From contig JAJDZZ010000069.1 in NCBI GenBank assembly GCA_022824405.1, positions 1-64,000 of the forward strand: DNA of 64,000 nt. The letters are read 5' to 3'. Both the position numbers and the translations under genes were made by a program. Shown here piece after piece: positions 1 to 64,000 of this stretch. Source of the stretch: Opitutales bacterium (GTDB lineage Bacteria > Verrucomicrobiota > Verrucomicrobiia > Opitutales > UBA2995). The notes beneath the pieces were generated by a model. The model searched no databases. It saw nothing but the letters and a program-made list of their open reading frames with translations, and was not told the DNA's origin. The first letter of the stretch is position 1. The number at the start of each line of letters is the position of its first letter.

Positions 1-122
1 ATGTGGAAGGATTAATAGCCAGGGGCAAACCCTACAAATGCGCCATGGTTGCAGCGATGAGGAAGATGCTCATCCACCTTCATTTCCTTATGAAAAATCA
101 TCAATTAAGCCTTGCTTCGTGA
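1..122 (+). CDS. IS110-family transposase, C-terminal end (partial)
   Basis: An open frame enters from the left edge (first full codon at 3) and ends at TGA 120-122, giving 39 residues. It contains ARGKPYK followed by a [13 protein letters not shown]-like helix. This matches the usual end of IS110/IS1111 transposases (Transposase_20 domain), where an ARGKxxKxAxxAxxRKLL pattern precedes a short tail. The catalytic DEDD and serine regions lie outside the window, so intactness cannot be judged. The sequence just after the stop should include the element's right end, but composite repeat starts only about 8 bases later, so no boundary could be set. Family assignment rests on pattern recognition of this short segment. 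Confidence 0.6.
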
Positions 123-129
123 CACAGTT

Positions 130-274
130 GCTTTGCGAGAGGCCATTTCTCATCCTGCTTTTTTCGATCACGATCACGATTAATTTTCAGCCTTCAGCCT
201 TCAACCTTCAGCCTTTCCCCCATTCCTAATTCTTAATTCCTAATTCCTCATTGGCGCGCTTTGGCGCGCCTCTG
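130..274 (-). repeat. Composite dispersed repeat, copy 1
   Basis: Read on the minus strand the modules are: a GGCGCGC hairpin (stem at 252-269), AATGAGGAATTAGGAATT-type blocks, repeated AAGGCTGAAGG, a GATCGTGATCGTGATC block, and CCTCTCGCAAAGC. Almost the same string in the same orientation recurs at 3833-3962, and an inverted copy lies at 3462-3604. The hairpin end lies inside the 3' end of the sulfatase gene and provides its last codons and stop. Confidence 0.8.
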
Positions 275-1705
275 GGTGAGGGTAGTGGCTTCGCTCAAAT
301 CGATATAGGCCGCTTTGCGGATGTTTTCTCCGGGGTGATCGGGTCCATCGCCCAGATCGAGGCGGGAAGCCTGGGCCAGGGCTTGCAGACGGGATACCTC
401 ATCGGGATGGCGGGCGGACTCGTCGGTAGTTTCACCGATATCCTCACGCAGGTTGTAGAGGGTTCCCGCCGGAACGGTGGCATTGCCCCATCTGTAGGAT
501 TTTACGAACAGTTTCCAGGGACCGCTGCGCACGGCATAGAGATCCTTGCCCCGACGGTAGAAGAAGGCCTGATGCGGGGATTTTGCCTCGGGGTCCCCCC
601 GTAGGAGTGGAGTGATGTCCTTGCCGTCGATGATGCGGTCGGTGGGAGCCTTGGCTCCGCTCAACCTGGCAAAGGTGGGCAGGAGGTCCATGGAGGTGGT
701 CAACTCCCGGCAAACACTCTGAGGCGGAATGAGCCCCGGGCTCCAGGCCAGGGAACAAACGCGAAAGCCGCCCTCGAAAAGGGTTCCTTTTCTACCGCGC
801 AACGGGGCGTTGGATACCTGGTAGGTATCCCTGCTCGCGGTGCCTCCATTGTCGGAGAAAAACAGGACCAGCGAGTTTTCATCGAGGTCGAGTTCTTCCA
901 GTTTTTGGAGGATTTGCCCCACCGACCAATCGATCTCCTCGACGATGTCCCCGTAGAGTCCGTTGTTTGATTTTCCGGCAAAGGCCGGACTGGCGAAGCG
1001 TGGCAAGTGGACCATGCTATGGGGCAAAAAGATGAAGAAAGGGTGTTCCTTGTTTTCTTCCATAAAGGCCAGGGTTTCTTCCGTATAACGCTTGGTGAGC
1101 AGACCTTGGTCCGGTTCTTCCTCAATTACTTCCTCATTGCGCATCAAGGGAAGGGGAGGGTAATTCCTGTTCTTGTTCCCGACTCCCATGTCGTTGGAGT
1201 AGGGGATGCCAATATAATGGTCGAATCCATAGGATCTCGGGAGCCAGGCTTTTTGGTCTCCCAAGTGCCATTTACCGATGCAGGCGGTGGCATAACCCTT
1301 TTCTTTCAGCATTTCTGCAATGGTTATCTCTGAGGGATTCAGGCCTTTTGGTTCACCGGGGAAGAACACGATATTATTGGCCGTTCCCGGTCGTTCGTTG
1401 GTCGACATGTCTATCCGTTGAGGATAACAGCCGGTAAGCAGCGCCGCCCTGGATGGGGTGCATACGGAAGACGCCACGTAGAAGTCGGTCAAAATCATTC
1501 CTTCCGCCGCCATGCGGTCCAAATTCGGGGTGCGGTTGAGTTGGGAGCCGAAAGGACCGATATCGGCGTAGCCCAGGTCGTCGATGAATATGATAATGAA
1601 GTTGGGCGGCCGGTCGTTTTCTGTAGCATAGCCGGAAAGAAAGGCGCCGAACAGGACCAGGCCGGCCAGGGCGAGGGAGTTGAGAATGGGAAGCTTAGCG
1701 TTCAT
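248..1705 (-). CDS. Secreted sulfatase (formylglycine-dependent, type I)
   Basis: 485 residues. An N-terminal hydrophobic stretch (about 8-27) looks like a signal peptide, so the enzyme is probably exported. The sulfatase fold starts at PNFIIIFIDDLGYADIG (metal-binding Asp 42-43). The CTPSR motif at 82-86, followed by AALLTG, is the site where Cys is converted to formylglycine, the catalytic nucleophile. GKWHLG and FSDNGG later in the chain are further family landmarks. It should hydrolyse a sulfate ester on a polysaccharide or other organic sulfate; the substrate cannot be read from sequence. It lies 30 bases downstream of the YwaF-like gene on the same strand and may be co-transcribed. The last residues (RRAKARQ) and the stop codon are encoded by a dispersed repeat hairpin. 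Confidence 0.93.
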   Translation of the reverse strand: MNAKLPILNSLALAGLVLFGAFLSGYATENDRPPNFIIIFIDDLGYADIGPFGSQLNRTPNLDRMAAEGMILTDFYVASSVCTPSRAALLTGCYPQRIDMSTNERPGTANNIVFFPGEPKGLNPSEITIAEMLKEKGYATACIGKWHLGDQKAWLPRSYGFDHYIGIPYSNDMGVGNKNRNYPPLPLMRNEEVIEEEPDQGLLTKRYTEETLAFMEENKEHPFFIFLPHSMVHLPRFASPAFAGKSNNGLYGDIVEEIDWSVGQILQKLEELDLDENSLVLFFSDNGGTASRDTYQVSNAPLRGRKGTLFEGGFRVCSLAWSPGLIPPQSVCRELTTSMDLLPTFARLSGAKAPTDRIIDGKDITPLLRGDPEAKSPHQAFFYRRGKDLYAVRSGPWKLFVKSYRWGNATVPAGTLYNLREDIGETTDESARHPDEVSRLQALAQASRLDLGDGPDHPGENIRKAAYIDLSEATTLTQRRAKARQ

Positions 1706-1735
1706 TTGTTTGGAGTTTTGGAATAGGGAGACGGT

Positions 1736-2431
1736 TCACGGTCGCGGTTGCCGCCGATCTGCCAGGAACCAGGGGAAGTATAATATGGCAAAGCTTATAA
1801 AACCCACCACGGCGAGGGAAAGAATGTACCAGGGCCAGGGTCCCATCAGGTTCAACAATGATGAGGTGCCCGGTTTGGCACAAATAAATCCGTAGTTGGT
1901 GTCGAAGATCAGGTTGAAAATTCCTGCCACCGCGCCGTAGACGAGGGAGACAAAATAGACACGGAAAACCGACCCTCGGAGGGGTCTCATGCGCATTCCA
2001 GCCACCATAAACAGGACGGACCCGACGATACCTCCGTGTCCCAAAAAAAAGAACCAGAATTGCGGGGCGGGAAAGGCTTGCTCGAGATCGGGAGTGATCA
2101 GGCCGTGCACCGTCCCGGCCAGTCCCCAGAAGTAGGCGATCTCGAATATCCGCTGATTGCGTCCCAGGCAGGCGATGGCACAGGCAAATAGGGCGAGGTC
2201 GCACAGGTGAAGGGGCATCATGTCTTGCCAACGGGGAGCCGATCCGCGATCCAACCAAAGAAATTGAGCGACAATCGTGCCCAGGAGGATCAGGGCAAAA
2301 CCGGCTCCCACGAGGCGGGTGCGGGTAAGGGACTTTTCCCGCCGGCACCACCAGGAGAGAAGGAGCGGAACCAGTACCGTGAGAGCAATCGCCACCAGGT
2401 GCGGCGCCCCCCATCGGTCGAATGTCGACAT
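1736..2431 (-). CDS. YwaF/TIGR02206-like integral membrane protein
   Basis: 231 residues with about six or seven hydrophobic segments (near 12-27, 43-60, 73-90, 96-115, 125-146, 157-175 and 198-220). The pattern resembles the TIGR02206 (B. subtilis YwaF) family: a polar W(Q)DMMPLHLCDLA segment around 70 and an internal NYGFICAKP stretch. The family has no firmly established biochemical role, so none is assigned. The ATG at 2431 is preferred because it begins a short cytoplasmic tail before the first membrane segment. The sulfatase gene follows 30 bases downstream on the same strand. A repeat hairpin lies about 40 bases upstream, in the promoter region. Confidence 0.75.
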   Translation of the reverse strand: MSTFDRWGAPHLVAIALTVLVPLLLSWWCRREKSLTRTRLVGAGFALILLGTIVAQFLWLDRGSAPRWQDMMPLHLCDLALFACAIACLGRNQRIFEIAYFWGLAGTVHGLITPDLEQAFPAPQFWFFFLGHGGIVGSVLFMVAGMRMRPLRGSVFRVYFVSLVYGAVAGIFNLIFDTNYGFICAKPGTSSLLNLMGPWPWYILSLAVVGFISFAILYFPWFLADRRQPRP

Positions 2432-2471
2432 GCGGCCATGTTTTCACCCGGCATTTGCCCTGTCAAAGCAA

Positions 2472-2515
2472 AGGCGCCGGGGGCGCCAATTAGGAATTAG
2501 GAATGGGGAATTGGG
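2472..2515 (+). repeat. Composite repeat fragment: GGCGCC hairpin plus GGAATT block
   Basis: The hairpin GGCGCC-GGG-GGCGCC is followed directly by AATTAGGAATTAGGAATGGGG and ends near 2515. It has the first two modules of the dispersed repeat only. It sits between the YwaF-like gene (start 2431) and the end of the HEPN gene (2545), both on the minus strand. Confidence 0.75.
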
Positions 2516-2544
2516 TTTCGCCTAGGCGATTGCATTCAGGGGGA

Positions 2545-2933
2545 TCATAGTATGCGATCCTCTGCCCAGTTGATGACGGCTTCTGCGATGGCTAGCGCTT
2601 CCCGATACTCTCGTTCGGAAACGGGTCTGACGTCGCCGGGATAGCGCGTGATGGCGGCGTAATCGGTTAAAACGCCAGCTCGACGAATCGCTTCCGGTAT
2701 AACCTCTTCTTCGTCTTCAAGCAGGGATAACAGATGGTCGAGATCATGCACGTAAGGGAACTCGATGTTTCGCGCGATCATCACCGCCTTGATGGCTTTT
2801 TCGGCCGCCTGTTGCGAGTTGAAGCACAAATTTTCGAGATAGACGCCGGGCACTTGGCTTGAGTCAGGTCGCTTTTGGCGCGGTTCATCCATTCCCGAGG
2901 GTCGTTGGGCGGAAAGCGTTCATGGAGATTCAT
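2545..2933 (-). pseudogene. HEPN-domain protein, apparently frameshifted (MNT/HEPN toxin-antitoxin partner)
   Basis: Two frames together make one HEPN protein. From ATG 2931-2933 the chain starts MNLHERFPPNDPREWMNRAK and runs to LTQAK, the usual N-terminus of MNT-associated HEPN proteins. That frame then stops early. The rest (PGVYLENLCF, QQAAEKAIKAV, VHDLDHLL) is in the frame ending at 2545, which would have to start at the internal ATG 2892. The frame change falls at about 2850-2856, and one extra base there would restore a continuous protein. The upstream ATG overlaps the MNT stop by 14 bases, as expected for a coupled pair. Either the gene is decayed, a read or assembly error is present, or a shortened protein is made from 2892 (115 residues). 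The RNIEFPYVHDL segment fits HEPN domains. Confidence 0.72.
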
Positions 2934-3246
2934 AGATGACCTTTCCTTCCTGCAGGGCGGGCTTGATGATCAGTGCGTGACTGTCCTTGTAGCGTTCGAC
3001 GCCTTGGGAGGTTACGACTATGGGATCGACGGCAGCGCCTACTCCGCGAAGATTACGGCGGATCTGCCGCATCAGATCAAGGGTGTCCACGCCTTCTTTG
3101 ACGATGAGCAGATCGATGTCGCTGTGGCGGTTCATATCGCCCCTCGCAGCGGATCCGAACAGGATGATCTTCTCCGGTTGAGCCACCTCCGTGATGCGCC
3201 GGACGATGTCGTCCAAGGTTCCTTGGTCAAGCATAGGTTCTATCAT
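2920..3246 (-). CDS. MNT-type nucleotidyltransferase (antitoxin of MNT/HEPN pair)
   Basis: 108 residues, the normal size of a minimal nucleotidyltransferase. The active-site pattern is intact: FGSAARGD (30-37), DID (43-45) as metal ligands, and a third acidic residue in AVDPIVV (Asp 74). In characterised MNT/HEPN systems the MNT protein AMPylates or otherwise neutralises the HEPN toxin. Here it precedes and overlaps the HEPN gene. Because the HEPN reading frame is broken, this may be an orphan antitoxin. The ATG at 3246 is preceded by GGAAAACC; no clear alternative start exists. The roughly 215 bases upstream carry no recognisable gene. Confidence 0.85.
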   Translation of the reverse strand: MIEPMLDQGTLDDIVRRITEVAQPEKIILFGSAARGDMNRHSDIDLLIVKEGVDTLDLMRQIRRNLRGVGAAVDPIVVTSQGVERYKDSHALIIKPALQEGKVIYESP

Positions 3247-3461
3247 GGTTTTCCATTCTTCTGTAAGTCAGCGCTGCTTGCGAGGAGGCCAAGGAGGATT
3301 CTGCAGACTTCCGTGGAATTACGTTGGACATGGAGCAATGGACATTCGGAGATATCTGGTCACTAATTGGCTCAACCCATACTGATTAAGGACATTATAC
3401 GACATAATTGATAATGAAAATCCTACTCGGTAGGCGTGGAATTTCAAGAGGGGAAGCGCTG
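3247..3461. other. Intergenic stretch with no recognised feature
   Basis: Upstream of the MNT gene. No convincing gene was seen in either strand. It must hold the promoter of the MNT/HEPN pair, but no clear -35/-10 pair stood out. It ends where the composite repeat begins. Confidence 0.5.
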
Positions 3462-3604
3462 AGGCGCCGGGGGCGCCAATTAGGAATTAAGAATGAGGGA
3501 TGAGGAATTGGGGAATTGGGGAAAGGCTGAAGGCTAAAGGATGAAGGCTGAAAATTAATCGTGATCTTGATCGTGATCGTGATCGAAAAAAGCCTCTCGC
3601 AAAG
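3462..3604 (+). repeat. Composite dispersed repeat, copy 2 (full length, direct)
   Basis: Modules in order: GGCGCC-GGG-GGCGCC hairpin, AATTAGGAATTAAGAATGAGG blocks, GGGGAAAGGCTGAAGGCTAAAGG, a GATCTTGATCGTGATCGTGATC block, and AAAAAAGCCTCTCGCAAAG. It is inverted relative to the copy at 3833-3962, so the two could form a large cruciform with a loop of about 230 bases. Confidence 0.8.
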
Positions 3605-3832
3605 AGCGCTGAGAACGCAAAGGGGTCCGGCTGCGCCGGAACAGGAGTTAACGGAGGGGGAAGGCGCCTCCTCCTTCGCCCGTTGGGACTAAGGCGTGAC
3701 AGGAAGGGCGCCAATTAAGAATTAGGAATTGGGAGAGAGAAACCACGGATAACACGGATAGGCACGGATTATTCAAATCCTGTACATCCTGTTAATCCAT
3801 GTTTTACCTCAGAATCTTGGCGTTCTTGGCGA
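3605..3832. repeat. Mosaic of smaller repeat modules
   Basis: Includes TTAACGGAGGGGGAAGGCGCC (about 3646-3668), another GGCGCC-AATTAAGAATTAGGAATTGGG fragment (about 3709-3731), ACCACGGATAACACGGATAGGCACGG (about 3740-3767) and GTTAATCCATGTTT. The same words recur near 10407-10470, 48430-48540 and 61070-61400. No gene is visible. Confidence 0.65.
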
Positions 3833-3962
3833 GCTTTGCGAGAGGCCCTTTCTAATCCTGGTTTTTTCGATAACGATCAAGATCACGATTAATTTTCAGC
3901 CTTTCCCCCATTCCTAATTCTTAATTCCTCATTCCTAATTGGCGCGCTTTGGCGCGCCTCTG
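3833..3962 (-). repeat. Composite dispersed repeat, copy 3
   Basis: Nearly the same as 130-274 in the same orientation, from GCTTTGCGAGAGGCC to the GGCGCGCTTTGGCGCGCC hairpin and CTCTG. Differences are mainly short indels in the repeated AAGGCTG and GGAATT units. With copy 1 it brackets the sulfatase to MNT segment as direct repeats. Confidence 0.8.
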
Positions 3963-4031
3963 TGGTTGGTCTTTTTGGGATCTGGACAAGGAAAAGGGAG
4001 GGGCCTATTTTTGCAGATAGTCGCTGAAAGG

Positions 4032-6539
4032 ATGATGGCATATGGGAAAGTCGAGGTTTGGATGGCGGTGGCAGTTGGGTTTGCCGCGCTCGACCTGGGG
4101 GCTGAGGCGGTGGATTTGAACCTGCCTGAGGGCTTTGAAGCCCATCGCATCTACGATGTACCGGTAAAAACTCAAGGTTCCTGGGTGTGTATCACATTTG
4201 ATCCGCAAGGGCGGCTCATTGCTTCCTCACAATTCGGGGGTTTATACCGGTTGACCCTGCCGCCCTTAGAGGAAGACACGCCTCCATTGGTTGAGCCCAT
4301 GGACGTGGAGGTGGGCGCCGCCCAAGGGTTACTGTGGGCCTTTGACAGCTTGTACGTGGTGGTCAATGGAACGTCGAAAAGTGGTCGACAAAGCGGCCTC
4401 TACCGGGTGCGGGACAGCAGCGGCGACGATCGCCTCGATGAGGTTTCTCTTCTCAGGAAATTTGATGGGGCGGGCGAACACGGGCCCCATGCCCTGGCCC
4501 TCACCCCGGATGGAAAGCGTATTTTCGTCTTGGCCGGGAATGGCACGGAAATCCCGGAACCCCTGGACGATTCCCGGGTTCCGCAAATTTGGGCGGACGA
4601 CCACATCCTGCCGCGTGAGCAGTACCGGGGTTCCGTCATCGGTCCCCTGGGAGGCTGGGTCTGTATTACGGATCCGGACGGAAGGTATTGGGAGTTATTC
4701 TGTCGTGGGATGCGCAATCCCTACGATATCGCCCTGGACCGGCAGGGAAACCTCTTTACCTGGGATTCCGATAACGAGCGGGATACGGGCCAACCCTGGT
4801 ACCGACCCACTCGCGTCTGCTTTTTGTCCAGTGGAGGCGATTATGGTTGGCGCAGTGGATCCGGCAAATGGCCCAAGTACTACAAGGATTCTCTGCCGCC
4901 GGCGGTGGAGTTGGGAACGGGGTCTCCCACAGGGATCGTATTTGGCTACGGAACGCACTTTCCCTCCAAGTACCGGGATGCCTTGTTCGTTCTGGATTGG
5001 TCCTTCGGCAGCATAGAAGCGGTTTTCCTGGAACCCGATGGAGCCGGATTTACCGGTCGCAGTGAAGTGTTTGCCTCGAGTAATGCCCTGCCTGTTACCG
5101 ATGTAGCGGTGGGGCGGGACGGTGCCCTGTATTTCACCACGGGTGGACGGGAGATGGATTCGTTTCTTTATCGGATTCGGCATCGGGCTCCGGATTTTGA
5201 GGAAGTTAGCGAAGAAGAGGGCCCGGCAAGTGAACTGGCCACGATCAGGCGAGAGTTGGATTCCCACCACGTATCGAGGGACCCTTCTCACGTTGACAAG
5301 GCTTGGCCCCACCTGGGGAGCGGGGACCGGTTTGTGGCTGCATCGGCCCGGACCATTTTGGAGCATCACCCGCCGGCCCGATGGCGAGAACGCGTTTTGG
5401 AGGAATCCGATCCCCTGGCCAAAATCAATGGGCTGATCGCCCTGGCGCGCACGGGAAAGAACGCGGACCGGGAACCGATGCTCGATGCGCTGAACCGTGT
5501 GGATGTTGCTAACCTCGATGAACAGGGTATCCTGGACCTGCTTCGGGCCTATCAACTGAGCTTTACACGCTTTGGCAGGGCTCCGGACCGGTTGGCTCGG
5601 GCCACGGCCAAGCGGCTGGAAAAACTCTACCCCTCGGATACCTTTTTCATCAATCGGGAACTTTCCCGGTTGTTAGTATACCTGGAAAGCCCTCGGGTCA
5701 TTGCCACGTCACTGGACCTGCTGACCAAGGGTCGAACGCAGGAAGAACAGATCCATTTTGCCTTGGTCCTACGCCTTGTGGAGACGGGCTGGACTCCCGG
5801 CCAGAGAAAGACCTACTTTCGCTGGTTCAATCATGCGGCCGCGTCCTACCGAGGCGGGGCTGGAGTGGTGAATCAACCTTCGAAATCGGAGCGTATCTTC
5901 AAACAGGTATTCGGCCAAATTCGATCCGCTGCCGTTTCGACTCTGAGCGAGAGGGAAAGGACCGCGCTCAGGGGAATCCTGGAAGGGGGAGACGCGGCCT
6001 TCCAACCAAAGCTGGTCGAGCCGGCCGGGGGAGGGGAGATCGTGCGCCATTGGAAGGTTGCCGATCTGGCGGATGCCTTGGATGGACTGGAGGGACGCAA
6101 TTTTTTGAGAGGCCGGTCCATGTATACGGCGGCGAGTTGCGCTGCTTGCCATCGGTTTGTCGGGGAAGGTCAACCAATCGGCCCCGATCTGAGTTCGGTG
6201 GTGGCCAGGTTCAATCACCGTGCCTTGCTGGAATCCATCATTGAACCCAACAAGGTGATTTCGGATCAGTATCAGCAAACCCTGGTGGAATTAAAGGACG
6301 GATCGACCCTGACGGGAACACTTCTGGAGAACCGGGATGACAGCTTGAAGATTCAGCTCAATCCCCTGGTTCCGGACGCAATCCTTTCTATTGACCCGGC
6401 CCAAGTTGAGCGGTTGTCTCCTTCCCCCGTGTCCTCCATGCCATCCTCCCTTCTCGATACGCTGAATCGGGATGAAGCGTTGGATTTGATGGCTTATCTG
6501 CTTTCGCGCGGAAACCCTGAACATGCGGTATTTCAATAA
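4032..6539 (+). CDS. Secreted beta-propeller dehydrogenase-like protein with C-terminal haem-binding domain
   Basis: About 835 residues from ATG 4032 (or 4035). This start is preferred over 3939, which lies inside a repeat hairpin; GAAAGG precedes 4032 and a signal-like hydrophobic stretch follows. The N-terminal half (to about 400) is a propeller of the PVC membrane-bound dehydrogenase type, with GxWVCITFDPQGRL, GEHGPHALALTPDGK, RGMRNPYDIALDRQGNLF and RDGALYFTTGGR. A helical HEAT-like middle follows. The C-terminal region has CAACH at about 703-707 and then IGPDLSSV, ESIIEPNKVISDQY and LKDGSTLTGTLLE, matching the TIGR02603 PVC haem-binding domain. It probably oxidises a sugar or alcohol in the periplasm and passes electrons to cytochromes. 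It overlaps the next gene by 17 bases. The substrate is unknown. Confidence 0.85.
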   Translation: MMAYGKVEVWMAVAVGFAALDLGAEAVDLNLPEGFEAHRIYDVPVKTQGSWVCITFDPQGRLIASSQFGGLYRLTLPPLEEDTPPLVEPMDVEVGAAQGLLWAFDSLYVVVNGTSKSGRQSGLYRVRDSSGDDRLDEVSLLRKFDGAGEHGPHALALTPDGKRIFVLAGNGTEIPEPLDDSRVPQIWADDHILPREQYRGSVIGPLGGWVCITDPDGRYWELFCRGMRNPYDIALDRQGNLFTWDSDNERDTGQPWYRPTRVCFLSSGGDYGWRSGSGKWPKYYKDSLPPAVELGTGSPTGIVFGYGTHFPSKYRDALFVLDWSFGSIEAVFLEPDGAGFTGRSEVFASSNALPVTDVAVGRDGALYFTTGGREMDSFLYRIRHRAPDFEEVSEEEGPASELATIRRELDSHHVSRDPSHVDKAWPHLGSGDRFVAASARTILEHHPPARWRERVLEESDPLAKINGLIALARTGKNADREPMLDALNRVDVANLDEQGILDLLRAYQLSFTRFGRAPDRLARATAKRLEKLYPSDTFFINRELSRLLVYLESPRVIATSLDLLTKGRTQEEQIHFALVLRLVETGWTPGQRKTYFRWFNHAAASYRGGAGVVNQPSKSERIFKQVFGQIRSAAVSTLSERERTALRGILEGGDAAFQPKLVEPAGGGEIVRHWKVADLADALDGLEGRNFLRGRSMYTAASCAACHRFVGEGQPIGPDLSSVVARFNHRALLESIIEPNKVISDQYQQTLVELKDGSTLTGTLLENRDDSLKIQLNPLVPDAILSIDPAQVERLSPSPVSSMPSSLLDTLNRDEALDLMAYLLSRGNPEHAVFQ

Positions 6540-9252
6540 GTTGTGCGCACTCTTCCTGCTGGGGGGATTTGGGCCGGGCGCTCCGGCCCAACCCGAGGAG
6601 CAGCCGGTAATGACCTCCTACACCTTGCCGGAGGATTCCAGAACCACTGTTTCCATCGAAAACGGCGCCGCCCTCTATCAGGCTATGGGTTGTGCGACCT
6701 GTCATGCCATCTCCGGATCGCAGGAGGGAAAGATAGGTCCTACACTTCGGGGCGTTTACGGGAAAAGCCGGACCTTTATCGATGGCAGCGCGGCTACGGC
6801 TGATGACGAATACCTGCGCGAATCCATTGTCTACCCGACCAGGCGGACCTTGCAGGGTTTCGATTTGCAAGATATCAACATGCCGCCCTACCACGAAATG
6901 TTGACGGGGCCTCAAGTTGAATCGCTCTTGCTTTTTATAAAATCGCTGGAGCCATTACCTCAGGAAGAGAGCGATGGAGAAGCAAAGATCGTAGCGATGT
7001 TCGATCCTCCCGACCAGCCATTCCGTCGCGCACCGATGGTCCGGTCGAGCCGCAGCATCGCTATTCCGTTGGGTTCCGGGGTGCATATCGCGTTTGACAG
7101 CAAACGGATGCGGACGCACACGGCCTGGAAAGGCAAGGGTTTGGCTTTGTATGGTCCCACCTACAGCAACACCAAGAACCCTCACATCAGCCAGGTCGAT
7201 GGTGAGGTGCTCTGGCACAACCCGCCATTCTTACCCTGGTCGGTCGGCAATCTGCCATCTCAGGATTTATTTGAAGTGTCGGCCGGATCCGATTTCAAGG
7301 CGATCGAGGCCAAGGGTGGCGATGCCGTTTTGATTTACCAAGTGGGCTTGCCCCGGGGGGATGCGGTGAGGATCTCCGAGCATGCCAGGGTGGAACGTAT
7401 GGGTGAGGCCGATACCATCATCCGTCGGTTTGAAATAGGACCTAGTGAGGAGGACCTCCGGTTTCTCGCCCATGCCGAAATGGGAGTTGTCGGGGATCGG
7501 TTCACCATGGGCCAAGCCGTTGTGATTGAGAGGAACGGGACGCAGTACGGGGACCTTTTGCTGGTCGCGGCTCGTGGTCACGACGGTCTGTCCTGGGAGG
7601 TCGAGGCAGGCCAGGTGGAATATGAGGAGGCCTTCCTATCGGACGAAAACACCGAGACGGGCAGAGAATTTCGGACGGTCTCGGGGCATGAAGTGAGAGC
7701 CTTTCTCAAGGTGCCAGCGCACGAAACCGCCATCACCATCGAGGTCCTGAGCACGGTATGCTCCGAGGAGCCGATGGTTGCGAAAGCGTTGGATGAGATC
7801 GGAAATAAACGGATTAAACCGTTGTCTCCCAAACCCGCTGCCAAACCAAAGATCGTGCCGAGCCCCCGAACGGACCGAGCGACGCCGGTGACAGGGGATG
7901 AACACTATCGTATCGAATCCTTTTCGCTTCCATCGGAGGTGGATCTTCTGGTGGGAGGCATGGACTGGTTATCGAACGGCGATCTGGCCGTCTGCACCTG
8001 GGCCAGAGGCGAGGTTTGGATCCTGGAAAATGCCACCGGCCCGGTCGATGAAGTCCGTTACCGCCGCTTTGCCCGCGGCCTCATGGAGCCCTTGGGTCTC
8101 AAAGTGGTGGATGACACCATTTACGTAGTGCAAAAAGGTGAGCTTACCCGGTTGTCGGATACGGACGGGGATGGGGAAGCGGATTTGCAGGAGTGCGTGA
8201 ATGACGATTGGGGGTTCTCCGGCAACTATCACTCCTATGCCTTCGGTCCCGTCGTGGACGGGGAAGGATTTTTTCACGTAATTACCTGCGGCCATCGCAG
8301 TCGCTGGGACGTGCCCTACGCGGGATGGGACGTGCGAATCGATCCCATCAGTGGTGAGTTGTCGGGATTCGCCAAGGGATTTCGCGTGCCCAATGGAATG
8401 GGTGTTGTCGGTCCGGACCGGGATGTCTTTGCCACGGACAATCAGGGAACCTGGATTGGAGTCTGCAAGATCAACCATATTGAACGGGGGAAAAGCTACG
8501 GTTTTCGCAACAGTTATCCGGAACCGAAGGAACTTTGGGATAATCCTCCCCTGGAAAAGATGCCGGCGGTGTGGCTTCCCTACCATTTGGCGCCCTCGGC
8601 CAGTGGAATCACAACCATGGAAACCGATGAATTCGGTCCTTTCAATGGCCAGATGCTGGTGGGGGATTTTCAGTTTGGCACGGTGCTCAGGGTTTACCTG
8701 GAGAAAGTGAATGGGGTATGGCAGGGAGCAGTCTGGCCCTTCGCCAAAGGATTTAACGGACCGGTGAATCGGCTTTCCATGGGGCCCGACGGCCGTTTAT
8801 ACGCGGGGGGTTGCCGCCGCACCTGGCCCGCGGCCAAACCTCAGGAATATTCCCTGGACCGGGTGACTTACACCGGCTCGATGCCCTTCGAGGTGGAGAG
8901 GGTGCATGCCCTGGCCGAAGGGTTCGAATTGACCTTCACCGAGCCCATCGACGCGGATACCGCCATCGACCCCAGGGGTTACGCCGTCAGCCAATTCAAT
9001 TACAGGCACCACAACTCTTATGGGTCCCCCACCTTCGATCACCAAGGCGAGCAGGACCGCGAGACCGAGTTGCCCGTCTCCGGCATTGAAGTCTCGGAGG
9101 ATGGAAAACGCCTGATGCTGGAAATTGAAAATTTACGGACGGGATTTGTCACGAAGGTGAGCGCCCCGGCCCTTCGAAACGCGGAAGGAGAGGCGCTTCG
9201 TCAGCAGTCGTTTTACTATACCCTGAACGAAAAACCGGGAGGTGGCCGGTGA
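6523..9252 (+). CDS. Large secreted cytochrome c / DUF6797-like / propeller protein
   Basis: 909 residues. Signal peptide about 1-22. A mono-haem cytochrome c domain follows (about 45-145) with CATCH at 57-61 and a likely distal Met in NMPPY (Met 120). Residues about 150-440 resemble the DUF6797-type region found with such cytochromes in PVC bacteria. A sorbosone-dehydrogenase-like propeller (about 460-800) has GGMDWLSNGDLAVCTW, DTDGDGEAD and FRVPNGMGVVGPDRDVFATDN. The C-terminal 110 residues look like a beta-sandwich. It starts 17 bases inside the previous gene, so the two are probably translated together. I infer an extracytoplasmic oxidoreductase pair; no substrate is readable. The haem operon some 1.3 kb downstream fits a cytochrome-rich physiology. 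Confidence 0.82.
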   Translation: MRYFNKLCALFLLGGFGPGAPAQPEEQPVMTSYTLPEDSRTTVSIENGAALYQAMGCATCHAISGSQEGKIGPTLRGVYGKSRTFIDGSAATADDEYLRESIVYPTRRTLQGFDLQDINMPPYHEMLTGPQVESLLLFIKSLEPLPQEESDGEAKIVAMFDPPDQPFRRAPMVRSSRSIAIPLGSGVHIAFDSKRMRTHTAWKGKGLALYGPTYSNTKNPHISQVDGEVLWHNPPFLPWSVGNLPSQDLFEVSAGSDFKAIEAKGGDAVLIYQVGLPRGDAVRISEHARVERMGEADTIIRRFEIGPSEEDLRFLAHAEMGVVGDRFTMGQAVVIERNGTQYGDLLLVAARGHDGLSWEVEAGQVEYEEAFLSDENTETGREFRTVSGHEVRAFLKVPAHETAITIEVLSTVCSEEPMVAKALDEIGNKRIKPLSPKPAAKPKIVPSPRTDRATPVTGDEHYRIESFSLPSEVDLLVGGMDWLSNGDLAVCTWARGEVWILENATGPVDEVRYRRFARGLMEPLGLKVVDDTIYVVQKGELTRLSDTDGDGEADLQECVNDDWGFSGNYHSYAFGPVVDGEGFFHVITCGHRSRWDVPYAGWDVRIDPISGELSGFAKGFRVPNGMGVVGPDRDVFATDNQGTWIGVCKINHIERGKSYGFRNSYPEPKELWDNPPLEKMPAVWLPYHLAPSASGITTMETDEFGPFNGQMLVGDFQFGTVLRVYLEKVNGVWQGAVWPFAKGFNGPVNRLSMGPDGRLYAGGCRRTWPAAKPQEYSLDRVTYTGSMPFEVERVHALAEGFELTFTEPIDADTAIDPRGYAVSQFNYRHHNSYGSPTFDHQGEQDRETELPVSGIEVSEDGKRLMLEIENLRTGFVTKVSAPALRNAEGEALRQQSFYYTLNEKPGGGR

Positions 9253-9263
9253 TGGGTTTTTCG
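9228..9263 (+). terminator. Possible transcription terminator
   Basis: Inverted repeat CGAAAAACC (9228-9236) and GGTTTTTCG (9255-9263) around the stop codon of the 909-residue gene, with a T-run in the right arm. The loop is 18 bases, so this is only moderately like a rho-independent terminator. Confidence 0.4.
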
Positions 9264-9374
9264 GTTGGGCCGGGAACATATGGGCAAGGGGAAGAGTCTA
9301 TTCCAGCAGTATGCATTTATCTTGATTGTGGATTTTCTACCCATCATCTTAACGCGGTTTAACCTATCTTGGAA

Positions 9375-9776
9375 ATGATTTGGAAAACACTTTTGGTCGC
9401 TTTGCCGGTTTTGTTGTCGGGATGTGTCAGTGTCACCCCTCCGGAGCCTCTCTCTACTCGCAATAGTCCCCTGACGCAGGGGAACGTGCAAATGAACATT
9501 CGCACGGGGGCAACCACCAAAGCCCAGGTGCTGGAGATATTTGGCGCGCCAAACGTTACGACCCGCGATGGACAGGGCCGGGAAGTTTGGACTTACCAGC
9601 GCCAGGCCCAGGTCAGCCAGCAATCCAGCCAGGAGGGTTATTGGAACGTGTTGCTATTTGGCAAAACGGAATCCGCTTCCGGTTTTGAAACCAGTTCCCG
9701 CATGATCACTTTGATCATCAAGTTCGATGCCAATGACGTTGTGTCGGACTTTAACAGCCGTGCCTCGAATTTCTAA
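9375..9776 (+). CDS. Small lipoprotein, BamE/SmpA-like
   Basis: About 133 residues from ATG 9375 (a TTG at 9369 adds two). The lipobox LLSGC near 16-20 predicts lipid attachment after export. The body has RTGATTKAQVLEIFGAPNVTT followed by GREVWTYQR, the helix-turn-then-strand pattern of SmpA/OmlA (BamE) domains, which occur in BamE and in many small outer-membrane lipoproteins. A glutamine/serine-rich segment lies in the middle (SQQSSQE). It is followed four bases later by another lipoprotein gene, so the two are probably one transcript. A direct role in the Bam complex is not established; the domain is widespread. Confidence 0.72.
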   Translation: MIWKTLLVALPVLLSGCVSVTPPEPLSTRNSPLTQGNVQMNIRTGATTKAQVLEIFGAPNVTTRDGQGREVWTYQRQAQVSQQSSQEGYWNVLLFGKTESASGFETSSRMITLIIKFDANDVVSDFNSRASNF

Positions 9777-9780
9777 TGCG

Positions 9781-10284
9781 GTGTTTTTGAGGTTTTCCAT
9801 AAAGGCACCAGGTTTTGCTCTCCTTTCCATGGTAGGAGTCATTTTGTCCGGATGCCTCACGATCGATAGTCCCGCGCCAGCGATGACCCCCCTTGAAATC
9901 CAGTCGATGCAGACCAGGGATTTTGAGGAAGAAAAGGAGGTTGTATTTCGCAGTGTGGTTTCCGTTTTTCAGGATCTCGGCTACACCATCAAGAATGCGG
10001 ATCTGGCGACCGGCTTCATTCAGGCAGACGGGCTGGCGGAATCCGACTGGCTTGGCAAGGTCCTGACCGGTTCTACGCAAACGTCTCAGACCAAGGCCAC
10101 TGCTTTCGTCGAACAAATCGGTTCCCAGACGCGGGTGCGATTGAATTTTGTATTTTTGCTGGAAAGTTCGACCGAATACGGCGCTCAGGAAAGGAATGAG
10201 ACACCCATTCTGGATGCCCAGACTTATCAGAATGCGTTTGAGCGCATAGACAGCGCCATATTCGTCAGGACTTCTTCCCGGTAA
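9781..10284 (+). CDS. Lipoprotein of unknown function
   Basis: 167 residues if it starts at GTG 9781, which gives a basic n-region, a hydrophobic core and the lipobox ILSGC near residue 25. An ATG at 9727 would overlap the previous gene, and an ATG at 9829 would leave almost no n-region. The mature part has EEEKEVVFRSVVSVFQDLGYTI and GFIQADGL, then a strand-rich C-terminus ending IFVRTSSR. The shape recalls small outer-membrane-linked lipoproteins, but I do not recognise the family. It is downstream of the BamE-like gene and ends just before a long REP-like hairpin. Confidence 0.65.
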   Translation: MFLRFSIKAPGFALLSMVGVILSGCLTIDSPAPAMTPLEIQSMQTRDFEEEKEVVFRSVVSVFQDLGYTIKNADLATGFIQADGLAESDWLGKVLTGSTQTSQTKATAFVEQIGSQTRVRLNFVFLLESSTEYGAQERNETPILDAQTYQNAFERIDSAIFVRTSSR

Positions 10285-10295
10285 ACTTCGGACGA

Positions 10296-10356
10296 AAGGG
10301 GTCAGCTCCTTGATTTTTGGCATGTCCCCATGTTGAAAATCCAGGACTGACCCCTT
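10296..10356. repeat. REP-like long imperfect hairpin
   Basis: Left arm AAGGGGTCAGCTCC...GGCATG (10296-10324) pairs with right arm CATGTTG...GACTGACCCCTT (10329-10356) around a four-base TCCC loop. A GGGGTCAG...CTGACCCC stem of this kind is typical of REP-type hairpins mobilised by Y1 tyrosine transposases (RAYT), but no such transposase is in the window. A similar structure occurs at 56028-56085, and the tail word CTGACCCC(A/T)TGGCGCAT recurs at about 48695-48714. Confidence 0.7.
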
Positions 10357-10402
10357 GGCGCATGTAGAAACAGGTCAGTTTACGGAGGAAGGGGGGGAAA
10401 GG

Positions 10403-10512
10403 AGCGCCAGGGCCCGCCAATGAGGAATTGGGAGAGATATACCACAGAGGACACAGAGTTTTATTGTGATCGTGATCGAAAGGAACGTGATGAAGAATTA
10501 ATTCTCGCAGAG
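10403..10512 (+). repeat. Composite repeat fragment
   Basis: Has a GCGCCAGGGCCCGCC near-palindrome, AATGAGGAATTGGG, ACCACAGAGGACACAGAG, GATCGTGATCGAAAGG and TTCTCGCAGAGG. It lies in the 3' region of hemA, between convergent genes. Confidence 0.65.
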
Positions 10513-10549
10513 GTCGCGGCGGAGCATGACCCGGACGGGCCTGATCGCT

Positions 10550-11581
10550 TCAGGTGCGGTTGATATTCTGCATGACCCGGAGGGATTTCCTGTCGATGTA
10601 GTCCATGCCCCTGACGACTTCGTTTCGTCTGGCTTCCAGGTTCGATTGGGCGATTTTAGCCAGATCGTCCAGGTTGTAGAGAAATACGTTGGGGAGTGCG
10701 GCGATAGTGGGCTCGATGTTCCGGGGCAGGGCCAAATCGATCAGGCAGAGAGGGCGGATGGTGCGTCTCTTCATGATTTGTTGGACCTGGGACCGATCGA
10801 ATATGTATTCTCGGGAGGAAGTGGAGCAAACCACAATGTCCACCTGTGTGATGAGGTGGCAATCCAGACTGTCGAAGGGAGCTACGATGCCGTGGTTGGC
10901 CTCCGCCAGGGCCCGGGCATGGGCAAAGGTTCGGTTGCTCAGGATCAGGTTTCTCACCCCTCGGCTGCGCAAGGCGGCCATGGTTTTTTCGGCAATGTCT
11001 CCCGCCCCGATAACCAGGACGGTCGATTTTCCCAGGTTGCCGTAAATTTTCAGGACAAAATCCACCGCCACGGTGGCCACACTGATTTGTCCTACCCCGA
11101 TGTGGGTATGGGAGCGTATCCATTTTGAGGTTTGGAAACTCTTTTGGAAGGCCTGGTTTAGTTTCCGGCCCACCGTTCCCCGCTTTCCCGCTTGCAGAAA
11201 CGCCTTTTTTACCTGACCGGTAATTTCGACTTCCCCCACGATCTGGGAGTCCAGCCCGGCGGTGACGGCAAAGAGGTGGGAGAGGGCATCCCGACCAAAT
11301 TTAAGGGTAGATTTTTCGCGCAGAGAATCGGCTTCCGTTTGGAGAATTTCGGATAATTCCGCAGTCAGGACCTCCTCTATTTCCCCATAGCCGGTTCCGT
11401 AGACCTCCAGGCGGTTGCAGGTGCTCAGGACGGTCAGTTCGTGCAACCAATCGCAGCGATGGGGCAGGGCGTAGATTTTTTTAATTTGTGGCGGGGTCGG
11501 GGCGATCGCTTCCCGATAGCTTAGCGGGGCGCTGTGGTGACTGACTCCCCAGCAGAAAAAGGCTTGGGTTTGATTATCCAT
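10550..11581 (-). CDS. hemA: Glutamyl-tRNA reductase
   Basis: 343 residues. Reduces glutamyl-tRNA to glutamate-1-semialdehyde with NADPH, the first committed step of C5-route tetrapyrrole synthesis. The catalytic Cys 55 sits in STCNRLEVYG. VGEVEITGQVKKAF and the Rossmann motif VLVIGAGDIAEKTMAAL are typical. The chain ends soon after LDDLAKIAQSNLEARR, so most of the C-terminal dimerisation domain of longer (about 420-residue) HemA proteins is absent. Short HemA forms of similar length occur in chlamydiae, so this may be normal for the lineage. It overlaps ccsA by 8 bases as the third gene of hemH-ccsA-hemA. Confidence 0.93.
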   Translation of the reverse strand: MDNQTQAFFCWGVSHHSAPLSYREAIAPTPPQIKKIYALPHRCDWLHELTVLSTCNRLEVYGTGYGEIEEVLTAELSEILQTEADSLREKSTLKFGRDALSHLFAVTAGLDSQIVGEVEITGQVKKAFLQAGKRGTVGRKLNQAFQKSFQTSKWIRSHTHIGVGQISVATVAVDFVLKIYGNLGKSTVLVIGAGDIAEKTMAALRSRGVRNLILSNRTFAHARALAEANHGIVAPFDSLDCHLITQVDIVVCSTSSREYIFDRSQVQQIMKRRTIRPLCLIDLALPRNIEPTIAALPNVFLYNLDDLAKIAQSNLEARRNEVVRGMDYIDRKSLRVMQNINRT

Positions 11582-12431
11582 GGGGGAGGCCGAAACTCGA
11601 TTCCGGAAGCGCGGATTCCGGCTCGGCGCGGCTTTGATCGACCGGCCAAAGGGAGATTACAGCGACGAGAAAGAGGGCAAGACACGTCCAGGCCAAATTT
11701 TTGCCATAGAGCCTGTTGCCCAACCTGAGAGCCAGAACGAGGAGGTAGGCCAACCACACCGACACGGTAAAGAACAGTTTAAGCCAATCCACCGTGGCGA
11801 GGTTTTGGATCCAGTAAATCGATCCGACGGCCAAAGAAACGGTCAGGACCGAACAACCCGCAACCAGCATGCGCAGGCTCAAGGTTTCGGTTTCGACCAG
11901 CGATGGCAGAAACAGGTAAAGACCCTTGAGGCGGCGTTCCTCGAGGGAGAAATTTTGCAGGAGGTAGAGCAGGTTGCTCACGGCGAGCAACCCGAAAATG
12001 CCGTAGGAGAACAGGGCGAGCGAGGCATGGAATTCAATCCAGGGGCTGGGCCCGAAGGGTCTGCCCGGGTAGGGGGCGTCCCAGGATGGATTGGCAAAGG
12101 AAAGAATGGCCAATAGAACTGCCAGTCCGGCGGTGAAAAAGCCAAACAGGCTGAGGCGAAAGGCCGGACCCAGGACGAGGAAGCAGAAGGTGAGGGACCA
12201 GATAACGAATTGAACGATTTCAAAGGTATTTCCCATCGGGCAACCCCCAATGGCCAGGCCCCTTTGGTACATGCCGAAGGTTTGTATGGCGTATCCTCCC
12301 GCGATTAACGCGTATAAAACCCACCGCGGGTGGTGTTTGGTTCGGAGCAGGTAGAATATGGCGAAAAGAAACCCGAGACAGTACAACAGGTTGCCTAGAC
12401 CGATACTGACTACATCGACGCCCGGATGCAT
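11574..12431 (-). CDS. CcsA/HemX-like cytochrome c assembly membrane protein
   Basis: 285 residues, with about eight hydrophobic segments across the chain. GGCPMGNTFEIVQF (about 62-75) and PWIEFHASLALFSYGIFG (about 133-150) carry conserved polar and His residues of the CytC_asm (HemX/CcsA) family. I do not see the full tryptophan-rich WWD signature of true CcsA, so HemX-like is the safer label. Proteins of this kind sit beside hemA in many bacteria and act in haem handling or cytochrome c maturation. It overlaps hemA by 8 bases and starts 10 bases after hemH. Its presence fits the secreted c-type cytochromes encoded at 4-9 kb. Confidence 0.8.
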   Translation of the reverse strand: MHPGVDVVSIGLGNLLYCLGFLFAIFYLLRTKHHPRWVLYALIAGGYAIQTFGMYQRGLAIGGCPMGNTFEIVQFVIWSLTFCFLVLGPAFRLSLFGFFTAGLAVLLAILSFANPSWDAPYPGRPFGPSPWIEFHASLALFSYGIFGLLAVSNLLYLLQNFSLEERRLKGLYLFLPSLVETETLSLRMLVAGCSVLTVSLAVGSIYWIQNLATVDWLKLFFTVSVWLAYLLVLALRLGNRLYGKNLAWTCLALFLVAVISLWPVDQSRAEPESALPESSFGLPHG

Positions 12432-12441
12432 GGTATGAACA

Positions 12442-13467
12442 TTAATCAGTTTTCCGCGACCAACCCCGGATTCTATTTACGAGCCAGTTTATCCAGACCG
12501 GCTGATCGTTCAAACAGGGAATCATGGTGAAAGATTCCCCGCCCGCGGCAAGAAATTCCTTGCGGCCGGCCAAGTCGATTTCTTCCAGGGTCTCCAGGCA
12601 ATCGGTCACGAAAGCGGGGCACAGCACGGCGATCTTTTTTATGCCCTTGGCGGGAAACTCCCTCAGCGCCAAATCGGTGTAAGGCTTGAGCCAGGGATCC
12701 CGGCCCAAGCGGGATTGAAACGAAATCGCCTGCAGATGGTCCGGTATGCCCAGATTTTGGCATACCAATCGGGTGGTTTTGAAACATTGATGGCGGTAGC
12801 ACGTGGCGTGGGCGGGATTAGAGACCGAGCAACAGTCGGGAGCGACCAGACAATGATGACCGGAGGGATCGGTTTTTTTCAAGTGGCGTTCGGGAAGACC
12901 GTGGTAACTGAAGAGGATTTTGTCGAGGTCCTTACCGAGATGCGGGGCAATGCTCTGCGACAAAGCTTCGATATAATCGGCGTCCCGGTAGAAAGGTTGT
13001 AAAAAAGAGCGCTTCAAATGGGGCGATATTTCCCGGATACAGGTTTCCACCTTTACCACTACCGTCTCGTAGCTGGACATGGCGTAGTGGGGGTAGAGGG
13101 GCATGATGAAAAGACGCTCGATGCCCATTTCCCCAATGCGGGTCAGGGCATCCGGAATGGACGGATTGCCGTAGCGCATAGCCAATTCCACCGGCATTTC
13201 GACTTGTTCCCGGACTTTTCTCCGCACGCGTCCGCTAATGGCGAGGAGGGGACTTCCACGGTCGGTCCAGATCTTGGCATAGGCTTCCGCCGTGCGCTTG
13301 GGGCGCGTGGGCAGGATGCATCCCCTCACGACCAGGTTGCGAACCAGAGGAGAGGAATCGATAACCCGTTCGTCCAGAAGGAATTCCTTAAGGTAACGAC
13401 GCACGTCCGATACGGAAGGGGAGTCCGGAGAACCCAGGTTGAGAATGAGAACCGCTTGTCTGGCCAT
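12442..13467 (-). CDS. hemH: Ferrochelatase
   Basis: 341 residues, the usual length. Inserts ferrous iron into a porphyrin at the end of haem synthesis (protohaem or coprohaem route not decidable here). The N-terminus VLILNLGSPDSP, FSYHGLPERH (His 189, the proposed metal-delivery His) and FVTDCLETLEEI (acidic partner near 295) are the family motifs. A cysteine-rich segment between 206 and 228 (six Cys, including DCC and CYRHQC) could be insertion-specific or a metal site; the family includes iron-sulfur forms, but their usual ligands are mostly C-terminal. It is the first gene of the haem operon and is divergent from trpA across 60 bases. A TTGACA lies on the minus strand at 13498-13503. Confidence 0.95.
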   Translation of the reverse strand: MARQAVLILNLGSPDSPSVSDVRRYLKEFLLDERVIDSSPLVRNLVVRGCILPTRPKRTAEAYAKIWTDRGSPLLAISGRVRRKVREQVEMPVELAMRYGNPSIPDALTRIGEMGIERLFIMPLYPHYAMSSYETVVVKVETCIREISPHLKRSFLQPFYRDADYIEALSQSIAPHLGKDLDKILFSYHGLPERHLKKTDPSGHHCLVAPDCCSVSNPAHATCYRHQCFKTTRLVCQNLGIPDHLQAISFQSRLGRDPWLKPYTDLALREFPAKGIKKIAVLCPAFVTDCLETLEEIDLAGRKEFLAAGGESFTMIPCLNDQPVWINWLVNRIRGWSRKTD

Positions 13468-13527
13468 GGTTTCTTAAATTTCCCATTGGAAGGACGGTGT
13501 CAATTCTGATACTTTTTCCACCGAATT

Positions 13528-14331
13528 ATGGATCGTTTAGGCGCTGAATTTAAGCAGGCATTGGAGGAAGGCCGGAAGAGTTTCATTGCCTACGTGTGTG
13601 CGGGAGACCCGGACCCGGAGACCTCCTTGGAAATTTGCCGGGTATTGCTGAAGTCGGGGATCGACATTTTGGAACTCGGGGTGCCATTTTCCGATCCGCT
13701 CGCCGATGGCTGGACCAACCAGTGTGCGGCCATGAGGGCTCTGGAAAGTGGAACAACCAAGGATGACGTTTTGCAACTGGTTCGTTCCATACGCAAGATG
13801 GACGGGGAAACCCCCATCGTTTTCTATGCTTACTATAATCAGATTTACTCTCAGGGAACCGAATCCTATTTGAGGGAAGCATATTCTGCCGGTGTCGACG
13901 CCGTGTTGGCCCTCGATCTCCCTCCGGTAGAAGCAGAAAATTACCTGGAAATCTGCCGCCGAGTTGGGATTAAGACCGTGTTCATAGTGGCTCCGACTAC
14001 CCCGGAGGACCGCTTTGCCGAAATAGCGGATGCCTCCACCGGATTTGTCTACTACGTGTCCCGTGAAGGGGTTACGGGAGTGCGCGAGGATCTCGAGAAG
14101 GGAATTGGGCCCATGGTTGAAGCCATCAAATGCAAGACGGACAAACCGGTTGTGGTCGGGTTTGGCATTTCCGGGAAGGAGCAGGTCCGGGAAGTCGCGG
14201 CAGTGGCGGACGGCGTCGTGGTGGGAAGCGCAATCGTCAACCTGGTGGCCGACAACCGGGATAACCGTCCACAATTACTCTTGCGGCTGAAGGAGTTGGT
14301 CGGGGAACTCTCCTCGGGAGTCAGGTCGTAA
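13528..14331 (+). CDS. trpA: Tryptophan synthase alpha chain
   Basis: 267 residues. Cleaves indole-3-glycerol phosphate to indole and glyceraldehyde-3-phosphate and passes indole to TrpB. The catalytic residues are present: Glu 49 in ILELGVPFSDPLADG and Asp 60. The phosphate-binding loop VVGFGISGKEQV and VVVGSAIV near the C-terminus are normal. After PLADG the chain reads WTNQ, where most TrpA proteins have PTIQ, a mild oddity in loop 2. No trpB or other trp gene is adjacent, so its partner lies elsewhere. Its end overlaps the convergent phosphoesterase gene by 11 bases. Confidence 0.95.
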   Translation: MDRLGAEFKQALEEGRKSFIAYVCAGDPDPETSLEICRVLLKSGIDILELGVPFSDPLADGWTNQCAAMRALESGTTKDDVLQLVRSIRKMDGETPIVFYAYYNQIYSQGTESYLREAYSAGVDAVLALDLPPVEAENYLEICRRVGIKTVFIVAPTTPEDRFAEIADASTGFVYYVSREGVTGVREDLEKGIGPMVEAIKCKTDKPVVVGFGISGKEQVREVAAVADGVVVGSAIVNLVADNRDNRPQLLLRLKELVGELSSGVRS

Positions 14332-15181
14332 GCAAGGATTTTGGCTGGGGCGTATCCTCCATCTCCGGTCGGTTCTTCCCTGGGTGATCCGACTTTGCTT
14401 TTTTGGCCAATTTTGCCTCGGCCAGGAGCTTTTCGAAAGTAGGGTAATCGATGAGTTGGAAGCGCCCGTCCTTGTGCTCGACAATGGCGGTATGCGATTC
14501 CACCCAGTCGCCGGAATTGAGGTAGTGGATATCATCCAGCATCTTGTCTTCCGCGGTGTGAATGTGCCCGCAGATGACCCCGTCGCATCCATGATGTTTG
14601 GCTAATCCGACCAGAGAGGATTCAAATTTCCCAATGAAGTTGACCGCCTTCTTGACCTTTCTTTTGACCAATTTGCTCAGGGAATAATAACGCTTTCCCC
14701 TCCAGGACCGGTAGCGGTTGTAAAAGCGGTTGATCCCCAGGAGTAATTGGTACCCGATGTCGCCCAAATGAGCGATCATGGCATATCTGGAGGTGATTCT
14801 GTCGAAAACGTCTCCATGCAGAACCAGGTATTTCCGGCCCTTGGAGTGGAGGGTGTAATCCTCCAGGATATTGAATCCTTCAAAATGGATGGGCATGAAC
14901 CGGCGCAGCACATCGTCGTGGTTCCCCCGCAGATAGATGACCTTGGTTTTTTTCTTTTCAATCTTCTTCAGGATCAAGCGGATAAAACGGCTGCAATGCT
15001 TGTTCCAGGTTCCTCTGCGGCGGTTGAGGCTCCAGGCATCGATTATGTCGCCATTGAGAATCAAGGTGCGGCAATTCGTGTGTTGAAGGAATCGGTTTAC
15101 TCGTTCGACTCTGCTGTTCCGCATACCCAGGTGCACATCTGAAATGACGATGGTTTTGAAGGTCAGGACGGTTTTTTTCAT
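14321..15181 (-). CDS. LpxH-like UDP-2,3-diacylglucosamine diphosphatase / metallophosphoesterase
   Basis: 286 residues. The calcineurin-like fold is clear: ISDVHLG, NGDIIDAW, LRGNHDD, LHGDVFD and GHIHTA supply the two-metal site. Length and the NRRRGTW segment fit the UDP-2,3-diacylglucosamine pyrophosphatase (LpxH-like) group, which makes lipid X in lipid A synthesis, though this subgroup also has members of unproven substrate. A basic, Lys-rich C-terminal tail suggests membrane or polyanion contact. It lies downstream of a GT4 glycosyltransferase gene on the same strand, a pairing also seen in other Gram-negative genomes. The long 328-base gap between them suggests a separate promoter. Confidence 0.8.
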   Translation of the reverse strand: MKKTVLTFKTIVISDVHLGMRNSRVERVNRFLQHTNCRTLILNGDIIDAWSLNRRRGTWNKHCSRFIRLILKKIEKKKTKVIYLRGNHDDVLRRFMPIHFEGFNILEDYTLHSKGRKYLVLHGDVFDRITSRYAMIAHLGDIGYQLLLGINRFYNRYRSWRGKRYYSLSKLVKRKVKKAVNFIGKFESSLVGLAKHHGCDGVICGHIHTAEDKMLDDIHYLNSGDWVESHTAIVEHKDGRFQLIDYPTFEKLLAEAKLAKKAKSDHPGKNRPEMEDTPQPKSLLTT

Positions 15182-15509
15182 GTCATTGTGAATAAGTTGT
15201 CGATAAGGTTAATGTGTGCCGGAAATTTGAGGGCTTCAACCTTGGTTGTGGAATCGTGGAATTCTTTTTACGCGCCCGTAACAACCCAAACATTGCTGTA
15301 ACGGGCAAGGTATGAAATCTGTGAGAAAAACGTATCTTTGGGTTATCAGGGATAGACTTTTTCCAGGGCAAAGTCATTCCGCACCCGGATACGGCACCGT
15401 CAGGGACAATTTGGCCCAACCTGGGGAAGTATGTGAATAAACCCCTGCCTTTGGGCACAAGTTCCGGCTTTATCCCTCCCGTGAGGGGAATATTCCCTTC
15501 CCGGCAGAA
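15182..15509. other. Intergenic region bearing three TTATTCACA (DnaA-box-like) 9-mers
   Basis: The exact word TTATTCACA occurs at 15187-15195 (minus), 15432-15440 (minus) and 15510-15518 (plus, overlapping the glycosyltransferase stop). This is one base from the classic DnaA box TTATCCACA. No gene is visible between. The region is not strikingly AT-rich and no dnaA or dnaN lies nearby, so a full origin is not supported. It should also hold the promoter of the LpxH-like gene. Confidence 0.5.
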
Positions 15510-16646
15510 TTATTCACAGAATGTGCACACCCTTTCAATATGGCCGAGGTAGGTTTTCAGGATGCCGTCCCAGCTGAATCTTTCCGCCGTTTTCCGGGCT
15601 GCACGGCCAATAGCGGGCCATCGGTCGCGTTCTTGCAAAAGCCGTTTTGATTGGCGCAGAAAGGCTTCCGCATCGTCGAAGGGGGCCAACCAGCCGTTTT
15701 CGCCATGGCGGATACAGGTTCGAGGCGAGGCGTAATCGTAGGCCAGAACGGCCAAACCGCTGGCCATGGCTTCGAGGACGACATTGCCAAATGTTTCCGT
15801 TATGCTGGGGAAGAGAAAGAAGTCTCCGGAGGCATAATGCCGGGCCAAGTCTTCTCCGGTTTTCATGCCGGCGAAAATAAGCCCCGGATGGGCGTTTTGG
15901 ATTTGAGCGCGTTCCGGGCCATCCCCGACCAGGACAAATTTCAAATTGGGGCAGAGGGATTTGAGCCTTTCGTATGCCCGAAGCGCCAGCGGGATATTTT
16001 TTTCCCCGGCGATGCGTCCCACGTACAGCATGACCGGGTCATCCCTTTTCGCTTCCCAGGATTGTCGCAAGGAAAGGTCTCGTTTTGCGGGGGAAAACAG
16101 TTCCGTATTCACTCCCCGGCCCATGATTTCCAGGTTCTTGAACCCCGATTTGCGGAGGATTTGGCGCGAATCCTCACTCGGAACCAGGGTCAGGCGCGTT
16201 TTGTTATGGAAAAACTTCAATCCGGCCAGACCGATTCCGGTGAGGAATCCCAAGCGGTAATGTTTTCCGTAGGCGTGAAAGTTGGTGTGGAAGCTGGAAA
16301 CCACGGGTATATTGTGCCGAAGGGCGGAAAAGAGGGCCTGGATTCCCAGGGGACCTTCCGTGGCGATGTGGATGATATCGGGGGAGAACCTCTCCCAGTT
16401 TTTTTTGAGCTGGTTCCTTCCGGCCAAACCCATTTTCAGGACATCGTAACCCGGAATAGGTATTCCCCTGACCAAGTCCTCGGAGAAATCCTTGCCCTTT
16501 CCGCTTCCATCGTTCTCGGACTGCCGAGGCCTGATGACGTGCAGGCGGTGCCCCTTGGCCACCAGCCGGGTGACCAATTGGTTCAATGTCATGGAAACCC
16601 CGTTGACTTCGGGTGGAAAGGTTTCGGTAACCAGGCAAATTTTCAC
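15510..16646 (-). CDS. Glycosyltransferase, GT4 family
   Basis: 378 residues from GTG 16646 (KICLVTETFPPEVNGVSMTL is the expected N-terminus; the longer upstream frame is not plausible coding). A two-Rossmann GT-B enzyme: acceptor domain with VSSFHTNFHAYGKHYR, then the donor domain with LYVGRIAGEKN, LVGDGPE and the EX7E-type motif ITETFGNVVLEAMASG. This pattern matches GT4 enzymes such as alpha-mannosyl, glucosyl and sulfoquinovosyl (SqdX/MgtA-like) transferases acting on lipid acceptors. The exact sugar and acceptor are not readable. No signal peptide, so it is cytoplasmic or peripheral to the inner membrane. It is divergent from miaA and upstream of the LpxH-like gene. Confidence 0.88.
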   Translation of the reverse strand: MKICLVTETFPPEVNGVSMTLNQLVTRLVAKGHRLHVIRPRQSENDGSGKGKDFSEDLVRGIPIPGYDVLKMGLAGRNQLKKNWERFSPDIIHIATEGPLGIQALFSALRHNIPVVSSFHTNFHAYGKHYRLGFLTGIGLAGLKFFHNKTRLTLVPSEDSRQILRKSGFKNLEIMGRGVNTELFSPAKRDLSLRQSWEAKRDDPVMLYVGRIAGEKNIPLALRAYERLKSLCPNLKFVLVGDGPERAQIQNAHPGLIFAGMKTGEDLARHYASGDFFLFPSITETFGNVVLEAMASGLAVLAYDYASPRTCIRHGENGWLAPFDDAEAFLRQSKRLLQERDRWPAIGRAARKTAERFSWDGILKTYLGHIERVCTFCE

Positions 16647-16769
16647 AGTGGTCTTATTGCCGTAATGACATAGCTGAACGAGTGGCGAGATCAACGGGTT
16701 TTTTGCGAATCTCTCTTCCTCCCCTCCGCCGAGGTTGACCGAGGCCTTTGCTTTCGGACTATAACAGGC

Positions 16770-17714
16770 GTGGATCGCTGTTTGTATATTATGACCGGCT
16801 ATACTGCGGTGGGAAAAACCAGGTTGTCCCTGGATTGGGCCCAACGGCACAATGCCGAGATCGTCTCATGCGATTCCCTGCTGGTTTACCGTGGTATGGA
16901 CATCGGCACGGCCAAGCCGGGCCGGGAGGATCGTTCCCGGGTGCCTCATCATCTCATCGATGTCACCGACGTGTCCCACCAGTATTCCATCGACAGATAC
17001 CTGCGGGAGGTGCGGCGGGCGGTAAAAGAAATTCACGGTCGAGGACACCGGGTGCTGGTGGTGGGTGGAAGCGGATTTTATTTAAGCGCGTTTTTTGGCC
17101 CGGTAATGGACGACATTGAAATAACGGACGCGTTTCGCGCCGATATCCGGGAAAGGTTTGCTTCGCGGCCACTGGAGGAATCGGTCGAGGAACTGCGCCG
17201 CATGAATCCCGAAGGGTTGGGAGGATTGGATGTTTCCAATCCTAGGCGCGTACTCAATTCCCTGATACGATGCCGGGCCTCGGGGCTGTCATTGAAGGAT
17301 TTGAAACGTCGATTTACCCGAAGAACGGGCATTTTTGACGATTTTGCCAAGCGGGTCCTGATATTATCGCGGCCAAGGGAAGCATTGGAACGGCGATTGC
17401 GCAAGCGGGTGGACCGGATGCTGAAGGAGGGATTGGTCGAGGAAGTAAGGGCCTTGATGAAAGAGGGGATCGATCAAAATCCGAGCGCGGCCCGGGCGAT
17501 AGGATACCGGGAGACCTTGGCTTTTTTGCGGGGGGAATTGGCTGAAGAGGAACTTCCGCTGACGATAGAGCGAAACACGCGACGCCTCCTGAAAAAGCAA
17601 CGGACCTGGTTTAAAAAGTTTCTCCCCGCCGAAGCGGTCTATGACCTGAGCAAGGGCCCGCCACCCGAGGATTGGATAAGCGCGCCAAGGCGCCCGGGGC
17701 GTTATCTCCGGTAG
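16770..17714 (+). CDS. miaA: tRNA dimethylallyltransferase
   Basis: 314 residues from GTG 16770; an ATG at 16791 would cut the first strand before the P-loop. Transfers a dimethylallyl group to N6 of A37 in tRNAs reading UNN codons. The P-loop is GYTAVGKTRL; CDSLLVYRGMDIGTAKP and VPHHLIDV are hallmark segments, as is AIGYRETLAFL. The catalytic Asp of the DSLLVYRG loop is present. It is divergent from the glycosyltransferase gene (123-base gap) and its last 13 bases overlap the end of the convergent ppiD-like gene. The final codons run through a GGCGCC-rich stretch that resembles the dispersed hairpins only loosely. Confidence 0.95.
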   Translation: MDRCLYIMTGYTAVGKTRLSLDWAQRHNAEIVSCDSLLVYRGMDIGTAKPGREDRSRVPHHLIDVTDVSHQYSIDRYLREVRRAVKEIHGRGHRVLVVGGSGFYLSAFFGPVMDDIEITDAFRADIRERFASRPLEESVEELRRMNPEGLGGLDVSNPRRVLNSLIRCRASGLSLKDLKRRFTRRTGIFDDFAKRVLILSRPREALERRLRKRVDRMLKEGLVEEVRALMKEGIDQNPSAARAIGYRETLAFLRGELAEEELPLTIERNTRRLLKKQRTWFKKFLPAEAVYDLSKGPPPEDWISAPRRPGRYLR

Positions 17715-19384
17715 GCGGTGTCGGCCAGTTCCCGCTCCAGCAATTCGGAGATGATGGGGTCCACGTTCCGGGAGCTGAGTACTGTCGACTGGGATTCGAT
17801 GACGGTTCGGACCGGATCATCGGTCAGGGTGTAATCGGGGACGCTTTTCCGCTCCGCAAATACCAGTATTCCATCGGTCGGGTCGGTAACCCAGTCGGAG
17901 ACTTCTCCCTCTTCCAGGCCTTCAAGTTGGTTGCGGGCCCCGGCGCTGAGACCTTCCGGCGCCGGTGAGGACTGCTTATATTCCTGAAAAGAGGCCAGGT
18001 CGAGTTCTCGACTGGCGGCGGCGCTTTCAAAGGTTTCGCCGGCGGCCAGGGCAGCTTCGATTTCCGTTTTCAAGCTCTGGCCCTTCGCCACGAATTTCTC
18101 GCGTCGGAGTTCTTCCTCGAGATCGGCAGAAACGCGGTCCGCGACCTCGTCCAATGCCGGTGCGCGCTCCGGGGTCTGGCCCCGGTAGATCAAAATCACG
18201 AACCGGTCACCATCCTGAATCGGGTCGGAATAATAGCGCGATTCATTGAGGCGAAAGGCTTGGTTAAGCGTTTCAGGGCCAAGCCCCTGTTGTGACCCCA
18301 CGGAATCCCGTCCATATGGCTGCAGGGGCACGAGTTCAATCCCTTGCCTCTCCATGGCCTCGGAAAAAGCCTCACTACCGTTTTCGATTTCCTTATCGAA
18401 CAGATAGTAGGCAAATTCTTCGGCCGCGTTTTGAGCGCGTTTGGAGGCTTGTTCCAGCCTCAATTCCGCAATCACCTTTTCCTCTACCTGATCCAGGGTC
18501 ACTTCCGGGGTTTCGGGATTTTCAGGAGCATCGGAGTCGTCATCCTCCTTTTCCACTGGTTCCGGAGGGGGCATTTCTGCCTGGTAGCGGGCCTTGTTGG
18601 TTACGAAATGAACCTGCTTTTCCCCATCTTCCGGTTGGTAGGTCTCATCGACAAATTCTGTCGGCTCGAAACTCAGGAAACCGGCTTCGGTTTTTGTCGG
18701 TATGAGATAGCGGAAGGCATTCCGGCTGAAATAACTTTCCAGTTCCTCCCGGGACGGACTCACCTCGGGGTTGAAGGATGCGTATGACAAACGGGCCGTT
18801 TGCAGGTCCCACACCGTGTCGTTTTGCTTGGCCGTCTCCAGCGCTTCATGGGGGAGCATATGGCCGGGGCCTTCCAGAAGGCTGCGCATTCTTTCGATGA
18901 GGAAATCCTCTTGCAAAACCTGGGTGACCAGCATTTCGGAAATACTGGCGTTGCGCAATGAATCGAGAAAGGCGGTGTATCTGGTTTCGTCGAACTCCTG
19001 GGTGGAGAAATCCATAAAGGCCGGAAGAGAACGAACGAAAGTTTTAAACTCCTCATCGCTCGGACCGGGAAGGCCAATGAGTTTGGCCTGGTGCAACAGG
19101 GCTATTCTGGTGAGGGAATATGATTGCAGGAATTCCTGATTGTCCGCGTAGAAGGGAATGTTGATGGACAAGCTGACGCGTCCGCGGCCGAAAATCTGCG
19201 AGGCGTCTTTCTCCGAGGACAAATCGTATTCAAAAAAGGGTTGGTCGATGTAACGCGGGCCCCCGCCGCCCAGTGGGCTGAAGTTACCGATGGTGAAAAC
19301 AAAGGAAACGATCAAAACAGCCAAAAGAATGACAATGAGCCACTTGAAGTGCTTGGTAAGGTAAGTCTGGATCCAATAAAACAT
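17702..19384 (-). CDS. PpiD/SurA-like membrane-anchored peptidyl-prolyl isomerase/chaperone
   Basis: 560 residues. A single N-terminal membrane anchor (about 15-33) is followed by a long periplasmic part, the PpiD arrangement. Residues about 60-210 look like the SurA_N helical chaperone region; a low-complexity acidic/proline segment (EKEDDDSDAPENPETPE) lies near 280-300; the region about 335-430 (SEAMERQGIELVPL, VILIYRGQTPERAPALDEV) resembles a degenerate parvulin domain plus following helix. It probably assists folding of outer-membrane or secreted proteins. Whether the isomerase site is active is uncertain, since the usual FHAxHIL core is not evident. A 275-base gap of repeats separates it from nadK upstream. 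Confidence 0.75.
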   Translation of the reverse strand: MFYWIQTYLTKHFKWLIVILLAVLIVSFVFTIGNFSPLGGGGPRYIDQPFFEYDLSSEKDASQIFGRGRVSLSINIPFYADNQEFLQSYSLTRIALLHQAKLIGLPGPSDEEFKTFVRSLPAFMDFSTQEFDETRYTAFLDSLRNASISEMLVTQVLQEDFLIERMRSLLEGPGHMLPHEALETAKQNDTVWDLQTARLSYASFNPEVSPSREELESYFSRNAFRYLIPTKTEAGFLSFEPTEFVDETYQPEDGEKQVHFVTNKARYQAEMPPPEPVEKEDDDSDAPENPETPEVTLDQVEEKVIAELRLEQASKRAQNAAEEFAYYLFDKEIENGSEAFSEAMERQGIELVPLQPYGRDSVGSQQGLGPETLNQAFRLNESRYYSDPIQDGDRFVILIYRGQTPERAPALDEVADRVSADLEEELRREKFVAKGQSLKTEIEAALAAGETFESAAASRELDLASFQEYKQSSPAPEGLSAGARNQLEGLEEGEVSDWVTDPTDGILVFAERKSVPDYTLTDDPVRTVIESQSTVLSSRNVDPIISELLERELADTAYRR

Positions 19385-19450
19385 GCCGAAAAAAAGAAAC
19401 CGCCCACCATAGAATCGGCCCTTCCTTTGTCAACAGGGTTCAGGTGTAAA

Positions 19451-19522
19451 GGAAGAAGGAAGAGGGAAGAGGGAAGAGGGAAGGGGGAAGAGGGAAGAGG
19501 GAAGAGGGAAGAGGGAAGAGGG
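19451..19522 (+). repeat. Tandem heptamer repeat (GGAAGAG)n
   Basis: About ten copies of GGAAGAG with minor interruptions (one GGAAGGG and a GGAAGAA start). It is purine-only on the plus strand, which allows triplex or slippage structures. It lies upstream of the ppiD-like gene and next to a composite repeat. Confidence 0.9.
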
Positions 19523-19527
19523 TGTTG

Positions 19528-19620
19528 GAATTAATCTTGATCGTGATCGTGATCGAAAGGAAGGGGTCAAAAGGCGCCCGAGGGCGCCAATGAGGAATGA
19601 GGAATGAGGAATTAGGAATT
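19528..19620 (+). repeat. Composite repeat with modules in shuffled order
   Basis: Here GAATTAATCTTGATCGTGATCGTGATCGAAAGG precedes the hairpin GGCGCCCGAGGGCGCC (19572-19587), which is followed by AATGAGGAATGAGGAATGAGG and AATTAGGAATT. In copy 2 the hairpin comes first, so the modules can rearrange independently. Just after it, ACCCCATGGCGGATGT (19642-19657) matches 48661-48676 exactly. Confidence 0.75.
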
Positions 19621-19659
19621 CGTATGCCTTACAGGGTCAGGACCCCATGGCGGATGTGC

Positions 19660-20496
19660 TCAGTCCCGGTTCTTGTGACTGCCGCTCCACTTGAGCTTTT
19701 TTCTCACCACGTCGAAGTGCTTGAAATTGCTCTGGTGAATGAGGGTCAGGCGGTTGGGAGCCAATTGAATGAGAATTTCCCCTCCCGAATCGACGCTCAG
19801 GTTTTCGCGTCCATCCAAAAGCACCTGAAGGGTTTTGGATTTGGAGACATCCTTTACCCTCAACCGCGTTCCCGCATCGAATATGATGGATCGGTTGGAA
19901 AGGGTGTGGGGGCAAATGGGGGTGAGCGCCATTACCTTTGCTTCCGGTTGAATGAGAGGGCCCCCGGCCGAAAGGTTATATGCCGTCGAGCCGGTCGGAG
20001 TGGAAAAAATGATCCCATCGCACAGGAAATCGGTAATGCGTCCATCCTCGTTGCAGACCTCCAGGTTTACCATTTCCCCGGAATGAATTTCCTTGATCAC
20101 GACATCGTTTAAGGCCAGTGCCTGACGGTCACGAGTCGAGGCCTGCAACATGGTCCGCCGGGAGACGCAATATTCCCCCCCCACCACTTTGGAAAATTGA
20201 GCCGAAGCCTCAGAACTAGAGAAAGTGGTGAGAAAACCGAGGCTCCCCCGGTTGATTCCTATGACGGGCACCTTGCGCTCGGAGCATTCCTTGGCGATGC
20301 TCAACAAGGTTCCGTCCCCCCCAATCACGCAACAAGCCGAAATACCGTCCAAAAGGCCCGCTTCAACGGGATATTTGGAAGAGACCCTTACCTCGCGGCA
20401 CAGACCCCTGGCCAAATCGACCAGGAAGTCGGCCAATTCGGGAGCCCCCGCCTTGGTTTCATTAATAAAAAATGCGATGGAATCCAGCGAGTGCAT
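19660..20496 (-). CDS. nadK: NAD kinase
   Basis: 278 residues. Phosphorylates NAD to NADP with ATP or polyphosphate. The catalytic loop VIGGDGTLL (58-65), VIGINRGSLGFLT, the LNDVVI segment and the GIIFSTPTGSTAYNLSAGGP motif are all present and in the usual order. The C-terminus is slightly longer than the core (KHFDVVRKKLKWSG). It follows tlyA by 26 bases on the same strand. tlyA and nadK are neighbours in many bacteria, so an operon is likely. Downstream are only repeats. Confidence 0.95.
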   Translation of the reverse strand: MHSLDSIAFFINETKAGAPELADFLVDLARGLCREVRVSSKYPVEAGLLDGISACCVIGGDGTLLSIAKECSERKVPVIGINRGSLGFLTTFSSSEASAQFSKVVGGEYCVSRRTMLQASTRDRQALALNDVVIKEIHSGEMVNLEVCNEDGRITDFLCDGIIFSTPTGSTAYNLSAGGPLIQPEAKVMALTPICPHTLSNRSIIFDAGTRLRVKDVSKSKTLQVLLDGRENLSVDSGGEILIQLAPNRLTLIHQSNFKHFDVVRKKLKWSGSHKNRD

Positions 20497-20522
20497 TCAA
20501 GTCGGGTGTAATGGGAGCATCA

Positions 20523-21302
20523 TCAGGGTTCGGAGGCGGTTTTGACAATTCCCAATAAAAATTCCCGGTTTCGGTTCCCTCCACCCAAGGGGGATTCCAC
20601 CCAGCCTTCCAAGGCGGCGTTTTTCAGAGATTCCCTCACCCAAGCCTGTATATCGCGCAGGACCTGAAAAGGAATTTCGTTGTCGCGAATGACGCCCTTG
20701 CCTTTGTCGACGACGGATTTCCCGGCTTCGAATTGTGGTTTGACCAAAGCTATGAGTTTCCCCCGGGGCTCGAGCAGAGGCCAGACGGCGGGAAGGACTT
20801 TGGTGAGCGAAATGAAGGACAAGTCCATCACGATCAAATCGTAACTGGGGTAGGGGAGGCAATCGGCCGTCAGGTGGCGGGCATTCACTCTCTCCACGTT
20901 CCTTACCCGTTCATCCCGACGCAGCTTGTAGTGCAATTGACCCCGCCCCACATCGACACACACGCATTCGGCCGCTCCCTTTTGCAAAAGGCAATCGGTG
21001 AATCCTCCGGTGGAGGCTCCCACGTCCAGCGCCACCTTGCCCCGAATTTCGGTGGGAAAGGATTTCAGATAACGGTCCAGCTTCTCTCCCCCCCGGCTGA
21101 CGTAGGGCGGAGGTTGCAACAAGGTTAAGGGAATATCGTCCTCATAACGTTTGCCGGGCTTGTCCAGGACCTCCGTTCCCCGGCGCACCTTTCCGGCGAG
21201 TATCAAACCCCTGGCCTTTGTGCGATTCGGGCAAAGGCCGCGGCACACTAAAATTTCGTCTAATCGGAGGCGGTTCCGGCTCACCCATCTTTTCCACAAC
21301 AT
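20523..21302 (-). CDS. tlyA: TlyA-type rRNA 2'-O-methyltransferase (S4 plus FtsJ-like domains)
   Basis: 259 residues from ATG 21302, preferred because CTTGGGG precedes it and the S4 domain follows at once (RLDEILVCRGLCPNRTKARGLI); the longer frame adds 60 residues of non-family sequence. The S4 RNA-binding part covers about 10-75. The methyltransferase domain has VSRGGEKLDRYL, the SAM motif ALDVGASTGGFTDCLL, FISLTKVLP and LVKPQFEAGK. TlyA proteins methylate cytidines in 16S and 23S rRNA; some members are also reported as haemolysins. It is divergent from mraZ across 103 bases and precedes nadK. Confidence 0.92.
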   Translation of the reverse strand: MLWKRWVSRNRLRLDEILVCRGLCPNRTKARGLILAGKVRRGTEVLDKPGKRYEDDIPLTLLQPPPYVSRGGEKLDRYLKSFPTEIRGKVALDVGASTGGFTDCLLQKGAAECVCVDVGRGQLHYKLRRDERVRNVERVNARHLTADCLPYPSYDLIVMDLSFISLTKVLPAVWPLLEPRGKLIALVKPQFEAGKSVVDKGKGVIRDNEIPFQVLRDIQAWVRESLKNAALEGWVESPLGGGNRNREFLLGIVKTASEP

Positions 21303-21347
21303 CCCCAAGAAAATCGCAAAAAAAATAGGCAAAATCGGCGCCAAAGC

Positions 21348-21376
21348 TTGACATGTGTCGAAAAGTGGGGCGAAAT
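21348..21376 (+). promoter_or_regulatory. Candidate promoter of the dcw cluster
   Basis: A consensus TTGACA lies at 21348-21353 and, after 17 bases, a weak -10 candidate CGAAAT (3 of 6) at 21371-21376, 30 bases before mraZ. MraZ usually represses its own promoter through TGGG-type repeats; only one such word (GTGGGG, 21365-21370) is visible here, so autoregulation is not demonstrated. Confidence 0.3.
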
Positions 21377-21405
21377 GTCGGCAATTCCCGTAATTAGGCC
21401 CGGTC

Positions 21406-21891
21406 ATGTTATCCAAGAACCGAAAATTTGCTGGGGGATACATCCATTCCCTGGACACAAAAAATCGCATCACTGTCCCCAAGAAGTGGCGATTTGACGG
21501 TGATGATGAGGATTCCGCCTACCTGGCCATACCCCACCCGCTGGGATACATTTGGTTTTGTCCGCCTGGCAAGATCGAGAAATTGGAGGAGACGATGGAA
21601 TCGATATCTCCCACCGATATATCGGGGCAGCGCTTTCTCATGTCCCTGATGGAGCAATCCGACATGTTGTATTGCGACAAAAGCGGTCGGATCGTGGTCA
21701 CCCCCAAACTGATACAGCACGCCGGGCTTGAGAAACGGGTTCAACTGGTGGGGATGTTTGGGACCTGGGCGGTATGGAACCCGGAGCGTTACGGAAAATT
21801 CATCGAGAATCCCCACGCTTTGGATGTGGGAGCGAAGGGGCGACAGACTTTGGAAGTCATGGAGAGAGTTTGGAAAACGGGGATGAATTAA
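21406..21891 (+). CDS. mraZ: Transcriptional regulator MraZ
   Basis: 161 residues. Two tandem AbrB/SpoVT-like half-domains: SLDTKNRITVPKKWR near the start and DKSGRIVVTPKLIQHAGL near 95, each with the conserved D-x3-R. In E. coli MraZ binds DNA upstream of its own operon and regulates dcw expression. It is first in the dcw cluster, its near-universal place. At 161 residues it is near the usual 140-160. Its stop codon overlaps the ATG of a 31-codon frame (TAATG at 21889-21893), which leads to rsmH. Confidence 0.93.
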   Translation: MLSKNRKFAGGYIHSLDTKNRITVPKKWRFDGDDEDSAYLAIPHPLGYIWFCPPGKIEKLEETMESISPTDISGQRFLMSLMEQSDMLYCDKSGRIVVTPKLIQHAGLEKRVQLVGMFGTWAVWNPERYGKFIENPHALDVGAKGRQTLEVMERVWKTGMN

Positions 21892-21986
21892 TGGCCTTTA
21901 AGAGAAATAGACGGAATCAATTCCTCCTCGATGGGGGAGTCCTTTGCGGGATCCGGCATGGATCCCGGGAGAGTTGGAAATTTTAA
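21891..21986 (+). CDS. Candidate small ORF between mraZ and rsmH (31 codons)
   Basis: An ATG overlapping the mraZ stop (TAATG) opens a 31-codon frame beginning MAFKRNRRNQF and ending SWKF at 21984-21986, five bases before the preferred rsmH start. It fills the only sizeable gap in the first part of the dcw cluster, with the tight spacing typical of coupled genes. The product would be basic and short, with no recognised domain. It may be a coupling leader, a real small protein, or chance. Confidence 0.3.
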   Translation: MAFKRNRRNQFLLDGGVLCGIRHGSRESWKF

Positions 21987-21991
21987 ACCTG

Positions 21992-22960
21992 ATGTTTTGC
22001 GGATCGGATAGCCCTGCCAGTCTTGTTAAAGGCTACGAGCACCTCCCGGTATTGCTCCGGGAGGTGCTGGGGCTATTCTTGCAAACCTCGGGGAGGAGGT
22101 ACTTGGATGCGACTTTTGGAGGAGGAGGTCATACTCGCGCCCTTTTGAAGGCGGAGGCGGCGGTAACGGTAGTCGCCATAGACTGTGATCCGGAGGCTGC
22201 GGTCCGGGCGCGGGAATTCAGTGACAAGTACCCGGGCCGGTTCCGATTTTTCGATCTCAAGTTTTCCGATCTCGATCGAATGGAGGAGGATAAATTTGAC
22301 GGGGTGTTGTTTGATTACGGGGTATCCTCCTTTCAACTGGATCGGGAGGAGCGCGGCTTTTCCTTCCGCAAATCCGCCCCGGCCGATATGCGGATCAATC
22401 CCCGTGAGGGTCAAACGGCGGCTCAATTTTTGGAGACGGCGCCAAGAGGTGAACTCGTGCGCGCGGTCAAGGTATATGGAGAGGAAAAGGCCTGGAAACA
22501 GGTGGTGAAGGCCATCCTGGCAGCCCGTGGCACGGGTGTCCTCGGGAACACTTCCTCTCTGGCAAAATTAATTTCCAACACAATCCCAGCACCCGTCCGG
22601 AGGCGTAGTAAGATACACCCTGCTACCAAAACCTTTCAGGGCGTGAGAATCGCGATAAATGGTGAACTTGAGCAGATCCAATCTGCTTTACCCAAGGCGT
22701 TTGCCTTACTCGTCCCGGGCGGAGTGCTTGCCGCTATCAGTTTTCATTCTTTGGAGGACCGGATAGTCAAACGCTATTTTCGGCATCTCTGCGGTCAACC
22801 TCTGGACCGGAACGATTCCACCCCGGCTCAGATGCGACCGGTATTTGCCGAAGCTTTAACGCGAAGACCCATCACGGCGTCCGAAGATGAAATGGCCCAA
22901 AACCCCCGGTCGCGTTCGGCCAAGCTGCGCGCGGTCCGCAAACAGATAGGACTCAGTTGA
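21992..22960 (+). CDS. rsmH: 16S rRNA m4C1402 methyltransferase
   Basis: 322 residues from ATG 21992; a TTG at 21944 would add 16 residues. Methylates N4 of C1402 in 16S rRNA. The SAM site LDATFGGGGHTRALL is near 38-52. DYGVSSFQLD (family usually DLGVSS), GFSFRKSAPADMRIN, HPATKTFQGVRIAIN and ISFHSLEDRIVKRYF are hallmark segments. It is second in dcw and followed by ftsL three bases later. Apart from the Leu to Tyr change in DYGVSS nothing is unusual. Confidence 0.95.
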   Translation: MFCGSDSPASLVKGYEHLPVLLREVLGLFLQTSGRRYLDATFGGGGHTRALLKAEAAVTVVAIDCDPEAAVRAREFSDKYPGRFRFFDLKFSDLDRMEEDKFDGVLFDYGVSSFQLDREERGFSFRKSAPADMRINPREGQTAAQFLETAPRGELVRAVKVYGEEKAWKQVVKAILAARGTGVLGNTSSLAKLISNTIPAPVRRRSKIHPATKTFQGVRIAINGELEQIQSALPKAFALLVPGGVLAAISFHSLEDRIVKRYFRHLCGQPLDRNDSTPAQMRPVFAEALTRRPITASEDEMAQNPRSRSAKLRAVRKQIGLS

Positions 22961-22963
22961 ATC

Positions 22964-23362
22964 ATGAAAGAACGTTTAAATTATTCCCGTTGGATTCTCA
23001 CCATAACCTTTTTCTCCCTTATCGGTTTGCTCGCCGTAAGCATGATGACCGTCCATTGGAAACGGGAGATTCGTTCCGTCGCTTCGGGAATCCGAGCCGT
23101 GGAATCGGATTTGGAGGACTTGGAACGTCGTCAGGACACTATGGATACCGAACTGGCCCGTGCATTGAATCCGGAACACCTCAAAGGATTGGTTGCGGTG
23201 TCAAACCTCCGTTTGGCCCCCCCTCAGGAAAGCCGTATCATTGTGGTCCGTTCCAAAGACGAACCGTTTGAAGGCGCCTACCTGGGGAGTCTGGACAGGC
23301 AACCCCTTGAGATAGCCTCGCGGTGGGAACCGCTCAGCAGGCCCGGACAACGCACGGACTGA
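22964..23362 (+). CDS. ftsL: FtsL-like division protein
   Basis: 132 residues. A short cytoplasmic N-terminus is followed by one membrane segment (about 11-28) and a heptad-rich region (about 35-70, AVESDLEDLERRQDTM), the topology of FtsL. In other bacteria FtsL forms a complex with FtsQ/DivIB and FtsB/DivIC that controls FtsWI. FtsL is poorly conserved, so the assignment rests on topology, size and position between rsmH and ftsI. The stop is separated from ftsI by one base. Confidence 0.75.
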   Translation: MKERLNYSRWILTITFFSLIGLLAVSMMTVHWKREIRSVASGIRAVESDLEDLERRQDTMDTELARALNPEHLKGLVAVSNLRLAPPQESRIIVVRSKDEPFEGAYLGSLDRQPLEIASRWEPLSRPGQRTD

Positions 23363-23363
23363 C

Positions 23364-25136
23364 ATGGCCCGGGGAGGCATATCGGTTTTCCGGCTTCTTT
23401 GCGTCTTCCTGGCCTTCGTGGCAGGATTTGCTGCGGTTTTGTTTCGTCTGGCCGATCTTCAACTGGCGGACCGTGGGGAGTTGGCGGAGGTAAGTGAGCG
23501 GATTCGGACCAAATTCCAGGTAATCGAGGCCAAGCGGGGAAACATATACGATCAACGGCACAATCTTCTGGCCGCTGCCAACAGGGTTTGGCAAGTGGGG
23601 GTCGATCCCGAATCCCTTAACCCGGAGGATAAACCCAACTGGCCGAGGCTGGCCCAATTATTGGATATTCCCTACGAGGAACTGCGCCCGAAAATGCTAC
23701 CCGGTCTACGGGTTATCGATGGGGTGGAAACCCCGATTCGATGGAAGACCTTGGCGGACGATATCACAGAGGTAGGCTATGAAGAGATCCTCGCTTTGGA
23801 AATCGATGGGGTTTACGGGAATCTTCACTACAAACGGGTTTATCCCGGAAAAACCAATGCCGCCCACGTTCTGGGTTTCGTCAACAAGGAACTGACTCCG
23901 GTTACCGGGGTGGAGTTGGCCATGGATTTTTATTTGAGCGGCCAGAAGGGTTGGTTGGAAACCGAATACGACGGCAAGCGCCAGGAAATGGTACAGTTTC
24001 GCAAGCGCCAGGTAGACCCCGTGGATGGGTTTCATGTTTTTCTGACCCTCGACCTGATGGTTCAACATGTCATAGACGAGGAACTCAAGAAAATCGCCGC
24101 CATGAGGCCGGATGGCGCCACCATCATCGTGAGCAATCCTTCCAATGGGTTCATATTGGGACTGGGGAACTGGCCCAACTATGATCCGAACGAATTTTAC
24201 GACACGGAAAAGTACCCGTTGGCCCATAGGAGAAACTTGGCCATAACAGACATTTACGAGCCGGGTTCGACCTTTAAAATCGTCCCCATTTCCGCCGCCT
24301 TATCGGAAGAAATAGTAAATCCCGACCGGGAAATCGACTGTTCTTTGGATCGGGTGCGCTACCAGGGCCGGATCATTTCGCTTCCCGACGACTATAAGGA
24401 TTTCGGTGTTCTCACAGTGCGCAACGTGGTGGCATATTCCAGCAATCGCGGTTCCGCCTACATAGGCATGATGCTGGGCGACCAACGGCTTTACCGTTAT
24501 GCCCGAGCATTCGGTTTTGGCGAAAAGACGGGCTTCATACTGAGTGGAGAGGTTACGGGGATATTACACAAGCCGGCTCGATGGGATGGATTGACCGTCA
24601 GCAGATTGCCCATGGGCCACGCCGTTGCCTGCACGCCATTGCAAACGCACATGGCCATGACAGTAATGGCGAACAACGGGGTACTGATGGAGCCCATGAT
24701 TGTTTCCCGGGTGGAAGATACCGAGGGTAACACCATAGTCGAATTCCAGCCCAAAGTCAGGCGAAGGGTAATTTCTTCTATTGCTGCCCTTTCCATGTCG
24801 GAATTCCTGATCAAGGCGGCTGGTCCGGGGGGCACGGCACAAAACGCCCAGATTCCCGGTATGGAAGTGGCTGGAAAAACGGGAACGACCCAGAAAATCA
24901 TGAAAAACGGGAAGTATTCCCACAGCGAACACGTGGCCTCGTTCACCGGATATTTTCCGGCCAGGGATCCCCGATTGGCCATCACGGTTGTCATCGATAA
25001 TCCGAAGACCCGATATACCGCCTATGGCGGCCGGGTGGCGGCTCCCGTTTTCAAAAGGGTTGCGGAGCAGTTGATTCACATAAGGGGAATTTCTCCCAGT
25101 TCCCCCAACCGTTCAATCGCACTGGACAAAAACTAG
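23364..25136 (+). CDS. ftsI: Division-specific transpeptidase (PBP3/FtsI)
   Basis: 590 residues. One N-terminal membrane anchor (about 8-28), then a PBP dimerisation domain beginning KRGNIYDQRHNLLA, then the transpeptidase. The serine nucleophile is Ser 302 in EPGSTFKI (SxxK), the second motif is the SSN of YSSNRGSAY and the third is the KTGT of AGKTGTTQK. It cross-links peptidoglycan at the septum with FtsW. The MGHAVACTPLQ segment before the third motif is normal for class B PBPs. It lies between ftsL and murE with very short spacers. No PASTA domains are present. Confidence 0.94.
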   Translation: MARGGISVFRLLCVFLAFVAGFAAVLFRLADLQLADRGELAEVSERIRTKFQVIEAKRGNIYDQRHNLLAAANRVWQVGVDPESLNPEDKPNWPRLAQLLDIPYEELRPKMLPGLRVIDGVETPIRWKTLADDITEVGYEEILALEIDGVYGNLHYKRVYPGKTNAAHVLGFVNKELTPVTGVELAMDFYLSGQKGWLETEYDGKRQEMVQFRKRQVDPVDGFHVFLTLDLMVQHVIDEELKKIAAMRPDGATIIVSNPSNGFILGLGNWPNYDPNEFYDTEKYPLAHRRNLAITDIYEPGSTFKIVPISAALSEEIVNPDREIDCSLDRVRYQGRIISLPDDYKDFGVLTVRNVVAYSSNRGSAYIGMMLGDQRLYRYARAFGFGEKTGFILSGEVTGILHKPARWDGLTVSRLPMGHAVACTPLQTHMAMTVMANNGVLMEPMIVSRVEDTEGNTIVEFQPKVRRRVISSIAALSMSEFLIKAAGPGGTAQNAQIPGMEVAGKTGTTQKIMKNGKYSHSEHVASFTGYFPARDPRLAITVVIDNPKTRYTAYGGRVAAPVFKRVAEQLIHIRGISPSSPNRSIALDKN

Positions 25137-25144
25137 TACTTTTC

Positions 25145-26752
25145 ATGAAAGGATTTGTCGAGATTGAAACACCTGCAAGGGGCAGCCGATTGCAGACTGG
25201 AAGTTGGGGTAACAATGGGTCGAGGGCGGTGGGCCCCAGGCAAAAATGTTTGCCGCCCACCCTGAAAACGCTCTTTCCCGAAAGGATCCGAATTGCCAGC
25301 AGGGGCGACTTGAACAAGCCGGTTTCGGCTCTGGTTACGGACAGCCGCCGGGTAATTCCCGGTGCGGTATTTTTTGCCATCCCCGGCCTGCGAACCCATG
25401 GCAGGTTTTATATCGAGCAAGCCATTGACGGGGGAGCCGTGGCAGTGGTGTCGGAAGAGGCGCCTGCGCACTGGGGGCAGACGGCTTCGATTCAAGTGGC
25501 TTCCATTCGGCGGGTAGTGGCCCAGGTGGCTCGGAGTTATTGCGAATGCCCCGACCGGCATCTCCAGGTTACCGGCATAACCGGCACCAACGGCAAGACG
25601 ACGGTATCCTACGTTTTGCAGCACCTGCTCAACCGGCATTTCGGCCGGGGTGAGGCCGGGTTGATAGGGACCGTCCAGTACGACCTGGGGAAGCGGACCA
25701 TACCTTCATTCAAGACGACACCCGAAGCGATCGATACCTTTTCTCTGTTGAGGCAAATGGTGCAAGGGGGTTGCCGATGGGCCGTCATGGAAGTCAGTTC
25801 CCATGGGATCGACCAGTTTCGGGTTTTCGGAATATCCTTCGACGTGGGGGTATTTCTCAATTTGACGCAGGACCATTTGGATTACCATGGGGACCTCGAG
25901 AGTTATTATCAGGTCAAGAAGCGCCTCTTTAAATCGGATGCGGAAGGGGACCCGAAGGTGGCGGTGATCAACTGGGATGATCCCTATGGCCGCCGTCTGG
26001 CGGAGGAACTGAAGGGCGACCTTCGGGTAATCACGTTTTCCCTGAAAGATGAGAAGGCCGATCTATGGGCCCGGGCCTATGATTGTTCTCATCAAGGTTC
26101 CAGGGCGGTCGTTCAATCGGGATCGGAATCGGCGGTCCTTTCCACCCGTCTGCCCGGGGCTTACAACGTAAGCAACATTCTGGCCGCGCTAGCTATCTGT
26201 AAGGCTTATGGAATCGGGCTATCCGATATCGGGCCGGAGGTGGAATCCTTTCCCGGCGTTCCCGGGAGGATGGAGCGCCTCCCCTCTAATGGGAATTTCA
26301 ACGTTTTCGTGGATTACGCCCATACGGATGACGCCCTGGCCAACGCTTTGGAAATGTTGAGCGCCATTACCCTGGGCAGGGTGATATTGGTCTTTGGCTG
26401 CGGAGGATGCCGCGACCGGGACAAGCGCAGGCTCATGATGAAGGTTGCCCAAAAGTATGCCGATCATACTTGCGCAACCTCGGACAATCCCCGTTCCGAG
26501 TCCATCGAAGCGATTTTCAGGGATATGAAGGAGGGGGTTTCAAATCCGGCAAAGGTTGAATTTATTTCAGATCGCCGGGCCGCTATCAGCCGGGCCCTCG
26601 ACGTGGCTCGGTCGGGAGACACCGTTTTGGTGGCGGGGAAAGGGCATGAAACCGTACAGGAATTCAAGGATAGAATCGTTCCCTTCGACGACCGTCAGGT
26701 CACCCGCGAGTTATTGGAAATCAAGCAATTGGTTAATGCCAGAATCCCGTGA
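25145..26752 (+). CDS. murE: UDP-MurNAc-tripeptide synthetase (meso-DAP type)
   Basis: 535 residues. Adds the third residue to UDP-MurNAc-L-Ala-D-Glu. The ATP loop is GITGTNGKTT (about 145-153). The DNPR motif at 447-450 is the marker of enzymes that add meso-diaminopimelate rather than lysine. EVSSHGIDQFRV, NLTQDHLDYHG and VFVDYAHTDDALANAL are normal. The N-terminus carries roughly 30 extra residues before the first recognisable strand; no better internal ATG was seen. Its end overlaps murF by four bases. Confidence 0.95.
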   Translation: MKGFVEIETPARGSRLQTGSWGNNGSRAVGPRQKCLPPTLKTLFPERIRIASRGDLNKPVSALVTDSRRVIPGAVFFAIPGLRTHGRFYIEQAIDGGAVAVVSEEAPAHWGQTASIQVASIRRVVAQVARSYCECPDRHLQVTGITGTNGKTTVSYVLQHLLNRHFGRGEAGLIGTVQYDLGKRTIPSFKTTPEAIDTFSLLRQMVQGGCRWAVMEVSSHGIDQFRVFGISFDVGVFLNLTQDHLDYHGDLESYYQVKKRLFKSDAEGDPKVAVINWDDPYGRRLAEELKGDLRVITFSLKDEKADLWARAYDCSHQGSRAVVQSGSESAVLSTRLPGAYNVSNILAALAICKAYGIGLSDIGPEVESFPGVPGRMERLPSNGNFNVFVDYAHTDDALANALEMLSAITLGRVILVFGCGGCRDRDKRRLMMKVAQKYADHTCATSDNPRSESIEAIFRDMKEGVSNPAKVEFISDRRAAISRALDVARSGDTVLVAGKGHETVQEFKDRIVPFDDRQVTRELLEIKQLVNARIP

Positions 26753-28143
26753 GTTTACTTTCGACCCAACCTTTTGCCGATTGGACCGGAGGGAGATGGA
26801 ACAAACCTCCTCCCGAGGGGATAACCGCATTTAATATCGACAGCCGGATCGTTTGTTCCGGGGAGATGTTCGTGGCTCTCGCCACCAGCGAGCGCGATGG
26901 GCACGATTTTGTGGCCAACGCCCAAACGAACGGGGCGGTGGCGGCGTTGGTTTCCCGGGAAATCGACTTGGCCGGTATTCCGCAACTGGTGGTGGACGAT
27001 CCGATCGACGCCCTGCAGAAAATTGCTGAAAATCACCGTAAAGGATTCGAGGGACTGGTCATCGGTGTGACGGGAAGTTGCGGAAAAACTTCCACCAAGA
27101 ACCTGCTGGCACGGTTGCTTCCCGACACCACCCTCAAGACTCAGGGCAATCTCAACAACCATCTCGGGGTGCCACTGACCCTTTCCCTTCTGCGTCCCTG
27201 CCATACCCATGCCGTTGTGGAGGTGGGAATGAATACTCCGGGTGAGATTGCCAAACTGGCCCGGCTGACCGGGCCGGATTATTCGGTGATAACCACCATT
27301 GCGCCGGCCCACCTCAAGGGGATCGGTTCCATTGAGGGAGTAGCATTGGAAAAGGCTGCCATGGCGGCGGCTACCCGAAAACTGACCGTTCTGCCTACGA
27401 CCTGTTTTCGCTTCGCCCCCTTCCAGGAGTTGGAAACGCCCATCCTTGCCGCGGGAAAACCCGAATCGGGTTGGACTTATCCGGAAAATGTCCGGTTTTG
27501 TCATTTTGAGATTGAGCACCATGGAGAAATGACGCGGGTTTTCCTGCACCCCGAAACAGGCGCCTCTTTGAAATTTCAGCGAAGCCGGATGAGTGAAGGC
27601 ATGGCCCGGAACACGGTATTGGCCTTGCTATTGGGTTTGGAGTTGGGAATGGAAGCCCCACTGCTTCAGGCCCGATTGAAGATGTGGAAACCGGGGTTCC
27701 TCCGGGGTGACCAGGTCCGATTGGGGAACCTGACCTTTTTTATCGATTGCTATAATTCAAATCCCCTGAGCATGCGGGATTCACTGGACTATTTCCATGC
27801 CATCATGCCGGAGGAATCGCCTCGGTTTTACGTGCTGGGCGGAATGGGTGAACTGGGTCCCTACACCGAGGAATATCACTGGCAACTGGGACAGTCCTTT
27901 CAGATGCGTGCGGGAGATCGCCTGTTTATTACCGGAAGGGAGATTTTTGGGTTCCTGGCCGGTTACAAGGCAGCAGGAGGCGATGAATCGCAAGTAACCG
28001 TCTTTGAGGACAAACGGGTGGTGGTCCGATTTTTGCGAGAGGCCAATGGGTCCGTATTTCTCAAGGGAAGTCGGGCCTACATGCTGGAGACCATTTACGA
28101 ACAATTAAAGGAGGAGCGTTTTCCGCTGTCGGCGATATGCTGA
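26749..28143 (+). CDS. murF: UDP-MurNAc-tripeptide:D-Ala-D-Ala ligase
   Basis: 464 residues from GTG 26749, overlapping the murE stop (GTGA). Adds D-Ala-D-Ala to the UDP-MurNAc tripeptide. The ATP loop is GVTGSCGKTSTKN; TQGNLNNHLGVPLTLL-like sequence, VVEVGMNTPGEIAKLA and FIDCYNSNPLSMRDSL are characteristic, the last being the NAN/DSYN-type motif with a Cys variation (DCYNSNP). The end overlaps the mraY start by seven bases. No ddl, which makes its substrate, is in the cluster. Confidence 0.93.
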   Translation: MSLLSTQPFADWTGGRWNKPPPEGITAFNIDSRIVCSGEMFVALATSERDGHDFVANAQTNGAVAALVSREIDLAGIPQLVVDDPIDALQKIAENHRKGFEGLVIGVTGSCGKTSTKNLLARLLPDTTLKTQGNLNNHLGVPLTLSLLRPCHTHAVVEVGMNTPGEIAKLARLTGPDYSVITTIAPAHLKGIGSIEGVALEKAAMAAATRKLTVLPTTCFRFAPFQELETPILAAGKPESGWTYPENVRFCHFEIEHHGEMTRVFLHPETGASLKFQRSRMSEGMARNTVLALLLGLELGMEAPLLQARLKMWKPGFLRGDQVRLGNLTFFIDCYNSNPLSMRDSLDYFHAIMPEESPRFYVLGGMGELGPYTEEYHWQLGQSFQMRAGDRLFITGREIFGFLAGYKAAGGDESQVTVFEDKRVVVRFLREANGSVFLKGSRAYMLETIYEQLKEERFPLSAIC

Positions 28144-29237
28144 GTTATTTGGCAGAATTGGAAGCTTGGTGGGGACCGTTGCGGTTATTCCGTTACATAA
28201 CGTTTCGGGCTCTCCTTGGATCGGCTACAGCCCTGTTCATCGGATTTGCCCTGGCCCCATACATGCTGGAGAGGTTGCGCAGGTTCAAGTTGCACCAGCG
28301 GCTGCGGGACAAGAGCGAGGTCGGGTCCCTGGCCAAACTGCACGCCGGCAAAAAGGACACCCCCACCATGGGTGGACTGATGATTTTCTTCTCGGTGACC
28401 GTTTCCGTACTTATTTGGGCCAAGCCCAATGTTTTTGTGCTGGCCGCCCTGGGGGTATACGCGGCGCTCACCTTGTTGGGATTTGTCGATGACTATTTGA
28501 AGATTTCGAGAAAGGACAGCAAAGGTCTGAACAAGAAGCAGAAACTGATTTGGCAGACTTCCGTAACGGTACTAACGCTGTTCCTCCTCGTTATGCATCC
28601 CGCCAGTGCGGACAAGATAAGAGAACTGTGGGTGCCTTTTTTCAAGGATCCGGTAATAATGGTCATGCCCCTTCCGTTTTTGTTTGTTTTTCTTTTCTTC
28701 GTATTGGTCGGTTCCTCCAATGCCATTAACCTCACCGATGGCATAGACGGGTTGGCGATTGGTTGTACCATAACGGTCGCCCTGGTTTACTGCATCATGG
28801 CCTACGCTGCGGGACACGCGGTCATAGCCGACTATTTGGTGATCAGTTTTGTTCCCGGAGTGGGGGAGTTGAGTATAATTTGCGCGAGTCTGGTGGGAGC
28901 GGGCCTGGCCTTTCTTTGGTACAACTCGCACCCTGCGGAAGTTTTCATGGGGGATACCGGGTCCTTGGCCTTGGGTGGGCTGATCGGTTTGGTGGCGTTC
29001 ATGGTGCACCAGCCTCTGACCCTGGTCATTGTGGGAGGGATTTTTGTCATTGAAGCGCTTTCCGTCCTCATTCAGGTCTTCGCTTACAGGACGCAAAAGA
29101 AACGGGTTTTTGGGATGGCTCCCATCCATCACCACTTCGAATTGAAAGGATGGCCCGAATCGAAAGTCGTCATCCGATTCTGGATACTTTCACTCGCCTT
29201 TGCCCTCGTCGGCCTGGGCACCCTTAAACTGCGATGA
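28137..29237 (+). CDS. mraY: Phospho-MurNAc-pentapeptide transferase
   Basis: 366 residues with about ten membrane segments. Transfers phospho-MurNAc-pentapeptide to undecaprenyl phosphate to make lipid I. Motifs: KKDTPTMGGLMIFF, GFVDDYLKISRKDSKGL (the catalytic Asp pair), SNAINLTDGIDGLAIG, NSHPAEVFMGDTGSLALGG and APIHHHFELKGWPE. The length is typical. It overlaps murF upstream and murD downstream (ATGA at 29234-29237). Confidence 0.97.
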   Translation: MLSYLAELEAWWGPLRLFRYITFRALLGSATALFIGFALAPYMLERLRRFKLHQRLRDKSEVGSLAKLHAGKKDTPTMGGLMIFFSVTVSVLIWAKPNVFVLAALGVYAALTLLGFVDDYLKISRKDSKGLNKKQKLIWQTSVTVLTLFLLVMHPASADKIRELWVPFFKDPVIMVMPLPFLFVFLFFVLVGSSNAINLTDGIDGLAIGCTITVALVYCIMAYAAGHAVIADYLVISFVPGVGELSIICASLVGAGLAFLWYNSHPAEVFMGDTGSLALGGLIGLVAFMVHQPLTLVIVGGIFVIEALSVLIQVFAYRTQKKRVFGMAPIHHHFELKGWPESKVVIRFWILSLAFALVGLGTLKLR

Positions 29238-30532
29238 GGAGACGGCAGCCAGCGGATAAGGTAAAATTCTGGCTTCGCCGTCCCGTTGCCATTTTTGGGG
29301 CGGGAATTAGTGGCCGGGCCGCTGAGAGTCTGATTGACGGTTTGGGAGGAACCTCGGTCGTCTACGATGAATTCAATGCGGATTTCCCTGACTTTTCCGA
29401 GAAGGCTGCCACCCGGCATGAATTGATCGTCGTCAGCCCTGGATTCTGCCGGGAGCACCCTTGGATGAAACGGGGTCGTCTTCACGGCTGCGAAATCATC
29501 GGGGAGTTGGACCTGGCCAGCCTTCTGTGGAAGGGGAAGGTCGTCGCCGTGACCGGCACCAATGGAAAATCGACCCTGGTAGAATTTATCGCCCATTCCC
29601 TTCGCTATGCCGGTTTCGAGGCCCGCGCCGTCGGCAACATCGGGATCCCTTTTGCCCAGTCCCTGACCAAGTGGAACAGGGCCGAGGCTTGGGCGGTAGT
29701 GGAAGTAAGCTCGTTTCAGGCCGAAACCATGCGCTACTTCCGGGCCGATACGGTTCTTTGGTCAAACTTTTCCGAAGATCATCTCGATCGGCACGGGTCC
29801 ATGCGTTCCTATTTTGAAGCGAAGGCGAATTTGCTATCGGTGGGGCGTCCCAGGCTTTCCTTGCTCGGAAAAGATGTGGCCCCTTGTTTCAGGCGGTTCG
29901 GATATGCCCTTCCGCCGGAGGCACAGGTATTGTCAGGTCCGGTTCTGAACGGACCGGAGGGTTCCATTTTCAACCTTCTCCCGCAGCGGGAAAATTTTCA
30001 ATTGGTCGCGGCTCTGTTCCGGTTTTGGGGCTTCGATCCCGGAATATTACTGGATACAGTGACCAGTTTTGAGCAAAGTCCGCATCGGCTCCGGCGCGTT
30101 TCAAGGATAAAGGGAGTTGAATTCTGGAACGACTCCAAAGCGACCAATTTTTCTGCGGCGGAGGCCGCCCTCAAACACTTTGACCGAAAAGTTATCTGGC
30201 TGGGAGGGGGCAAAGCCAAAGGAGGCCGGATCGGATCCTTTGTCCGGCGGATAAGCCCCTGCGTAAAAAAGGCATTCCTCACAGGCGATACGGCTGAGCA
30301 ACTGGGAGGAGCCCTCGATGAAACGGGCGTTTCCTGGGAACGGTTCGATTCGCTGGAAGGTTCGGTCCGGGCCGCCTTCGTTCAGGCTGCTGCGGACGAT
30401 ATTGTGCTACTAAGCCCGGGCTTTGCCAGCCAGAAACCCTTCAAAAGTTTTTCCGAACGCGGGCGCTTTTTTGAACGAGTGTTATCGGATCTCGAGTTTA
30501 ATCTGCAATTAACCCCCCAAACAAATAATTAA
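29234..30532 (+). CDS. murD: UDP-MurNAc-L-Ala:D-Glu ligase
   Basis: 432 residues. Adds D-glutamate to UDP-MurNAc-L-Ala. N-terminal Rossmann-like UDP site (VAIFGAGISGRAAESL), ATP loop VTGTNGKSTLVEF, VEVSSFQAETM, NFSEDHLDRHGSM, and the C-terminal domain with FWNDSKATNFSAAEAAL and WLGGGKAKGG. DIVLLSPGFASQKPFKSFSERG near the end is the usual murD tail motif. It is slightly shorter than the E. coli enzyme but complete. It starts within the mraY stop and is followed one base later by the LysM lipoprotein gene. Confidence 0.95.
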   Translation: MRRRQPADKVKFWLRRPVAIFGAGISGRAAESLIDGLGGTSVVYDEFNADFPDFSEKAATRHELIVVSPGFCREHPWMKRGRLHGCEIIGELDLASLLWKGKVVAVTGTNGKSTLVEFIAHSLRYAGFEARAVGNIGIPFAQSLTKWNRAEAWAVVEVSSFQAETMRYFRADTVLWSNFSEDHLDRHGSMRSYFEAKANLLSVGRPRLSLLGKDVAPCFRRFGYALPPEAQVLSGPVLNGPEGSIFNLLPQRENFQLVAALFRFWGFDPGILLDTVTSFEQSPHRLRRVSRIKGVEFWNDSKATNFSAAEAALKHFDRKVIWLGGGKAKGGRIGSFVRRISPCVKKAFLTGDTAEQLGGALDETGVSWERFDSLEGSVRAAFVQAAADDIVLLSPGFASQKPFKSFSERGRFFERVLSDLEFNLQLTPQTNN

Positions 30533-30533
30533 A

Positions 30534-31628
30534 ATGAAAGCGAAAGTATTCATAATGGTGATGGCCTTTCACATCCTGGTGGTTGCCGGACTATATTTGC
30601 TGTCGGCCTGCTCTACAAAAGAGGGGCCGGTATCGGCGATCGGTCCACCTGCCCCTCAAGTCGCGGAGAGCCCCCGCCCCCGATTACAGGCGCCGACCCG
30701 CCCTGAAAGTCCCCAGGAACTTACCAACCAGGAAGAACCCGCATACGCTGATGTGGCTGATGTGGCTGATGTGGCTGATGAGGCAGAGGTGGCTGAGGTG
30801 GTCCCGGAGCTCGACCCCATTTTCAATGCCGGGACCGAGTTGGAGGATCCTACGTCCGACCGGGGCCAAGTATACGTGGTAGAATCTGGCGATACCCTTT
30901 GGAGTATCTCGACGAAACACGGTGTGGCCCTGGACGATTTGCTGGGGGCCAACGGCCTGACCCGGAATTCCACCCTACAGATTGGTCAAAGGATATCCAT
31001 TCCAGTCGAAGGCCAGTTGGAAATTTTTCCGGAAACTTCGGCTTTGGGAGATCTTGAACCATTGCCTTTGGAGCCCGTTGTGCCCGAACCCTCGGACCTG
31101 CCTCTGGAAATGACCCAGCCCTACACCGTGGTCTCGGGCGACACCCTTTCGGGCATTGCCCGACGGTTCAATACCAGGGTGGAGGATATCATGGCGGCCA
31201 GTGGTTTGACCTCCCATAACCTTCGAGTGAACCAGGTGCTATCAATTCCGGTGAACAGTATTTCCACGGTTATTCCTCCCCTGGCGATAGAACCGGTTCC
31301 GGAGGTTTCTCCTGAGCCTGTTGCCGACCATGGATCGGTCGTCCATGTCGTTCAACCGGGAGAGACTCCTTCCGGTATTGCCAAAAAGTACGGAATTTCC
31401 GTGGCCAAACTGATGGAAGACAATCGAATCGGCGATCCCCGGAGAATTTTTGCCGGGGAAGAATTAAGGATTCGCATGTCGGAGGCTCAGCCCCTGGAAC
31501 CGGTGTCGGCCGTGGAGGACCCCGTCCCGCCTCCTTCATTGGATGCTCCGGTGACTCCCGCCGAATTGGATGAGTCGGTTTTCGATGATCTGCAGGGTAT
31601 TCCGGAGGTGGAAGTGGCCCCACAATAA
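30534..31628 (+). CDS. LysM-repeat lipoprotein between murD and ftsW (NlpD-like position)
   Basis: 364 residues. A lipobox LLSAC (Cys 26) predicts a lipid-anchored envelope protein. Three LysM domains lie at about 112-157, 196-240 and 269-314 (YVVESGDTLWSIS, YTVVSGDTLSGIA, HVVQPGETPSGIA), separated by proline/glutamate-rich linkers. LysM domains bind peptidoglycan GlcNAc. Before the first domain is a short ADV tandem repeat. No LytM/M23 peptidase or amidase domain follows; the C-terminal 50 residues are acidic and Pro-rich. Chlamydiae carry nlpD, also LysM-bearing, in the same place between murD and ftsW, so this is probably the PVC counterpart. It may anchor or recruit division-site hydrolases. 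Confidence 0.85.
   Translation: MKAKVFIMVMAFHILVVAGLYLLSACSTKEGPVSAIGPPAPQVAESPRPRLQAPTRPESPQELTNQEEPAYADVADVADVADEAEVAEVVPELDPIFNAGTELEDPTSDRGQVYVVESGDTLWSISTKHGVALDDLLGANGLTRNSTLQIGQRISIPVEGQLEIFPETSALGDLEPLPLEPVVPEPSDLPLEMTQPYTVVSGDTLSGIARRFNTRVEDIMAASGLTSHNLRVNQVLSIPVNSISTVIPPLAIEPVPEVSPEPVADHGSVVHVVQPGETPSGIAKKYGISVAKLMEDNRIGDPRRIFAGEELRIRMSEAQPLEPVSAVEDPVPPPSLDAPVTPAELDESVFDDLQGIPEVEVAPQ
30746..30801 (+). repeat. In-frame 9-bp tandem repeat in the LysM gene
   Basis: Three near-perfect GCTGATGTG units are followed by diverged GCTGATGAG, GCAGAGGTG and GCTGAGGTG units. They encode ADVADVADVADEAEVAEV, an acidic linker just after the lipid anchor. Repeats of this type expand and contract by slippage while keeping the frame. 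Confidence 0.85.
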
Positions 31629-31652
31629 CCGGTTCGGCTCGTCCCCCGCGTC

Positions 31653-32813
31653 ATGCCAAAATTTTCCATAGGAAGAAATCCCGCAGGGGGATTTTTTTAT
31701 CAGAGGCTGCTGATTTTTATCAGTGTTCTGACCTTGATGATCATCGGCCTGATTTCCATTTCCAGTGCGACTCAGTCCCTGGATGCCGGTTCCTACCGGT
31801 TTTTGGAAAGGCAAATGATATGGTTGGTTTTGGCCATTGGGTTAGGGTTGGTTGCAGCGCTGATCGATTTGGACAAAATCAAACCCCTCATACCGATCGC
31901 AGCCGTCCTGGCTGTAGCTGTGTTGATTTTGGTACTGATTCCCGGTATCGGGAAAATGGTAAACGGAAGCAGACGTTGGATCGTGTTGGGAGGGCTTGGA
32001 TTCCAACCGTCGGAATTTGCCAAGATTCCTTTTATTTTTTTAATGGCCTATTACCTGAATGCTCAACAGCGCAACCTGAAAGACCTGAAGATGGGACTCT
32101 TCCTTCCCTTAATATTTATTGGGTTATTTGCTTTTCCTATTTTATTGGAACCGGATTTTGGAACTTGCGCCCTCTTCGGGGCTGTCGGGATGTTGATGGT
32201 CTTTCTTTCCGGCGCCCGGCTGGTCCACCTCGTTCCCACCGTAGTGGGAGGGATGGCGGCCTTCATAGGTTTGATTCTCCAGGATGAGGTCCGGTCGCGG
32301 CGATTGTTCGCTTTTCTGGATGTCGAAGGAAATCGACAAGAGGGATCCTATCAATTGTACCAGGGGTGGCTCGCCTTTGTAAACGGGGGAGCCACCGGGG
32401 TTGGAGCTGGCAATGGCCGTTACCAGAACGATTATCTCCCCGAGGCGCACACGGATTTCATACTGGCCATCATTGGTGAAGAGTTCGGTTTCATGATAAC
32501 CACTTTGGTAGTAATTCTGTTTGCCACCGTTTTTTGCCTGGTAATTTTTTCCCTCAAACGCGCGCCCAATATGTATCATGGGCAATTGGTTATGGGCACT
32601 TTGCTGATGATCTGCCTCCAGGCCTTGATCAATATGGGGGTCGTGACCGGTTTACTTCCAACCAAGGGATTATCCCTCCCCTTCATCAGCTATGGCGGGT
32701 CGAACCTGATTACGATGTGCGTTCTCACCGGTATACTAATAAACTGCCTGCGCCATTGGGAGAGGCTTCCCATTAGTTCTGAGCAAAGAAAATTTGTTGA
32801 AATTACAGCATAA
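31653..32813 (+). CDS. ftsW: Septal peptidoglycan glycosyltransferase, SEDS family
   Basis: 386 residues with about ten membrane segments. SEDS proteins polymerise lipid II; FtsW works with FtsI at the septum. Motifs: NGSRRWIVLGGLGFQPSEFAKI, LLEPDFGTCALF (with the conserved Asp), a large extracellular loop with GSYQLYQGWLAFVNGG, LPEAHTDFILAIIGEEFGF, and LPTKGLSLPFISYGGSNLI near the end. It starts 24 bases after the LysM gene and its stop overlaps the murG ATG by one base (TAATG). Confidence 0.95.
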   Translation: MPKFSIGRNPAGGFFYQRLLIFISVLTLMIIGLISISSATQSLDAGSYRFLERQMIWLVLAIGLGLVAALIDLDKIKPLIPIAAVLAVAVLILVLIPGIGKMVNGSRRWIVLGGLGFQPSEFAKIPFIFLMAYYLNAQQRNLKDLKMGLFLPLIFIGLFAFPILLEPDFGTCALFGAVGMLMVFLSGARLVHLVPTVVGGMAAFIGLILQDEVRSRRLFAFLDVEGNRQEGSYQLYQGWLAFVNGGATGVGAGNGRYQNDYLPEAHTDFILAIIGEEFGFMITTLVVILFATVFCLVIFSLKRAPNMYHGQLVMGTLLMICLQALINMGVVTGLLPTKGLSLPFISYGGSNLITMCVLTGILINCLRHWERLPISSEQRKFVEITA

Positions 32814-33946
32814 TGGCTTCGATTATCATAGTATGTGGAGGGACAGGTGGACACCTTTCTCCGGGTATCGCTCTGGCTGAACAGTTGATGCGGCGGGAGC
32901 ACGTCTGCACCTTGGTCATTTCCAGGAAAAAGGTAGACGCGAGGTTGATCGAGAAGTACCCCGGTCTGGATTTTGTGGAGGCCCCCGGAGCACCCTTGCA
33001 TTTTCGACCCGCGGCCCTGATCCGCTTTGTCTGCCACCAGTCGGCCGCTTTTTTCTATGCCATAAAATTGCTCCTGCTCAAGAAGCCGGATTTGGTGATG
33101 GGTTTCGGCGGGTTCGTGACGGCTGGATTTGCCATACCTGCCTGGCTTATGGGTATTCCCTTTGTATTGCATGAAGCAAACCGGGTCGTAGGCCGGGCCA
33201 ATCGCCTATTGGGACGATTGGCCACCCGTATTTTTTTGCCTCCCGGGTTGAACTTGGCGGAGGGGCGGGTCCGGCGCATTCGACATGCCGCTTTGCCCTT
33301 GCGCCGGGAATTTCAGTGCATGGACAAATTGGCTGCCCGAAAAAAGCTGGGAATCGATGAGAAAGGCAAGTTGTTGGTGATTGTCGGAGGCAGTCAGGGC
33401 GCCCAACCGCTCAACCGATGGTCCCGGGAAAATGCCGCCGCCCTTGCTGAAAAGGGGATTGCGCTTTATTGCCTGACCGGAATGGGGCACAACCCGAGGG
33501 AACCCGCGAACCACGATACGAGGAACGGGGAAACCGTGGCCGCTCATTTTGTCGAGTTTTCCGATGATATGCCATCCGTGCTATCGTCTGCCGACGTGGT
33601 GGTTTCACGGGCCGGCGCGGGCAGCATTGCCGAGATAATCCGTTGCCGGGCTCCCTCCATTCTGATCCCGTATCCGCTGGCCCGGGATAATCACCAGTGG
33701 GCCAACGCCAAATACGTTGAAAAGTACGGCGCCGCCCTGGTCCTGGACCAAGAGGATCTGCCCCAACTTCGCCAGGCGGTCGAGGCACTCATCTTCGATG
33801 ATAAGCACTTGAACGAAATGGGAAAAGCCCTCCAATGGCTCGATCATTCACAGGGAGTTTACTCGTTGGGCAACGCGTTAGAGAGGCTGATCGATTGGGC
33901 TCATGTCCCAGGCGCCAGCGAAATTTCTACCTCCAATCGGATATGA
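32813..33946 (+). CDS. murG: Lipid II synthase (GlcNAc transferase)
   Basis: 377 residues. Adds GlcNAc to lipid I on the inner face of the membrane to make lipid II. GT-B fold: CGGTGGHLSPGIALAE at the N-terminus, MGFGGFVTAGFAIPAWL, PFVLHEANRVVGRANR, VIVGGSQGAQPLNRW, VVVSRAGAGSIAEIIRC and ILIPYPLARDNHQWANA near the C-terminus. All canonical segments are present. The start overlaps the ftsW stop and the end overlaps murC by four bases. Confidence 0.96.
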   Translation: MASIIIVCGGTGGHLSPGIALAEQLMRREHVCTLVISRKKVDARLIEKYPGLDFVEAPGAPLHFRPAALIRFVCHQSAAFFYAIKLLLLKKPDLVMGFGGFVTAGFAIPAWLMGIPFVLHEANRVVGRANRLLGRLATRIFLPPGLNLAEGRVRRIRHAALPLRREFQCMDKLAARKKLGIDEKGKLLVIVGGSQGAQPLNRWSRENAAALAEKGIALYCLTGMGHNPREPANHDTRNGETVAAHFVEFSDDMPSVLSSADVVVSRAGAGSIAEIIRCRAPSILIPYPLARDNHQWANAKYVEKYGAALVLDQEDLPQLRQAVEALIFDDKHLNEMGKALQWLDHSQGVYSLGNALERLIDWAHVPGASEISTSNRI

Positions 33947-35352
33947 GTTCCCATTCCAATACCTTCCCGATAGCCCATTATCACCTGCTGGGGATTGGTG
34001 GAATGGGTATGGCGCCCTTGGCTCTTTTCCTCAAACAAGCGGGTTGCCAGATATCCGGTGAAGATGACAACTTTCATCCGAGGGTCCATAAATTATTGAT
34101 ATCCAATGGCATTGAAATAAGTCGCAAACCCGACTATTCAACCTTGAAGGGCATTGTGTACTCCAATGCCATCCCCCAGGCCCATCCCGCTCTGCAATCC
34201 GGTTTGTCCAGGGAAGTCCCTTGCATTCGCCGGGGGGAGTTTTTGGCCAGGTTGTGTCGATGCTTTAAAACCCTGGTTGTGGCCGGATCGCATGGAAAGA
34301 CCACCACCTGCGGCCTGATTATTCACATACTGAGACGAAGCGGGTTCCCCTGCAATTATATCATGGGCGGGCTCTTCGCACGCGACGATGAGGACCCGGC
34401 CCGCTTTGATTCGGACAGCGATTGGCTCGTTGTGGAAGTAGATGAGAGCGATGGAAGTATTTCCGAATTCGAGCCCGAGGGCACCCTTCTGGTCAACGTC
34501 GATTGGGATCATCCGGATTTTTATACCAACTGGAGCAATATCCTGAATGTCTTTAATGAATTGGCCGGCCGGACGCGTCGGTTTGTCCTCTACAACAAGG
34601 CTTGCCGGAACTCCTTCAATTTGGATTTTTCGCAAAGTCCGGGGCGGGTTTACTCCTTTGGAACCGAGGCTGAATTCCAATTGGCGGGTTTTGAAAACCG
34701 ACGCCTGCAGGTGGGGGGGAATTTCCGGGATGAAAGCATGGAGGTGCCTTTTGAGGAATGGTTCAATGCGGAAAATGCCGTAGCGGCCCTGGCCGCGGCC
34801 CATCTGTTGAACTGCAATTTCGGCGAAGAGGTTTTACAGTCCTTCAATGGCATTTGGAGACGTCAGGAAACCCTATACCAACGGAACGGTTTTCGGGTCA
34901 TGGAGGATTACGGGCATCATCCTACCGAAATCAGAAACCTTCTGGAAGCGGTCAGGCAGAAAAAAGGTCCCTTGATTGTCGTATTTCAACCCCACCGTTA
35001 TTCGCGCACCCTTCAATTTAACCGACAATTTGCCGATTCCTTGAAATTGGCCGATTGTTTGGTCATTATGGACGTATACGGAGCCGGGGAGGCGCCGATA
35101 ACCGGCGGCAGCGGATTGGATCTCTTCGACAGGTGCGCCAAGTTCTTCCCCAGCCATGCCTTATATTTTTGTCAGAATGGCGGTTCCGTCCTGCGCCGTT
35201 TGAAAGCGCTCGATCTCGACCATGGCCTTCTTCTGTTTCTTGGCGCCGGAAACATCCAGATGGCCGCTGAATCCTATGTGCATCATTTGCGGGACGCGAA
35301 CCGGGAACTGGTAGTTTCGACGGCCCGACGTTCTCTTTCTCTTCTGCAATGA
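33943..35352 (+). CDS. murC: UDP-MurNAc:L-alanine ligase
   Basis: 469 residues from ATG 33943 (ATGA overlap with murG); the longer upstream frame runs through murG and is rejected. Adds L-alanine to UDP-MurNAc. Motifs: HYHLLGIGGMGMAPLA, ATP loop VVAGSHGKTTTCGL (GTHGKTTT in most MurC), VVEVDESDGSISEF, VMEDYGHHPTEI and FQPHRYSRTLQF. The Thr to Ser change in the loop is mild. In some chlamydiae murC is fused to ddl; here there is no C-terminal ATP-grasp extension. The end overlaps murB. Confidence 0.94.
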   Translation: MSSHSNTFPIAHYHLLGIGGMGMAPLALFLKQAGCQISGEDDNFHPRVHKLLISNGIEISRKPDYSTLKGIVYSNAIPQAHPALQSGLSREVPCIRRGEFLARLCRCFKTLVVAGSHGKTTTCGLIIHILRRSGFPCNYIMGGLFARDDEDPARFDSDSDWLVVEVDESDGSISEFEPEGTLLVNVDWDHPDFYTNWSNILNVFNELAGRTRRFVLYNKACRNSFNLDFSQSPGRVYSFGTEAEFQLAGFENRRLQVGGNFRDESMEVPFEEWFNAENAVAALAAAHLLNCNFGEEVLQSFNGIWRRQETLYQRNGFRVMEDYGHHPTEIRNLLEAVRQKKGPLIVVFQPHRYSRTLQFNRQFADSLKLADCLVIMDVYGAGEAPITGGSGLDLFDRCAKFFPSHALYFCQNGGSVLRRLKALDLDHGLLLFLGAGNIQMAAESYVHHLRDANRELVVSTARRSLSLLQ

Positions 35353-36269
35353 ACGGTGTAAAACGAAATGAAAGCCTGGCCCTGAAAACGACCTTGCGGG
35401 TCGGCGGAGCGGCTGAATTCTATGCCGAACCTTCCGATGAAACGGAACTAAAGGAACTTTTGCAGGAGGCAAACCGGAACCGTATCCCGGTAAATTTTTT
35501 GGGCAGGGGATCGAATATCATTGTGCCGGATACCGGGGTCGAAGGTTTGGTCATTCGTTTATCCAAACCCTATTTTCGAAAAATCGAGTATTTGAACGAT
35601 GGAAGAATACGTGCCGGCGCCGGAGTGCGGTTAAAGCAGGTTTGCGGATTTGCCCGGAGGAAAAAGCTTTCCGGATACGAATTTTTAGAGGGCATTCCGG
35701 GGTGCGTGGGAGGTTCCCTCAGGATGAACGCGGGCGCCATGGGCGGTTGGCTGTCCGATGTGTTGTCGGAAGTGGTTCTCATGAGTCATGGGGGCGAAAT
35801 TTCCACCGTGCCGGTTGAGGAACTGCATTTTGGCTACCGCTATTGCGAGGAGTTGAAGGAAGCCATCGGGTTGGGTGTTATTTTTCGAAAGGGAAACTTG
35901 GCCAGCCTCCCCGAGATCCAGCATACCATGGATGCCTACAAGAGTACCCGGATGGAAACGCAACCCCGTCTGCCCAGCGCCGGATGCACCTTTAAGAATC
36001 CCGAAGGAGGCGCGGCCGGGGCCCTTATCGATCAATGCGGCTTCAAAGGGGTTTCGGTGGGAGGGGCCTCCGTTTCGGATATCCATGCAAACTTTATCAT
36101 AAACAGGGGCAATGCCACTGCCGCCGATGTCATTGCCTTGATAAATTGGATTCGAAAAAGGGTGTTCCGGGAAACAGGCCATGTCCTCGAACCCGAAGTC
36201 ATACTCTTTGGCGATCAATGGGAAAGCTACCTCGAACCCTTGGTTTCAGAGCGCCACTCCACTGTTTAA
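35349..36269 (+). CDS. murB: UDP-N-acetylenolpyruvoylglucosamine reductase
   Basis: 306 residues. Reduces enolpyruvyl-UDP-GlcNAc to UDP-MurNAc with FAD and NADPH. TTLRVGGAAEFYAEP starts the FAD domain; NFLGRGSNIIVPDTGVEGLVI, GIPGCVGGSLRMNAGAMGG and AGCTFKNPEGGAAGALID follow. Size and the arrangement SAGCTFKNP are those of type IIb-like (short) enzymes. It starts within the murC stop and is followed by ftsQ after 18 bases. In many bacteria ddl comes here; it is missing. Confidence 0.94.
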   Translation: MNGVKRNESLALKTTLRVGGAAEFYAEPSDETELKELLQEANRNRIPVNFLGRGSNIIVPDTGVEGLVIRLSKPYFRKIEYLNDGRIRAGAGVRLKQVCGFARRKKLSGYEFLEGIPGCVGGSLRMNAGAMGGWLSDVLSEVVLMSHGGEISTVPVEELHFGYRYCEELKEAIGLGVIFRKGNLASLPEIQHTMDAYKSTRMETQPRLPSAGCTFKNPEGGAAGALIDQCGFKGVSVGGASVSDIHANFIINRGNATAADVIALINWIRKRVFRETGHVLEPEVILFGDQWESYLEPLVSERHSTV

Positions 36270-36287
36270 AAACCCGCTTATTCCAAA

Positions 36288-37220
36288 ATGACAAAGAAGA
36301 GAAAAATATCCAAACCGGTTCGCACCACCTGGAAAAGGATTCCCCAAAAAACCGGGCGACAATCGGTAACGAAGGAATCCCAACGGGTGAAAGTTCGCCG
36401 CTGGGGGCGGATTTTCGGTTTTGGTCTCGGAACCTGCGCCTTGGTTTTGGGCCTCCCGCTGGGGGGGTATTTCCTATTCCAAAATTCCTCCTCCATCGTA
36501 GCCACCGTTCCGGAGGGATCTCCGGTCCAGGTCGAAATTCAAACGGGCCGGTTTCTCCCCGAATCCTGGATAGAATCGCGGCTGGACCTGGACCCCGCCC
36601 AGGGTCTGATGCAAATCGACTTGCTCGATGTCAAAGCCAACCTGGAAAAATATCCCGAAGTAAAGAGGGCTTCGGTGGAGCGGCATTTTCCCAATGTGTT
36701 GCGGGTCAGCGTGCAGGAACGTTATCCTTTCTTCCGCCTGAAGGTGAGCGGAAGCAATGGAAGCTATAACATTCTCCTGGTGGACGAGGAAGGGCACGTG
36801 TTCAAGAATATAAATTGCCCGCAACACCTCTTGCGCAGAATTCCCTTTCTGGGCGGTATTATTCTGCATCCCACTCCTTTTGGGTATCGGCCTGTCGAAG
36901 GGGCAACCATACTGGCCGATCTCGTTAAAACCGCAAATGACCTCTACCCCGACCTGAGCCGGGATTGGGTGTTGATATTGGCCGATCAATTGATCATGGC
37001 CCAGACCTTTACCGAAGGATATATCCGGGTGCGTTCCCGGACCATAGAGGAGATTCTATTTGCCCCTAAGCAATTCGACAAGCAGTTGGAAAGATTGAAC
37101 TACATCTTGGACAATCACGCGGGTAAGTCAGACAAGTCCCTGGCCAGGGTGAACCTCTCTCTCCTGAACCAGCCAACAGTAGAGTACTCCCGGGTTTCCG
37201 CTCCCAAACGCTACCGCTAA
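36288..37220 (+). CDS. ftsQ: FtsQ/DivIB-like division protein
   Basis: 310 residues. A basic cytoplasmic N-terminus (about 45 residues, Lys/Arg-rich), one membrane segment (about 46-68), then a POTRA-like domain (about 80-155: RFLPESWIESRLDLDPAQGLMQIDLLDVKANLEKYP and VERHFPNVLRVSVQERYPFF) and a C-terminal beta domain. This is the FtsQ layout, and its place before ftsA supports it. FtsQ links early and late divisome proteins and contacts FtsL/FtsB. Sequence similarity to model FtsQ is low, as usual. Confidence 0.82.
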   Translation: MTKKRKISKPVRTTWKRIPQKTGRQSVTKESQRVKVRRWGRIFGFGLGTCALVLGLPLGGYFLFQNSSSIVATVPEGSPVQVEIQTGRFLPESWIESRLDLDPAQGLMQIDLLDVKANLEKYPEVKRASVERHFPNVLRVSVQERYPFFRLKVSGSNGSYNILLVDEEGHVFKNINCPQHLLRRIPFLGGIILHPTPFGYRPVEGATILADLVKTANDLYPDLSRDWVLILADQLIMAQTFTEGYIRVRSRTIEEILFAPKQFDKQLERLNYILDNHAGKSDKSLARVNLSLLNQPTVEYSRVSAPKRYR

Positions 37221-37239
37221 CTTCCAAATTTATTTCAGA

Positions 37240-38451
37240 GTGAGTTCCAAAATCATCGCAGGTGTAGAAATTGGTACCAGCAAGGCCGTCGTTCTGATCG
37301 GTGAAATTGTCCATGGCAAAACCCTCAATATAGTCGGCATGGGCATGACCTCGAGCGGTGGAGTAAAAAAGGGCGAGATCATAGACTTCAATGCGGCGAG
37401 CGACTGTACCCACAAGGCTATTATGGAAGCGGAAGAGAGCGCCGGGGCGAGTGTCGAAGCCGTTTATCTGGCCCAGACGGGCCACCACCTGGAAACCTTT
37501 TTCAGCGATGCGGAGGTTACGGTGAAATCTTCCAAAAACATCGTCCATCGCTCCGATATTCGGCGGTTACTGGCCGAGGCGAAGCGGAAACAGTTGCCCG
37601 AAGACCGAGCCATTATCCATCACATCCAAAACGGTTTTTACCTGGACGAGGAATTGGTGGAGTCACCCGAGCACCTGGAGGGACACAAACTGGAAGTGCG
37701 CTACTGGAATATCCACGGTTCCATCAAGCGAATGAGCGACTCTATCCACATCATCAACGGTTTCGGTCTACGGGTGGAGGATCTGATCGTGTCCAGCTTG
37801 GCCTCGGGCAAAATGGTGACCACGAAGGAAGAACGTGGAAACGGGGTGCTGGTGGTGGACATCGGAAGTGGAACCACCGATTACGTGTTGTACAAGCACG
37901 GGCACGTTGTTTACACCGGTGTTCTGGCGGTGGGAGGAGACCATATTACCAATGATCTGAGTATTGGCCTTCGCACCAGTTCCAATCTAGCCGAATTGCT
38001 GAAAATCAAAAATGGCAAGGCATCCCTGCAGCCGAAGTCACAGGATGACCGGGTTATGCTGGTCGGAGATCTGGCTATTGGGGACCGTTCCATTGCGCGT
38101 TCCGGGGTTTGTCAGATAATCAATGCCCGAGTGGATGAGTTGTTCAGGCTCATTGGCAACGACGAGAATTTGGCGCCGTTTTTCAGTTCCAGTCAATGGG
38201 GTACGGTGGTGCTGACAGGCGGCACTTCCAAATTGAAGGATATCGAGAAGGTTGCCGAAAAGGCGCTCGGTTTGCCGGTCATGCTGGGTGGAAACCCTTC
38301 CTGGGTAGCCGAGGAAATCCAAGGGCCTGAATATAGCACGGCGCTCGGTTTGCTGCACTTTGGTCTGAGTTACAACCACGTGAAGGAGTTCAAAGAGCGT
38401 AAACGGGGTGGCGCCCTGATGGAGGGGGTCAAGAAACTTTTCGGAATTTAG
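37240..38451 (+). CDS. ftsA: Divisome actin homologue FtsA
   Basis: 403 residues from GTG 37240. Actin-fold ATPase that tethers FtsZ to the membrane. IIAGVEIGTSKAVVLIGE is the phosphate-1 loop; VLVVDIGSGTTDYVLY is phosphate 2; VVLTGGTSKLKDIEKVA is the adenosine motif. The 1C domain follows the first subdomain. The C-terminus ALMEGVKKLFGI can form the short amphipathic helix that binds membrane. The stop overlaps the AGGAGG ribosome-binding site of ftsZ. Confidence 0.95.
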   Translation: MSSKIIAGVEIGTSKAVVLIGEIVHGKTLNIVGMGMTSSGGVKKGEIIDFNAASDCTHKAIMEAEESAGASVEAVYLAQTGHHLETFFSDAEVTVKSSKNIVHRSDIRRLLAEAKRKQLPEDRAIIHHIQNGFYLDEELVESPEHLEGHKLEVRYWNIHGSIKRMSDSIHIINGFGLRVEDLIVSSLASGKMVTTKEERGNGVLVVDIGSGTTDYVLYKHGHVVYTGVLAVGGDHITNDLSIGLRTSSNLAELLKIKNGKASLQPKSQDDRVMLVGDLAIGDRSIARSGVCQIINARVDELFRLIGNDENLAPFFSSSQWGTVVLTGGTSKLKDIEKVAEKALGLPVMLGGNPSWVAEEIQGPEYSTALGLLHFGLSYNHVKEFKERKRGGALMEGVKKLFGI

Positions 38452-38462
38452 GAGGTTTGGAT

Positions 38463-39707
38463 ATGGAAAACAGAGAAATTCTGACGCCCTCTACCCGCAT
38501 AAAGGTAATGGGTGTTGGTGGCGCTGGAAATAACGCAGTGGACCGCATTCGGCTCGAAATGAAAGTCATGGATGGTTTGGAACTCTGTTGCGTAAATACC
38601 GACATGAGAACGCTGGCCGATTCCCCGGTGGGTGACCAACATTTGTTGGGAAGGAATCTCACCCGCGGTTTGGGTTGCGGGGGCGATCCTCATTTGGGCA
38701 AGGAGGCGGCCCTGTCCGATTCCGAATCGATTGCCCGCATTGTAGACGGTTATGAATTGGTTTTCCTCATCAGTAGCCTGGGTGGCGGCACGGGCGCCGG
38801 CGCCTCACCGATCATCGCCAAAATTGCCAAGCAGTCCGGTTGCCTCGTTATCGCCTTTGTCAATATGCCCTTTACCTTTGAAGGAGAGCGGCGCTTCAAA
38901 CAGGCCAGCCAATCCCTGGAGGAACTCCGCGAGATTTGCGACGCAGTCATTCCATTGCCCAATGACGTGCTGCTGCAGGAGGAGGCGGCCCAGGAATCGG
39001 TGCTGCATGCCTTTTCCAAAGCCGATGAGTGGATCACCCGCGGGGTTCGATCCATCTGGGCCATGCTTTCCAAGCCGGGGTTGATAAACCTCGATTTTTC
39101 ATCATTGCGGGAGGTTTTCAACGCGCGGGGCGGCAAAACCCTTTTCGGGGTCGGTTCCGGCTGCGGTCCGAATTTCATACGGGACGCCCTGAACGATTTG
39201 ATGCAGTGTCCCCTTCTGCACGTCCCGGATTTTTCCAAGGTGGCGGACAATCTTCTGGTCAATATCGTTGGGGGAACGGATCTGTCCATGGCTCAGATCG
39301 AAGGGGTAATGGCATACATAACCGAGCAATTCGGGAGCAAGGCGAGCACCACTCTGGGCGCCGTGATCGATGAAGGAAAACAACAGTCCATTGAGATTTG
39401 TGTCATCGGCACTACCGATTTGGGAGGGTTACGTCCCCTTCGCACAAAAAGGTCCGCCTCGTCTCCTTGGGAGAAGGGCCGTAACCGGCTCGCTCGCAAC
39501 TCCGCCTCCGGCAAGCCCGGCACAACGGTTGAGGGGCGCAAACCGGATCGCCTCGAACCGGCTAATTCGGTTCAACAGGATTTGGGGATCGATGGATTGG
39601 AAGGAACCCGCGGATATTTTGAGGAGACCGGCCGCAACGAATTCGGGGGACAGGACCTGGACGTGCCCACCTACCTGAGGCGGGGAATTCGGATTGTCCT
39701 GACCTGA
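38463..39707 (+). CDS. ftsZ: Cell division tubulin FtsZ (divergent T7 loop)
   Basis: 414 residues from ATG 38463, seven bases after a perfect AGGAGG (38450-38455). FtsZ polymerises into the division ring. The GTP signature is GGGTGAGASP (usually GGGTGTGAAP). The T7 synergy loop reads NLDFSSLREVF, where most FtsZ proteins have N-V-D-F-A-D-V: the second Asp (E. coli Asp 212, needed to hydrolyse GTP in the neighbouring subunit) is Ser here. The conserved C-terminal peptide survives as DLDVPTYLRRGIRI after a linker of about 80 residues. It ends the dcw cluster. GTPase activity may be reduced or arranged differently. Confidence 0.94.
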   Translation: MENREILTPSTRIKVMGVGGAGNNAVDRIRLEMKVMDGLELCCVNTDMRTLADSPVGDQHLLGRNLTRGLGCGGDPHLGKEAALSDSESIARIVDGYELVFLISSLGGGTGAGASPIIAKIAKQSGCLVIAFVNMPFTFEGERRFKQASQSLEELREICDAVIPLPNDVLLQEEAAQESVLHAFSKADEWITRGVRSIWAMLSKPGLINLDFSSLREVFNARGGKTLFGVGSGCGPNFIRDALNDLMQCPLLHVPDFSKVADNLLVNIVGGTDLSMAQIEGVMAYITEQFGSKASTTLGAVIDEGKQQSIEICVIGTTDLGGLRPLRTKRSASSPWEKGRNRLARNSASGKPGTTVEGRKPDRLEPANSVQQDLGIDGLEGTRGYFEETGRNEFGGQDLDVPTYLRRGIRIVLT

Positions 39708-39779
39708 AAAAATAGGTTTGGCAGTTCCGGAGGATTCCAACAAGTTTTCATCCAAGTCTGCTATTCGACGCCTACGGAC

Positions 39780-40769
39780 ATGCATGAAATTTTTATGTGC
39801 CTCGGATTTCTCCTGGCCGCTTACTCGGTTGTTGCCAACGACGTTATCCAGACTCTGGGAACCTTTCTCAGTTCCAACGCAAGGGTTACCTGGTGGAAAT
39901 TGTGGGCCTACGCGGGCGCCATCCTGACCGTAATCCTGGTCTACGGTTGGCATAAGAATGGTGGGGACGTCTCCTACGGCCGGTTGATCGGGGATGCCGC
40001 CGACGGTTTTGATTTTTCCAATCCCCGATATCCCCATCCCAATCCCATGGTTTGGTGGTACGTTCTTCCACCGGCAGTGCTGCTTTGCATCACCCGGCTC
40101 GGAATTCCGGTCAGCACGACCTTTATGATCCTGACCTTTTTTGCTCCGGGAAACCTGGGCCCTATGCTGATCAAGTCGGTATCGGGCTATGCCGTGGCCT
40201 TCTTTACCGCCGTAATCGGATACCTTTTCATTGCAAAAAAAATTGAAAAATATTTTCTCGATCATCCCCTGGAGCAGTCACCCGCCAGCAAACGGTGGTG
40301 GACGGTAGGGCAATGGTGCGCTACCGGGTTTTTATGGTCCCAGTGGCTTATACAGGACTTTGCCAACATCTATGTATATTTGCCGCGAAAGTTGGATTTG
40401 CCTGAATTGGTCCTGTCTTTGGTAGTTTTGCTGGCTCTCCTGGCCTATATCTTTTATCAGCGAGGAGGGGTCATTCAGAAGATCGTTTTATCCAAGCGCA
40501 ATACGACGGATATTCGGTCAGCCACCATCATCGACCTGCTATTCGGGTTAATCCTCCTGTTCTTCAAGGAGATAAGCAGTATTCCCATGAGTACGACCTG
40601 GGTATTTATCGGCCTTTTGGCGGGCCGGGAATATGCTTTGACCGTGCGCATCGATCGAATGATATCGGGAAAGATCCACCGGATGATCTCCTTCGATCTG
40701 GGCAAAGTGACGTTGGGATTGGTGGTGAGCGTAGCCCTGGTCTATATCCTCAAATTCCTCCAAGGTTGA
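39780..40769 (+). CDS. PiT-like inorganic phosphate permease (divergent)
   Basis: 329 residues, about eight to ten membrane segments. Two inverted half-repeats carry PiT-type signatures: SVVANDVIQTLGTFLSS at about 16-32 and GIPVSTTFMI (about 107-116) in the first half, IPMSTTWVFIGLLAGREYAL (about 268-287) in the second. The PHO4/PiT family moves phosphate with H+ or Na+. The match is partial (usual motif GxNDxxNxxG), so substrate is inferred from motifs plus the adjacent Pst genes, which point toward it from the other strand. It is 72 bases after ftsZ, same strand. The start is ATG 39780, without a strong ribosome-binding site. Confidence 0.7.
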   Translation: MHEIFMCLGFLLAAYSVVANDVIQTLGTFLSSNARVTWWKLWAYAGAILTVILVYGWHKNGGDVSYGRLIGDAADGFDFSNPRYPHPNPMVWWYVLPPAVLLCITRLGIPVSTTFMILTFFAPGNLGPMLIKSVSGYAVAFFTAVIGYLFIAKKIEKYFLDHPLEQSPASKRWWTVGQWCATGFLWSQWLIQDFANIYVYLPRKLDLPELVLSLVVLLALLAYIFYQRGGVIQKIVLSKRNTTDIRSATIIDLLFGLILLFFKEISSIPMSTTWVFIGLLAGREYALTVRIDRMISGKIHRMISFDLGKVTLGLVVSVALVYILKFLQG

Positions 40770-40828
40770 CGGAGAGAAAGGGGCGCATCCCCTTTCAACG
40801 ATTGGCTTCCCGGAACCAACCCGGACGA

Positions 40829-41653
40829 TCAGCCCGAACGCCCCGAGACGTATGCCTCCGTCTTGTCGTTTTGAGGATTGAGAAAAATCTCCTGGGTTTT
40901 GTTATATTCGATCAAATTTCCCGTGTAGAAAAAGGCCGTGCTATCCGATACGCGGGCCGCTTGCTGCATATTGTGGGTGACGATAATGATGGTGTATTTG
41001 ACTTTCAGTTCGTGGATGAGCTCCTCGATCTTGGCCGTGGCAATGGGGTCGAGGGCCGAACAGGGTTCGTCCATCAGGATGACCTCGGGCTCGTTGGCTA
41101 TGGCCCGGGCGATGCATAGTCGCTGCATCTGACCGAGGGACAGGGAAAAGGCGCTTTCCCCCAGGCGGTCCTTCACTTCCTCCCACAAAGCGGCGGACCT
41201 CAGGCTGTTTTCCGCGACCTCGTCCAGGATGGACTTATTATTTTCTCCCGCTACCCGGAGGCTGTAGACGACGTTTTCATAGATGGATTTGGGAAAGGGA
41301 TTGGACTTCTGGAAAACCATGCCGACCCGCTTCCGCAAGGAAATGACCTCCACCGCCGGATCGTAAATGCTGAGGCCTTCGATGGCGATATCTCCCCGGT
41401 GACGTGCTTGGGGATTTAGTTCATTCAATCGGTTGAAACTTCTCAGCAGGGTAGATTTTCCGCATCCGGACGGTCCGATAAAAGCTGTAACGCTGCCTTT
41501 TTGCATATCGAGGTTCAAACCTTTCAGCACTTGAGCCTGGCCGAACCAAAAACAATAATCCTTTACCGAAATATAGTCCCGACCCCGGGGGTCCCGCCGC
41601 CGGGAAGCTGCTCGATTTTGCCATTGCGGATTCATATTTACTGCATTTTCCAC
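40829..41653 (-). CDS. pstB: Phosphate ABC transporter ATPase
   Basis: 274 residues from GTG 41653; ATG 41635 is an alternative that trims six residues. Powers phosphate import with PstA/PstC. Walker [10 protein letters not shown] (60-68), the Q-loop [18 protein letters not shown] typical of PstB, Walker [15 protein letters not shown] and the His switch [13 protein letters not shown] are intact. The ABC signature reads [14 protein letters not shown] instead of [14 protein letters not shown]: Gly at signature position 3 is Leu. No phoU follows; the next gene convergently is the PiT-like permease. Confidence 0.95.
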
Positions 41654-41665
41654 CGGTTGGAGGGG

Positions 41666-43321
41666 TCAAAACCCAGCTATTTGATATTTTCTCCTCAAGC
41701 GGTTCCGGATCAGGATAGCGGCCAAATTGAGCACTACAACCAAAACGATGAGGAGAAGGGTGGTGGCAAAAACCATGGGGAGGGCTGCTTCCGAATCGGG
41801 AGACTGAAATCCCAGGTCGTAAATGTGGAATCCCAGGTGCATGAATTTCCGGTCCAGGTGAAGGAAGGGAAATTGATTGTCCAGGGGTAGGGAAGGGGCG
41901 ATTTTGACTACCCCCAACAACATCAGAGGCGCAACCTCCCCGGCGCCCCGGGCCATGGCCAGAATCATACCGGTAAGCACCCCCGGGGCGCTGGCTGGAA
42001 GAACTATCCGTTGAATGGTCTGCCACTTGGATGCCCCGCAGGCCATTGAACTTTCTCTCAAACCGGGTGAGACGGAGGTCAGGGCTTCCTCCGCTGCGAC
42101 GATTACCACCGGGACCGTCATCAAGGCCAAAGTAAGCGAGGCCCATAAAATACCCCCGGTGCCGAAGGTGGGGGTTGGCAAACGAAGCGAGAAAAACAAT
42201 TCATCCAGGGTCCCACCGACCAAATAGACAAAAAACCCGAGCCCGAATACCCCAAAGACAATGGAGGGAACCCCGGCCAGATTATTGATGGCTATGCGCA
42301 CCACGCGCACGAATACACCATCTTTGGCGTATTCGCAGAGGTATATCGCAGCCAGAACCCCGAAAGGGGTGACAATAACACACATGAACAAAGTCATTAC
42401 AAAGGTGCCGAAAATGGCCGGAAATACGCCCCCTTCCGTGTTTGCCTCCCTGGGTTCACTCAGTAAAAACTCCTTGATGTGGTTACAAAACACGGCGGCG
42501 CGACCCCAGAATCCGATTTGGTTGGGGTAGAAAAATCGGTGGATCTCACCGATGGGCAGATCGATTTCCTCTCCCGAGGCTAATCGATATTGAAGTTTAT
42601 GGGAGGTTTGGAGGTCCCGTAAGGACCGGGCTTGGGTGGCCAAAGTGGTGAAGAGCGATTCGTAGCGTGCTCGCTCCTTTTCAATCTTCTCCAAGGCTTC
42701 CCGGTCTTTGGAGCTTAATTCACTTTGTCGTTCCAAACGCAATTGTTGAAGTCGCAGGTTTTCAAGAGCCTCATGAATGGCGCCGATCTCCCGCGTTTCC
42801 AGTTTGCGTATCTCTTTTCCCCGGTCCTGGCATTCTCTCACCAGAGATCCCAGCCTTTCGGCAAATTCGGGATGTTCGGCGGAAACCAATTCACCGGACG
42901 GGCCGGAAATATGCTCGGGATAACCAATGGCCTTGCCGTAGGCCGTCCGTTCCAATACGAGCAAGTCCTCGGGTTGGGTAACCTTTAACAGTGAATCCCG
43001 GTCAAAATAGGAGTATGAAATTCCATATTGGTCCTTATTTCCCACAAAGAGCCGCCACTCCTCCGGCGATTCCTGGGATTTTACCTTTTGGGAGGTGATA
43101 ATGCCGGCAACCGCCGAGCGGGATCCCAGGTCGGGCGCCGATTGCGGGTCGAATTCCACCTGAACGACCCGCTTGGGCCAGAATACGGAAAGGCCGTTAT
43201 AGGCAATCACGCCCAGTAGGGCCACGATCATAAGCAGGCCCAGGCTCAGACCGAGAGAGGAGAACCAGACGCCAATTTCCCCTTTCCCGCTTACCTGGCT
43301 ATTTTTCCTTATGGCTTTCAT
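41666..43321 (-). CDS. pstA: Phosphate ABC transporter permease PstA (long form)
   Basis: 551 residues, far longer than the roughly 290 of E. coli PstA. One membrane segment at about 24-46 is followed by a periplasmic region of some 250 residues with a predicted coiled coil (about 160-265: RKLETREIGAIHEALENLRL, KIEKERARYESLF), then the ordinary permease domain with five or six segments. The EAA-type cytoplasmic loop is SSMACGASKWQTIQRIVLPASAPGVL. Long PstA/PstC pairs are known in Pseudomonas and other bacteria. It lies 12 bases upstream of pstB and 24 downstream of pstC. Confidence 0.92.
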   Translation of the reverse strand: MKAIRKNSQVSGKGEIGVWFSSLGLSLGLLMIVALLGVIAYNGLSVFWPKRVVQVEFDPQSAPDLGSRSAVAGIITSQKVKSQESPEEWRLFVGNKDQYGISYSYFDRDSLLKVTQPEDLLVLERTAYGKAIGYPEHISGPSGELVSAEHPEFAERLGSLVRECQDRGKEIRKLETREIGAIHEALENLRLQQLRLERQSELSSKDREALEKIEKERARYESLFTTLATQARSLRDLQTSHKLQYRLASGEEIDLPIGEIHRFFYPNQIGFWGRAAVFCNHIKEFLLSEPREANTEGGVFPAIFGTFVMTLFMCVIVTPFGVLAAIYLCEYAKDGVFVRVVRIAINNLAGVPSIVFGVFGLGFFVYLVGGTLDELFFSLRLPTPTFGTGGILWASLTLALMTVPVVIVAAEEALTSVSPGLRESSMACGASKWQTIQRIVLPASAPGVLTGMILAMARGAGEVAPLMLLGVVKIAPSLPLDNQFPFLHLDRKFMHLGFHIYDLGFQSPDSEAALPMVFATTLLLIVLVVVLNLAAILIRNRLRRKYQIAGF

Positions 43322-43345
43322 ACCCTGAGCAACCCTGTTTCGGGC

Positions 43346-45649
43346 TTAACGCACCGCCTTGTAGCGGTTCCTGAGATGCTGGCGAAGAACCTCCGCCATA
43401 GTATTGATAATAAACGTCATTATAAAAAGGGTCAGCGCACCCAGGAAAAGGGTTCGGTATAGGGTTCCCTGGAATGGCGCTTGGGGAAATTCCACCACGA
43501 TGTTGGCCGACAATGCACGCATCCCACTGAAAATATTGAAGTCCTTCAACGGCGTGTTGCCCGTGGCCATGACTACAATCATGGTTTCCCCCAAGGCCCG
43601 GCTGATTCCAATCAATAGAGCGGAGATTATCCCGGGAGATGCGGTTGGCAGCACGATATTCACCGCCGTTTGCCAGCGGCTTGCCCCCAGGGCCAGGGAT
43701 CCGGAACGCAGGGACTTGGGCACATTGCTCAGTGAATCTTCCGCAATGGAAAAGATAACCGGAATTACGGCAAAACCCATCATGAAACCCACCACCAGGG
43801 AGTTTCTTTGGGTGTAGGTGGCTCCGGTAAATTCCGGCCACCAGAGTCGAAAATCCGCCACCCGCTCACCCGTTTCCGGATTGGTCACCACAAAAAGGAT
43901 TTCTTCCGCGAGGGGACCCGCCTTCCAACACAAAATGCAGGTGATGAGGATTATCGGAGATAATAGGAGGAATTCCAATCCCGCGGGTATTGAGGTGCGG
44001 ACGCGGTGGGGCAACTGTCCCCAGCACCAATTGCAGGCCAGTGTTGCGCAGGGAACTCCCAATAAGACAAGCAGCAGGGAGGGGACGCGCGTATCCAGGA
44101 GGGGGGCCAGCCACAACGCGGCCATAAAACCCAGGACGACCGATGGCAGCGACGCCATTATTTCCATGGTTGGTTTTACATGATCCCTCCACTTGGGGTG
44201 TAAGAATTGGGAGGTGTAGAGAGCGCCCAACAGGGCGATGGGGGCAGCAAACAGCATGGCGTACAAGGTGCCCTTGAGGGAGCCTATTATCAGTGGAACC
44301 AGGGATAGCTTCGGTTCGAAGTCGTCGGTTCCCCCGGTGGATTGCCAAACATAATCGGGCTCAGCCTGGCCTTCATACCTGACCTTGCCCAAAAATGCCC
44401 TCAAGCCCGCTTGGGGGTGGGGGTCTCGCAAATGAAAGAGGTGAAACGTTCCGGTGCGGTCGAGGAAACCCAGGCGATCGTATTTCTCCCCGATAAGCCC
44501 CCTGATGATCTCGAATTCAAAATTCCGTTGCCAGCGAATCGACTCCGTGGTGCTGAAACGCAGCGAAGCGTGATGATTGCCCACCAGCAGGAAGCTATTG
44601 TTGCGAACACCGGGAAAATATCCTTCCGGCAGTTCCGGCATGGGTTCAAATTCCTTGGTCCTGGCATAGAGGCGTTTGCCTTTGTCCCGGTCCAGGGAAA
44701 GGCTGTAAACGCGATTTTCCCCCTCCCAACCGGTAAATACGGCCGAGGTGTCGCCCAAAAGAAAATCCGCCCCGCCTACCCGACGGTCGGGAAGGTCCCC
44801 AAAAGGCTCGAACCGTTGACCCAACTCCAGTTTCCCTCCTTGATTGAAGAAAACGAATACTTCCCCGTTTTCCGCCACGATCAGGACCAGACCCCCGTCC
44901 GGAGCGACGTCGATCTGCTGAATCGCCTGATCGATCGCTTCCGTCAGATCGAACCGAGCCCCCAGCGAGATTTTTCCCCCTTCTCCAAAGAGGGAGAGAT
45001 CTTGCTCCAGGCTTACGGCGCGAACATGCCTGTTTCCCTCGGAATCCAAACATATTCCCACGGCCAATTTATTCGAATCGCCCTCCCCGTAATCGACAAA
45101 TAGTATCCTTTCGCCTTTTCCGGAAAGATCGAACCAATCCGAACGGGTTACATCCGGGTGAACCGTCCGGACGGATAAGGAATCATACTCCGGCCGATAA
45201 CCAACTTTGGCGTAGGCGAACCTGCCCGAATTCGATCCCGCCACGAGCAGGCGATTCAAGGAATTGTAATGGATCGAAGAAAGGGTTTCTCCCGCTTGGA
45301 AGACTTGGCCGTTTTCTATAATTCCCCGATCCCCCTTCAAATCGCGGTAGCGGAGGGAGCCGTCTTTTTGAATCAAGACCGGCAATTCCCCCCATTCATC
45401 GAGATCGACCGCCACCACGGAATCCACCGTATCGGTCAATTTGTGCCGGCTGAGCAGTTTGACCTCGGCCCCATGAAAGAGCGGTGCGACCTGCAAAAAT
45501 ATAAAGACGAATATCCCCATGACAGCGGCAATAACCATCAGTCCGCCCACAACGATGAAGTGGTTCATAAAGCGGTCGAACCACCCGATGCGCCGCGATA
45601 CCTGGAACCTTTCCAGCGTCCTGTGGTGGGACTGAGACTGATTTTTCAT
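43346..45649 (-). CDS. pstC: Phosphate ABC transporter permease PstC (long form with periplasmic domain)
   Basis: 767 residues against about 320 for E. coli PstC. A membrane segment at about 30-54 leads to a periplasmic domain of some 390 residues that looks like a WD40/beta-propeller (repeats such as GGADFLLGDTSAVFTGWEGENRVY and NSFLLVGNHHASLRFSTTESIRWQ). The permease core follows, with the EAA loop LALGASRWQTAVNIVLPTASPGI and IGISRALGETMIVVMATGN. Similar long PstC proteins occur in gammaproteobacteria. The extra domain may contact PstS or regulate uptake. It is third from last in the operon pstS-pstC-pstA-pstB. Confidence 0.92.
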   Translation of the reverse strand: MKNQSQSHHRTLERFQVSRRIGWFDRFMNHFIVVGGLMVIAAVMGIFVFIFLQVAPLFHGAEVKLLSRHKLTDTVDSVVAVDLDEWGELPVLIQKDGSLRYRDLKGDRGIIENGQVFQAGETLSSIHYNSLNRLLVAGSNSGRFAYAKVGYRPEYDSLSVRTVHPDVTRSDWFDLSGKGERILFVDYGEGDSNKLAVGICLDSEGNRHVRAVSLEQDLSLFGEGGKISLGARFDLTEAIDQAIQQIDVAPDGGLVLIVAENGEVFVFFNQGGKLELGQRFEPFGDLPDRRVGGADFLLGDTSAVFTGWEGENRVYSLSLDRDKGKRLYARTKEFEPMPELPEGYFPGVRNNSFLLVGNHHASLRFSTTESIRWQRNFEFEIIRGLIGEKYDRLGFLDRTGTFHLFHLRDPHPQAGLRAFLGKVRYEGQAEPDYVWQSTGGTDDFEPKLSLVPLIIGSLKGTLYAMLFAAPIALLGALYTSQFLHPKWRDHVKPTMEIMASLPSVVLGFMAALWLAPLLDTRVPSLLLVLLGVPCATLACNWCWGQLPHRVRTSIPAGLEFLLLSPIILITCILCWKAGPLAEEILFVVTNPETGERVADFRLWWPEFTGATYTQRNSLVVGFMMGFAVIPVIFSIAEDSLSNVPKSLRSGSLALGASRWQTAVNIVLPTASPGIISALLIGISRALGETMIVVMATGNTPLKDFNIFSGMRALSANIVVEFPQAPFQGTLYRTLFLGALTLFIMTFIINTMAEVLRQHLRNRYKAVR

Positions 45650-45697
45650 CCTGGCCTTACCCCTCCCTGGAACCCCGATGGAAGCTCGAAATCATAT

Positions 45698-46648
45698 CTA
45701 TTGCAGGGATGCGAAAGTCTTCGCCGCAACCGAAGCCGGCAATGGAAAGTAACCCGCCTCCACTACGATTTCCTGTCCCTCTCGGGAGAGGACAAAACGG
45801 AGGAATTCATAGCTTAGGGTATCGATGGATTCACTGGGCCTCTTGTTGATGTAAATGTAATGCAGCCGGGCCAGAGGATAAACGCCGGAAAGACAGTTTT
45901 CCAGGGACGGTTCCACCAGCAAGTCCCTGTTGTCCCCCAAGGTCAGGACCTTCACTCCTGACGTTTTGTGCCCAATACCCGAATAACCCAAACCAAAGAG
46001 ATCGACCGCAACGCCTTGCACCACGGTGGAGGACCCCGGTTGTTCCTTCACGCTGGCCCGGTAGTCCCCTTTTTTCAGAGCTACCTTTTTGAAAAAACCG
46101 TAAGTGCCAGAAGCGCTGTTTCGACCGTACAGACTGATGCTGCGGTCTTCCCATCGACCTTTCAAGTTGACTTGGCCCCACCGGTCAATCGGGGTGCCCC
46201 CGGCTTTGAATGTGTTCGAAAAAATGCTGTCGACCTGTTGCATGGTCAGCCCCTCAATCGGATTGTCTTTGTGGGCGAACACGGCCAGAGCATCGATGGA
46301 CACACTGACCTGGGTCGGCTTGTAGCCAAAGGCGTATTCGAAGGCATCGATCTCCAACGACTTCATTTCCCGACTCATGGGGCCGAGTTGAGCCGTCCCT
46401 TCGATCAAGGCCGGTGGAGCAGTGGAGGATCCTTTCCCTTCAATTTGTATGTGCACATTGGGGTAAAAGGCGCGAAAGGATTCGGCCCAAAGCGTCATCA
46501 GGATATTCAAGGAATCCGAACCCACCGAATTGAGGTTGCCGAATACCCCCGACACCGGTTCATAGGCGGGGAGTTTCTCCTCCACCGTCCCCCGAACCAC
46601 AGGTAAGGACAGCGACAAAATGATGGCGATAAGGTTTATTTTTCGCAT
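45698..46648 (-). CDS. pstS: Periplasmic phosphate-binding protein
   Basis: 316 residues from ATG 46648 (a TTG at 46657 adds three). N-terminal signal peptide (about 1-20, no lipobox seen). Periplasmic-binding-protein fold with VGSDSLNILMTLWAESF, a GKGSSTAPPALIEGTAQLGPMSREM phosphate-site segment and YGRNSASGTYGFFKKVAL with the SG(T) motif that holds phosphate. It captures phosphate for PstCA. It is the first gene of the minus-strand pst operon and is divergent from the porin gene across 380 bases, where regulation is expected. Confidence 0.93.
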   Translation of the reverse strand: MRKINLIAIILSLSLPVVRGTVEEKLPAYEPVSGVFGNLNSVGSDSLNILMTLWAESFRAFYPNVHIQIEGKGSSTAPPALIEGTAQLGPMSREMKSLEIDAFEYAFGYKPTQVSVSIDALAVFAHKDNPIEGLTMQQVDSIFSNTFKAGGTPIDRWGQVNLKGRWEDRSISLYGRNSASGTYGFFKKVALKKGDYRASVKEQPGSSTVVQGVAVDLFGLGYSGIGHKTSGVKVLTLGDNRDLLVEPSLENCLSGVYPLARLHYIYINKRPSESIDTLSYEFLRFVLSREGQEIVVEAGYFPLPASVAAKTFASLQ

Positions 46649-47028
46649 GTGTGCCAACGGGGTAGGTTCTCTAAGCTGGCCGTCTCGGAAGCCAGAGGTT
46701 TTCGATAGTATAACGTTGAAATGTCAAATATTTGTTTAAAACAAGTTAAAATTGTATGACAGAAAGTTACTGCCACATCTCCCTTTTTCCGTGAGGCAAA
46801 ATTGAATAGGGGCGGTTGGTCCGTTCGCTCGCTGCGAATTTGGGTGACGTCGCATTCACCCGGTAGTGAGAATTGCGGGCCAAGATTGTGAGAAATGCTG
46901 GTTAACTTTCCGTTGACTCCCCCGTTCTGCATTGTACTGTTTCCGATATCCAAGCTGGGGTCCGATGGCGCCTAACCTCTCCTCTGGGCCCGCAAGCTCG
47001 ATAATGCCTAGCTTTTAAATCGCACTGA
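46649..47028. promoter_or_regulatory. Divergent regulatory region pstS / porin, with one Pho-box half-site
   Basis: The gap holds an AT-rich core (about 46715-46765: GTCAAATATTTGTTTAAAACAAG and TTAAAATTGTATGACAG). On the minus strand CTGTCAT (46756-46762) matches the PhoB half-site; the second half 11 bases on (TTTTAAC) is poor, so a complete Pho box is not shown. No gene was seen. Confidence 0.4.
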
Positions 47029-48399
47029 ATGAAAAAACCTGTCCCCAATTTGCGGGTTTTGGCCGTCCAAACGGTTTTTGTGCTGGCTGCCCTGTTGGTT
47101 TCTCCCTTCACCCTTCAGGCAAACAAGGAGATGGATGCCCTCCTTAAAGTCCTTCTGCGACGCAACATCATCACTCAGGAGGATGTCGACGCTATCAAGG
47201 CCGAGGCCGCCGCAATGGTGGCAAAGGAGGAGGCTGAGATGGAACCCGCCATGCCAAAGGAGCCGCCCCGTCCCATTCCGGCTGCGCCTGAACCCACCCC
47301 CCCGGCGCTGGAAAACATCATTCAGGTGTCGGATCAGGTGGATTCCGTCAAGCTCTACGCCAATGCCCGTTATCGCCTTCACCACCAGGGGCTCGTCTCC
47401 GCCTCGGGCCAAAGTTCCTACCGCACCCGTCCGCTCTATCGGGTGAAACTCGGCTCGGTCACCCAATTCGAGGATAGCCCCATATCTCTGGGATTGCAGT
47501 TGGAAACGGCTACCACCAACGATTCGACCAACACCGATTTTGGAGGATTTTGGGACAAGCAGGGCGGAGGCATCAATGTCGGGAGGTTCTACCTGAACTA
47601 TCACGTCGATGACGATACTCAGGTTTTCTTTGGAAAGCATGGCGGGATTTACTCCCTGCCCACCATGCTGTGGGGTAGCGACTTGAATCCGGAGGGCCTC
47701 AGCGAGAGGTGGAAGGCGGGACCCGTTACCTTCCTGGCCGGGCAGTACCTGATCGATAATGAAAATGAATCGAAGAGCGCTCCGGGCGATCCCGAGGTGG
47801 GGGATGATTATATGTTCATGATTCAGGCAATTTTGCAAGCGGGTGACTTTACCGCGGCTCCCCTGTTCATGACCTCCACGGGGGGGCAGTCGACCTATCC
47901 GGAAAAAGGTCCGTTTTCGGGTGTCAACTCCCAACAGTATTTTCGGCACTTCGATCTGGCCCTGCTCCCATTCGATTATAATTTGGGCCCCGGCAGGATC
48001 TTCGGAGCTTTGGGCAGGAATTTTGAAAACAGGAGTTTGCAGAGTGATCCGGCTTCTCCCTTTTTCGATGCGACCGGGAGTGGGAAAGACCGCGGCAACC
48101 TGGCTCTTCTCGGTTACCGGCATGGCGCAGCCAAGCGTAAAGGCCAGTCGCAATGGTCGATCGAATACCGTTATATCGAAGGAGCCGCCTATAACCCCAA
48201 TCTCAGTGATCCCGACTGGTCCAGGGGCATGATCAATCAGGCGGGATTTGTCTTCAATTACAAGTACAAGGTAACGGATTTTCTGGAATTGAGCGGGACC
48301 TTTTTGGAAGGCAGTTCGATTGATGATTCCTTCGCTTCCCCGGCGGCAAATATATCGGAAAGCGAGATCTTTTTGATCGACGCCATGTTCTCGTTTTAG
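47029..48399 (+). CDS. Outer-membrane porin, Porin_5 (putative porin) family
   Basis: 456 residues. Signal peptide about 1-31 (ending TLQA). The mature N-terminus is a helical/coiled segment (EMDALLKVLLRRNIITQEDVDAIKAEAAAMVAKEEAE) plus a proline-rich linker, then a beta-barrel with alternating strands (YANARYRLHHQG, INVGRFYLNYHVDDDTQVFFGKHGG, QWSIEYRYIEG) ending in the aromatic MFSF expected for recognition by the Bam machinery. This is the layout of the putative porin family, which occurs near phosphate systems. Divergent to pstS, it probably admits phosphate or polyphosphate across the outer membrane. Confidence 0.82.
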   Translation: MKKPVPNLRVLAVQTVFVLAALLVSPFTLQANKEMDALLKVLLRRNIITQEDVDAIKAEAAAMVAKEEAEMEPAMPKEPPRPIPAAPEPTPPALENIIQVSDQVDSVKLYANARYRLHHQGLVSASGQSSYRTRPLYRVKLGSVTQFEDSPISLGLQLETATTNDSTNTDFGGFWDKQGGGINVGRFYLNYHVDDDTQVFFGKHGGIYSLPTMLWGSDLNPEGLSERWKAGPVTFLAGQYLIDNENESKSAPGDPEVGDDYMFMIQAILQAGDFTAAPLFMTSTGGQSTYPEKGPFSGVNSQQYFRHFDLALLPFDYNLGPGRIFGALGRNFENRSLQSDPASPFFDATGSGKDRGNLALLGYRHGAAKRKGQSQWSIEYRYIEGAAYNPNLSDPDWSRGMINQAGFVFNYKYKVTDFLELSGTFLEGSSIDDSFASPAANISESEIFLIDAMFSF

Positions 48400-51056
<2,657 letters not shown>

Positions 51057-51060
<4 letters not shown>

Positions 51061-52004
51061 CTATCGGCGGAATCCAATCCCGATACGGACCCACCACTGC
51101 AAAGATACAGTACCGCCATTCGGGTTGCTATTCCATTTGTCACCTGCTCGAGTATGACGGAATGTTCCGAATCGGCTAGATCGGAGTCGATTTCAACCCC
51201 CCGGTTAATGGGCCCGGGATGCAGTATTATGGCATTGGGTTTCAACCAGGAGGCTCGCAGTTTGTTTAAACCGAAGATGCTGGTGTACTCGCCCGTGGAA
51301 GGGAAATGGGAAGCGGACTGGCGCTCGTGTTGAATCCGCAAAAGCATGACCGCATCCGCCTCGGCCAGGGCGGTGCGGAGGTCGTGCACAACCTTGACCC
51401 CGAGAGATTCGAATCCTTTTGGAACCAGGGTGGCCGGCCCCGCTACGGTAACTTCCGCGCCCAACTTGGTGAGGGAAAAAATATTCGATCTGGCCACCCT
51501 GCTGAAAAGAATGTCTCCGAGAATGGTTATCTTTTTTCCTTCCAGCCGGCCCAGTTTTTCCCTCAGGGTGAAGCCATCGAGTAAGGCCTGGGTGGGGTGT
51601 TCATGGGCGCCGTCCCCGGCATTAATGACCGGGATGTCCAAAATTCCGCTCAGGTATTTGGCCGAACCTGCGGCCGAGTGCCTGAGAATAATAATATCGG
51701 CGTTCAAGGCGCGAATGTTCATGGCCGTGTCCCGGAGGGTTTCCCCTTTGACGAAGCTGCTGGCGGCCGCGTTCAGGGAGATGACGTCGGCGCTCAACCG
51801 AGTGGCGGCCATTTCAAAGGCCAGCCTGGTCCGGGTGCTCGGTTCCAAAAAGAGATTTACGATGGTTTTTCCCCTCAGGGTCGGGACCTTTTTTACCGTC
51901 CGGGCCAAAATGCGCTTAAACCCTGCCGTTACCTGAAACAGAGTTTTCAGTTCCTCTCTGCTCAGGGGTTCGATGGCGATCAGGTCCTTGCGGTTCCATT
52001 TCAT
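51057..52004 (-). CDS. pyrB: Aspartate carbamoyltransferase catalytic chain
   Basis: 315 residues from ATG 52004. Condenses carbamoyl phosphate and aspartate. Carbamoyl-phosphate site LEPSTRTRLAFEMA (STRT 56-59), HPTQALLDGFTLRE, and the aspartate-binding LRIQHERQ segment and LHPGPINRGVEI. No pyrI regulatory chain is nearby, as usual for pyrR-pyrB-pyrC operons. The longer frame to 52166 runs back through pyrR. It starts two bases before the pyrR stop and overlaps pyrC. Confidence 0.96.
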
Positions 52005-52006
52005 GG

Positions 52007-52540
52007 TCAGTTGGTAATGGCAATGGAGTCGGGCAGGTCCGGGTCGTTGTTTATGGAAACTTCCACTCGTTGATCCGAAAGCGTCTCCAACCTCAAACCA
52101 ACATAATCGGGCTGGATAGGCAAGCAACGTCCGTTTCGCTCGACCAGGACCGCCAACTGCACGCAATCCGGCCTGCCCTGGTCAAAAATTTCGTTCAGGG
52201 CGGCGCGAGTGCTGCGACCGGTAAAAATGACGTCGTCGACCAATATGATAGTGCGATCGTTCACGTCGAAGGACAGGTTGGAAAAGGCCTTAATATTGGG
52301 AACCGGATTGGAAGAAATATCATCGCGGTGAAAAGAAATATCGACCACTCCGCAGGGAAGGGGCCTTCCCAAATGGTCCGAGATCATCCGGGCCAATCGC
52401 TTGGCCAGCCCATTACCGCCTTCGGCAATTCCGATTACGGCCAGGTTTTCCGAATCCCGGTGCGCTTCCGCCATTTCGCGCGCCAGCCTTTGAATTGCCG
52501 CTTCGATCGCCTCAGTCGAAGGCTTTTCGGGGGATTTCAT
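52007..52540 (-). CDS. pyrR: Pyrimidine operon regulator / uracil phosphoribosyltransferase
   Basis: 177 residues from ATG 52540 (the longer frame to 52678 is not family sequence). Phosphoribosyltransferase fold: the PRPP loop IILVDDVIFTGRSTRAAL at about 98-115, IAEGGNGLAKRL near 38-49 and FHRDD. In Gram-positive bacteria PyrR binds mRNA leaders and attenuates pyr genes in response to UMP, with some UPRT activity; its place before pyrB fits that role. The 46-base gap before it is too short for me to see an attenuator. It follows a thioredoxin-like gene. Confidence 0.92.
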   Translation of the reverse strand: MKSPEKPSTEAIEAAIQRLAREMAEAHRDSENLAVIGIAEGGNGLAKRLARMISDHLGRPLPCGVVDISFHRDDISSNPVPNIKAFSNLSFDVNDRTIILVDDVIFTGRSTRAALNEIFDQGRPDCVQLAVLVERNGRCLPIQPDYVGLRLETLSDQRVEVSINNDPDLPDSIAITN

Positions 52541-52586
52541 GCTGCCAAGATAGAAGAACAATTCCCCTATGGTGCAACGACTTTTC

Positions 52587-53066
52587 CTAACTTTTTGGGG
52601 CCAGGCTATTTTCGATGCGGGCTTTGGATAATCGGCCCGAATGCCCCGCCCAGACCACTCTTCCTTCCCCATCGACAATTACGGCATAGGGAATATATTT
52701 TACATTGAGGGCCTTGCCAAATTGGCCATCGATATCCACCCCTACGGGGTAGAGGAGTTTTTTGGAGCGGAGGTATTTGCTTACGAAGGGCAGTGGTTCC
52801 TGGGTCAAGGCGATAAATTGGATGCCGGTGCCCTCAAGTTCGCCATGCAACTTGTTCAGGTGGGGAAACAATTTGACACAGGGGCCGCACCAGGAAGCCC
52901 AGAATTCGATGACCAAGGGTTTCCCCGATTGCGGTCTATCCCCTTGCGCCATGGTGAACGCGTAGTTCAACAAACCGGCCTCAGCCAATGCGGCTGGGTT
53001 TTTCTTTCCGCAACCGGCCAGGGTTAGCGCCAGGGCGAGAATACTGATGAGGTGGACTGATTTCAT
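52587..53066 (-). CDS. TlpA-like thioredoxin-fold lipoprotein
   Basis: 159 residues from ATG 53066, which overlaps the stop of the isomerase-like gene (ATGA). A lipobox LAGC at Cys 19 anchors it to a periplasmic membrane face. The thioredoxin fold follows with WASWCGPC (Cys 60, Cys 63), the TlpA/ResA type, and a cis-Pro-like YIPYAVIVDGEG. Such proteins reduce disulfides in apocytochromes or other exported proteins, a need implied by the c-type cytochromes in this genome. It lies just upstream of pyrR on the same strand; a functional link to pyrimidine synthesis is not expected. Confidence 0.85.
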   Translation of the reverse strand: MKSVHLISILALALTLAGCGKKNPAALAEAGLLNYAFTMAQGDRPQSGKPLVIEFWASWCGPCVKLFPHLNKLHGELEGTGIQFIALTQEPLPFVSKYLRSKKLLYPVGVDIDGQFGKALNVKYIPYAVIVDGEGRVVWAGHSGRLSKARIENSLAPKS

Positions 53067-53872
53067 AAAGGCTGGCCCAACCACTTTTTCAACAGCTCGA
53101 AGTTCTGTCGGCATTCTTCTGCCGGATTTTTATCAAACCGATAGTGCTCGATGGAAAGGAGCCCGTTAAATTTTATTTCCTTCAGCTTTGCCACGCAATC
53201 CTCCAAGGGGATACACCCTTTGTTATAGAGGCAGGTGGTGATTTCTTCGGCAGATTTTATGTTTTTCAACCGAACTATCTTCAGGTTGGGGGCGAGGGCT
53301 TCAAAGGCTTCCATCAGGTCTACCCCCATCCGGTGAAACCAGGCGGTGTCGAAGGCCGCGCCGATGATATCGTGATTGTCGTAGCCGATTTTTCGCAACA
53401 TGGAATCGGTGTCTTTTTCGCGACGGTTTACCAGGGCGATTTCCAGGTTATATCGACGCAGAATTTCCACCGCCACTTCGCGGTGGGACGCCAGAAAGGG
53501 CGCAGAACCGGTGAGCAAACGGACTTCCATGGCATTCGCCAGACGGCATGCGGCCTCGAACTCCAATTGGTTTTCACCCCAATTCCCCGCCATGCTGGCA
53601 ATCTTCATGCGGTGTTTGGCTATGAGCGAGTTGGCTATTTTGGTGTGATCCTTTGTCGCCCAGGCCCAATGCAGGTGAGCCATCCAAAGATCGATACCCT
53701 GGAAACCCAGGTCCTTGATTTCTCTCAAGAGGGCATTGAACCGCTTCCTGAAGGTGTCGATGGGACGAAAATAGTCGTTGGTCGCATTGTTTCCCTGGTA
53801 CCATCCTTCCGTTACCTGATACCCGAGTTCCCGGCCCACGAAATTTGCCGTAATGAACGAAATGGAATTCAT
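53063..53872 (-). CDS. Sugar phosphate isomerase/epimerase-like (xylose isomerase-type TIM barrel)
   Basis: 269 residues. NSISFITANFVGRELGY, LGFQGIDLWMAHLHW, and acidic/His residues in AFDTAWFHRMGVD and LLSIEHYRFDKNP fit the AP_endonuc_2 (PF01261) fold used by xylose-isomerase-like and inosose/sugar epimerases. The metal site usually has Glu, Asp, His and Glu; here GIDLWMAH, FDTAWFH and SIEHYR may supply them. The substrate cannot be named. It begins the run that continues with the thioredoxin lipoprotein and pyrRBC; the hpcH-like gene lies 70 bases upstream on the same strand. Confidence 0.75.
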   Translation of the reverse strand: MNSISFITANFVGRELGYQVTEGWYQGNNATNDYFRPIDTFRKRFNALLREIKDLGFQGIDLWMAHLHWAWATKDHTKIANSLIAKHRMKIASMAGNWGENQLEFEAACRLANAMEVRLLTGSAPFLASHREVAVEILRRYNLEIALVNRREKDTDSMLRKIGYDNHDIIGAAFDTAWFHRMGVDLMEAFEALAPNLKIVRLKNIKSAEEITTCLYNKGCIPLEDCVAKLKEIKFNGLLSIEHYRFDKNPAEECRQNFELLKKWLGQPL

Positions 53873-53942
53873 CCCATGCTTCTTTAAACGTGCCTCTCCT
53901 ATCCCAGCAAGACTTGTTCCCGGGTCCGCTCCAAATTTTAGG

Positions 53943-54770
53943 TTAGATAACCGGGCGATCCAACGCTTCCTTTTCGCTGTCCTCAGCCCTCACCTTGCCC
54001 GCTTTGAGAAGGCCGATTTCCCGCTTCAAAGTTTCCATGGCGGCGATGATGTCGGCGCTGTGCAGGACGAAATTTGCCCCGGCCTCGATCCACTTTTGTT
54101 CCAAATCCAGGGAATCGCTGCCCATGACGCAATGGATACCCGCACCCACACCCCTGGATCGCGCCTTTCCAATAATCTGGCAGACGGCCTTGTCGAATTC
54201 GGGGTTCCGGTAGTCCTGCGGCATGTCCAGGCTGCAACTGAGATCGTGCGGCCCGATCAGTATCCCGTCCACGCCCTCCACATCGAGGATTTCATCCATC
54301 CGTTCCATGCCTTCGATGCTTTCGATGTTCAGGATGAGGGTGTTTTGCCAGGTCCGCTTGGCCAGGTGCTTTTCCAGTTTTGGGGAGGGCGACTCTTTGC
54401 GGGACAGAAATCCTTGCAGTTTTTTACCCTTGACCGGATTCAGCTTTACGGCGCCGACCATGTCCCGAGCCTGTTGGGCCGATTCGACGTACGGCGCAAT
54501 TATCCCCTTGGCCCCGCCATCCAGAGCCCGGGTAGCCAGAAAAGGATCGGGAGATAGTATGCGTACGATGGGGTAGAGACCGTAACCCCGGTAGGCGTGG
54601 CACATCCAGGCCAGTTTCTCCCGGTCCAGAGCGATGTGCTCGGTATCGATAAAGACAAAATCGAGACCGAGTTTTGCCATATTCTCCGGCCAGAGGGGCG
54701 ATGGCGAAACAACCAGGGTGCCGTAAAGCCTATCCCCCTGACGGAGTCGTTCTGAAAAGCTTTTTTCCAT
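53943..54770 (-). CDS. HpcH/HpaI-family aldolase
   Basis: 275 residues. TIM-barrel class II aldolase of the HpcH/HpaI (2-keto-3-deoxy acid aldolase) family: GTLVVSPSPLWPENMAKLGLDFVFIDTEHI at the N-terminus, RALDGGAKGIIAPYVES, LNIESIEGMERMDEIL with the metal Glu, and DGILIGPHDLSCSLDMP, where the second metal ligand lies. It could cleave a 2-keto-3-deoxy sugar acid to pyruvate and an aldehyde, useful in uronate or alginate breakdown. It is upstream of the isomerase-like gene and may be co-transcribed. The start ATG 54770 is five bases beyond a 34-codon ORF. Confidence 0.85.
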   Translation of the reverse strand: MEKSFSERLRQGDRLYGTLVVSPSPLWPENMAKLGLDFVFIDTEHIALDREKLAWMCHAYRGYGLYPIVRILSPDPFLATRALDGGAKGIIAPYVESAQQARDMVGAVKLNPVKGKKLQGFLSRKESPSPKLEKHLAKRTWQNTLILNIESIEGMERMDEILDVEGVDGILIGPHDLSCSLDMPQDYRNPEFDKAVCQIIGKARSRGVGAGIHCVMGSDSLDLEQKWIEAGANFVLHSADIIAAMETLKREIGLLKAGKVRAEDSEKEALDRPVI

Positions 54771-54774
54771 TGAT

Positions 54775-54879
54775 TTAACCGGGATTGGGAATCTCAGTCA
54801 GGCGTATCTCCACGTGGTATCGCTTACAGATAACATCAACCGCATGCTGTTTTTTTAGTCTGGAGATCACTGGTTTCAT
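54775..54879 (-). pseudogene. Short ORF, possible MNT N-terminal remnant (34 codons)
   Basis: ATG 54877-54879 opens a frame starting MKPVISRLKKQHAVDVICKR and stopping at TAA 54775-54777. The ICKRYHVEIRL stretch resembles the helix before the GSxxRG motif in minimal nucleotidyltransferases (ICxRYHVRRLxxFGS), but the catalytic part is gone. It may be debris of an antitoxin in this toxin-antitoxin-rich gap, or a chance ORF. Confidence 0.25.
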
Positions 54880-54993
54880 GATAGATTGAATTCAAGAGTT
54901 TAAGGGGTTCTCAATCAAGGTTGATTTGGTGATCCCTTTCCCGCCTACTTCGAATTACACCATGACCGGGTTAGATTGGACCATACTGCTTTG

Positions 54994-55254
54994 CTACTTG
55001 GGCGCCATTCTTGTCATATCCTCTGCCACTTCCAGGTCATAGACATCCGTCTCCGACATGGGCCGGCAATTACGGGAAATGGGAAAGGTGCTCAGACCTT
55101 TCCCTCCGGATTCCTTAGGCGCAGGTGGCCGGGCTGTTTCCAGCCCTTTGCGTATCAAAAGGTTGATGGCCTTGCCCATTGAGGTATCTTCAGCTTTAGC
55201 CAGGTTCTTGGCTACCTGGTAGAGGTCATCTTCTAAAGTTATTGTAAATCGCAT
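54994..55254 (-). CDS. Ribbon-helix-helix (CopG/VapB-like) antitoxin
   Basis: 86 residues from ATG 55254 (the longer frame upstream is unlikely). MRFTITLEDDLYQVAKNLAK is a typical RHH strand plus helix, followed by MGKAINLLIRKGLE. The C-terminal half is Gly/Pro-rich then acidic, the region that usually binds a toxin. It lies 47 bases downstream of the PIN-domain gene, same strand. VapB normally precedes VapC, so this could be the antitoxin of a lost toxin or part of a mixed module. No toxin gene follows downstream. Confidence 0.7.
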   Translation of the reverse strand: MRFTITLEDDLYQVAKNLAKAEDTSMGKAINLLIRKGLETARPPAPKESGGKGLSTFPISRNCRPMSETDVYDLEVAEDMTRMAPK

Positions 55255-55301
55255 AATCAAATAACTGGTGAAGTGGTGAATCGATAAAATCCAAATGCGA
55301 T

Positions 55302-55706
55302 TCAAGGAAGTGTCTCCATTCTCAGGCCATTTATCGTTCGGAAGTGTTTTTCATCCTGCTGACCTACCAGTACACCGAAATCCATGGATAGAGCGATAGC
55401 AGCTATCTGTAGATCATTTTGGGGAATGAGTTGCCCTTTGCTTCTAAGCTCGATGTAGAGGTCTGCATAAATTTCTGCCGCTTCCGGTGAAAAAGGTTCG
55501 AAATTACTAATAAGACGGATGCGCTCCAGCAAGCCTCTGCGGCGGGCTGCCCGTTTTGCAGAGGAGGCGAGCCTCACGCCGATTAAGGCTTCAGCCCAAA
55601 CGATTGCCGGGAGCACGACTGGCTCATTGGCAAATGGAAGTTCCTTGCCAACGACATGGGACCGGTCCAGTTGCACGAGGGCAGAGGTGTCGATTACAAG
55701 TCCCAT
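55302..55706 (-). CDS. PIN-domain toxin (VapC family)
   Basis: 134 residues. The PIN ribonuclease acidic residues are present: Asp 6 (VIDTSAL), Glu 39 (WAEALIG), Asp 98 (PQNDLQIAAIA) and Asp 118. VapC toxins cut tRNA or rRNA. Its start overlaps the Phd-like antitoxin gene by 13 bases, so the two are a coupled Phd/VapC pair. The start ATG 55706 (MGLVIDTSAL) is normal. Confidence 0.9.
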   Translation of the reverse strand: MGLVIDTSALVQLDRSHVVGKELPFANEPVVLPAIVWAEALIGVRLASSAKRAARRRGLLERIRLISNFEPFSPEAAEIYADLYIELRSKGQLIPQNDLQIAAIALSMDFGVLVGQQDEKHFRTINGLRMETLP

Positions 55707-55954
55707 GGATTGTCCGGCAGGCTGTCTTCATGGCTGATGCTGGCAAGGTCGGACGCGAAGTCTTCATCCAGTTTCAAGTTCTGCCAGGCCTCCACAAACT
55801 CCGCAACCGTCAGGCGGGAGGCGCCCGGTGGGGGCGAGAGCGTAGCGACCGGCTTATTATTCTTGTATATGAGAATCGATTCGCCGGTATACCTGACCCG
55901 AGCCAGACAGTCGCCAAAACTGCGGACCGCTTCCGTGCTGGAAATTTTTTTCAT
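55694..55954 (-). CDS. Phd/YefM-like antitoxin
   Basis: 86 residues from ATG 55954; the longer frame runs into repeat. MKKISSTEAVRSFGDCLARVRYTGESILIYKNNKPVATLSP is the Phd DNA-binding fold. The acidic C-terminus (DEDFASDLASISHEDSLPDNPWDL) is the toxin-binding tail. It precedes and overlaps the PIN toxin gene and should autoregulate the pair. The upstream region lies against a REP-like hairpin. Confidence 0.88.
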   Translation of the reverse strand: MKKISSTEAVRSFGDCLARVRYTGESILIYKNNKPVATLSPPPGASRLTVAEFVEAWQNLKLDEDFASDLASISHEDSLPDNPWDL

Positions 55955-56027
55955 GATATTGTTCAAAATTATGTAAAATACATAAATCTGTAATTCAAGG
56001 CCTTTTTTCGGTAGGGTAGGGCTGAGC

Positions 56028-56085
56028 AAAAGGGGTCAAACGCGAATGGCGTTTAACTAAGCGCCATTCCGTCTTGACCCCTTTT
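56028..56085. repeat. REP-like long hairpin
   Basis: AAAAGGGGTCAAACG... (56028-56051) pairs with ...GTCTTGACCCCTTTT (56062-56085) around TTTAACTAAG. Same GGGGTCA/TGACCCC stem type as 10296-10356 with a different inner stem (GAATGGCG/CGCCATTC). It lies between the Phd gene and a truncated plus-strand gene. Confidence 0.7.
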
Positions 56086-56244
56086 ACAATTTTCCTTACC
56101 GCCCTGGTCTTTGTTGTTGTGGCGACGACAACCGCCTATCCCCACCAACCGGACACGGCGCCCGATCCCAATTTCACCCTGATCCGACTACCCACCCAAT
56201 TCAAGGCAAGGATGCCGCCGCCCTACCGCTTACGTTTTGAAATG
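56086..56244 (+). pseudogene. Truncated secreted protein, N-terminal remnant
   Basis: A plus-strand frame reads a hydrophobic signal-like stretch (FLTALVFVVVATTTAYP) then NFTLIRLPTQFKARMPPPYRLRFEM and then runs into a hairpin repeat at about 56241-56271 (GGTAGGGCAATCGCG-TCCC-CGCGATGCCG). There is no ATG because the REP-like hairpin lies at its 5' end. The FTLIRLPT... pattern recalls the start of an outer-membrane beta-barrel protein, but family is not established. Both ends seem cut by repeats. Confidence 0.35.
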
Positions 56245-56345
56245 GTAGGGCAATCGCGTCCCCGCGATGCCGTAACCTCTTCTATATCTGGGTTTTTTGT
56301 GATGGATTATTTAAGAGGCGCCAGCCGACGAGAGTTGCCAGCAAA

Positions 56346-58628
56346 TCAATGGTTATTTCTATCGATGGCCATGAGCAGGGCGGGGAGCAGCAAAAGGTCG
56401 GCAATGAGCGCAAAGACGATGGTTATTGCAACCAGGATGCCGAGTGCCCAACTGGGTTCGTATCCGGACGAGGAGAAAACCAGAAACCCGGCTGTCAGAA
56501 TAAAGGTGGTGACACACAACGCTGGACCCGCGGCCCGGAAAGTGGCGCGAACGGCCTCGGATGAGGACAGCCCTTTTCTCCGGCCTCTCAGATACCGGGT
56601 GAGAAAATGAATGGTGTCGTCCACGATGATCCCGATGGCAATGGCAGTTACTATGGATGCGCCAAGCCCAACCTTGCCGACGAGATATCCCCATAAACCG
56701 AATGCCATAAGCGCCGGTATGAAATTCGGCACAAGGCATATCAGGCCGACGCGAATATTCCGAAAAACCAGCATCAGGATAAGGGTTATAACGGTTGTGG
56801 CGAGAATGGTACCGGACAGCATGCTGTTGATGTTGCGCTTCGACATGCGAGCGCTGATCATGGTGAAACCGGATGCCGGGCCCGCAAGTTCGGGAGCATT
56901 GCCCTGCAACCAGTTCTGCGCGCTTTCATCGATAGCGAGATGGTCTCGTGTGGAGGTGTTCTCCAGCACCACTGTCATTCGGGTAGCGGATTTGGCGAAA
57001 TCCATGCGATCATTCAGATCGGAGCCGAAGGGAAGTGATAATTCGTAAAGCAACAGGAATTGGGCCACTAGTTCGGGGTCGTCCGGTATCCGGTAATACG
57101 CCGGATCGTCCCCATGCATGTTCTGGTTTACCCGCTTCATGATGTCCGTAAACGATTGAACATGATGTACTTTGGGATGGGTGCGGTACCATTGGGCAAA
57201 GGCTTCGACTTTGCGCAGGTATTCAGGGTCGGTGATGCCGCCTTCTCGTCCGGAACTCAGCGAGTATTCGAGCTGATCCAGCCCCGTCAGATTCTCCATG
57301 ATGAAATCCGTATCGGTGCGGAAGGGGTAGCGGTCATTGAAATGGTGGAGCCAATTATCGCTGAACTCGTTGCGGGAAACACCGGCCGCGAGCGCCACCA
57401 CCACAAAAATGCCAGACCAGAGAAGCAGTTTGCGGCGCGCCACCACGAAATCAGCGAGGCGATCGAGGAAGGAAGGCCACCCGGTGCGAGCGGGAGCCGC
57501 GCGCAAGGGCAGAATCGAGAGCATGATGGGCAGGAGTGTTACGGAATAAATGAAAGCGAACAACATGCCCAGAGCTACCAGATTGCCGAGAACGTGGAAC
57601 GACGGAGCATTTGACGTGTTCAAACTGAGGAATCCGACTGAGGTTGTCACGGATGTCAGAAACACCGGATACAGATTGTCTCGAAGCGATTCTGCAATCG
57701 CCTCATTCTTGTCCAGGCCCCGTCTCAAACATGCCATCGCCGTCATGATGATGTGAATGGAATCCGCCACGGAAACCGTCACGATGATGATAGGCACGCT
57801 TGCGTTGACCGGTGTGAGCATTGTCCCGAACCAGCCTGCAACCCCCATGGTGCTCGTGAGCAGGAACACGAGAACGACTGCTATGGACAGGGTGGTGTAG
57901 AAGGAACGCAGGAGGAGGGCCGCCAAAGTCAGGATGACAAAAAAAACGATCGGGAGAAGGATTCCCATATCCTCTGCCGCGTCGGTGAAAGTCTGGTACA
58001 GAATCACATTGCCGGTCAGGAAAATGCCGAGGTGAGGATAGGCATCCCGGGCATCATCGAGCAGATCCCTCAGATGATCTGAAACCTTGGCCAATGCGGG
58101 GTCCTCCGCCTTGGGAAGGGCAAAGCTGATGCTAATTCCGGCCGCTCGCCCGTCCTCGGAAACCAGTTGCCCAACCAGTTCAGGTTGGTTCAAGGCAATG
58201 TTGCGGACCCGGCTGAGTTCGGCCGCGCTGAAAGCCGCTGCGCCCTCCACTAGCGGCGCGATTGCCAGGTCGTCTCCGACTGCTTCGCTGTGGTAATAAT
58301 TGGTAAGCGAATTGACCCGAACCGAATAGGGGGTCTGCCACGCGGCTTCCGTCAGCTCTTCGATTGCAGCGAGAGTATCACGGGTGAATACCGTTCCCTC
58401 CCGCGGTGAAATCGCGATCAGCGCCGACTTGGAGGCGGAATAGGTGTCCTGCAATTTGTCGAAAGCCAGGAGGTGGGGATTATCCTTGCCGAACAGCACG
58501 CGGTAACTGCCGGAATACGTGACGCCGGGAATCCCCGCAGCTGCTGCCAGCATGACGAGCAATGCGGCTCCGACAACCAGCCATCGGCGACGAAGGACGA
58601 AATCGACATAGCGGTCCAACGGTGTCAT
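56346..58628 (-). CDS. RND-superfamily (MMPL-like) exporter
   Basis: 760 residues. Two repeats, each one membrane helix, a large periplasmic loop and a cluster of five helices (first cluster about 215-375, second about 620-760). GTMLTPVNASVPIIIVTVSVADSIHIIMTA and GKVGLGASIVTAIAIGIIVDDTIHFLTRYLRGRRKG are the helix-4-like segments with the conserved acidic residues that drive proton coupling. Proteins of this group export lipids, hopanoids or other hydrophobic compounds. No adaptor (HlyD) or TolC gene is adjacent, so the cargo is unknown. It stands alone between toxin-antitoxin debris and a 520-base gap. Confidence 0.85.
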   Translation of the reverse strand: MTPLDRYVDFVLRRRWLVVGAALLVMLAAAAGIPGVTYSGSYRVLFGKDNPHLLAFDKLQDTYSASKSALIAISPREGTVFTRDTLAAIEELTEAAWQTPYSVRVNSLTNYYHSEAVGDDLAIAPLVEGAAAFSAAELSRVRNIALNQPELVGQLVSEDGRAAGISISFALPKAEDPALAKVSDHLRDLLDDARDAYPHLGIFLTGNVILYQTFTDAAEDMGILLPIVFFVILTLAALLLRSFYTTLSIAVVLVFLLTSTMGVAGWFGTMLTPVNASVPIIIVTVSVADSIHIIMTAMACLRRGLDKNEAIAESLRDNLYPVFLTSVTTSVGFLSLNTSNAPSFHVLGNLVALGMLFAFIYSVTLLPIMLSILPLRAAPARTGWPSFLDRLADFVVARRKLLLWSGIFVVVALAAGVSRNEFSDNWLHHFNDRYPFRTDTDFIMENLTGLDQLEYSLSSGREGGITDPEYLRKVEAFAQWYRTHPKVHHVQSFTDIMKRVNQNMHGDDPAYYRIPDDPELVAQFLLLYELSLPFGSDLNDRMDFAKSATRMTVVLENTSTRDHLAIDESAQNWLQGNAPELAGPASGFTMISARMSKRNINSMLSGTILATTVITLILMLVFRNIRVGLICLVPNFIPALMAFGLWGYLVGKVGLGASIVTAIAIGIIVDDTIHFLTRYLRGRRKGLSSSEAVRATFRAAGPALCVTTFILTAGFLVFSSSGYEPSWALGILVAITIVFALIADLLLLPALLMAIDRNNH

Positions 58629-59148
58629 CCTATGGCCGGTGGTTCACATGCCTGAACTCCGGGTCGGCATCCCATCGGTTTATTCTCGAGGTGATGCCCC
58701 ATTTTAAATATTACCTTACACAATACGTCTCACCCGATTTAATGGGATGGGGACAGGTTGAATTAAAGGGAACAAGCTGAGGCAGATGGCCAGGCATCAT
58801 TGAATATCATCAGGTACCGACCAATCATTTTCCTTTCTGTTCCCTCTTGCGATGCACGCCAGGACTCTTTCCGGGACCAACACCACAACCCAAATGAACA
58901 CTGCCCGGAAAAAGTCTCATTTGACTTACGAAGCGAGTCGATCGATCTTTAAAATTCCGGAATAGCATTCAATCCGCTTGCCAATGAAAATTCTCAATCG
59001 AACGACCGCATCCATAACACTCGCGCTGGCAATGACTCATTAAGTAAATTTTACCTATGATCTTTCAGGAATCTACCTCTCCTGGAATTGAAAATGACTG
59101 CCCGGAAATCTGGAGCACTCCTGGAAAAATTTTGAGGCCATCCTAACA
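58629..59148. other. Intergenic 520 bp, no clear gene
   Basis: Includes GGGATGGGGACAGGTTGAATTAAAGGGAAC (about 58744-58773), which resembles words found near Y1-transposase hairpins, but no pairing arm was identified. The rest should contain promoters for the minus-strand RND gene and the plus-strand GH2 gene. No other structure stood out. Confidence 0.4.
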
Positions 59149-61029
59149 ATGAAATTAAGAATCCTATTCAGCATCATCCTGTGCGCCTCGTTATCCTCCA
59201 TGGCCAGGGATTGGCGGCCCGCGGAAAATACCATGCTCACCCCCTGGGGTGAAAAAATAACTCCTGACAATGCCTGGCAGGAGTATCCCAGACCTCAGAT
59301 GGTTCGGGAAAATTGGACGAACCTTAATGGACTGTGGAAATTTGCGGTCACCAGGAACACGGCAGGTAGACCCGTCAAGTGGGAGAAGGAGATCCTGGTT
59401 CCCTTTGCATTGGAAACGCCGCTCTCCGGGGTGGGCCGTCGTTTGGAATCCAACGAGGTGATCTGGTACCGACGCTCGTTCAAATTGAAAACCGCTCCCA
59501 AGGGACGCCTGCTGCTGAATTTTGAAGGAGTAGATTACAAGTGTATCGTATGGGTGAACGGTGAGATGGTGGGAGATCACACGGGAGGAAACCTTGCCTT
59601 CTCCTTCGATATTACCCAACAAGCCCGCCAAGGGAATAACCTCATCGAACTGCGGGTCATCGACGGAACCGACGATCCGGACTTGTATCAACTGCGTGGA
59701 AAGCAGAAGCGCGACAACAGCGGCATCTGGTACACGCCTTCCTCGGGCATCTGGGCGACGGTCTGGTTGGAGGAAGTTCCCCATACCTACATCGATCGAC
59801 TGGAAGTGCTGGCCGACATGCATGGTCAAGTGAAGGCCAAGGCCCACTTGGGCGGAACTTCACAAAATGTTCGGCTCAAATTAACCGTTGCCGATAACGG
59901 TGAGGTCGTTGAGGAAAAGGTAGGCTTCGGGAATGCCGTTTCCTTGAGCATTCCGAATGCGAGGTTGTGGTCCCCGGGCTCTCCCAACCTTTACGAGCTG
60001 GAATTTGAATTGCTGGACGAGGCGGGCAATGTCCTGGACCGAGTCGAGTCTTATACCGGTTTCCGGTCTGTCGGTAAAGCGCGCGGTGAGAAGGGAAACT
60101 GGCAGTTCACCCTCAATGGAGAAAAGATCTTTCACTGGGGTCCCCTCGACCAGGGATGGTGGCCCGGAAGCTTTCTCAATCCACCGGCGGATGATGCCAT
60201 TGTCTGGGAAATGGAGTACCTGAAGGCGGCCGGATTCAACATGATTCGAAAACACAAGAAAGCCGAACCTCGCCGCTACTACTATCACGCCGACAAAATT
60301 GGCCTGCTCATCTGGCAGGACCAGACTTCGGGGGGCGCCGGACCGAACGAGTGGCCCAAATGGAAAAAGCTCCGTGCTTTGAGAGACGACTACAAACCCA
60401 ACAATAATCGCTGGTGGTCTTCGGAGGACGATGCCCTGGAAGCGGACTGGCCGGACTGGGCGCACGAGCAATACATGGCCGAACTGAAGTCCATGATTGA
60501 TTTGCTTTTCAACCACCCAAGTATCGTTGTCTGGACGACCTTTAATGAACGTTGGGGTCAGCACCGCAGCACGGAAATAGGGGAGTGGGTCAAGTCTTAC
60601 GATCCTTCCCGCCATTTGAACATTGCCAGTGGCGGAAACTTCTTTCCCGTAACCGATATTGCCGACGAGCACAACTACCCGGATCCCGATTTTCCCTTGG
60701 AGTTTCCCGTCTATGACGACCATATTAAAGTCATCGGTGAATTCGGTGGCCATGGTTGGGCCTTCCAGGGTCACCTGTGGGACAGAACCATGCGGAATTG
60801 GGGCTACGGAGGCCTACCGGAAACCATCGGAGAATACATGGATCGCTACAGGCGGACGGCAAATCTGCTCGGCGAATTCAAAAAGAAGGGAATTTCCGGA
60901 GGTGTGTATACGCAGACCACCGATGTGGAGGGTGAACTCAACGGCCTGATCACCTATGATCGTAAGGTCATGAAGATGACTCCGGAAAAGCTTGCTGAAA
61001 TTCACCACGAGGCCGGGTTGATCGATTAA
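59149..61029 (+). CDS. Secreted glycoside hydrolase family 2 enzyme
   Basis: 626 residues. Signal peptide about 1-19. Jelly-roll sugar-binding domain (about 35-210: ENWTNLNGLWKFAVT, EVIWYRRSFKLK, FEGVDYKCIVWVNGEMVGDHTGG), an Ig-like domain (about 215-315), then the TIM barrel. The acid/base is Glu 467 in WTTFNERWGQ and the nucleophile is Glu 531 in KVIGEFGGHG, the clan GH-A pattern. Related enzymes are beta-galactosidases, glucuronidases and mannosidases; this shorter form lacks the large C-terminal domains of LacZ. It stands upstream of two sulfatases and probably acts on a sulfated polysaccharide. A GGCGCC hairpin follows its stop at once (61030). Confidence 0.9.
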   Translation: MKLRILFSIILCASLSSMARDWRPAENTMLTPWGEKITPDNAWQEYPRPQMVRENWTNLNGLWKFAVTRNTAGRPVKWEKEILVPFALETPLSGVGRRLESNEVIWYRRSFKLKTAPKGRLLLNFEGVDYKCIVWVNGEMVGDHTGGNLAFSFDITQQARQGNNLIELRVIDGTDDPDLYQLRGKQKRDNSGIWYTPSSGIWATVWLEEVPHTYIDRLEVLADMHGQVKAKAHLGGTSQNVRLKLTVADNGEVVEEKVGFGNAVSLSIPNARLWSPGSPNLYELEFELLDEAGNVLDRVESYTGFRSVGKARGEKGNWQFTLNGEKIFHWGPLDQGWWPGSFLNPPADDAIVWEMEYLKAAGFNMIRKHKKAEPRRYYYHADKIGLLIWQDQTSGGAGPNEWPKWKKLRALRDDYKPNNNRWWSSEDDALEADWPDWAHEQYMAELKSMIDLLFNHPSIVVWTTFNERWGQHRSTEIGEWVKSYDPSRHLNIASGGNFFPVTDIADEHNYPDPDFPLEFPVYDDHIKVIGEFGGHGWAFQGHLWDRTMRNWGYGGLPETIGEYMDRYRRTANLLGEFKKKGISGGVYTQTTDVEGELNGLITYDRKVMKMTPEKLAEIHHEAGLID

Positions 61030-61550
61030 GGCGCCGTTGGCGCCAATTAGGAATGAAAAGGCAGGGAGAATTAACCACGGTTAATGTACGGATTGAATTA
61101 TTAACTGGAATTAACGGAGAGGGGGTTTTCCAACCCCCTATTTTAGGGTAATGGGGGACAGGAATGTCCCCCCTCCTTTCGCTATCGCAATTAGTCACTG
61201 ACAACTGACAATTTACCACTGAACTATTCCAATTCCGACTACTTTCCAACTGACTAGAATAGGCGCCCTTGGCGCCTTTCTTTTGTGTTTTTTGTGCCTT
61301 CTGTGGTTTGCTCTTTGCGCTCCTTTGCGATCTTTGCGAGAGGCAATTTCTGACCACGGATGAACATGGATAAACACGGATTGAATTATCAACAGGAAAT
61401 TAACGGAGGGCGGGTTTTCCAACCCGCCTTATCAATGCAATGGCGAACCCGCCTCCCGGCGTGGCAGGCAGAAATGTCCGCACTCCTTTCACCTCTGATA
61501 ACTGATAACTTTTCTCTTTCCTCTTTCCTCTTTAAATCCATGGTTTGAAT
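61030..61550. repeat. Repeat mosaic upstream of the sulfatases
   Basis: Contains GGCGCCGTTGGCGCC-AATTAGGAAT (61031-61055), ACCACGG...GTACGG, hairpins GGGGG-TTTTCCAA-CCCCC (61121-61138) and GGGGG...CCCCC (61153-61172), GGCGCCCTTGGCGCC (61262-61276), TTTGCGATCTTTGCGAGAGGC (about 61324-61344), ACCACGGATGAACATGG and a second GCGGG-TTTTCCAA-CCCGC hairpin (61410-61427). No gene was recognised. The last bases must include the sulfatase promoter and ribosome-binding site. Confidence 0.7.
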
Positions 61551-63329
61551 ATGCCTTTCCATTACGCTTCCACCAGCCCGCTACTCCTCGTCTCGAGTGT
61601 TGTTTTGAGCGTCACCCATTTGTGGGGCCAAACGCTGGAAAATGAGAGGATCCGAGCTGACTTCGACGACCAGCGCCCCAACATCATCATCCTCTTCGCG
61701 GACGACCTCGGTTATTCCGATATCGGCTGTTTCGGCGGGGAGATCGAGACTCCGAACCTGGACCGATTGGCGGCGGGCGGGGTTCGCTTTACCCAGTTTT
61801 ACAACGCCGGGCGTTGCTGTCCGGCTCGAGCCAGTTTACTGACGGGTCTTTACCCTCACCAGGCCGGGGTGGGCATGATGGTTTATCGAAATTGGGGCGC
61901 GGGTTACCAAGGATTTCTCAATCAGCGCTGTGTGACCTTTGCCGAGGTGCTGGGCGCCTCGGGATATCAGACCATGATGACCGGAAAGTGGCACTCCGGC
62001 CATATGCCAGGATCCTTGCCCGAAGAGAGGGGATTCCAGCATTTCACCGGGGTCTATTTGCATATCGACAGCTACTGGAAGGTTCTGCGCAACTGTGACG
62101 TTTACCGGGATGGCGAACTCTTGATCGCCGCTCAGGAAAATCCGGTCAATCCCTACCGTCCCGATGAAGCGTTTTACACCACTGATTTCTTTACCGATGC
62201 GGCTCTGGACTACCTCGATCAGGCGTTGGAACGACCGGAAAAACCGTTCTTGTTGCAGGTCAATTACAATGCGCCTCATTTTCCCCTGGAGGCGCCGGAC
62301 CACCTGATCGAAAAATACCGGGGAAGGTATTTGGCGGGATGGGACGAACTTCGCAAGGAAAAGTTTGCGCGAATGAAAAAGATGGGGCTCCTCCCTGGCA
62401 AACAGGCGCTGCCGTCGGGACTCAGCAATGTCGGTCAGCGAGTGCCCCACTTACCCTTCAAGGACCTGGTTGATTCCGATCCCCTGCCAGAATGGAAGGA
62501 ACTCAACCGCCGCGACCAGGAGGAACTGGATTTTCGGCGGGCCATTTACGCCGCCCAAATCGACCGCATGGACGAAAACATCGGCCGTATCGTTACACGG
62601 TTAGAGGAAAATGGAGCCCTCGAAAATACGCTGATCCTGTTCTTCTCAGATAATGGATCCTCCGGCGAACTGGGCCTTTTCGGCATGAACTGGCATCAGC
62701 ACAAAAGCAGCAATTACGAACAATGGCGAAAAAAAGGAGGATGGAGCATTTCCCAGGGGCAGTGCTGGGCCACCTACTCCAATACGCCCTTGCGGAAATA
62801 CAAGCAATACGTGCATGAAGGGGGCATCGCCTCACCTTTCATTGCCCATTGGCCGAAGGGCATCGACGGAGGTGGGCGGATTGTCGGGGATCAGAGCTTC
62901 CATCTGATCGATATCATGCCGAGCCTTTGTGAGCTGGCGGAGACGGCATATCCCTCCGAATTCAATGAACGTGACATTATCCCCTCACCGGGGATCAGCA
63001 TGGTTCCCTATTGGCGTGGTTCCGGAACCGCCGTCCGGGAGCGTACTTTGTTCTGGCAGCACATGGACCATTCGGCCGTTCGTCAGGGCGATTGGAAGCT
63101 GGTTACACTGAACGACCGCAGTGAAACCGGCTGGGAGTTGTACGATTTGTCCTCAGACCGCAGTGAAACCGCCAATCTCATTGAAAAGTATCCCGAGGTG
63201 GCCAAAAACCTTAGGGACCGGTGGCATGCCTGGGCCGTGCAATCCAATGTCCTGCCGTTTCCCGAAATGCGGGGTGAAGCGGAGCGTAATCATCCCCCTA
63301 AGGCCCCCCCGCGGCCACCTCACGATTGA
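61551..63329 (+). CDS. Secreted sulfatase (CCPAR type)
   Basis: 592 residues from ATG 61551; a TTG at 61545 adds two. Signal peptide about 1-27. NIIILFADDLGYSDIG gives the metal Asp pair. The formylglycine motif is CCPAR at 89-93 followed by ASLLTG, the C-x-P-A-R form; Cys 89 would be converted. GKWHSG, FFSDNGSSGE and PHLPF segments are typical. It is longer than the first sulfatase because of an insert near 260-330 with charged helices. It probably removes sulfate from a glycan handled by the adjacent GH2 enzyme. Another sulfatase gene starts 15 bases downstream. Confidence 0.92.
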   Translation: MPFHYASTSPLLLVSSVVLSVTHLWGQTLENERIRADFDDQRPNIIILFADDLGYSDIGCFGGEIETPNLDRLAAGGVRFTQFYNAGRCCPARASLLTGLYPHQAGVGMMVYRNWGAGYQGFLNQRCVTFAEVLGASGYQTMMTGKWHSGHMPGSLPEERGFQHFTGVYLHIDSYWKVLRNCDVYRDGELLIAAQENPVNPYRPDEAFYTTDFFTDAALDYLDQALERPEKPFLLQVNYNAPHFPLEAPDHLIEKYRGRYLAGWDELRKEKFARMKKMGLLPGKQALPSGLSNVGQRVPHLPFKDLVDSDPLPEWKELNRRDQEELDFRRAIYAAQIDRMDENIGRIVTRLEENGALENTLILFFSDNGSSGELGLFGMNWHQHKSSNYEQWRKKGGWSISQGQCWATYSNTPLRKYKQYVHEGGIASPFIAHWPKGIDGGGRIVGDQSFHLIDIMPSLCELAETAYPSEFNERDIIPSPGISMVPYWRGSGTAVRERTLFWQHMDHSAVRQGDWKLVTLNDRSETGWELYDLSSDRSETANLIEKYPEVAKNLRDRWHAWAVQSNVLPFPEMRGEAERNHPPKAPPRPPHD

Positions 63330-63344
63330 AATCGAGGGCACCGT

Positions 63345-64000
63345 ATGCTGCTCGAAAATCCCATTGAGGAAGGTGCTAAGACCTGTCTTGCAATGCAGCC
63401 AGGGCGATGGTTTGGCCTCGTCCTGTTGGGATGTTGGCTTCTCGCTCCCGGTATGATGGGAGCCGAGCGACCGGCTAAGCCGAACATCCTGCTGATGATG
63501 GCAGATGATATGGGCATCGGGGACACGAGCGCTTATCTCGGGAAGCGTCTCATGAAGTCGGCGGAACCGATTGAAAAGACGTTGCGCACGCCAAACCTGG
63601 AGAAGTTTTCGGAGCGGGCCATGGTCTTTACGGATGCCCATGCGCCCGCCTCGATGTGCAGTTCGACGCGCTATTCGCTGTTGACCGGGCGTTTCGCTCA
63701 TCGCGCCTATCTCAAACATCAGGGCTGGTTGCCGCACGGCCCCAATATGCCCATGATCCATCGGGACCTGCCGACGCTTCCCGGCATGCTCCGGGCCAAT
63801 GGATACCATACCAAGGGTGTCGGCAAATACCACGTTGGGATATCGTTTGACAATGGGGAGGGAAAGTCGGCCTCCAATTTCTATTATCACGATGTGGATT
63901 TCGGAAAACCGATCCTGGATGGTCCTACCCACCACGGTTTCGATGAATATTACGGTGTGCCCGGCAATACGGAGGACCCGCTCGATAACGAACCGCGCGT
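63345..64000 (+). CDS. Secreted sulfatase (CSSTR type), partial
   Basis: The first 218 codons are in the window. ATG 63345 follows GAGGG at a good distance; ATG 63393 in the same frame would give a shorter n-region to the signal peptide (hydrophobic stretch WFGLVLLGCWLLAPGMMGA). The metal-binding segment is NILLMMADDMGIGD; the formylglycine motif is CSSTR at 105-109 (from 63345) followed by YSLLTGRF. GVGKYHVG corresponds to the GKWHLG segment of other sulfatases. It follows the previous sulfatase by 15 bases, so an operon is likely. The C-terminus is outside the window. Confidence 0.88.
   Translation, partial: MLLENPIEEGAKTCLAMQPGRWFGLVLLGCWLLAPGMMGAERPAKPNILLMMADDMGIGDTSAYLGKRLMKSAEPIEKTLRTPNLEKFSERAMVFTDAHAPASMCSSTRYSLLTGRFAHRAYLKHQGWLPHGPNMPMIHRDLPTLPGMLRANGYHTKGVGKYHVGISFDNGEGKSASNFYYHDVDFGKPILDGPTHHGFDEYYGVPGNTEDPLDNEPR

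Follow-up and report, generated by a model that had tools for sequence, protein, structure and literature searches.

The LysM gene between murD and ftsW

The window analyzed here is a 64,000-nucleotide stretch of contig JAJDZZ010000069.1 from an Opitutales bacterium. It contains an open reading frame at 30534-31628 on the forward strand, which starts with ATG, encodes 364 amino acids and begins 1 nt past the stop codon of murD, with a spacing of 24 nt between its own stop codon and the ATG of ftsW. This gene, referred to below as the slot gene, is therefore located directly between murD and ftsW on the same strand. The upstream neighbour scored above the cut-off of the NCBIfam MurD model, and the downstream neighbour scored 330.9 bits with the NCBIfam FtsW model (cut-off, 337.5), the top score among the models matched. 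The features of the locus are as follows.

29234-30532 (+): murD, the upstream neighbour of the slot gene
30534-31628 (+): the slot gene, whose 364-aa product is anchored in the membrane, carries three LysM domains and is the verrucomicrobial counterpart of chlamydial 'NlpD'
30534-30611 (+): N-terminal anchor (aa 1-26), a hydrophobic helix with the lipobox LLSAC and Cys26, from the sequence, the model and the lipobox test
30570-30572 (+): codon of His13, a polar residue 13 positions ahead of the lipobox Cys
30612-30872 (+): Pro/acidic linker (aa 27-113), of low confidence in the model
30873-31004 (+): LysM 1
31122-31250 (+): LysM 2, the middle domain
31344-31472 (+): LysM 3, with a DPRR stretch as in other last domains of the order
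31476-31625 (+): acidic, Pro-rich C-terminal tail of 50 aa (aa 315-364)
31653-32813 (+): ftsW, the downstream neighbour of the slot gene

A Pfam scan of the window protein detected LysM (E 4.3e-47) over three stretches and no M23/LytM, amidase or NlpC/P60 domain, the remaining matches being to LysM-type models. At a looser threshold, the NMB0315_dom_I model appeared below its cut-off in a position overlapping LysM 2; this model, which was matched by 38 family members, describes a non-catalytic domain found at the N-terminus of an M23 protein. An AlphaFold2 model computed from the single sequence (mean pLDDT 61.7), which cannot reveal contacts, consisted of a helix at residues 2-24 and three LysM-like strand-helix-helix-strand units, and the rest was mostly below 50 pLDDT; no further domain was seen. 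The C-terminal tail contains 12 D/E, no K/R and 10 P, and the tails of the 24 other members of the order that were read are 49-98 aa long. The open reading frame, the Pfam scan and the lipobox test thus confirmed the earlier note, in which a lipoprotein with three LysM domains and an acidic tail, lacking a LytM or amidase domain, was placed in the murD-ftsW gap.

Two further features were seen in this sequence. A near-perfect 9-base repeat (gctgatgtg) at 30747-30800, in the linker coding region, encodes ADVADVADVADEAEVAEV, and its length may differ between strains. By eye, the tail (31476-31625) and those of L142, L145, L147, L156, L160 and L164 have F(D/E) in common and, after it, a terminus of the type (E)(I/V)P(V/I), possibly a short binding motif.

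Distribution and descent of the slot family

The survey took in 86 further Verrucomicrobiota genomes, each inspected at the murD locus, at the ftsW locus or in the stretch preceding murG. The murG search covered 155 genomes including that of the window, of which 153 gave a match; 80 were hand-picked to thin redundant families, and G121, and then G115, G124, G139 and G145, were added after these. Orders, classes and phyla of the relatives are the labels supplied by the survey taxonomy, and G175, whose title names Kiritimatiellae, was counted among the Verrucomicrobiota. The Chlamydiota sample consisted of a first set of 15 named genomes, 13 of them with a murG match and all 13 read, and a second set of 50 genomes, 5 of which overlapped the first set and 20 of which were new and read; the assignment to Chlamydiota was by record title for 13 genomes and by sharing the phylum of G155 for 20.

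In 52 other Verrucomicrobiota, murD and ftsW shared a contig at a distance of at most 2 kb, and 50 of these had a LysM gene in between. The genes murD, LysM gene and ftsW were consecutive in 33/33 of the Chlamydiota genomes read; in chlamydiae the gene at this position is called nlpD. When the two phyla were pooled, the slot was occupied by a LysM gene in 83 of the 85 other syntenic genomes. The earlier note had reasoned that the gene would be a chance insertion if most PVC genomes were found to lack LysM in a survey of murD-ftsW gaps; within Verrucomicrobiota and Chlamydiota this is not the case, and chance insertion is ruled out by the counts for the two phyla.

The remaining Verrucomicrobiota presented other arrangements. 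The LysM gene lay directly before ftsW, with murD absent from the stretch, in nine (L149, L157, L158, L161, L165, L167, L171, L174 and L211), and after murD at a contig end in two (L288 and L289), which were excluded from the LysM-domain comparison because of truncation by the contig ends. Seven had the LysM gene directly after murD with ftsW not next (L295-L298 and L310-L312); an FtsW-family gene was located on the opposite side of murD in L296. No murD match was obtained in two of the 86 genomes (G028 and G121). No LysM gene followed murD in 14 (L290-L294, L299-L301 and L304-L309); together with these, the 52, nine, two and seven genomes above add up to 84. Among the 14, G041 carries a gene for three LysM domains immediately ahead of ftsW. 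In 12, a frame of 353-443 aa located elsewhere matches LysM two or three times (the third match is weak in some) and shows a lipobox by eye. A His lies 13 residues ahead of the Cys in two of these 12 frames (L319 and L326, by eye), which suggests that the LysM gene was relocated instead of lost, at least in these genomes. The lipobox proteins with two or three LysM matches encoded away from murD and ftsW (L319-L330; families f15, f20 and f39) often show V(M/L)xxR soon past the Cys, as judged by eye. Since the murD-ftsW pair of other classes is located apart from murG, the search upstream of murG had suggested a false absence there; a phmmer search with the window protein also missed L169, which was recovered with a LysM profile.

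No LysM match was present within 3 kb of murD in 5 Planctomycetota (L313-L317). Of the 'old PVC arrangement' suggested earlier, the part concerning Verrucomicrobiota and Chlamydiota was borne out, whereas a PVC-wide distribution was not, because the gene is missing after murD in the 14 Verrucomicrobiota and near murD in the 5 Planctomycetota. The membership and age of the family are well supported, as is the conclusion that it is shared by Verrucomicrobiota and Chlamydiota as an old part of the division and cell-wall gene cluster.

Several lookalikes were set aside. The planctomycete G172 has a single-LysM frame (L239:313-1062) in another slot, the gap separating ftsW from murG, and the single-LysM frames in L230 and L239 were not counted as members of the slot family. 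A separate lipoprotein type combines TPR-like repeats with one C-terminal LysM that has a longer loop. In certain other classes of Verrucomicrobiota its gene precedes murG by a few kb, and the window's own genome encodes it on C85 (L006); because of their different architecture, the TPR and single-LysM lipoproteins (L201, L202, L207, L209, L210 and L006) were rejected as members, L202 and L006 being assessed from sequence and not by a Pfam scan.

The 33 chlamydial slot proteins have an N-terminal hydrophobic or transmembrane segment and exactly two LysM domains, and end at most 1 residue past the last LysM. By eye, a linker motif like D(Q/E)(V/I)DQV(I/L) was seen in several Chlamydiota beyond the Chlamydia-like group (e.g., L223, L236, L255 and L259); it is possibly a partner-binding helix. 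The relatives share 20-33% overall identity with the window protein. N140 is the only residue invariant across the alignment, and V116, G119, D120, A126, G151 and P157 are conserved in at least 90% of the members, all of them in LysM 1.

To compare the LysM domains of the two phyla, we scored verrucomicrobial domains with a profile of the first chlamydial LysM. Middle domains gave the highest means, 50.6 bits in the order and 47.2 bits in other classes, followed by first domains (39.5 and 37.6 bits) and last domains (32.3 and 24.9 bits); for three LysM domains that the window's genome encodes in other genes, the value was 23.0 bits. Among three-LysM proteins, this profile scored best on the middle domain in 9/13 of the order and 23/30 of other classes, and on the first domain in the other 11 of 43 (4 and 7, respectively), while among the two-LysM proteins of other orders of the class it scored best on the last domain in 6/8. 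A profile of the last chlamydial LysM was best on the last domain in 6/8 proteins of other orders of the class, 4/24 of the order and 2/30 of other classes. The preference of the first-LysM profile for middle domains is as expected of common descent, for which it provides moderate and not decisive support, LysM domains being short.

These data bear on the alternative that separate LysM genes were inserted independently into the murD-ftsW gap in Chlamydiota and Verrucomicrobiota. LysM domains are common and mobile, the overall identity is low, and the last chlamydial LysM has no clear verrucomicrobial match, all of which would be compatible with independent insertion. Against this, the proteins of both phyla share the slot, the order of anchor, linker and LysM, a polar residue in the anchor and the match to the middle-type LysM, and, of 15 non-PVC genomes searched, the 14 in which murD was matched all lacked a LysM match within 3 kb of it. 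We therefore regard independent insertion as very improbable.

The N-terminal anchor

When a PROSITE-type lipobox pattern was used as the test, the LLSAC of the window protein fitted, as did 28/32 members of other classes, whereas the pattern was found in none of the 24 other members of the order, none of the nine from other orders of the class and none of the 33 chlamydial proteins. A Pro occupies position -2 in 21/25 members of the order; since only the window protein fits the lipobox there, the chemistry of cleavage and anchoring in the order is unsure.

A polar residue within the anchor was more regular than the lipobox. A His is located exactly 13 residues ahead of the lipobox Cys in 24/25 members of the order, including His13 of the window protein (23/25 when two rows are anchored on another Cys), and 11-15 residues ahead of the Cys in 25/25. 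The His is present in 18/32 and absent in 14/32 members of other classes, is present in 9/9 members of other orders of the class, which lack the lipobox, and is replaced by Asn in 33/33 chlamydial segments. In comparison, only 1/35 other lipoprotein-like N-termini from the same DNA, which were picked by a pattern among open frames in the window and the loci and are not verified genes, had His at this place (Fisher p, uncorrected for shared ancestry: order, 5e-16; other classes, 9e-7). The polar anchor residue, His in most Verrucomicrobiota members and Asn in Chlamydiota, is a new observation of this study. In a signal peptide that is merely cleaved away there is no evident reason for such a residue to be buried, so the anchor segment itself may have a function.

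The only two syntenic Verrucomicrobiota without LysM in the slot are genomes of 0.9 Mb from the same genus, in which the open frame between murD and ftsW (L170:5552-5929(+) and L172:1592-1978(-)) retains the anchor with its His and has no detectable LysM. Over the 29 aligned codons of the anchor, the two frames differ at 6, 3 and 11 of the first, second and third positions, respectively, and 21/29 residues are equal; the 24 aligned codons after the anchor differ at 9, 12 and 16 positions with 7/24 residues equal, and the 66 codons before it, which partly overlap murD, differ at 27, 10 and 19 positions with 33/66 residues equal. This codon pattern gives a hint of continuing selection on the anchor, although the counts are low and decay in progress is an alternative.

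A further possible reading, to which we give a fairly low probability, is that the segment is a single-pass helix whose mid-membrane His/Asn contacts FtsW or the FtsW-FtsI pair as an intramembrane partner, the LysM array reporting the presence of glycan. The family would then centre on the helix and not on LysM, and in Verrucomicrobiota and Chlamydiota alone the septal synthase would include a wall-sensing subunit, retained even where FtsZ was lost; in members with a lipobox, the segment would act before cleavage or without it.

The anchor also bears on the idea that the protein is a general tether between the outer membrane and peptidoglycan, Pal/Lpp-like in effect, with its place in the cluster reflecting co-expression only and no division role. 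By the E. coli rule, a lipoprotein whose +2 residue is not Asp goes to the outer membrane, and +2 is not Asp in 57/57 Cys-bearing members of the family; this prediction, together with the lipobox of the window protein and most members of other classes and with LysM binding, would fit such a tether. However, the locus is kept without a lipobox in all Chlamydiota and all other orders of the class examined, a fixed His would be needless in a disposable lipoprotein signal, and the chlamydial protein is septal, Waddlia NlpD being located at the division septum (PMC6956297). We consider a general tether unlikely.

Proposed function and relation to known systems

All 99 aligned family members, the window protein included, contain LysM, and none contains an M23/LytM, amidase, NlpC/P60 or penicillin-binding domain (Pfam, E 0.01); six chlamydial members were additionally scanned at a loose threshold. 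A few members matched HTH and other unrelated models, which were taken for chance. The earlier note had contrasted the window protein with a chlamydial slot gene supposed to encode a peptidase domain. This contrast fails, because the chlamydial slot proteins likewise consist of an anchor and two LysM domains with no catalytic domain, and the idea of a 'degenerate NlpD that lost its LytM domain' was rejected for the reason that LytM is found in none of the slot relatives scanned. The chlamydial slot gene is presumably CT759/Cpn0902. A 2026 paper regards Cpn0902 of C. pneumoniae as misannotated as NlpD and states that a LytM-type NlpD or EnvC is not kept by chlamydiae (PMC13104611), which agrees with the absence of a catalytic domain in the proteins scanned. 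Waddlia NlpD has been reported to bind peptidoglycan (PMC6635528), and in a conflicting account AmiA is equated with NlpD (PMC7154730).

DD-carboxypeptidase activity on lipid II has been reported for the C. pneumoniae protein (PMC4388811), and DD-carboxypeptidase activity of this protein also in PMC9928106. These reports, which are not explained by the domains seen, raise the alternative that the slot protein is an unrecognised DD-carboxypeptidase/endopeptidase with its active site among LysM or linker residues. We found that peptidase, amidase or PBP models were matched by none of the 99 members, that the model outside LysM comprises one helix and low-confidence stretches, and that the most conserved residues are confined to LysM 1, and we judge an enzymatic role improbable. 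With respect to the suggestion that the protein marks or recruits to peptidoglycan instead of cutting it, its anatomy is that of a non-catalytic peptidoglycan binder, and the carboxypeptidase report in PMC4388811 makes the words 'instead of cutting' uncertain.

Another alternative is an NlpD-like amidase activator without LytM, in which LysM binding would bring an Amidase_3 enzyme to the septum and switch it on. At the thresholds used, the window's own genome has one Amidase_3 match (L302), one M23 match without LysM (L303) and LysM matches in three further genes (L004, L005 and L006), and no protein combining LysM and M23 was found in the assembly, which is 96% complete; the activator role would thus be unfilled beside Amidase_3. 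Chlamydiae are likewise without LytM activators (PMC13104611). However, the known activators work via the LytM fold (PMC13104611), which is absent here, and such an activator role appears unlikely.

Taken together, the domain content, the synteny, the seven further Verrucomicrobiota with the LysM gene directly after murD, the polar anchor residue in both phyla, the middle-LysM match, the reports on Waddlia NlpD and the Amidase_3 and M23 content of the genome lead us to see in the slot protein the verrucomicrobial branch of an old family and, with less certainty, to prefer the hypothesis that it is probably an anchored, non-catalytic septal peptidoglycan binder that holds synthase and remodelling enzymes. 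Counting against it are the C. pneumoniae DD-carboxypeptidase reports (PMC4388811, PMC9928106), an activity that a wholly non-catalytic protein would lack, the unsure anchoring chemistry in the order, the low overall identity, the ease with which LysM domains are shuffled, and the proteins in which the first-LysM profile scores best on a first or last domain. We infer co-transcription, septal location, peptidoglycan binding and a scaffold role from how the genes are spaced, from what is known of the chlamydial relative and from the domains. The N-terminal hydrophobic segment would fix the protein to the envelope, probably as a lipid-modified anchor in the window's genome and, for Chlamydiota and the other orders of the class, as a membrane helix without lipid, and the disordered linker would extend the tandem LysM domains to bind peptidoglycan glycan. 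With its gene in line with murD, ftsW and murG, the protein most likely accumulates where septal peptidoglycan is new or denuded and keeps the FtsW-FtsI synthase and remodelling enzymes there, doing no cutting of its own.

This reading connects chlamydial NlpD, a division protein that is poorly understood, with a family found in relatives that live freely and have FtsZ, some of them cultivable and perhaps manipulable, and corrects the notion of a peptidase gene in the murD-ftsW slot. The His/Asn of the anchor is a short element that can be tested; if the anchor does contact FtsW, the family would belong to the septal synthase as a lineage-specific component, both where FtsZ is present and where it is absent.

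Our literature search found no paper treating the verrucomicrobial slot gene among the matches listed. LysM genes near murB/C of Verrucomicrobiales and Methylacidiphilales, in the same cluster as that of the window, are marked in the Figure 7B legend of PMC4803751, and the presence of the gene in part of the phylum was therefore already visible in print; the available portions of that paper only mark these genes, with no analysis of them and no link to chlamydial NlpD. DipM (NF041208) resembles the window protein in being a division protein with LysM, but the window protein, at 73.7 bits, is far under the 740-bit cut-off and has no LytM.

E. coli NlpD has one LysM, as compared with three in the window protein, which lacks the C-terminal LytM/M23 domain that defines the activator. 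The likeness lies in being a lipoprotein with LysM, and the NCBIfam match (PRK10871/NF008123) is weak (22.3 bits against a cut-off of 311). The closer counterpart is chlamydial NlpD (Cpn0902 and Waddlia chondrophila NlpD), with which the window protein, itself without a catalytic domain, shares the murD-ftsW slot, a polar residue in the N-terminal membrane segment, LysM domains in tandem and the absence of LytM. The two differ in that the chlamydial proteins have no lipobox, two LysM domains, an end at the last LysM and Asn in the anchor, whereas the window protein has a lipobox, three LysM domains, a 50-aa acidic tail and His in the anchor.

Follow-up and report, generated by a model that had tools for sequence, protein, structure and literature searches.

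FtsZ is described as needing two aspartates in its T7 (synergy) loop, and treadmilling powered by GTP hydrolysis is regarded as central to division. The ftsZ gene examined here lies in a 64,000-nucleotide stretch of an Opitutales genome (assembly GCA_022824405.1, contig JAJDZZ010000069.1; below, the window) and encodes a protein which keeps only the first of these aspartates. This raises the question whether such a protein is a working FtsZ and, if so, what its catalysis rests on.

Identity and context of ftsZ

The dcw cluster is complete in the window and ftsZ is its final gene (Table 1). As listed, the open reading frame starts with a TTG at 38457. However, the ATG six bases further in, which is preceded by an AGGAGG motif, is probably the true start. 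Both FtsZ domains were found above their cut-offs (PF00091, 135.9 bits; PF12327, 47 bits), whereas the NCBIfam equivalog profile for ftsZ, TIGR00065, stayed below its cut-off (272.3 vs 295.2 bits), yet was still the best and only family match. The low score agrees with a published statement that verrucomicrobial FtsZ proteins are among the most divergent (PMC9871819). The AlphaFold model (mean pLDDT 81) gave only FtsZ structures as top PDB matches, with a TM score of 0.91–0.92 against S. aureus FtsZ, normalised by target. Thus, domains, GTP signature, fold and the place beside ftsA, together with the C-terminal peptide, are those of FtsZ, but the T7 hydrolysis motif, quoted as NxDxx[D/E] (PMC12583498), is not, as NLDFSS carries Ser at its final position. 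An identity as FtsZ-like protein (Tubulin_2), TubZ or BtubA/B was rejected, since NCBIfam and Pfam returned FtsZ only and the PDB sequence matches were FtsZ as well.

Table 1. Positions of ftsZ, its neighbours and its functional sites in the window.
Feature	Position	Strand	Observation
dcw cluster without ftsA and ftsZ: rsmH, FtsI-like transpeptidase, murE, murF, mraY, murD, LysM protein, ftsW, murG, murC, murB, ftsQ	21944..37220	+	
ftsA	37240..38451	+	directly 5' of ftsZ; TIGR01174 above cut-off
ftsZ CDS, 414 aa	38463..39707	+	PF00091 and PF12327 above cut-off; FtsZ fold; sole PF00091 match in genome
Arg49 codon, place of E. coli Gln47 / S. aureus Gln48	38607..38609	+	Arg/Lys in 8/8 family members
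GTP-binding signature GGGTGAG	38781..38801	+	fits [SAG]GGTG[SAT]G
Arg144 codon (E. coli R142, S. aureus R143)	38892..38894	+	conserved in 102/116
T7 (synergy) loop NLDFSSLR	39087..39110	+	ungapped alignment to E. coli N207-R214
Asp211 codon (kept E. coli Asp209)	39093..39095	+	acidic in 110/116 FtsZ of the order
Ser214 codon, place of E. coli Asp212	39102..39104	+	non-acidic in 106/116 FtsZ of the order
C-terminal conserved peptide DLDVPTYLRRGIRIVLT of ftsZ	39654..39704	+	kept in relatives; resembles E. coli DYLDIPAFLRKQAD

In comparison with its congener, the gene has a dN/dS of 0.11 and the proteins are 91% identical. With this value, the complete dcw cluster and the intact C-terminal peptide of FtsA type, ftsZ is evidently in use as judged from its sequence, and the original prediction of a protein in use with intact context and peptide is borne out. 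An ordinary second ftsZ elsewhere was not detected: a PF00091 search for a further FtsZ or tubulin in the 96%-complete draft genome gave one match, the ftsZ of the window.

In the region 39780-45649, a membrane-protein-like ORF of 329 aa without Pfam match lies directly 3' of ftsZ and is a putative phosphate permease. Beyond it follow pstB (TIGR00972) and, on the opposite strand, ORFs resembling pstA and pstC.

The T7 loop and the GTP signature

The T7 loop is encoded by AAC CTC GAT TTT TCA TCA TTG CGG (N-L-D-F-S-S-L-R). Our own alignment and phmmer alignments with the FtsZ proteins of P. aeruginosa and B. subtilis agree that Asp212 is replaced by Ser and that Asp209 is kept. The numbering of the E. 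coli reference was verified (N207-R214 = NVDFADVR) and is in agreement with the phmmer alignments. In the AlphaFold model, the T7 residues are located between helix H7 (180-203) and helix H8 (212-218), as in FtsZ. The congener has the same T7 residues, but its codon for Ser214 is TCT instead of TCA, which argues against a sequencing error. Hence, the predicted absence of the second aspartate, with Ser in its place, is confirmed, and the search for an alternative alignment with an acid at position 212 left it unchanged, as the loop is ungapped and has no consistent neighbouring acid. In contrast, GGGTGAG had been read as a change from GGGTGTG, which does not hold: it falls within the accepted tubulin signature [SAG]GGTG[SAT]G (quoted in PMC1845146). 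Most relatives have GGGTGSG, and GGGTGAG thus does not point to altered GTP binding.

Distribution of the T7 acids in Opitutales and the class

To see how far the Ser at position 212 extends, 201 verrucomicrobial FtsZ from related genomes were aligned with that of E. coli (202 rows), a comparison at the T7 loop that had been proposed with the original prediction. Sampling covered the Verrucomicrobiota; conservation of Asp209 and Asp212 in other phyla was taken from papers. An exact DNA pattern for the T7 loop served as a spot check only and missed most families. Position 212 was acidic in only 10 of the 116 FtsZ from 24 Opitutales families, all ten being from families f2, f8, f24 and f26; elsewhere T, S, A, H, Q, M, V and others were found. 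In terms of entropy among 304 core columns of the 116 sequences, position 212 ranks 233, i.e., among the more variable, and position 209 ranks 26. D45, G71, G107, E138, R142 and N165 remain conserved across the same proteins. The state of the window is thus not specific to one genome; on this alignment, FtsZ without Asp212 is a real active-site variant of the whole order rather than the oddity of a single genome. The rest of the class differs, with an acid at 212 in 45 of 51 FtsZ and at 209 in only 22 of 51, and many of these proteins have the reverse state, Gly209 with Asp212 (NVGLDDL).

In the phylogenetic tree, 114 Opitutales FtsZ form one clade (SH-like support 98), with the long-branched L051 falling outside and L053 left out of the tree. 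Given one supported clade, it is simplest to assume that 212 was lost near its base and regained later in f2 and f24. Over the phylum, at least 17–18 changes are required for 212 and 14–15 for 209; these minimum counts alone do not separate gain from loss. We infer from the tree that the direction at the base of Opitutales was loss of Asp212, not regain. The T7 loop of very divergent FtsZ (other classes, f35) is possibly misaligned, but the test for correlated evolution within the class alone (below), which omits them, gave the same answer.

Trade-off between the two T7 acids

Of the 202 rows, 122 have an acid at 209 only, 37 at both positions (including E. coli), 34 at 212 only and eight at neither, while one is gapped at both. 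A Pagel-type test for correlated evolution, applied to a tree from which the T7 columns had been excluded, favoured dependent evolution with FastTree (LR 22.2, p=1.9e-4) as well as IQ-TREE (LR 22.7, p=1.5e-4). The class alone gave LR 25.1 (p=5e-5), and three thinned samples gave p=0.001–0.009. On the full trees, either acid is lost about 4–5 times more slowly once the other has already gone. However, the simulated number of tips with neither acid was not significant (P=0.35), and neither was an independent pairs test, for which informative pairs were too few. The sequences, therefore, support but do not prove that loss of one T7 Asp lowers the chance of losing the other.

A sister genus with neither acid, and position 47

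Four FtsZ of a sister genus within the family of the window (L004, L005, L006, L017) read NVNFSTLR or NINFSTLR, i.e., Asn209 with Thr212. Among those of the four that were compared, synonymous divergence was saturated (pS 0.84) and Asn209 and Thr212 were fixed with differing codons. Residues fixed at saturated synonymous sites identify these acid-less FtsZ as constrained proteins under purifying selection. Two other members of the genus (L007, L008) keep D209 and have S212.

E. coli position 47 is Arg or Lys in all eight FtsZ of the window's family. The corresponding Gln48 of S. aureus makes contact across the interface with the K+ ion that the T7 loop binds (PMC8936486), and E. coli FtsZ Q47K works only with suppressors. 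We speculate that Lys/Arg47 of the lower subunit might stand in for this K+. Nevertheless, other families commonly have Lys/Arg47 as well, alongside other T7 states, and its link to the T7 change is, for this reason, a lead only.

Possible loss and decay of FtsZ elsewhere in the order

Eleven genomes gave no FtsZ with PF00091 or the order's own profile (G013, G031, G035, G039, G048, G062, G065, G078, G080, G089, G090). They belong to families f7, f25, f27 and f28, comprise 0.8–1.0 Mb and are 83–95% complete; their PF14450 matches are mostly about 350 aa long and MreB-like rather than FtsA. FtsZ-based division may have been lost in several families of the order. Likewise, neither profile detected FtsZ in two near-complete genomes of f16, G083 (single contig, 2.3 Mb) and G041 (3 contigs, 2.7 Mb). 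G083 has no match of FtsA/MreB type at all, and relatives from its genus retain a diverged FtsZ. A degenerate GTP signature (LGAGGGFSGGFA, GCLGRGFASGAL) was found in FtsZ of f4 (L045, L050, L052) and f22 (L047, L049). Both families still encode the C-terminal peptide despite this signature, and L052 has neither T7 acid in addition.

Discussion

Proposed catalysis on one aspartate

We consider it moderately probable that the window encodes a working and sole FtsZ whose catalysis rests on Asp209 and is probably slow. This reading builds on observations, namely the residues found at the two positions, their distribution across the order, purifying selection, the presence of one copy only and the correlated loss of the two acids. 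The protein would bind GTP and presumably polymerise. The upper subunit would then contribute Asp211 (E. coli Asp209), which places the water that attacks the GTP bound in the lower subunit, and Arg144, which is kept as well, would assist hydrolysis. Asp212 would have been lost near the base of Opitutales, leaving the position free to vary, and hydrolysis would probably be slower than in E. coli, yet not absent. The original prediction had suggested that other residues might be used or that an acid might compensate; neither the loop nor a scan of the alignment columns offered an acidic substitute, and the retained Asp209 is the likely fallback.

Catalysis on one aspartate is favoured by the retention of 209 in 110/116 FtsZ while 212 drifts and the residues of the GTP site are fixed, by the complementary loss of the acids, and by the dN/dS of 0.11, the single copy, the dcw context and the FtsZ fold. 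Structures from S. aureus point in the same direction: Asp210 (E. coli 209) swings to position the catalytic water, and Asp213 (E. coli 212) stays put and bridges via a water to Arg143, which assists catalysis (PMC8936486). On the other hand, S. aureus D210N and D213N each abolish assembly (PMC8936486), and for E. coli D212G, which forms static rings, the GTPase was about tenfold slower in one study and below 1% of wild type in a further one that it cites (PMC7320174). By analogy, non-assembling mutants and a GTPase of one tenth or less would speak against a single sufficient aspartate. Because D213N stops assembly and D212G is slow with static rings, the surrounding protein must, on the one-aspartate reading, have adapted to the loss. 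Further, conservation of Asp209 may be structural (contacts to K+ and the T3 loop) rather than catalytic, the four sister-genus FtsZ without Asp209 indicate that not even a single Asp is a strict requirement, and the simulated counts and the independent pairs, taken alone, give the trade-off no support.

The main rival is an FtsZ silent or nearly silent as a GTPase. Such a protein would bind GTP and assemble into scaffold filaments that are static or exchange slowly, and turnover would be due to weak contacts between subunits or to the action of other proteins instead of hydrolysis. We regard this as rather unlikely for the window. Negligible hydrolysis in the window's family, most plausibly in the Asn209/Thr212 forms of the sister genus and possibly in the protein of the window, is likewise a tentative proposal, under which these would be naturally non-hydrolysing scaffolds. 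It is biologically possible, as one suppressor in the genome is enough for E. coli to live on D212G (PMC5405962), and the near inactivity and static rings of E. coli D212 mutants (PMC7320174) fit it. So do the four acid-less FtsZ conserved at saturated synonymous divergence, and other families of the order with degenerate GTP signatures or no FtsZ. However, Asp209 in 110/116 proteins and a second loss slowed 4–5 times would be unexpected if hydrolysis were unimportant.

It is still more doubtful that the lost function is supplied by an acid elsewhere in the interface, by a partner protein, or by Arg/Lys47 replacing the K+ of the T7 loop and reshaping the site. The residue at position 47 in all eight family members, whose S. 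aureus counterpart touches this K+, and diagnostic changes of the order such as Trp188 and Lys222 would suit such a replacement. Yet no acid in the loop substitutes for 212, the column scan of the aligned FtsZ yielded no enriched acidic column as an evident substitute and no convincing candidate, and Lys/Arg47 co-occurs with other T7 states.

An artefact (sequencing error, pseudogene, misalignment or a second ordinary ftsZ) is extremely improbable in spite of the score below the TIGR00065 cut-off (272 vs 295 bits) and the draft state of the genome (96% complete), given the ungapped loop, the same state in 106/116 FtsZ, the dN/dS of 0.11, the single PF00091 match and the FtsZ fold; sequencing error and pseudogene are ruled out by the congener with the same residues and by this dN/dS.

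Comparison with known systems

The protein resembles canonical FtsZ of E. coli, B. subtilis and S. aureus in fold, GTP motifs, the equivalents of Asn207, Asp209 and Arg142, the C-terminal peptide and the dcw location, but differs in Ser for the second T7 Asp (E. coli 212, S. aureus 213) and Arg for Gln47. With E. coli D212G and similar mutants it shares the altered residue and the kept first Asp (PMC7320174, PMC5405962). However, D212G is a laboratory lesion which complements only with suppressors, whereas the variant described here occurs naturally and is conserved at the level of an entire order.

In beta-tubulin, as in the FtsZ of the window, the T7 loop keeps the first Asp and is non-acidic at the place of 212; the neighbouring GTP of beta-tubulin is thus left unhydrolysed. 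The beta-tubulin loop carries Lys254 (PMC13394414). Beta-tubulin alternates with alpha-tubulin, in which the catalytic Glu254 is kept, while the FtsZ of the window is a single species with every interface altered.

FtsZ of the V. spinosum type is likewise verrucomicrobial and divergent, and its gene lies in a dcw cluster (PMC1845146, PMC12283558); that of V. spinosum was called canonical yet divergent (PMC1845146) and is essential (PMC12283558). The FtsZ sampled from other members of its side of the class differ in that 212 is mostly kept and 209 lost (NVGLDDL). Nitrosopumilus maritimus has a natural FtsZ without the conserved T7 motif as well (PMC3684127), but there the GTP-binding motif is missing too and the protein is not believed to divide the cell, in contrast to the FtsZ of the window with its GTP site and division cluster. 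No published account of Opitutales FtsZ without Asp212 was found in the open-licence literature, which is weak evidence of absence.

Implications

FtsZ with both aspartates, with 209 only, with 212 only and with no acid form a large natural series, and each is the only FtsZ detected in the living lineage that carries it. This series could reveal which Asp is catalytic, the minimum GTPase that a dividing cell requires and whether it requires hydrolysis in the first place. The series is also relevant to the loss of FtsZ in the wider Planctomycetes-Verrucomicrobia-Chlamydiae group. If a non-hydrolysing scaffold were true, hydrolysis-powered treadmilling would be dispensable for FtsZ-based division.
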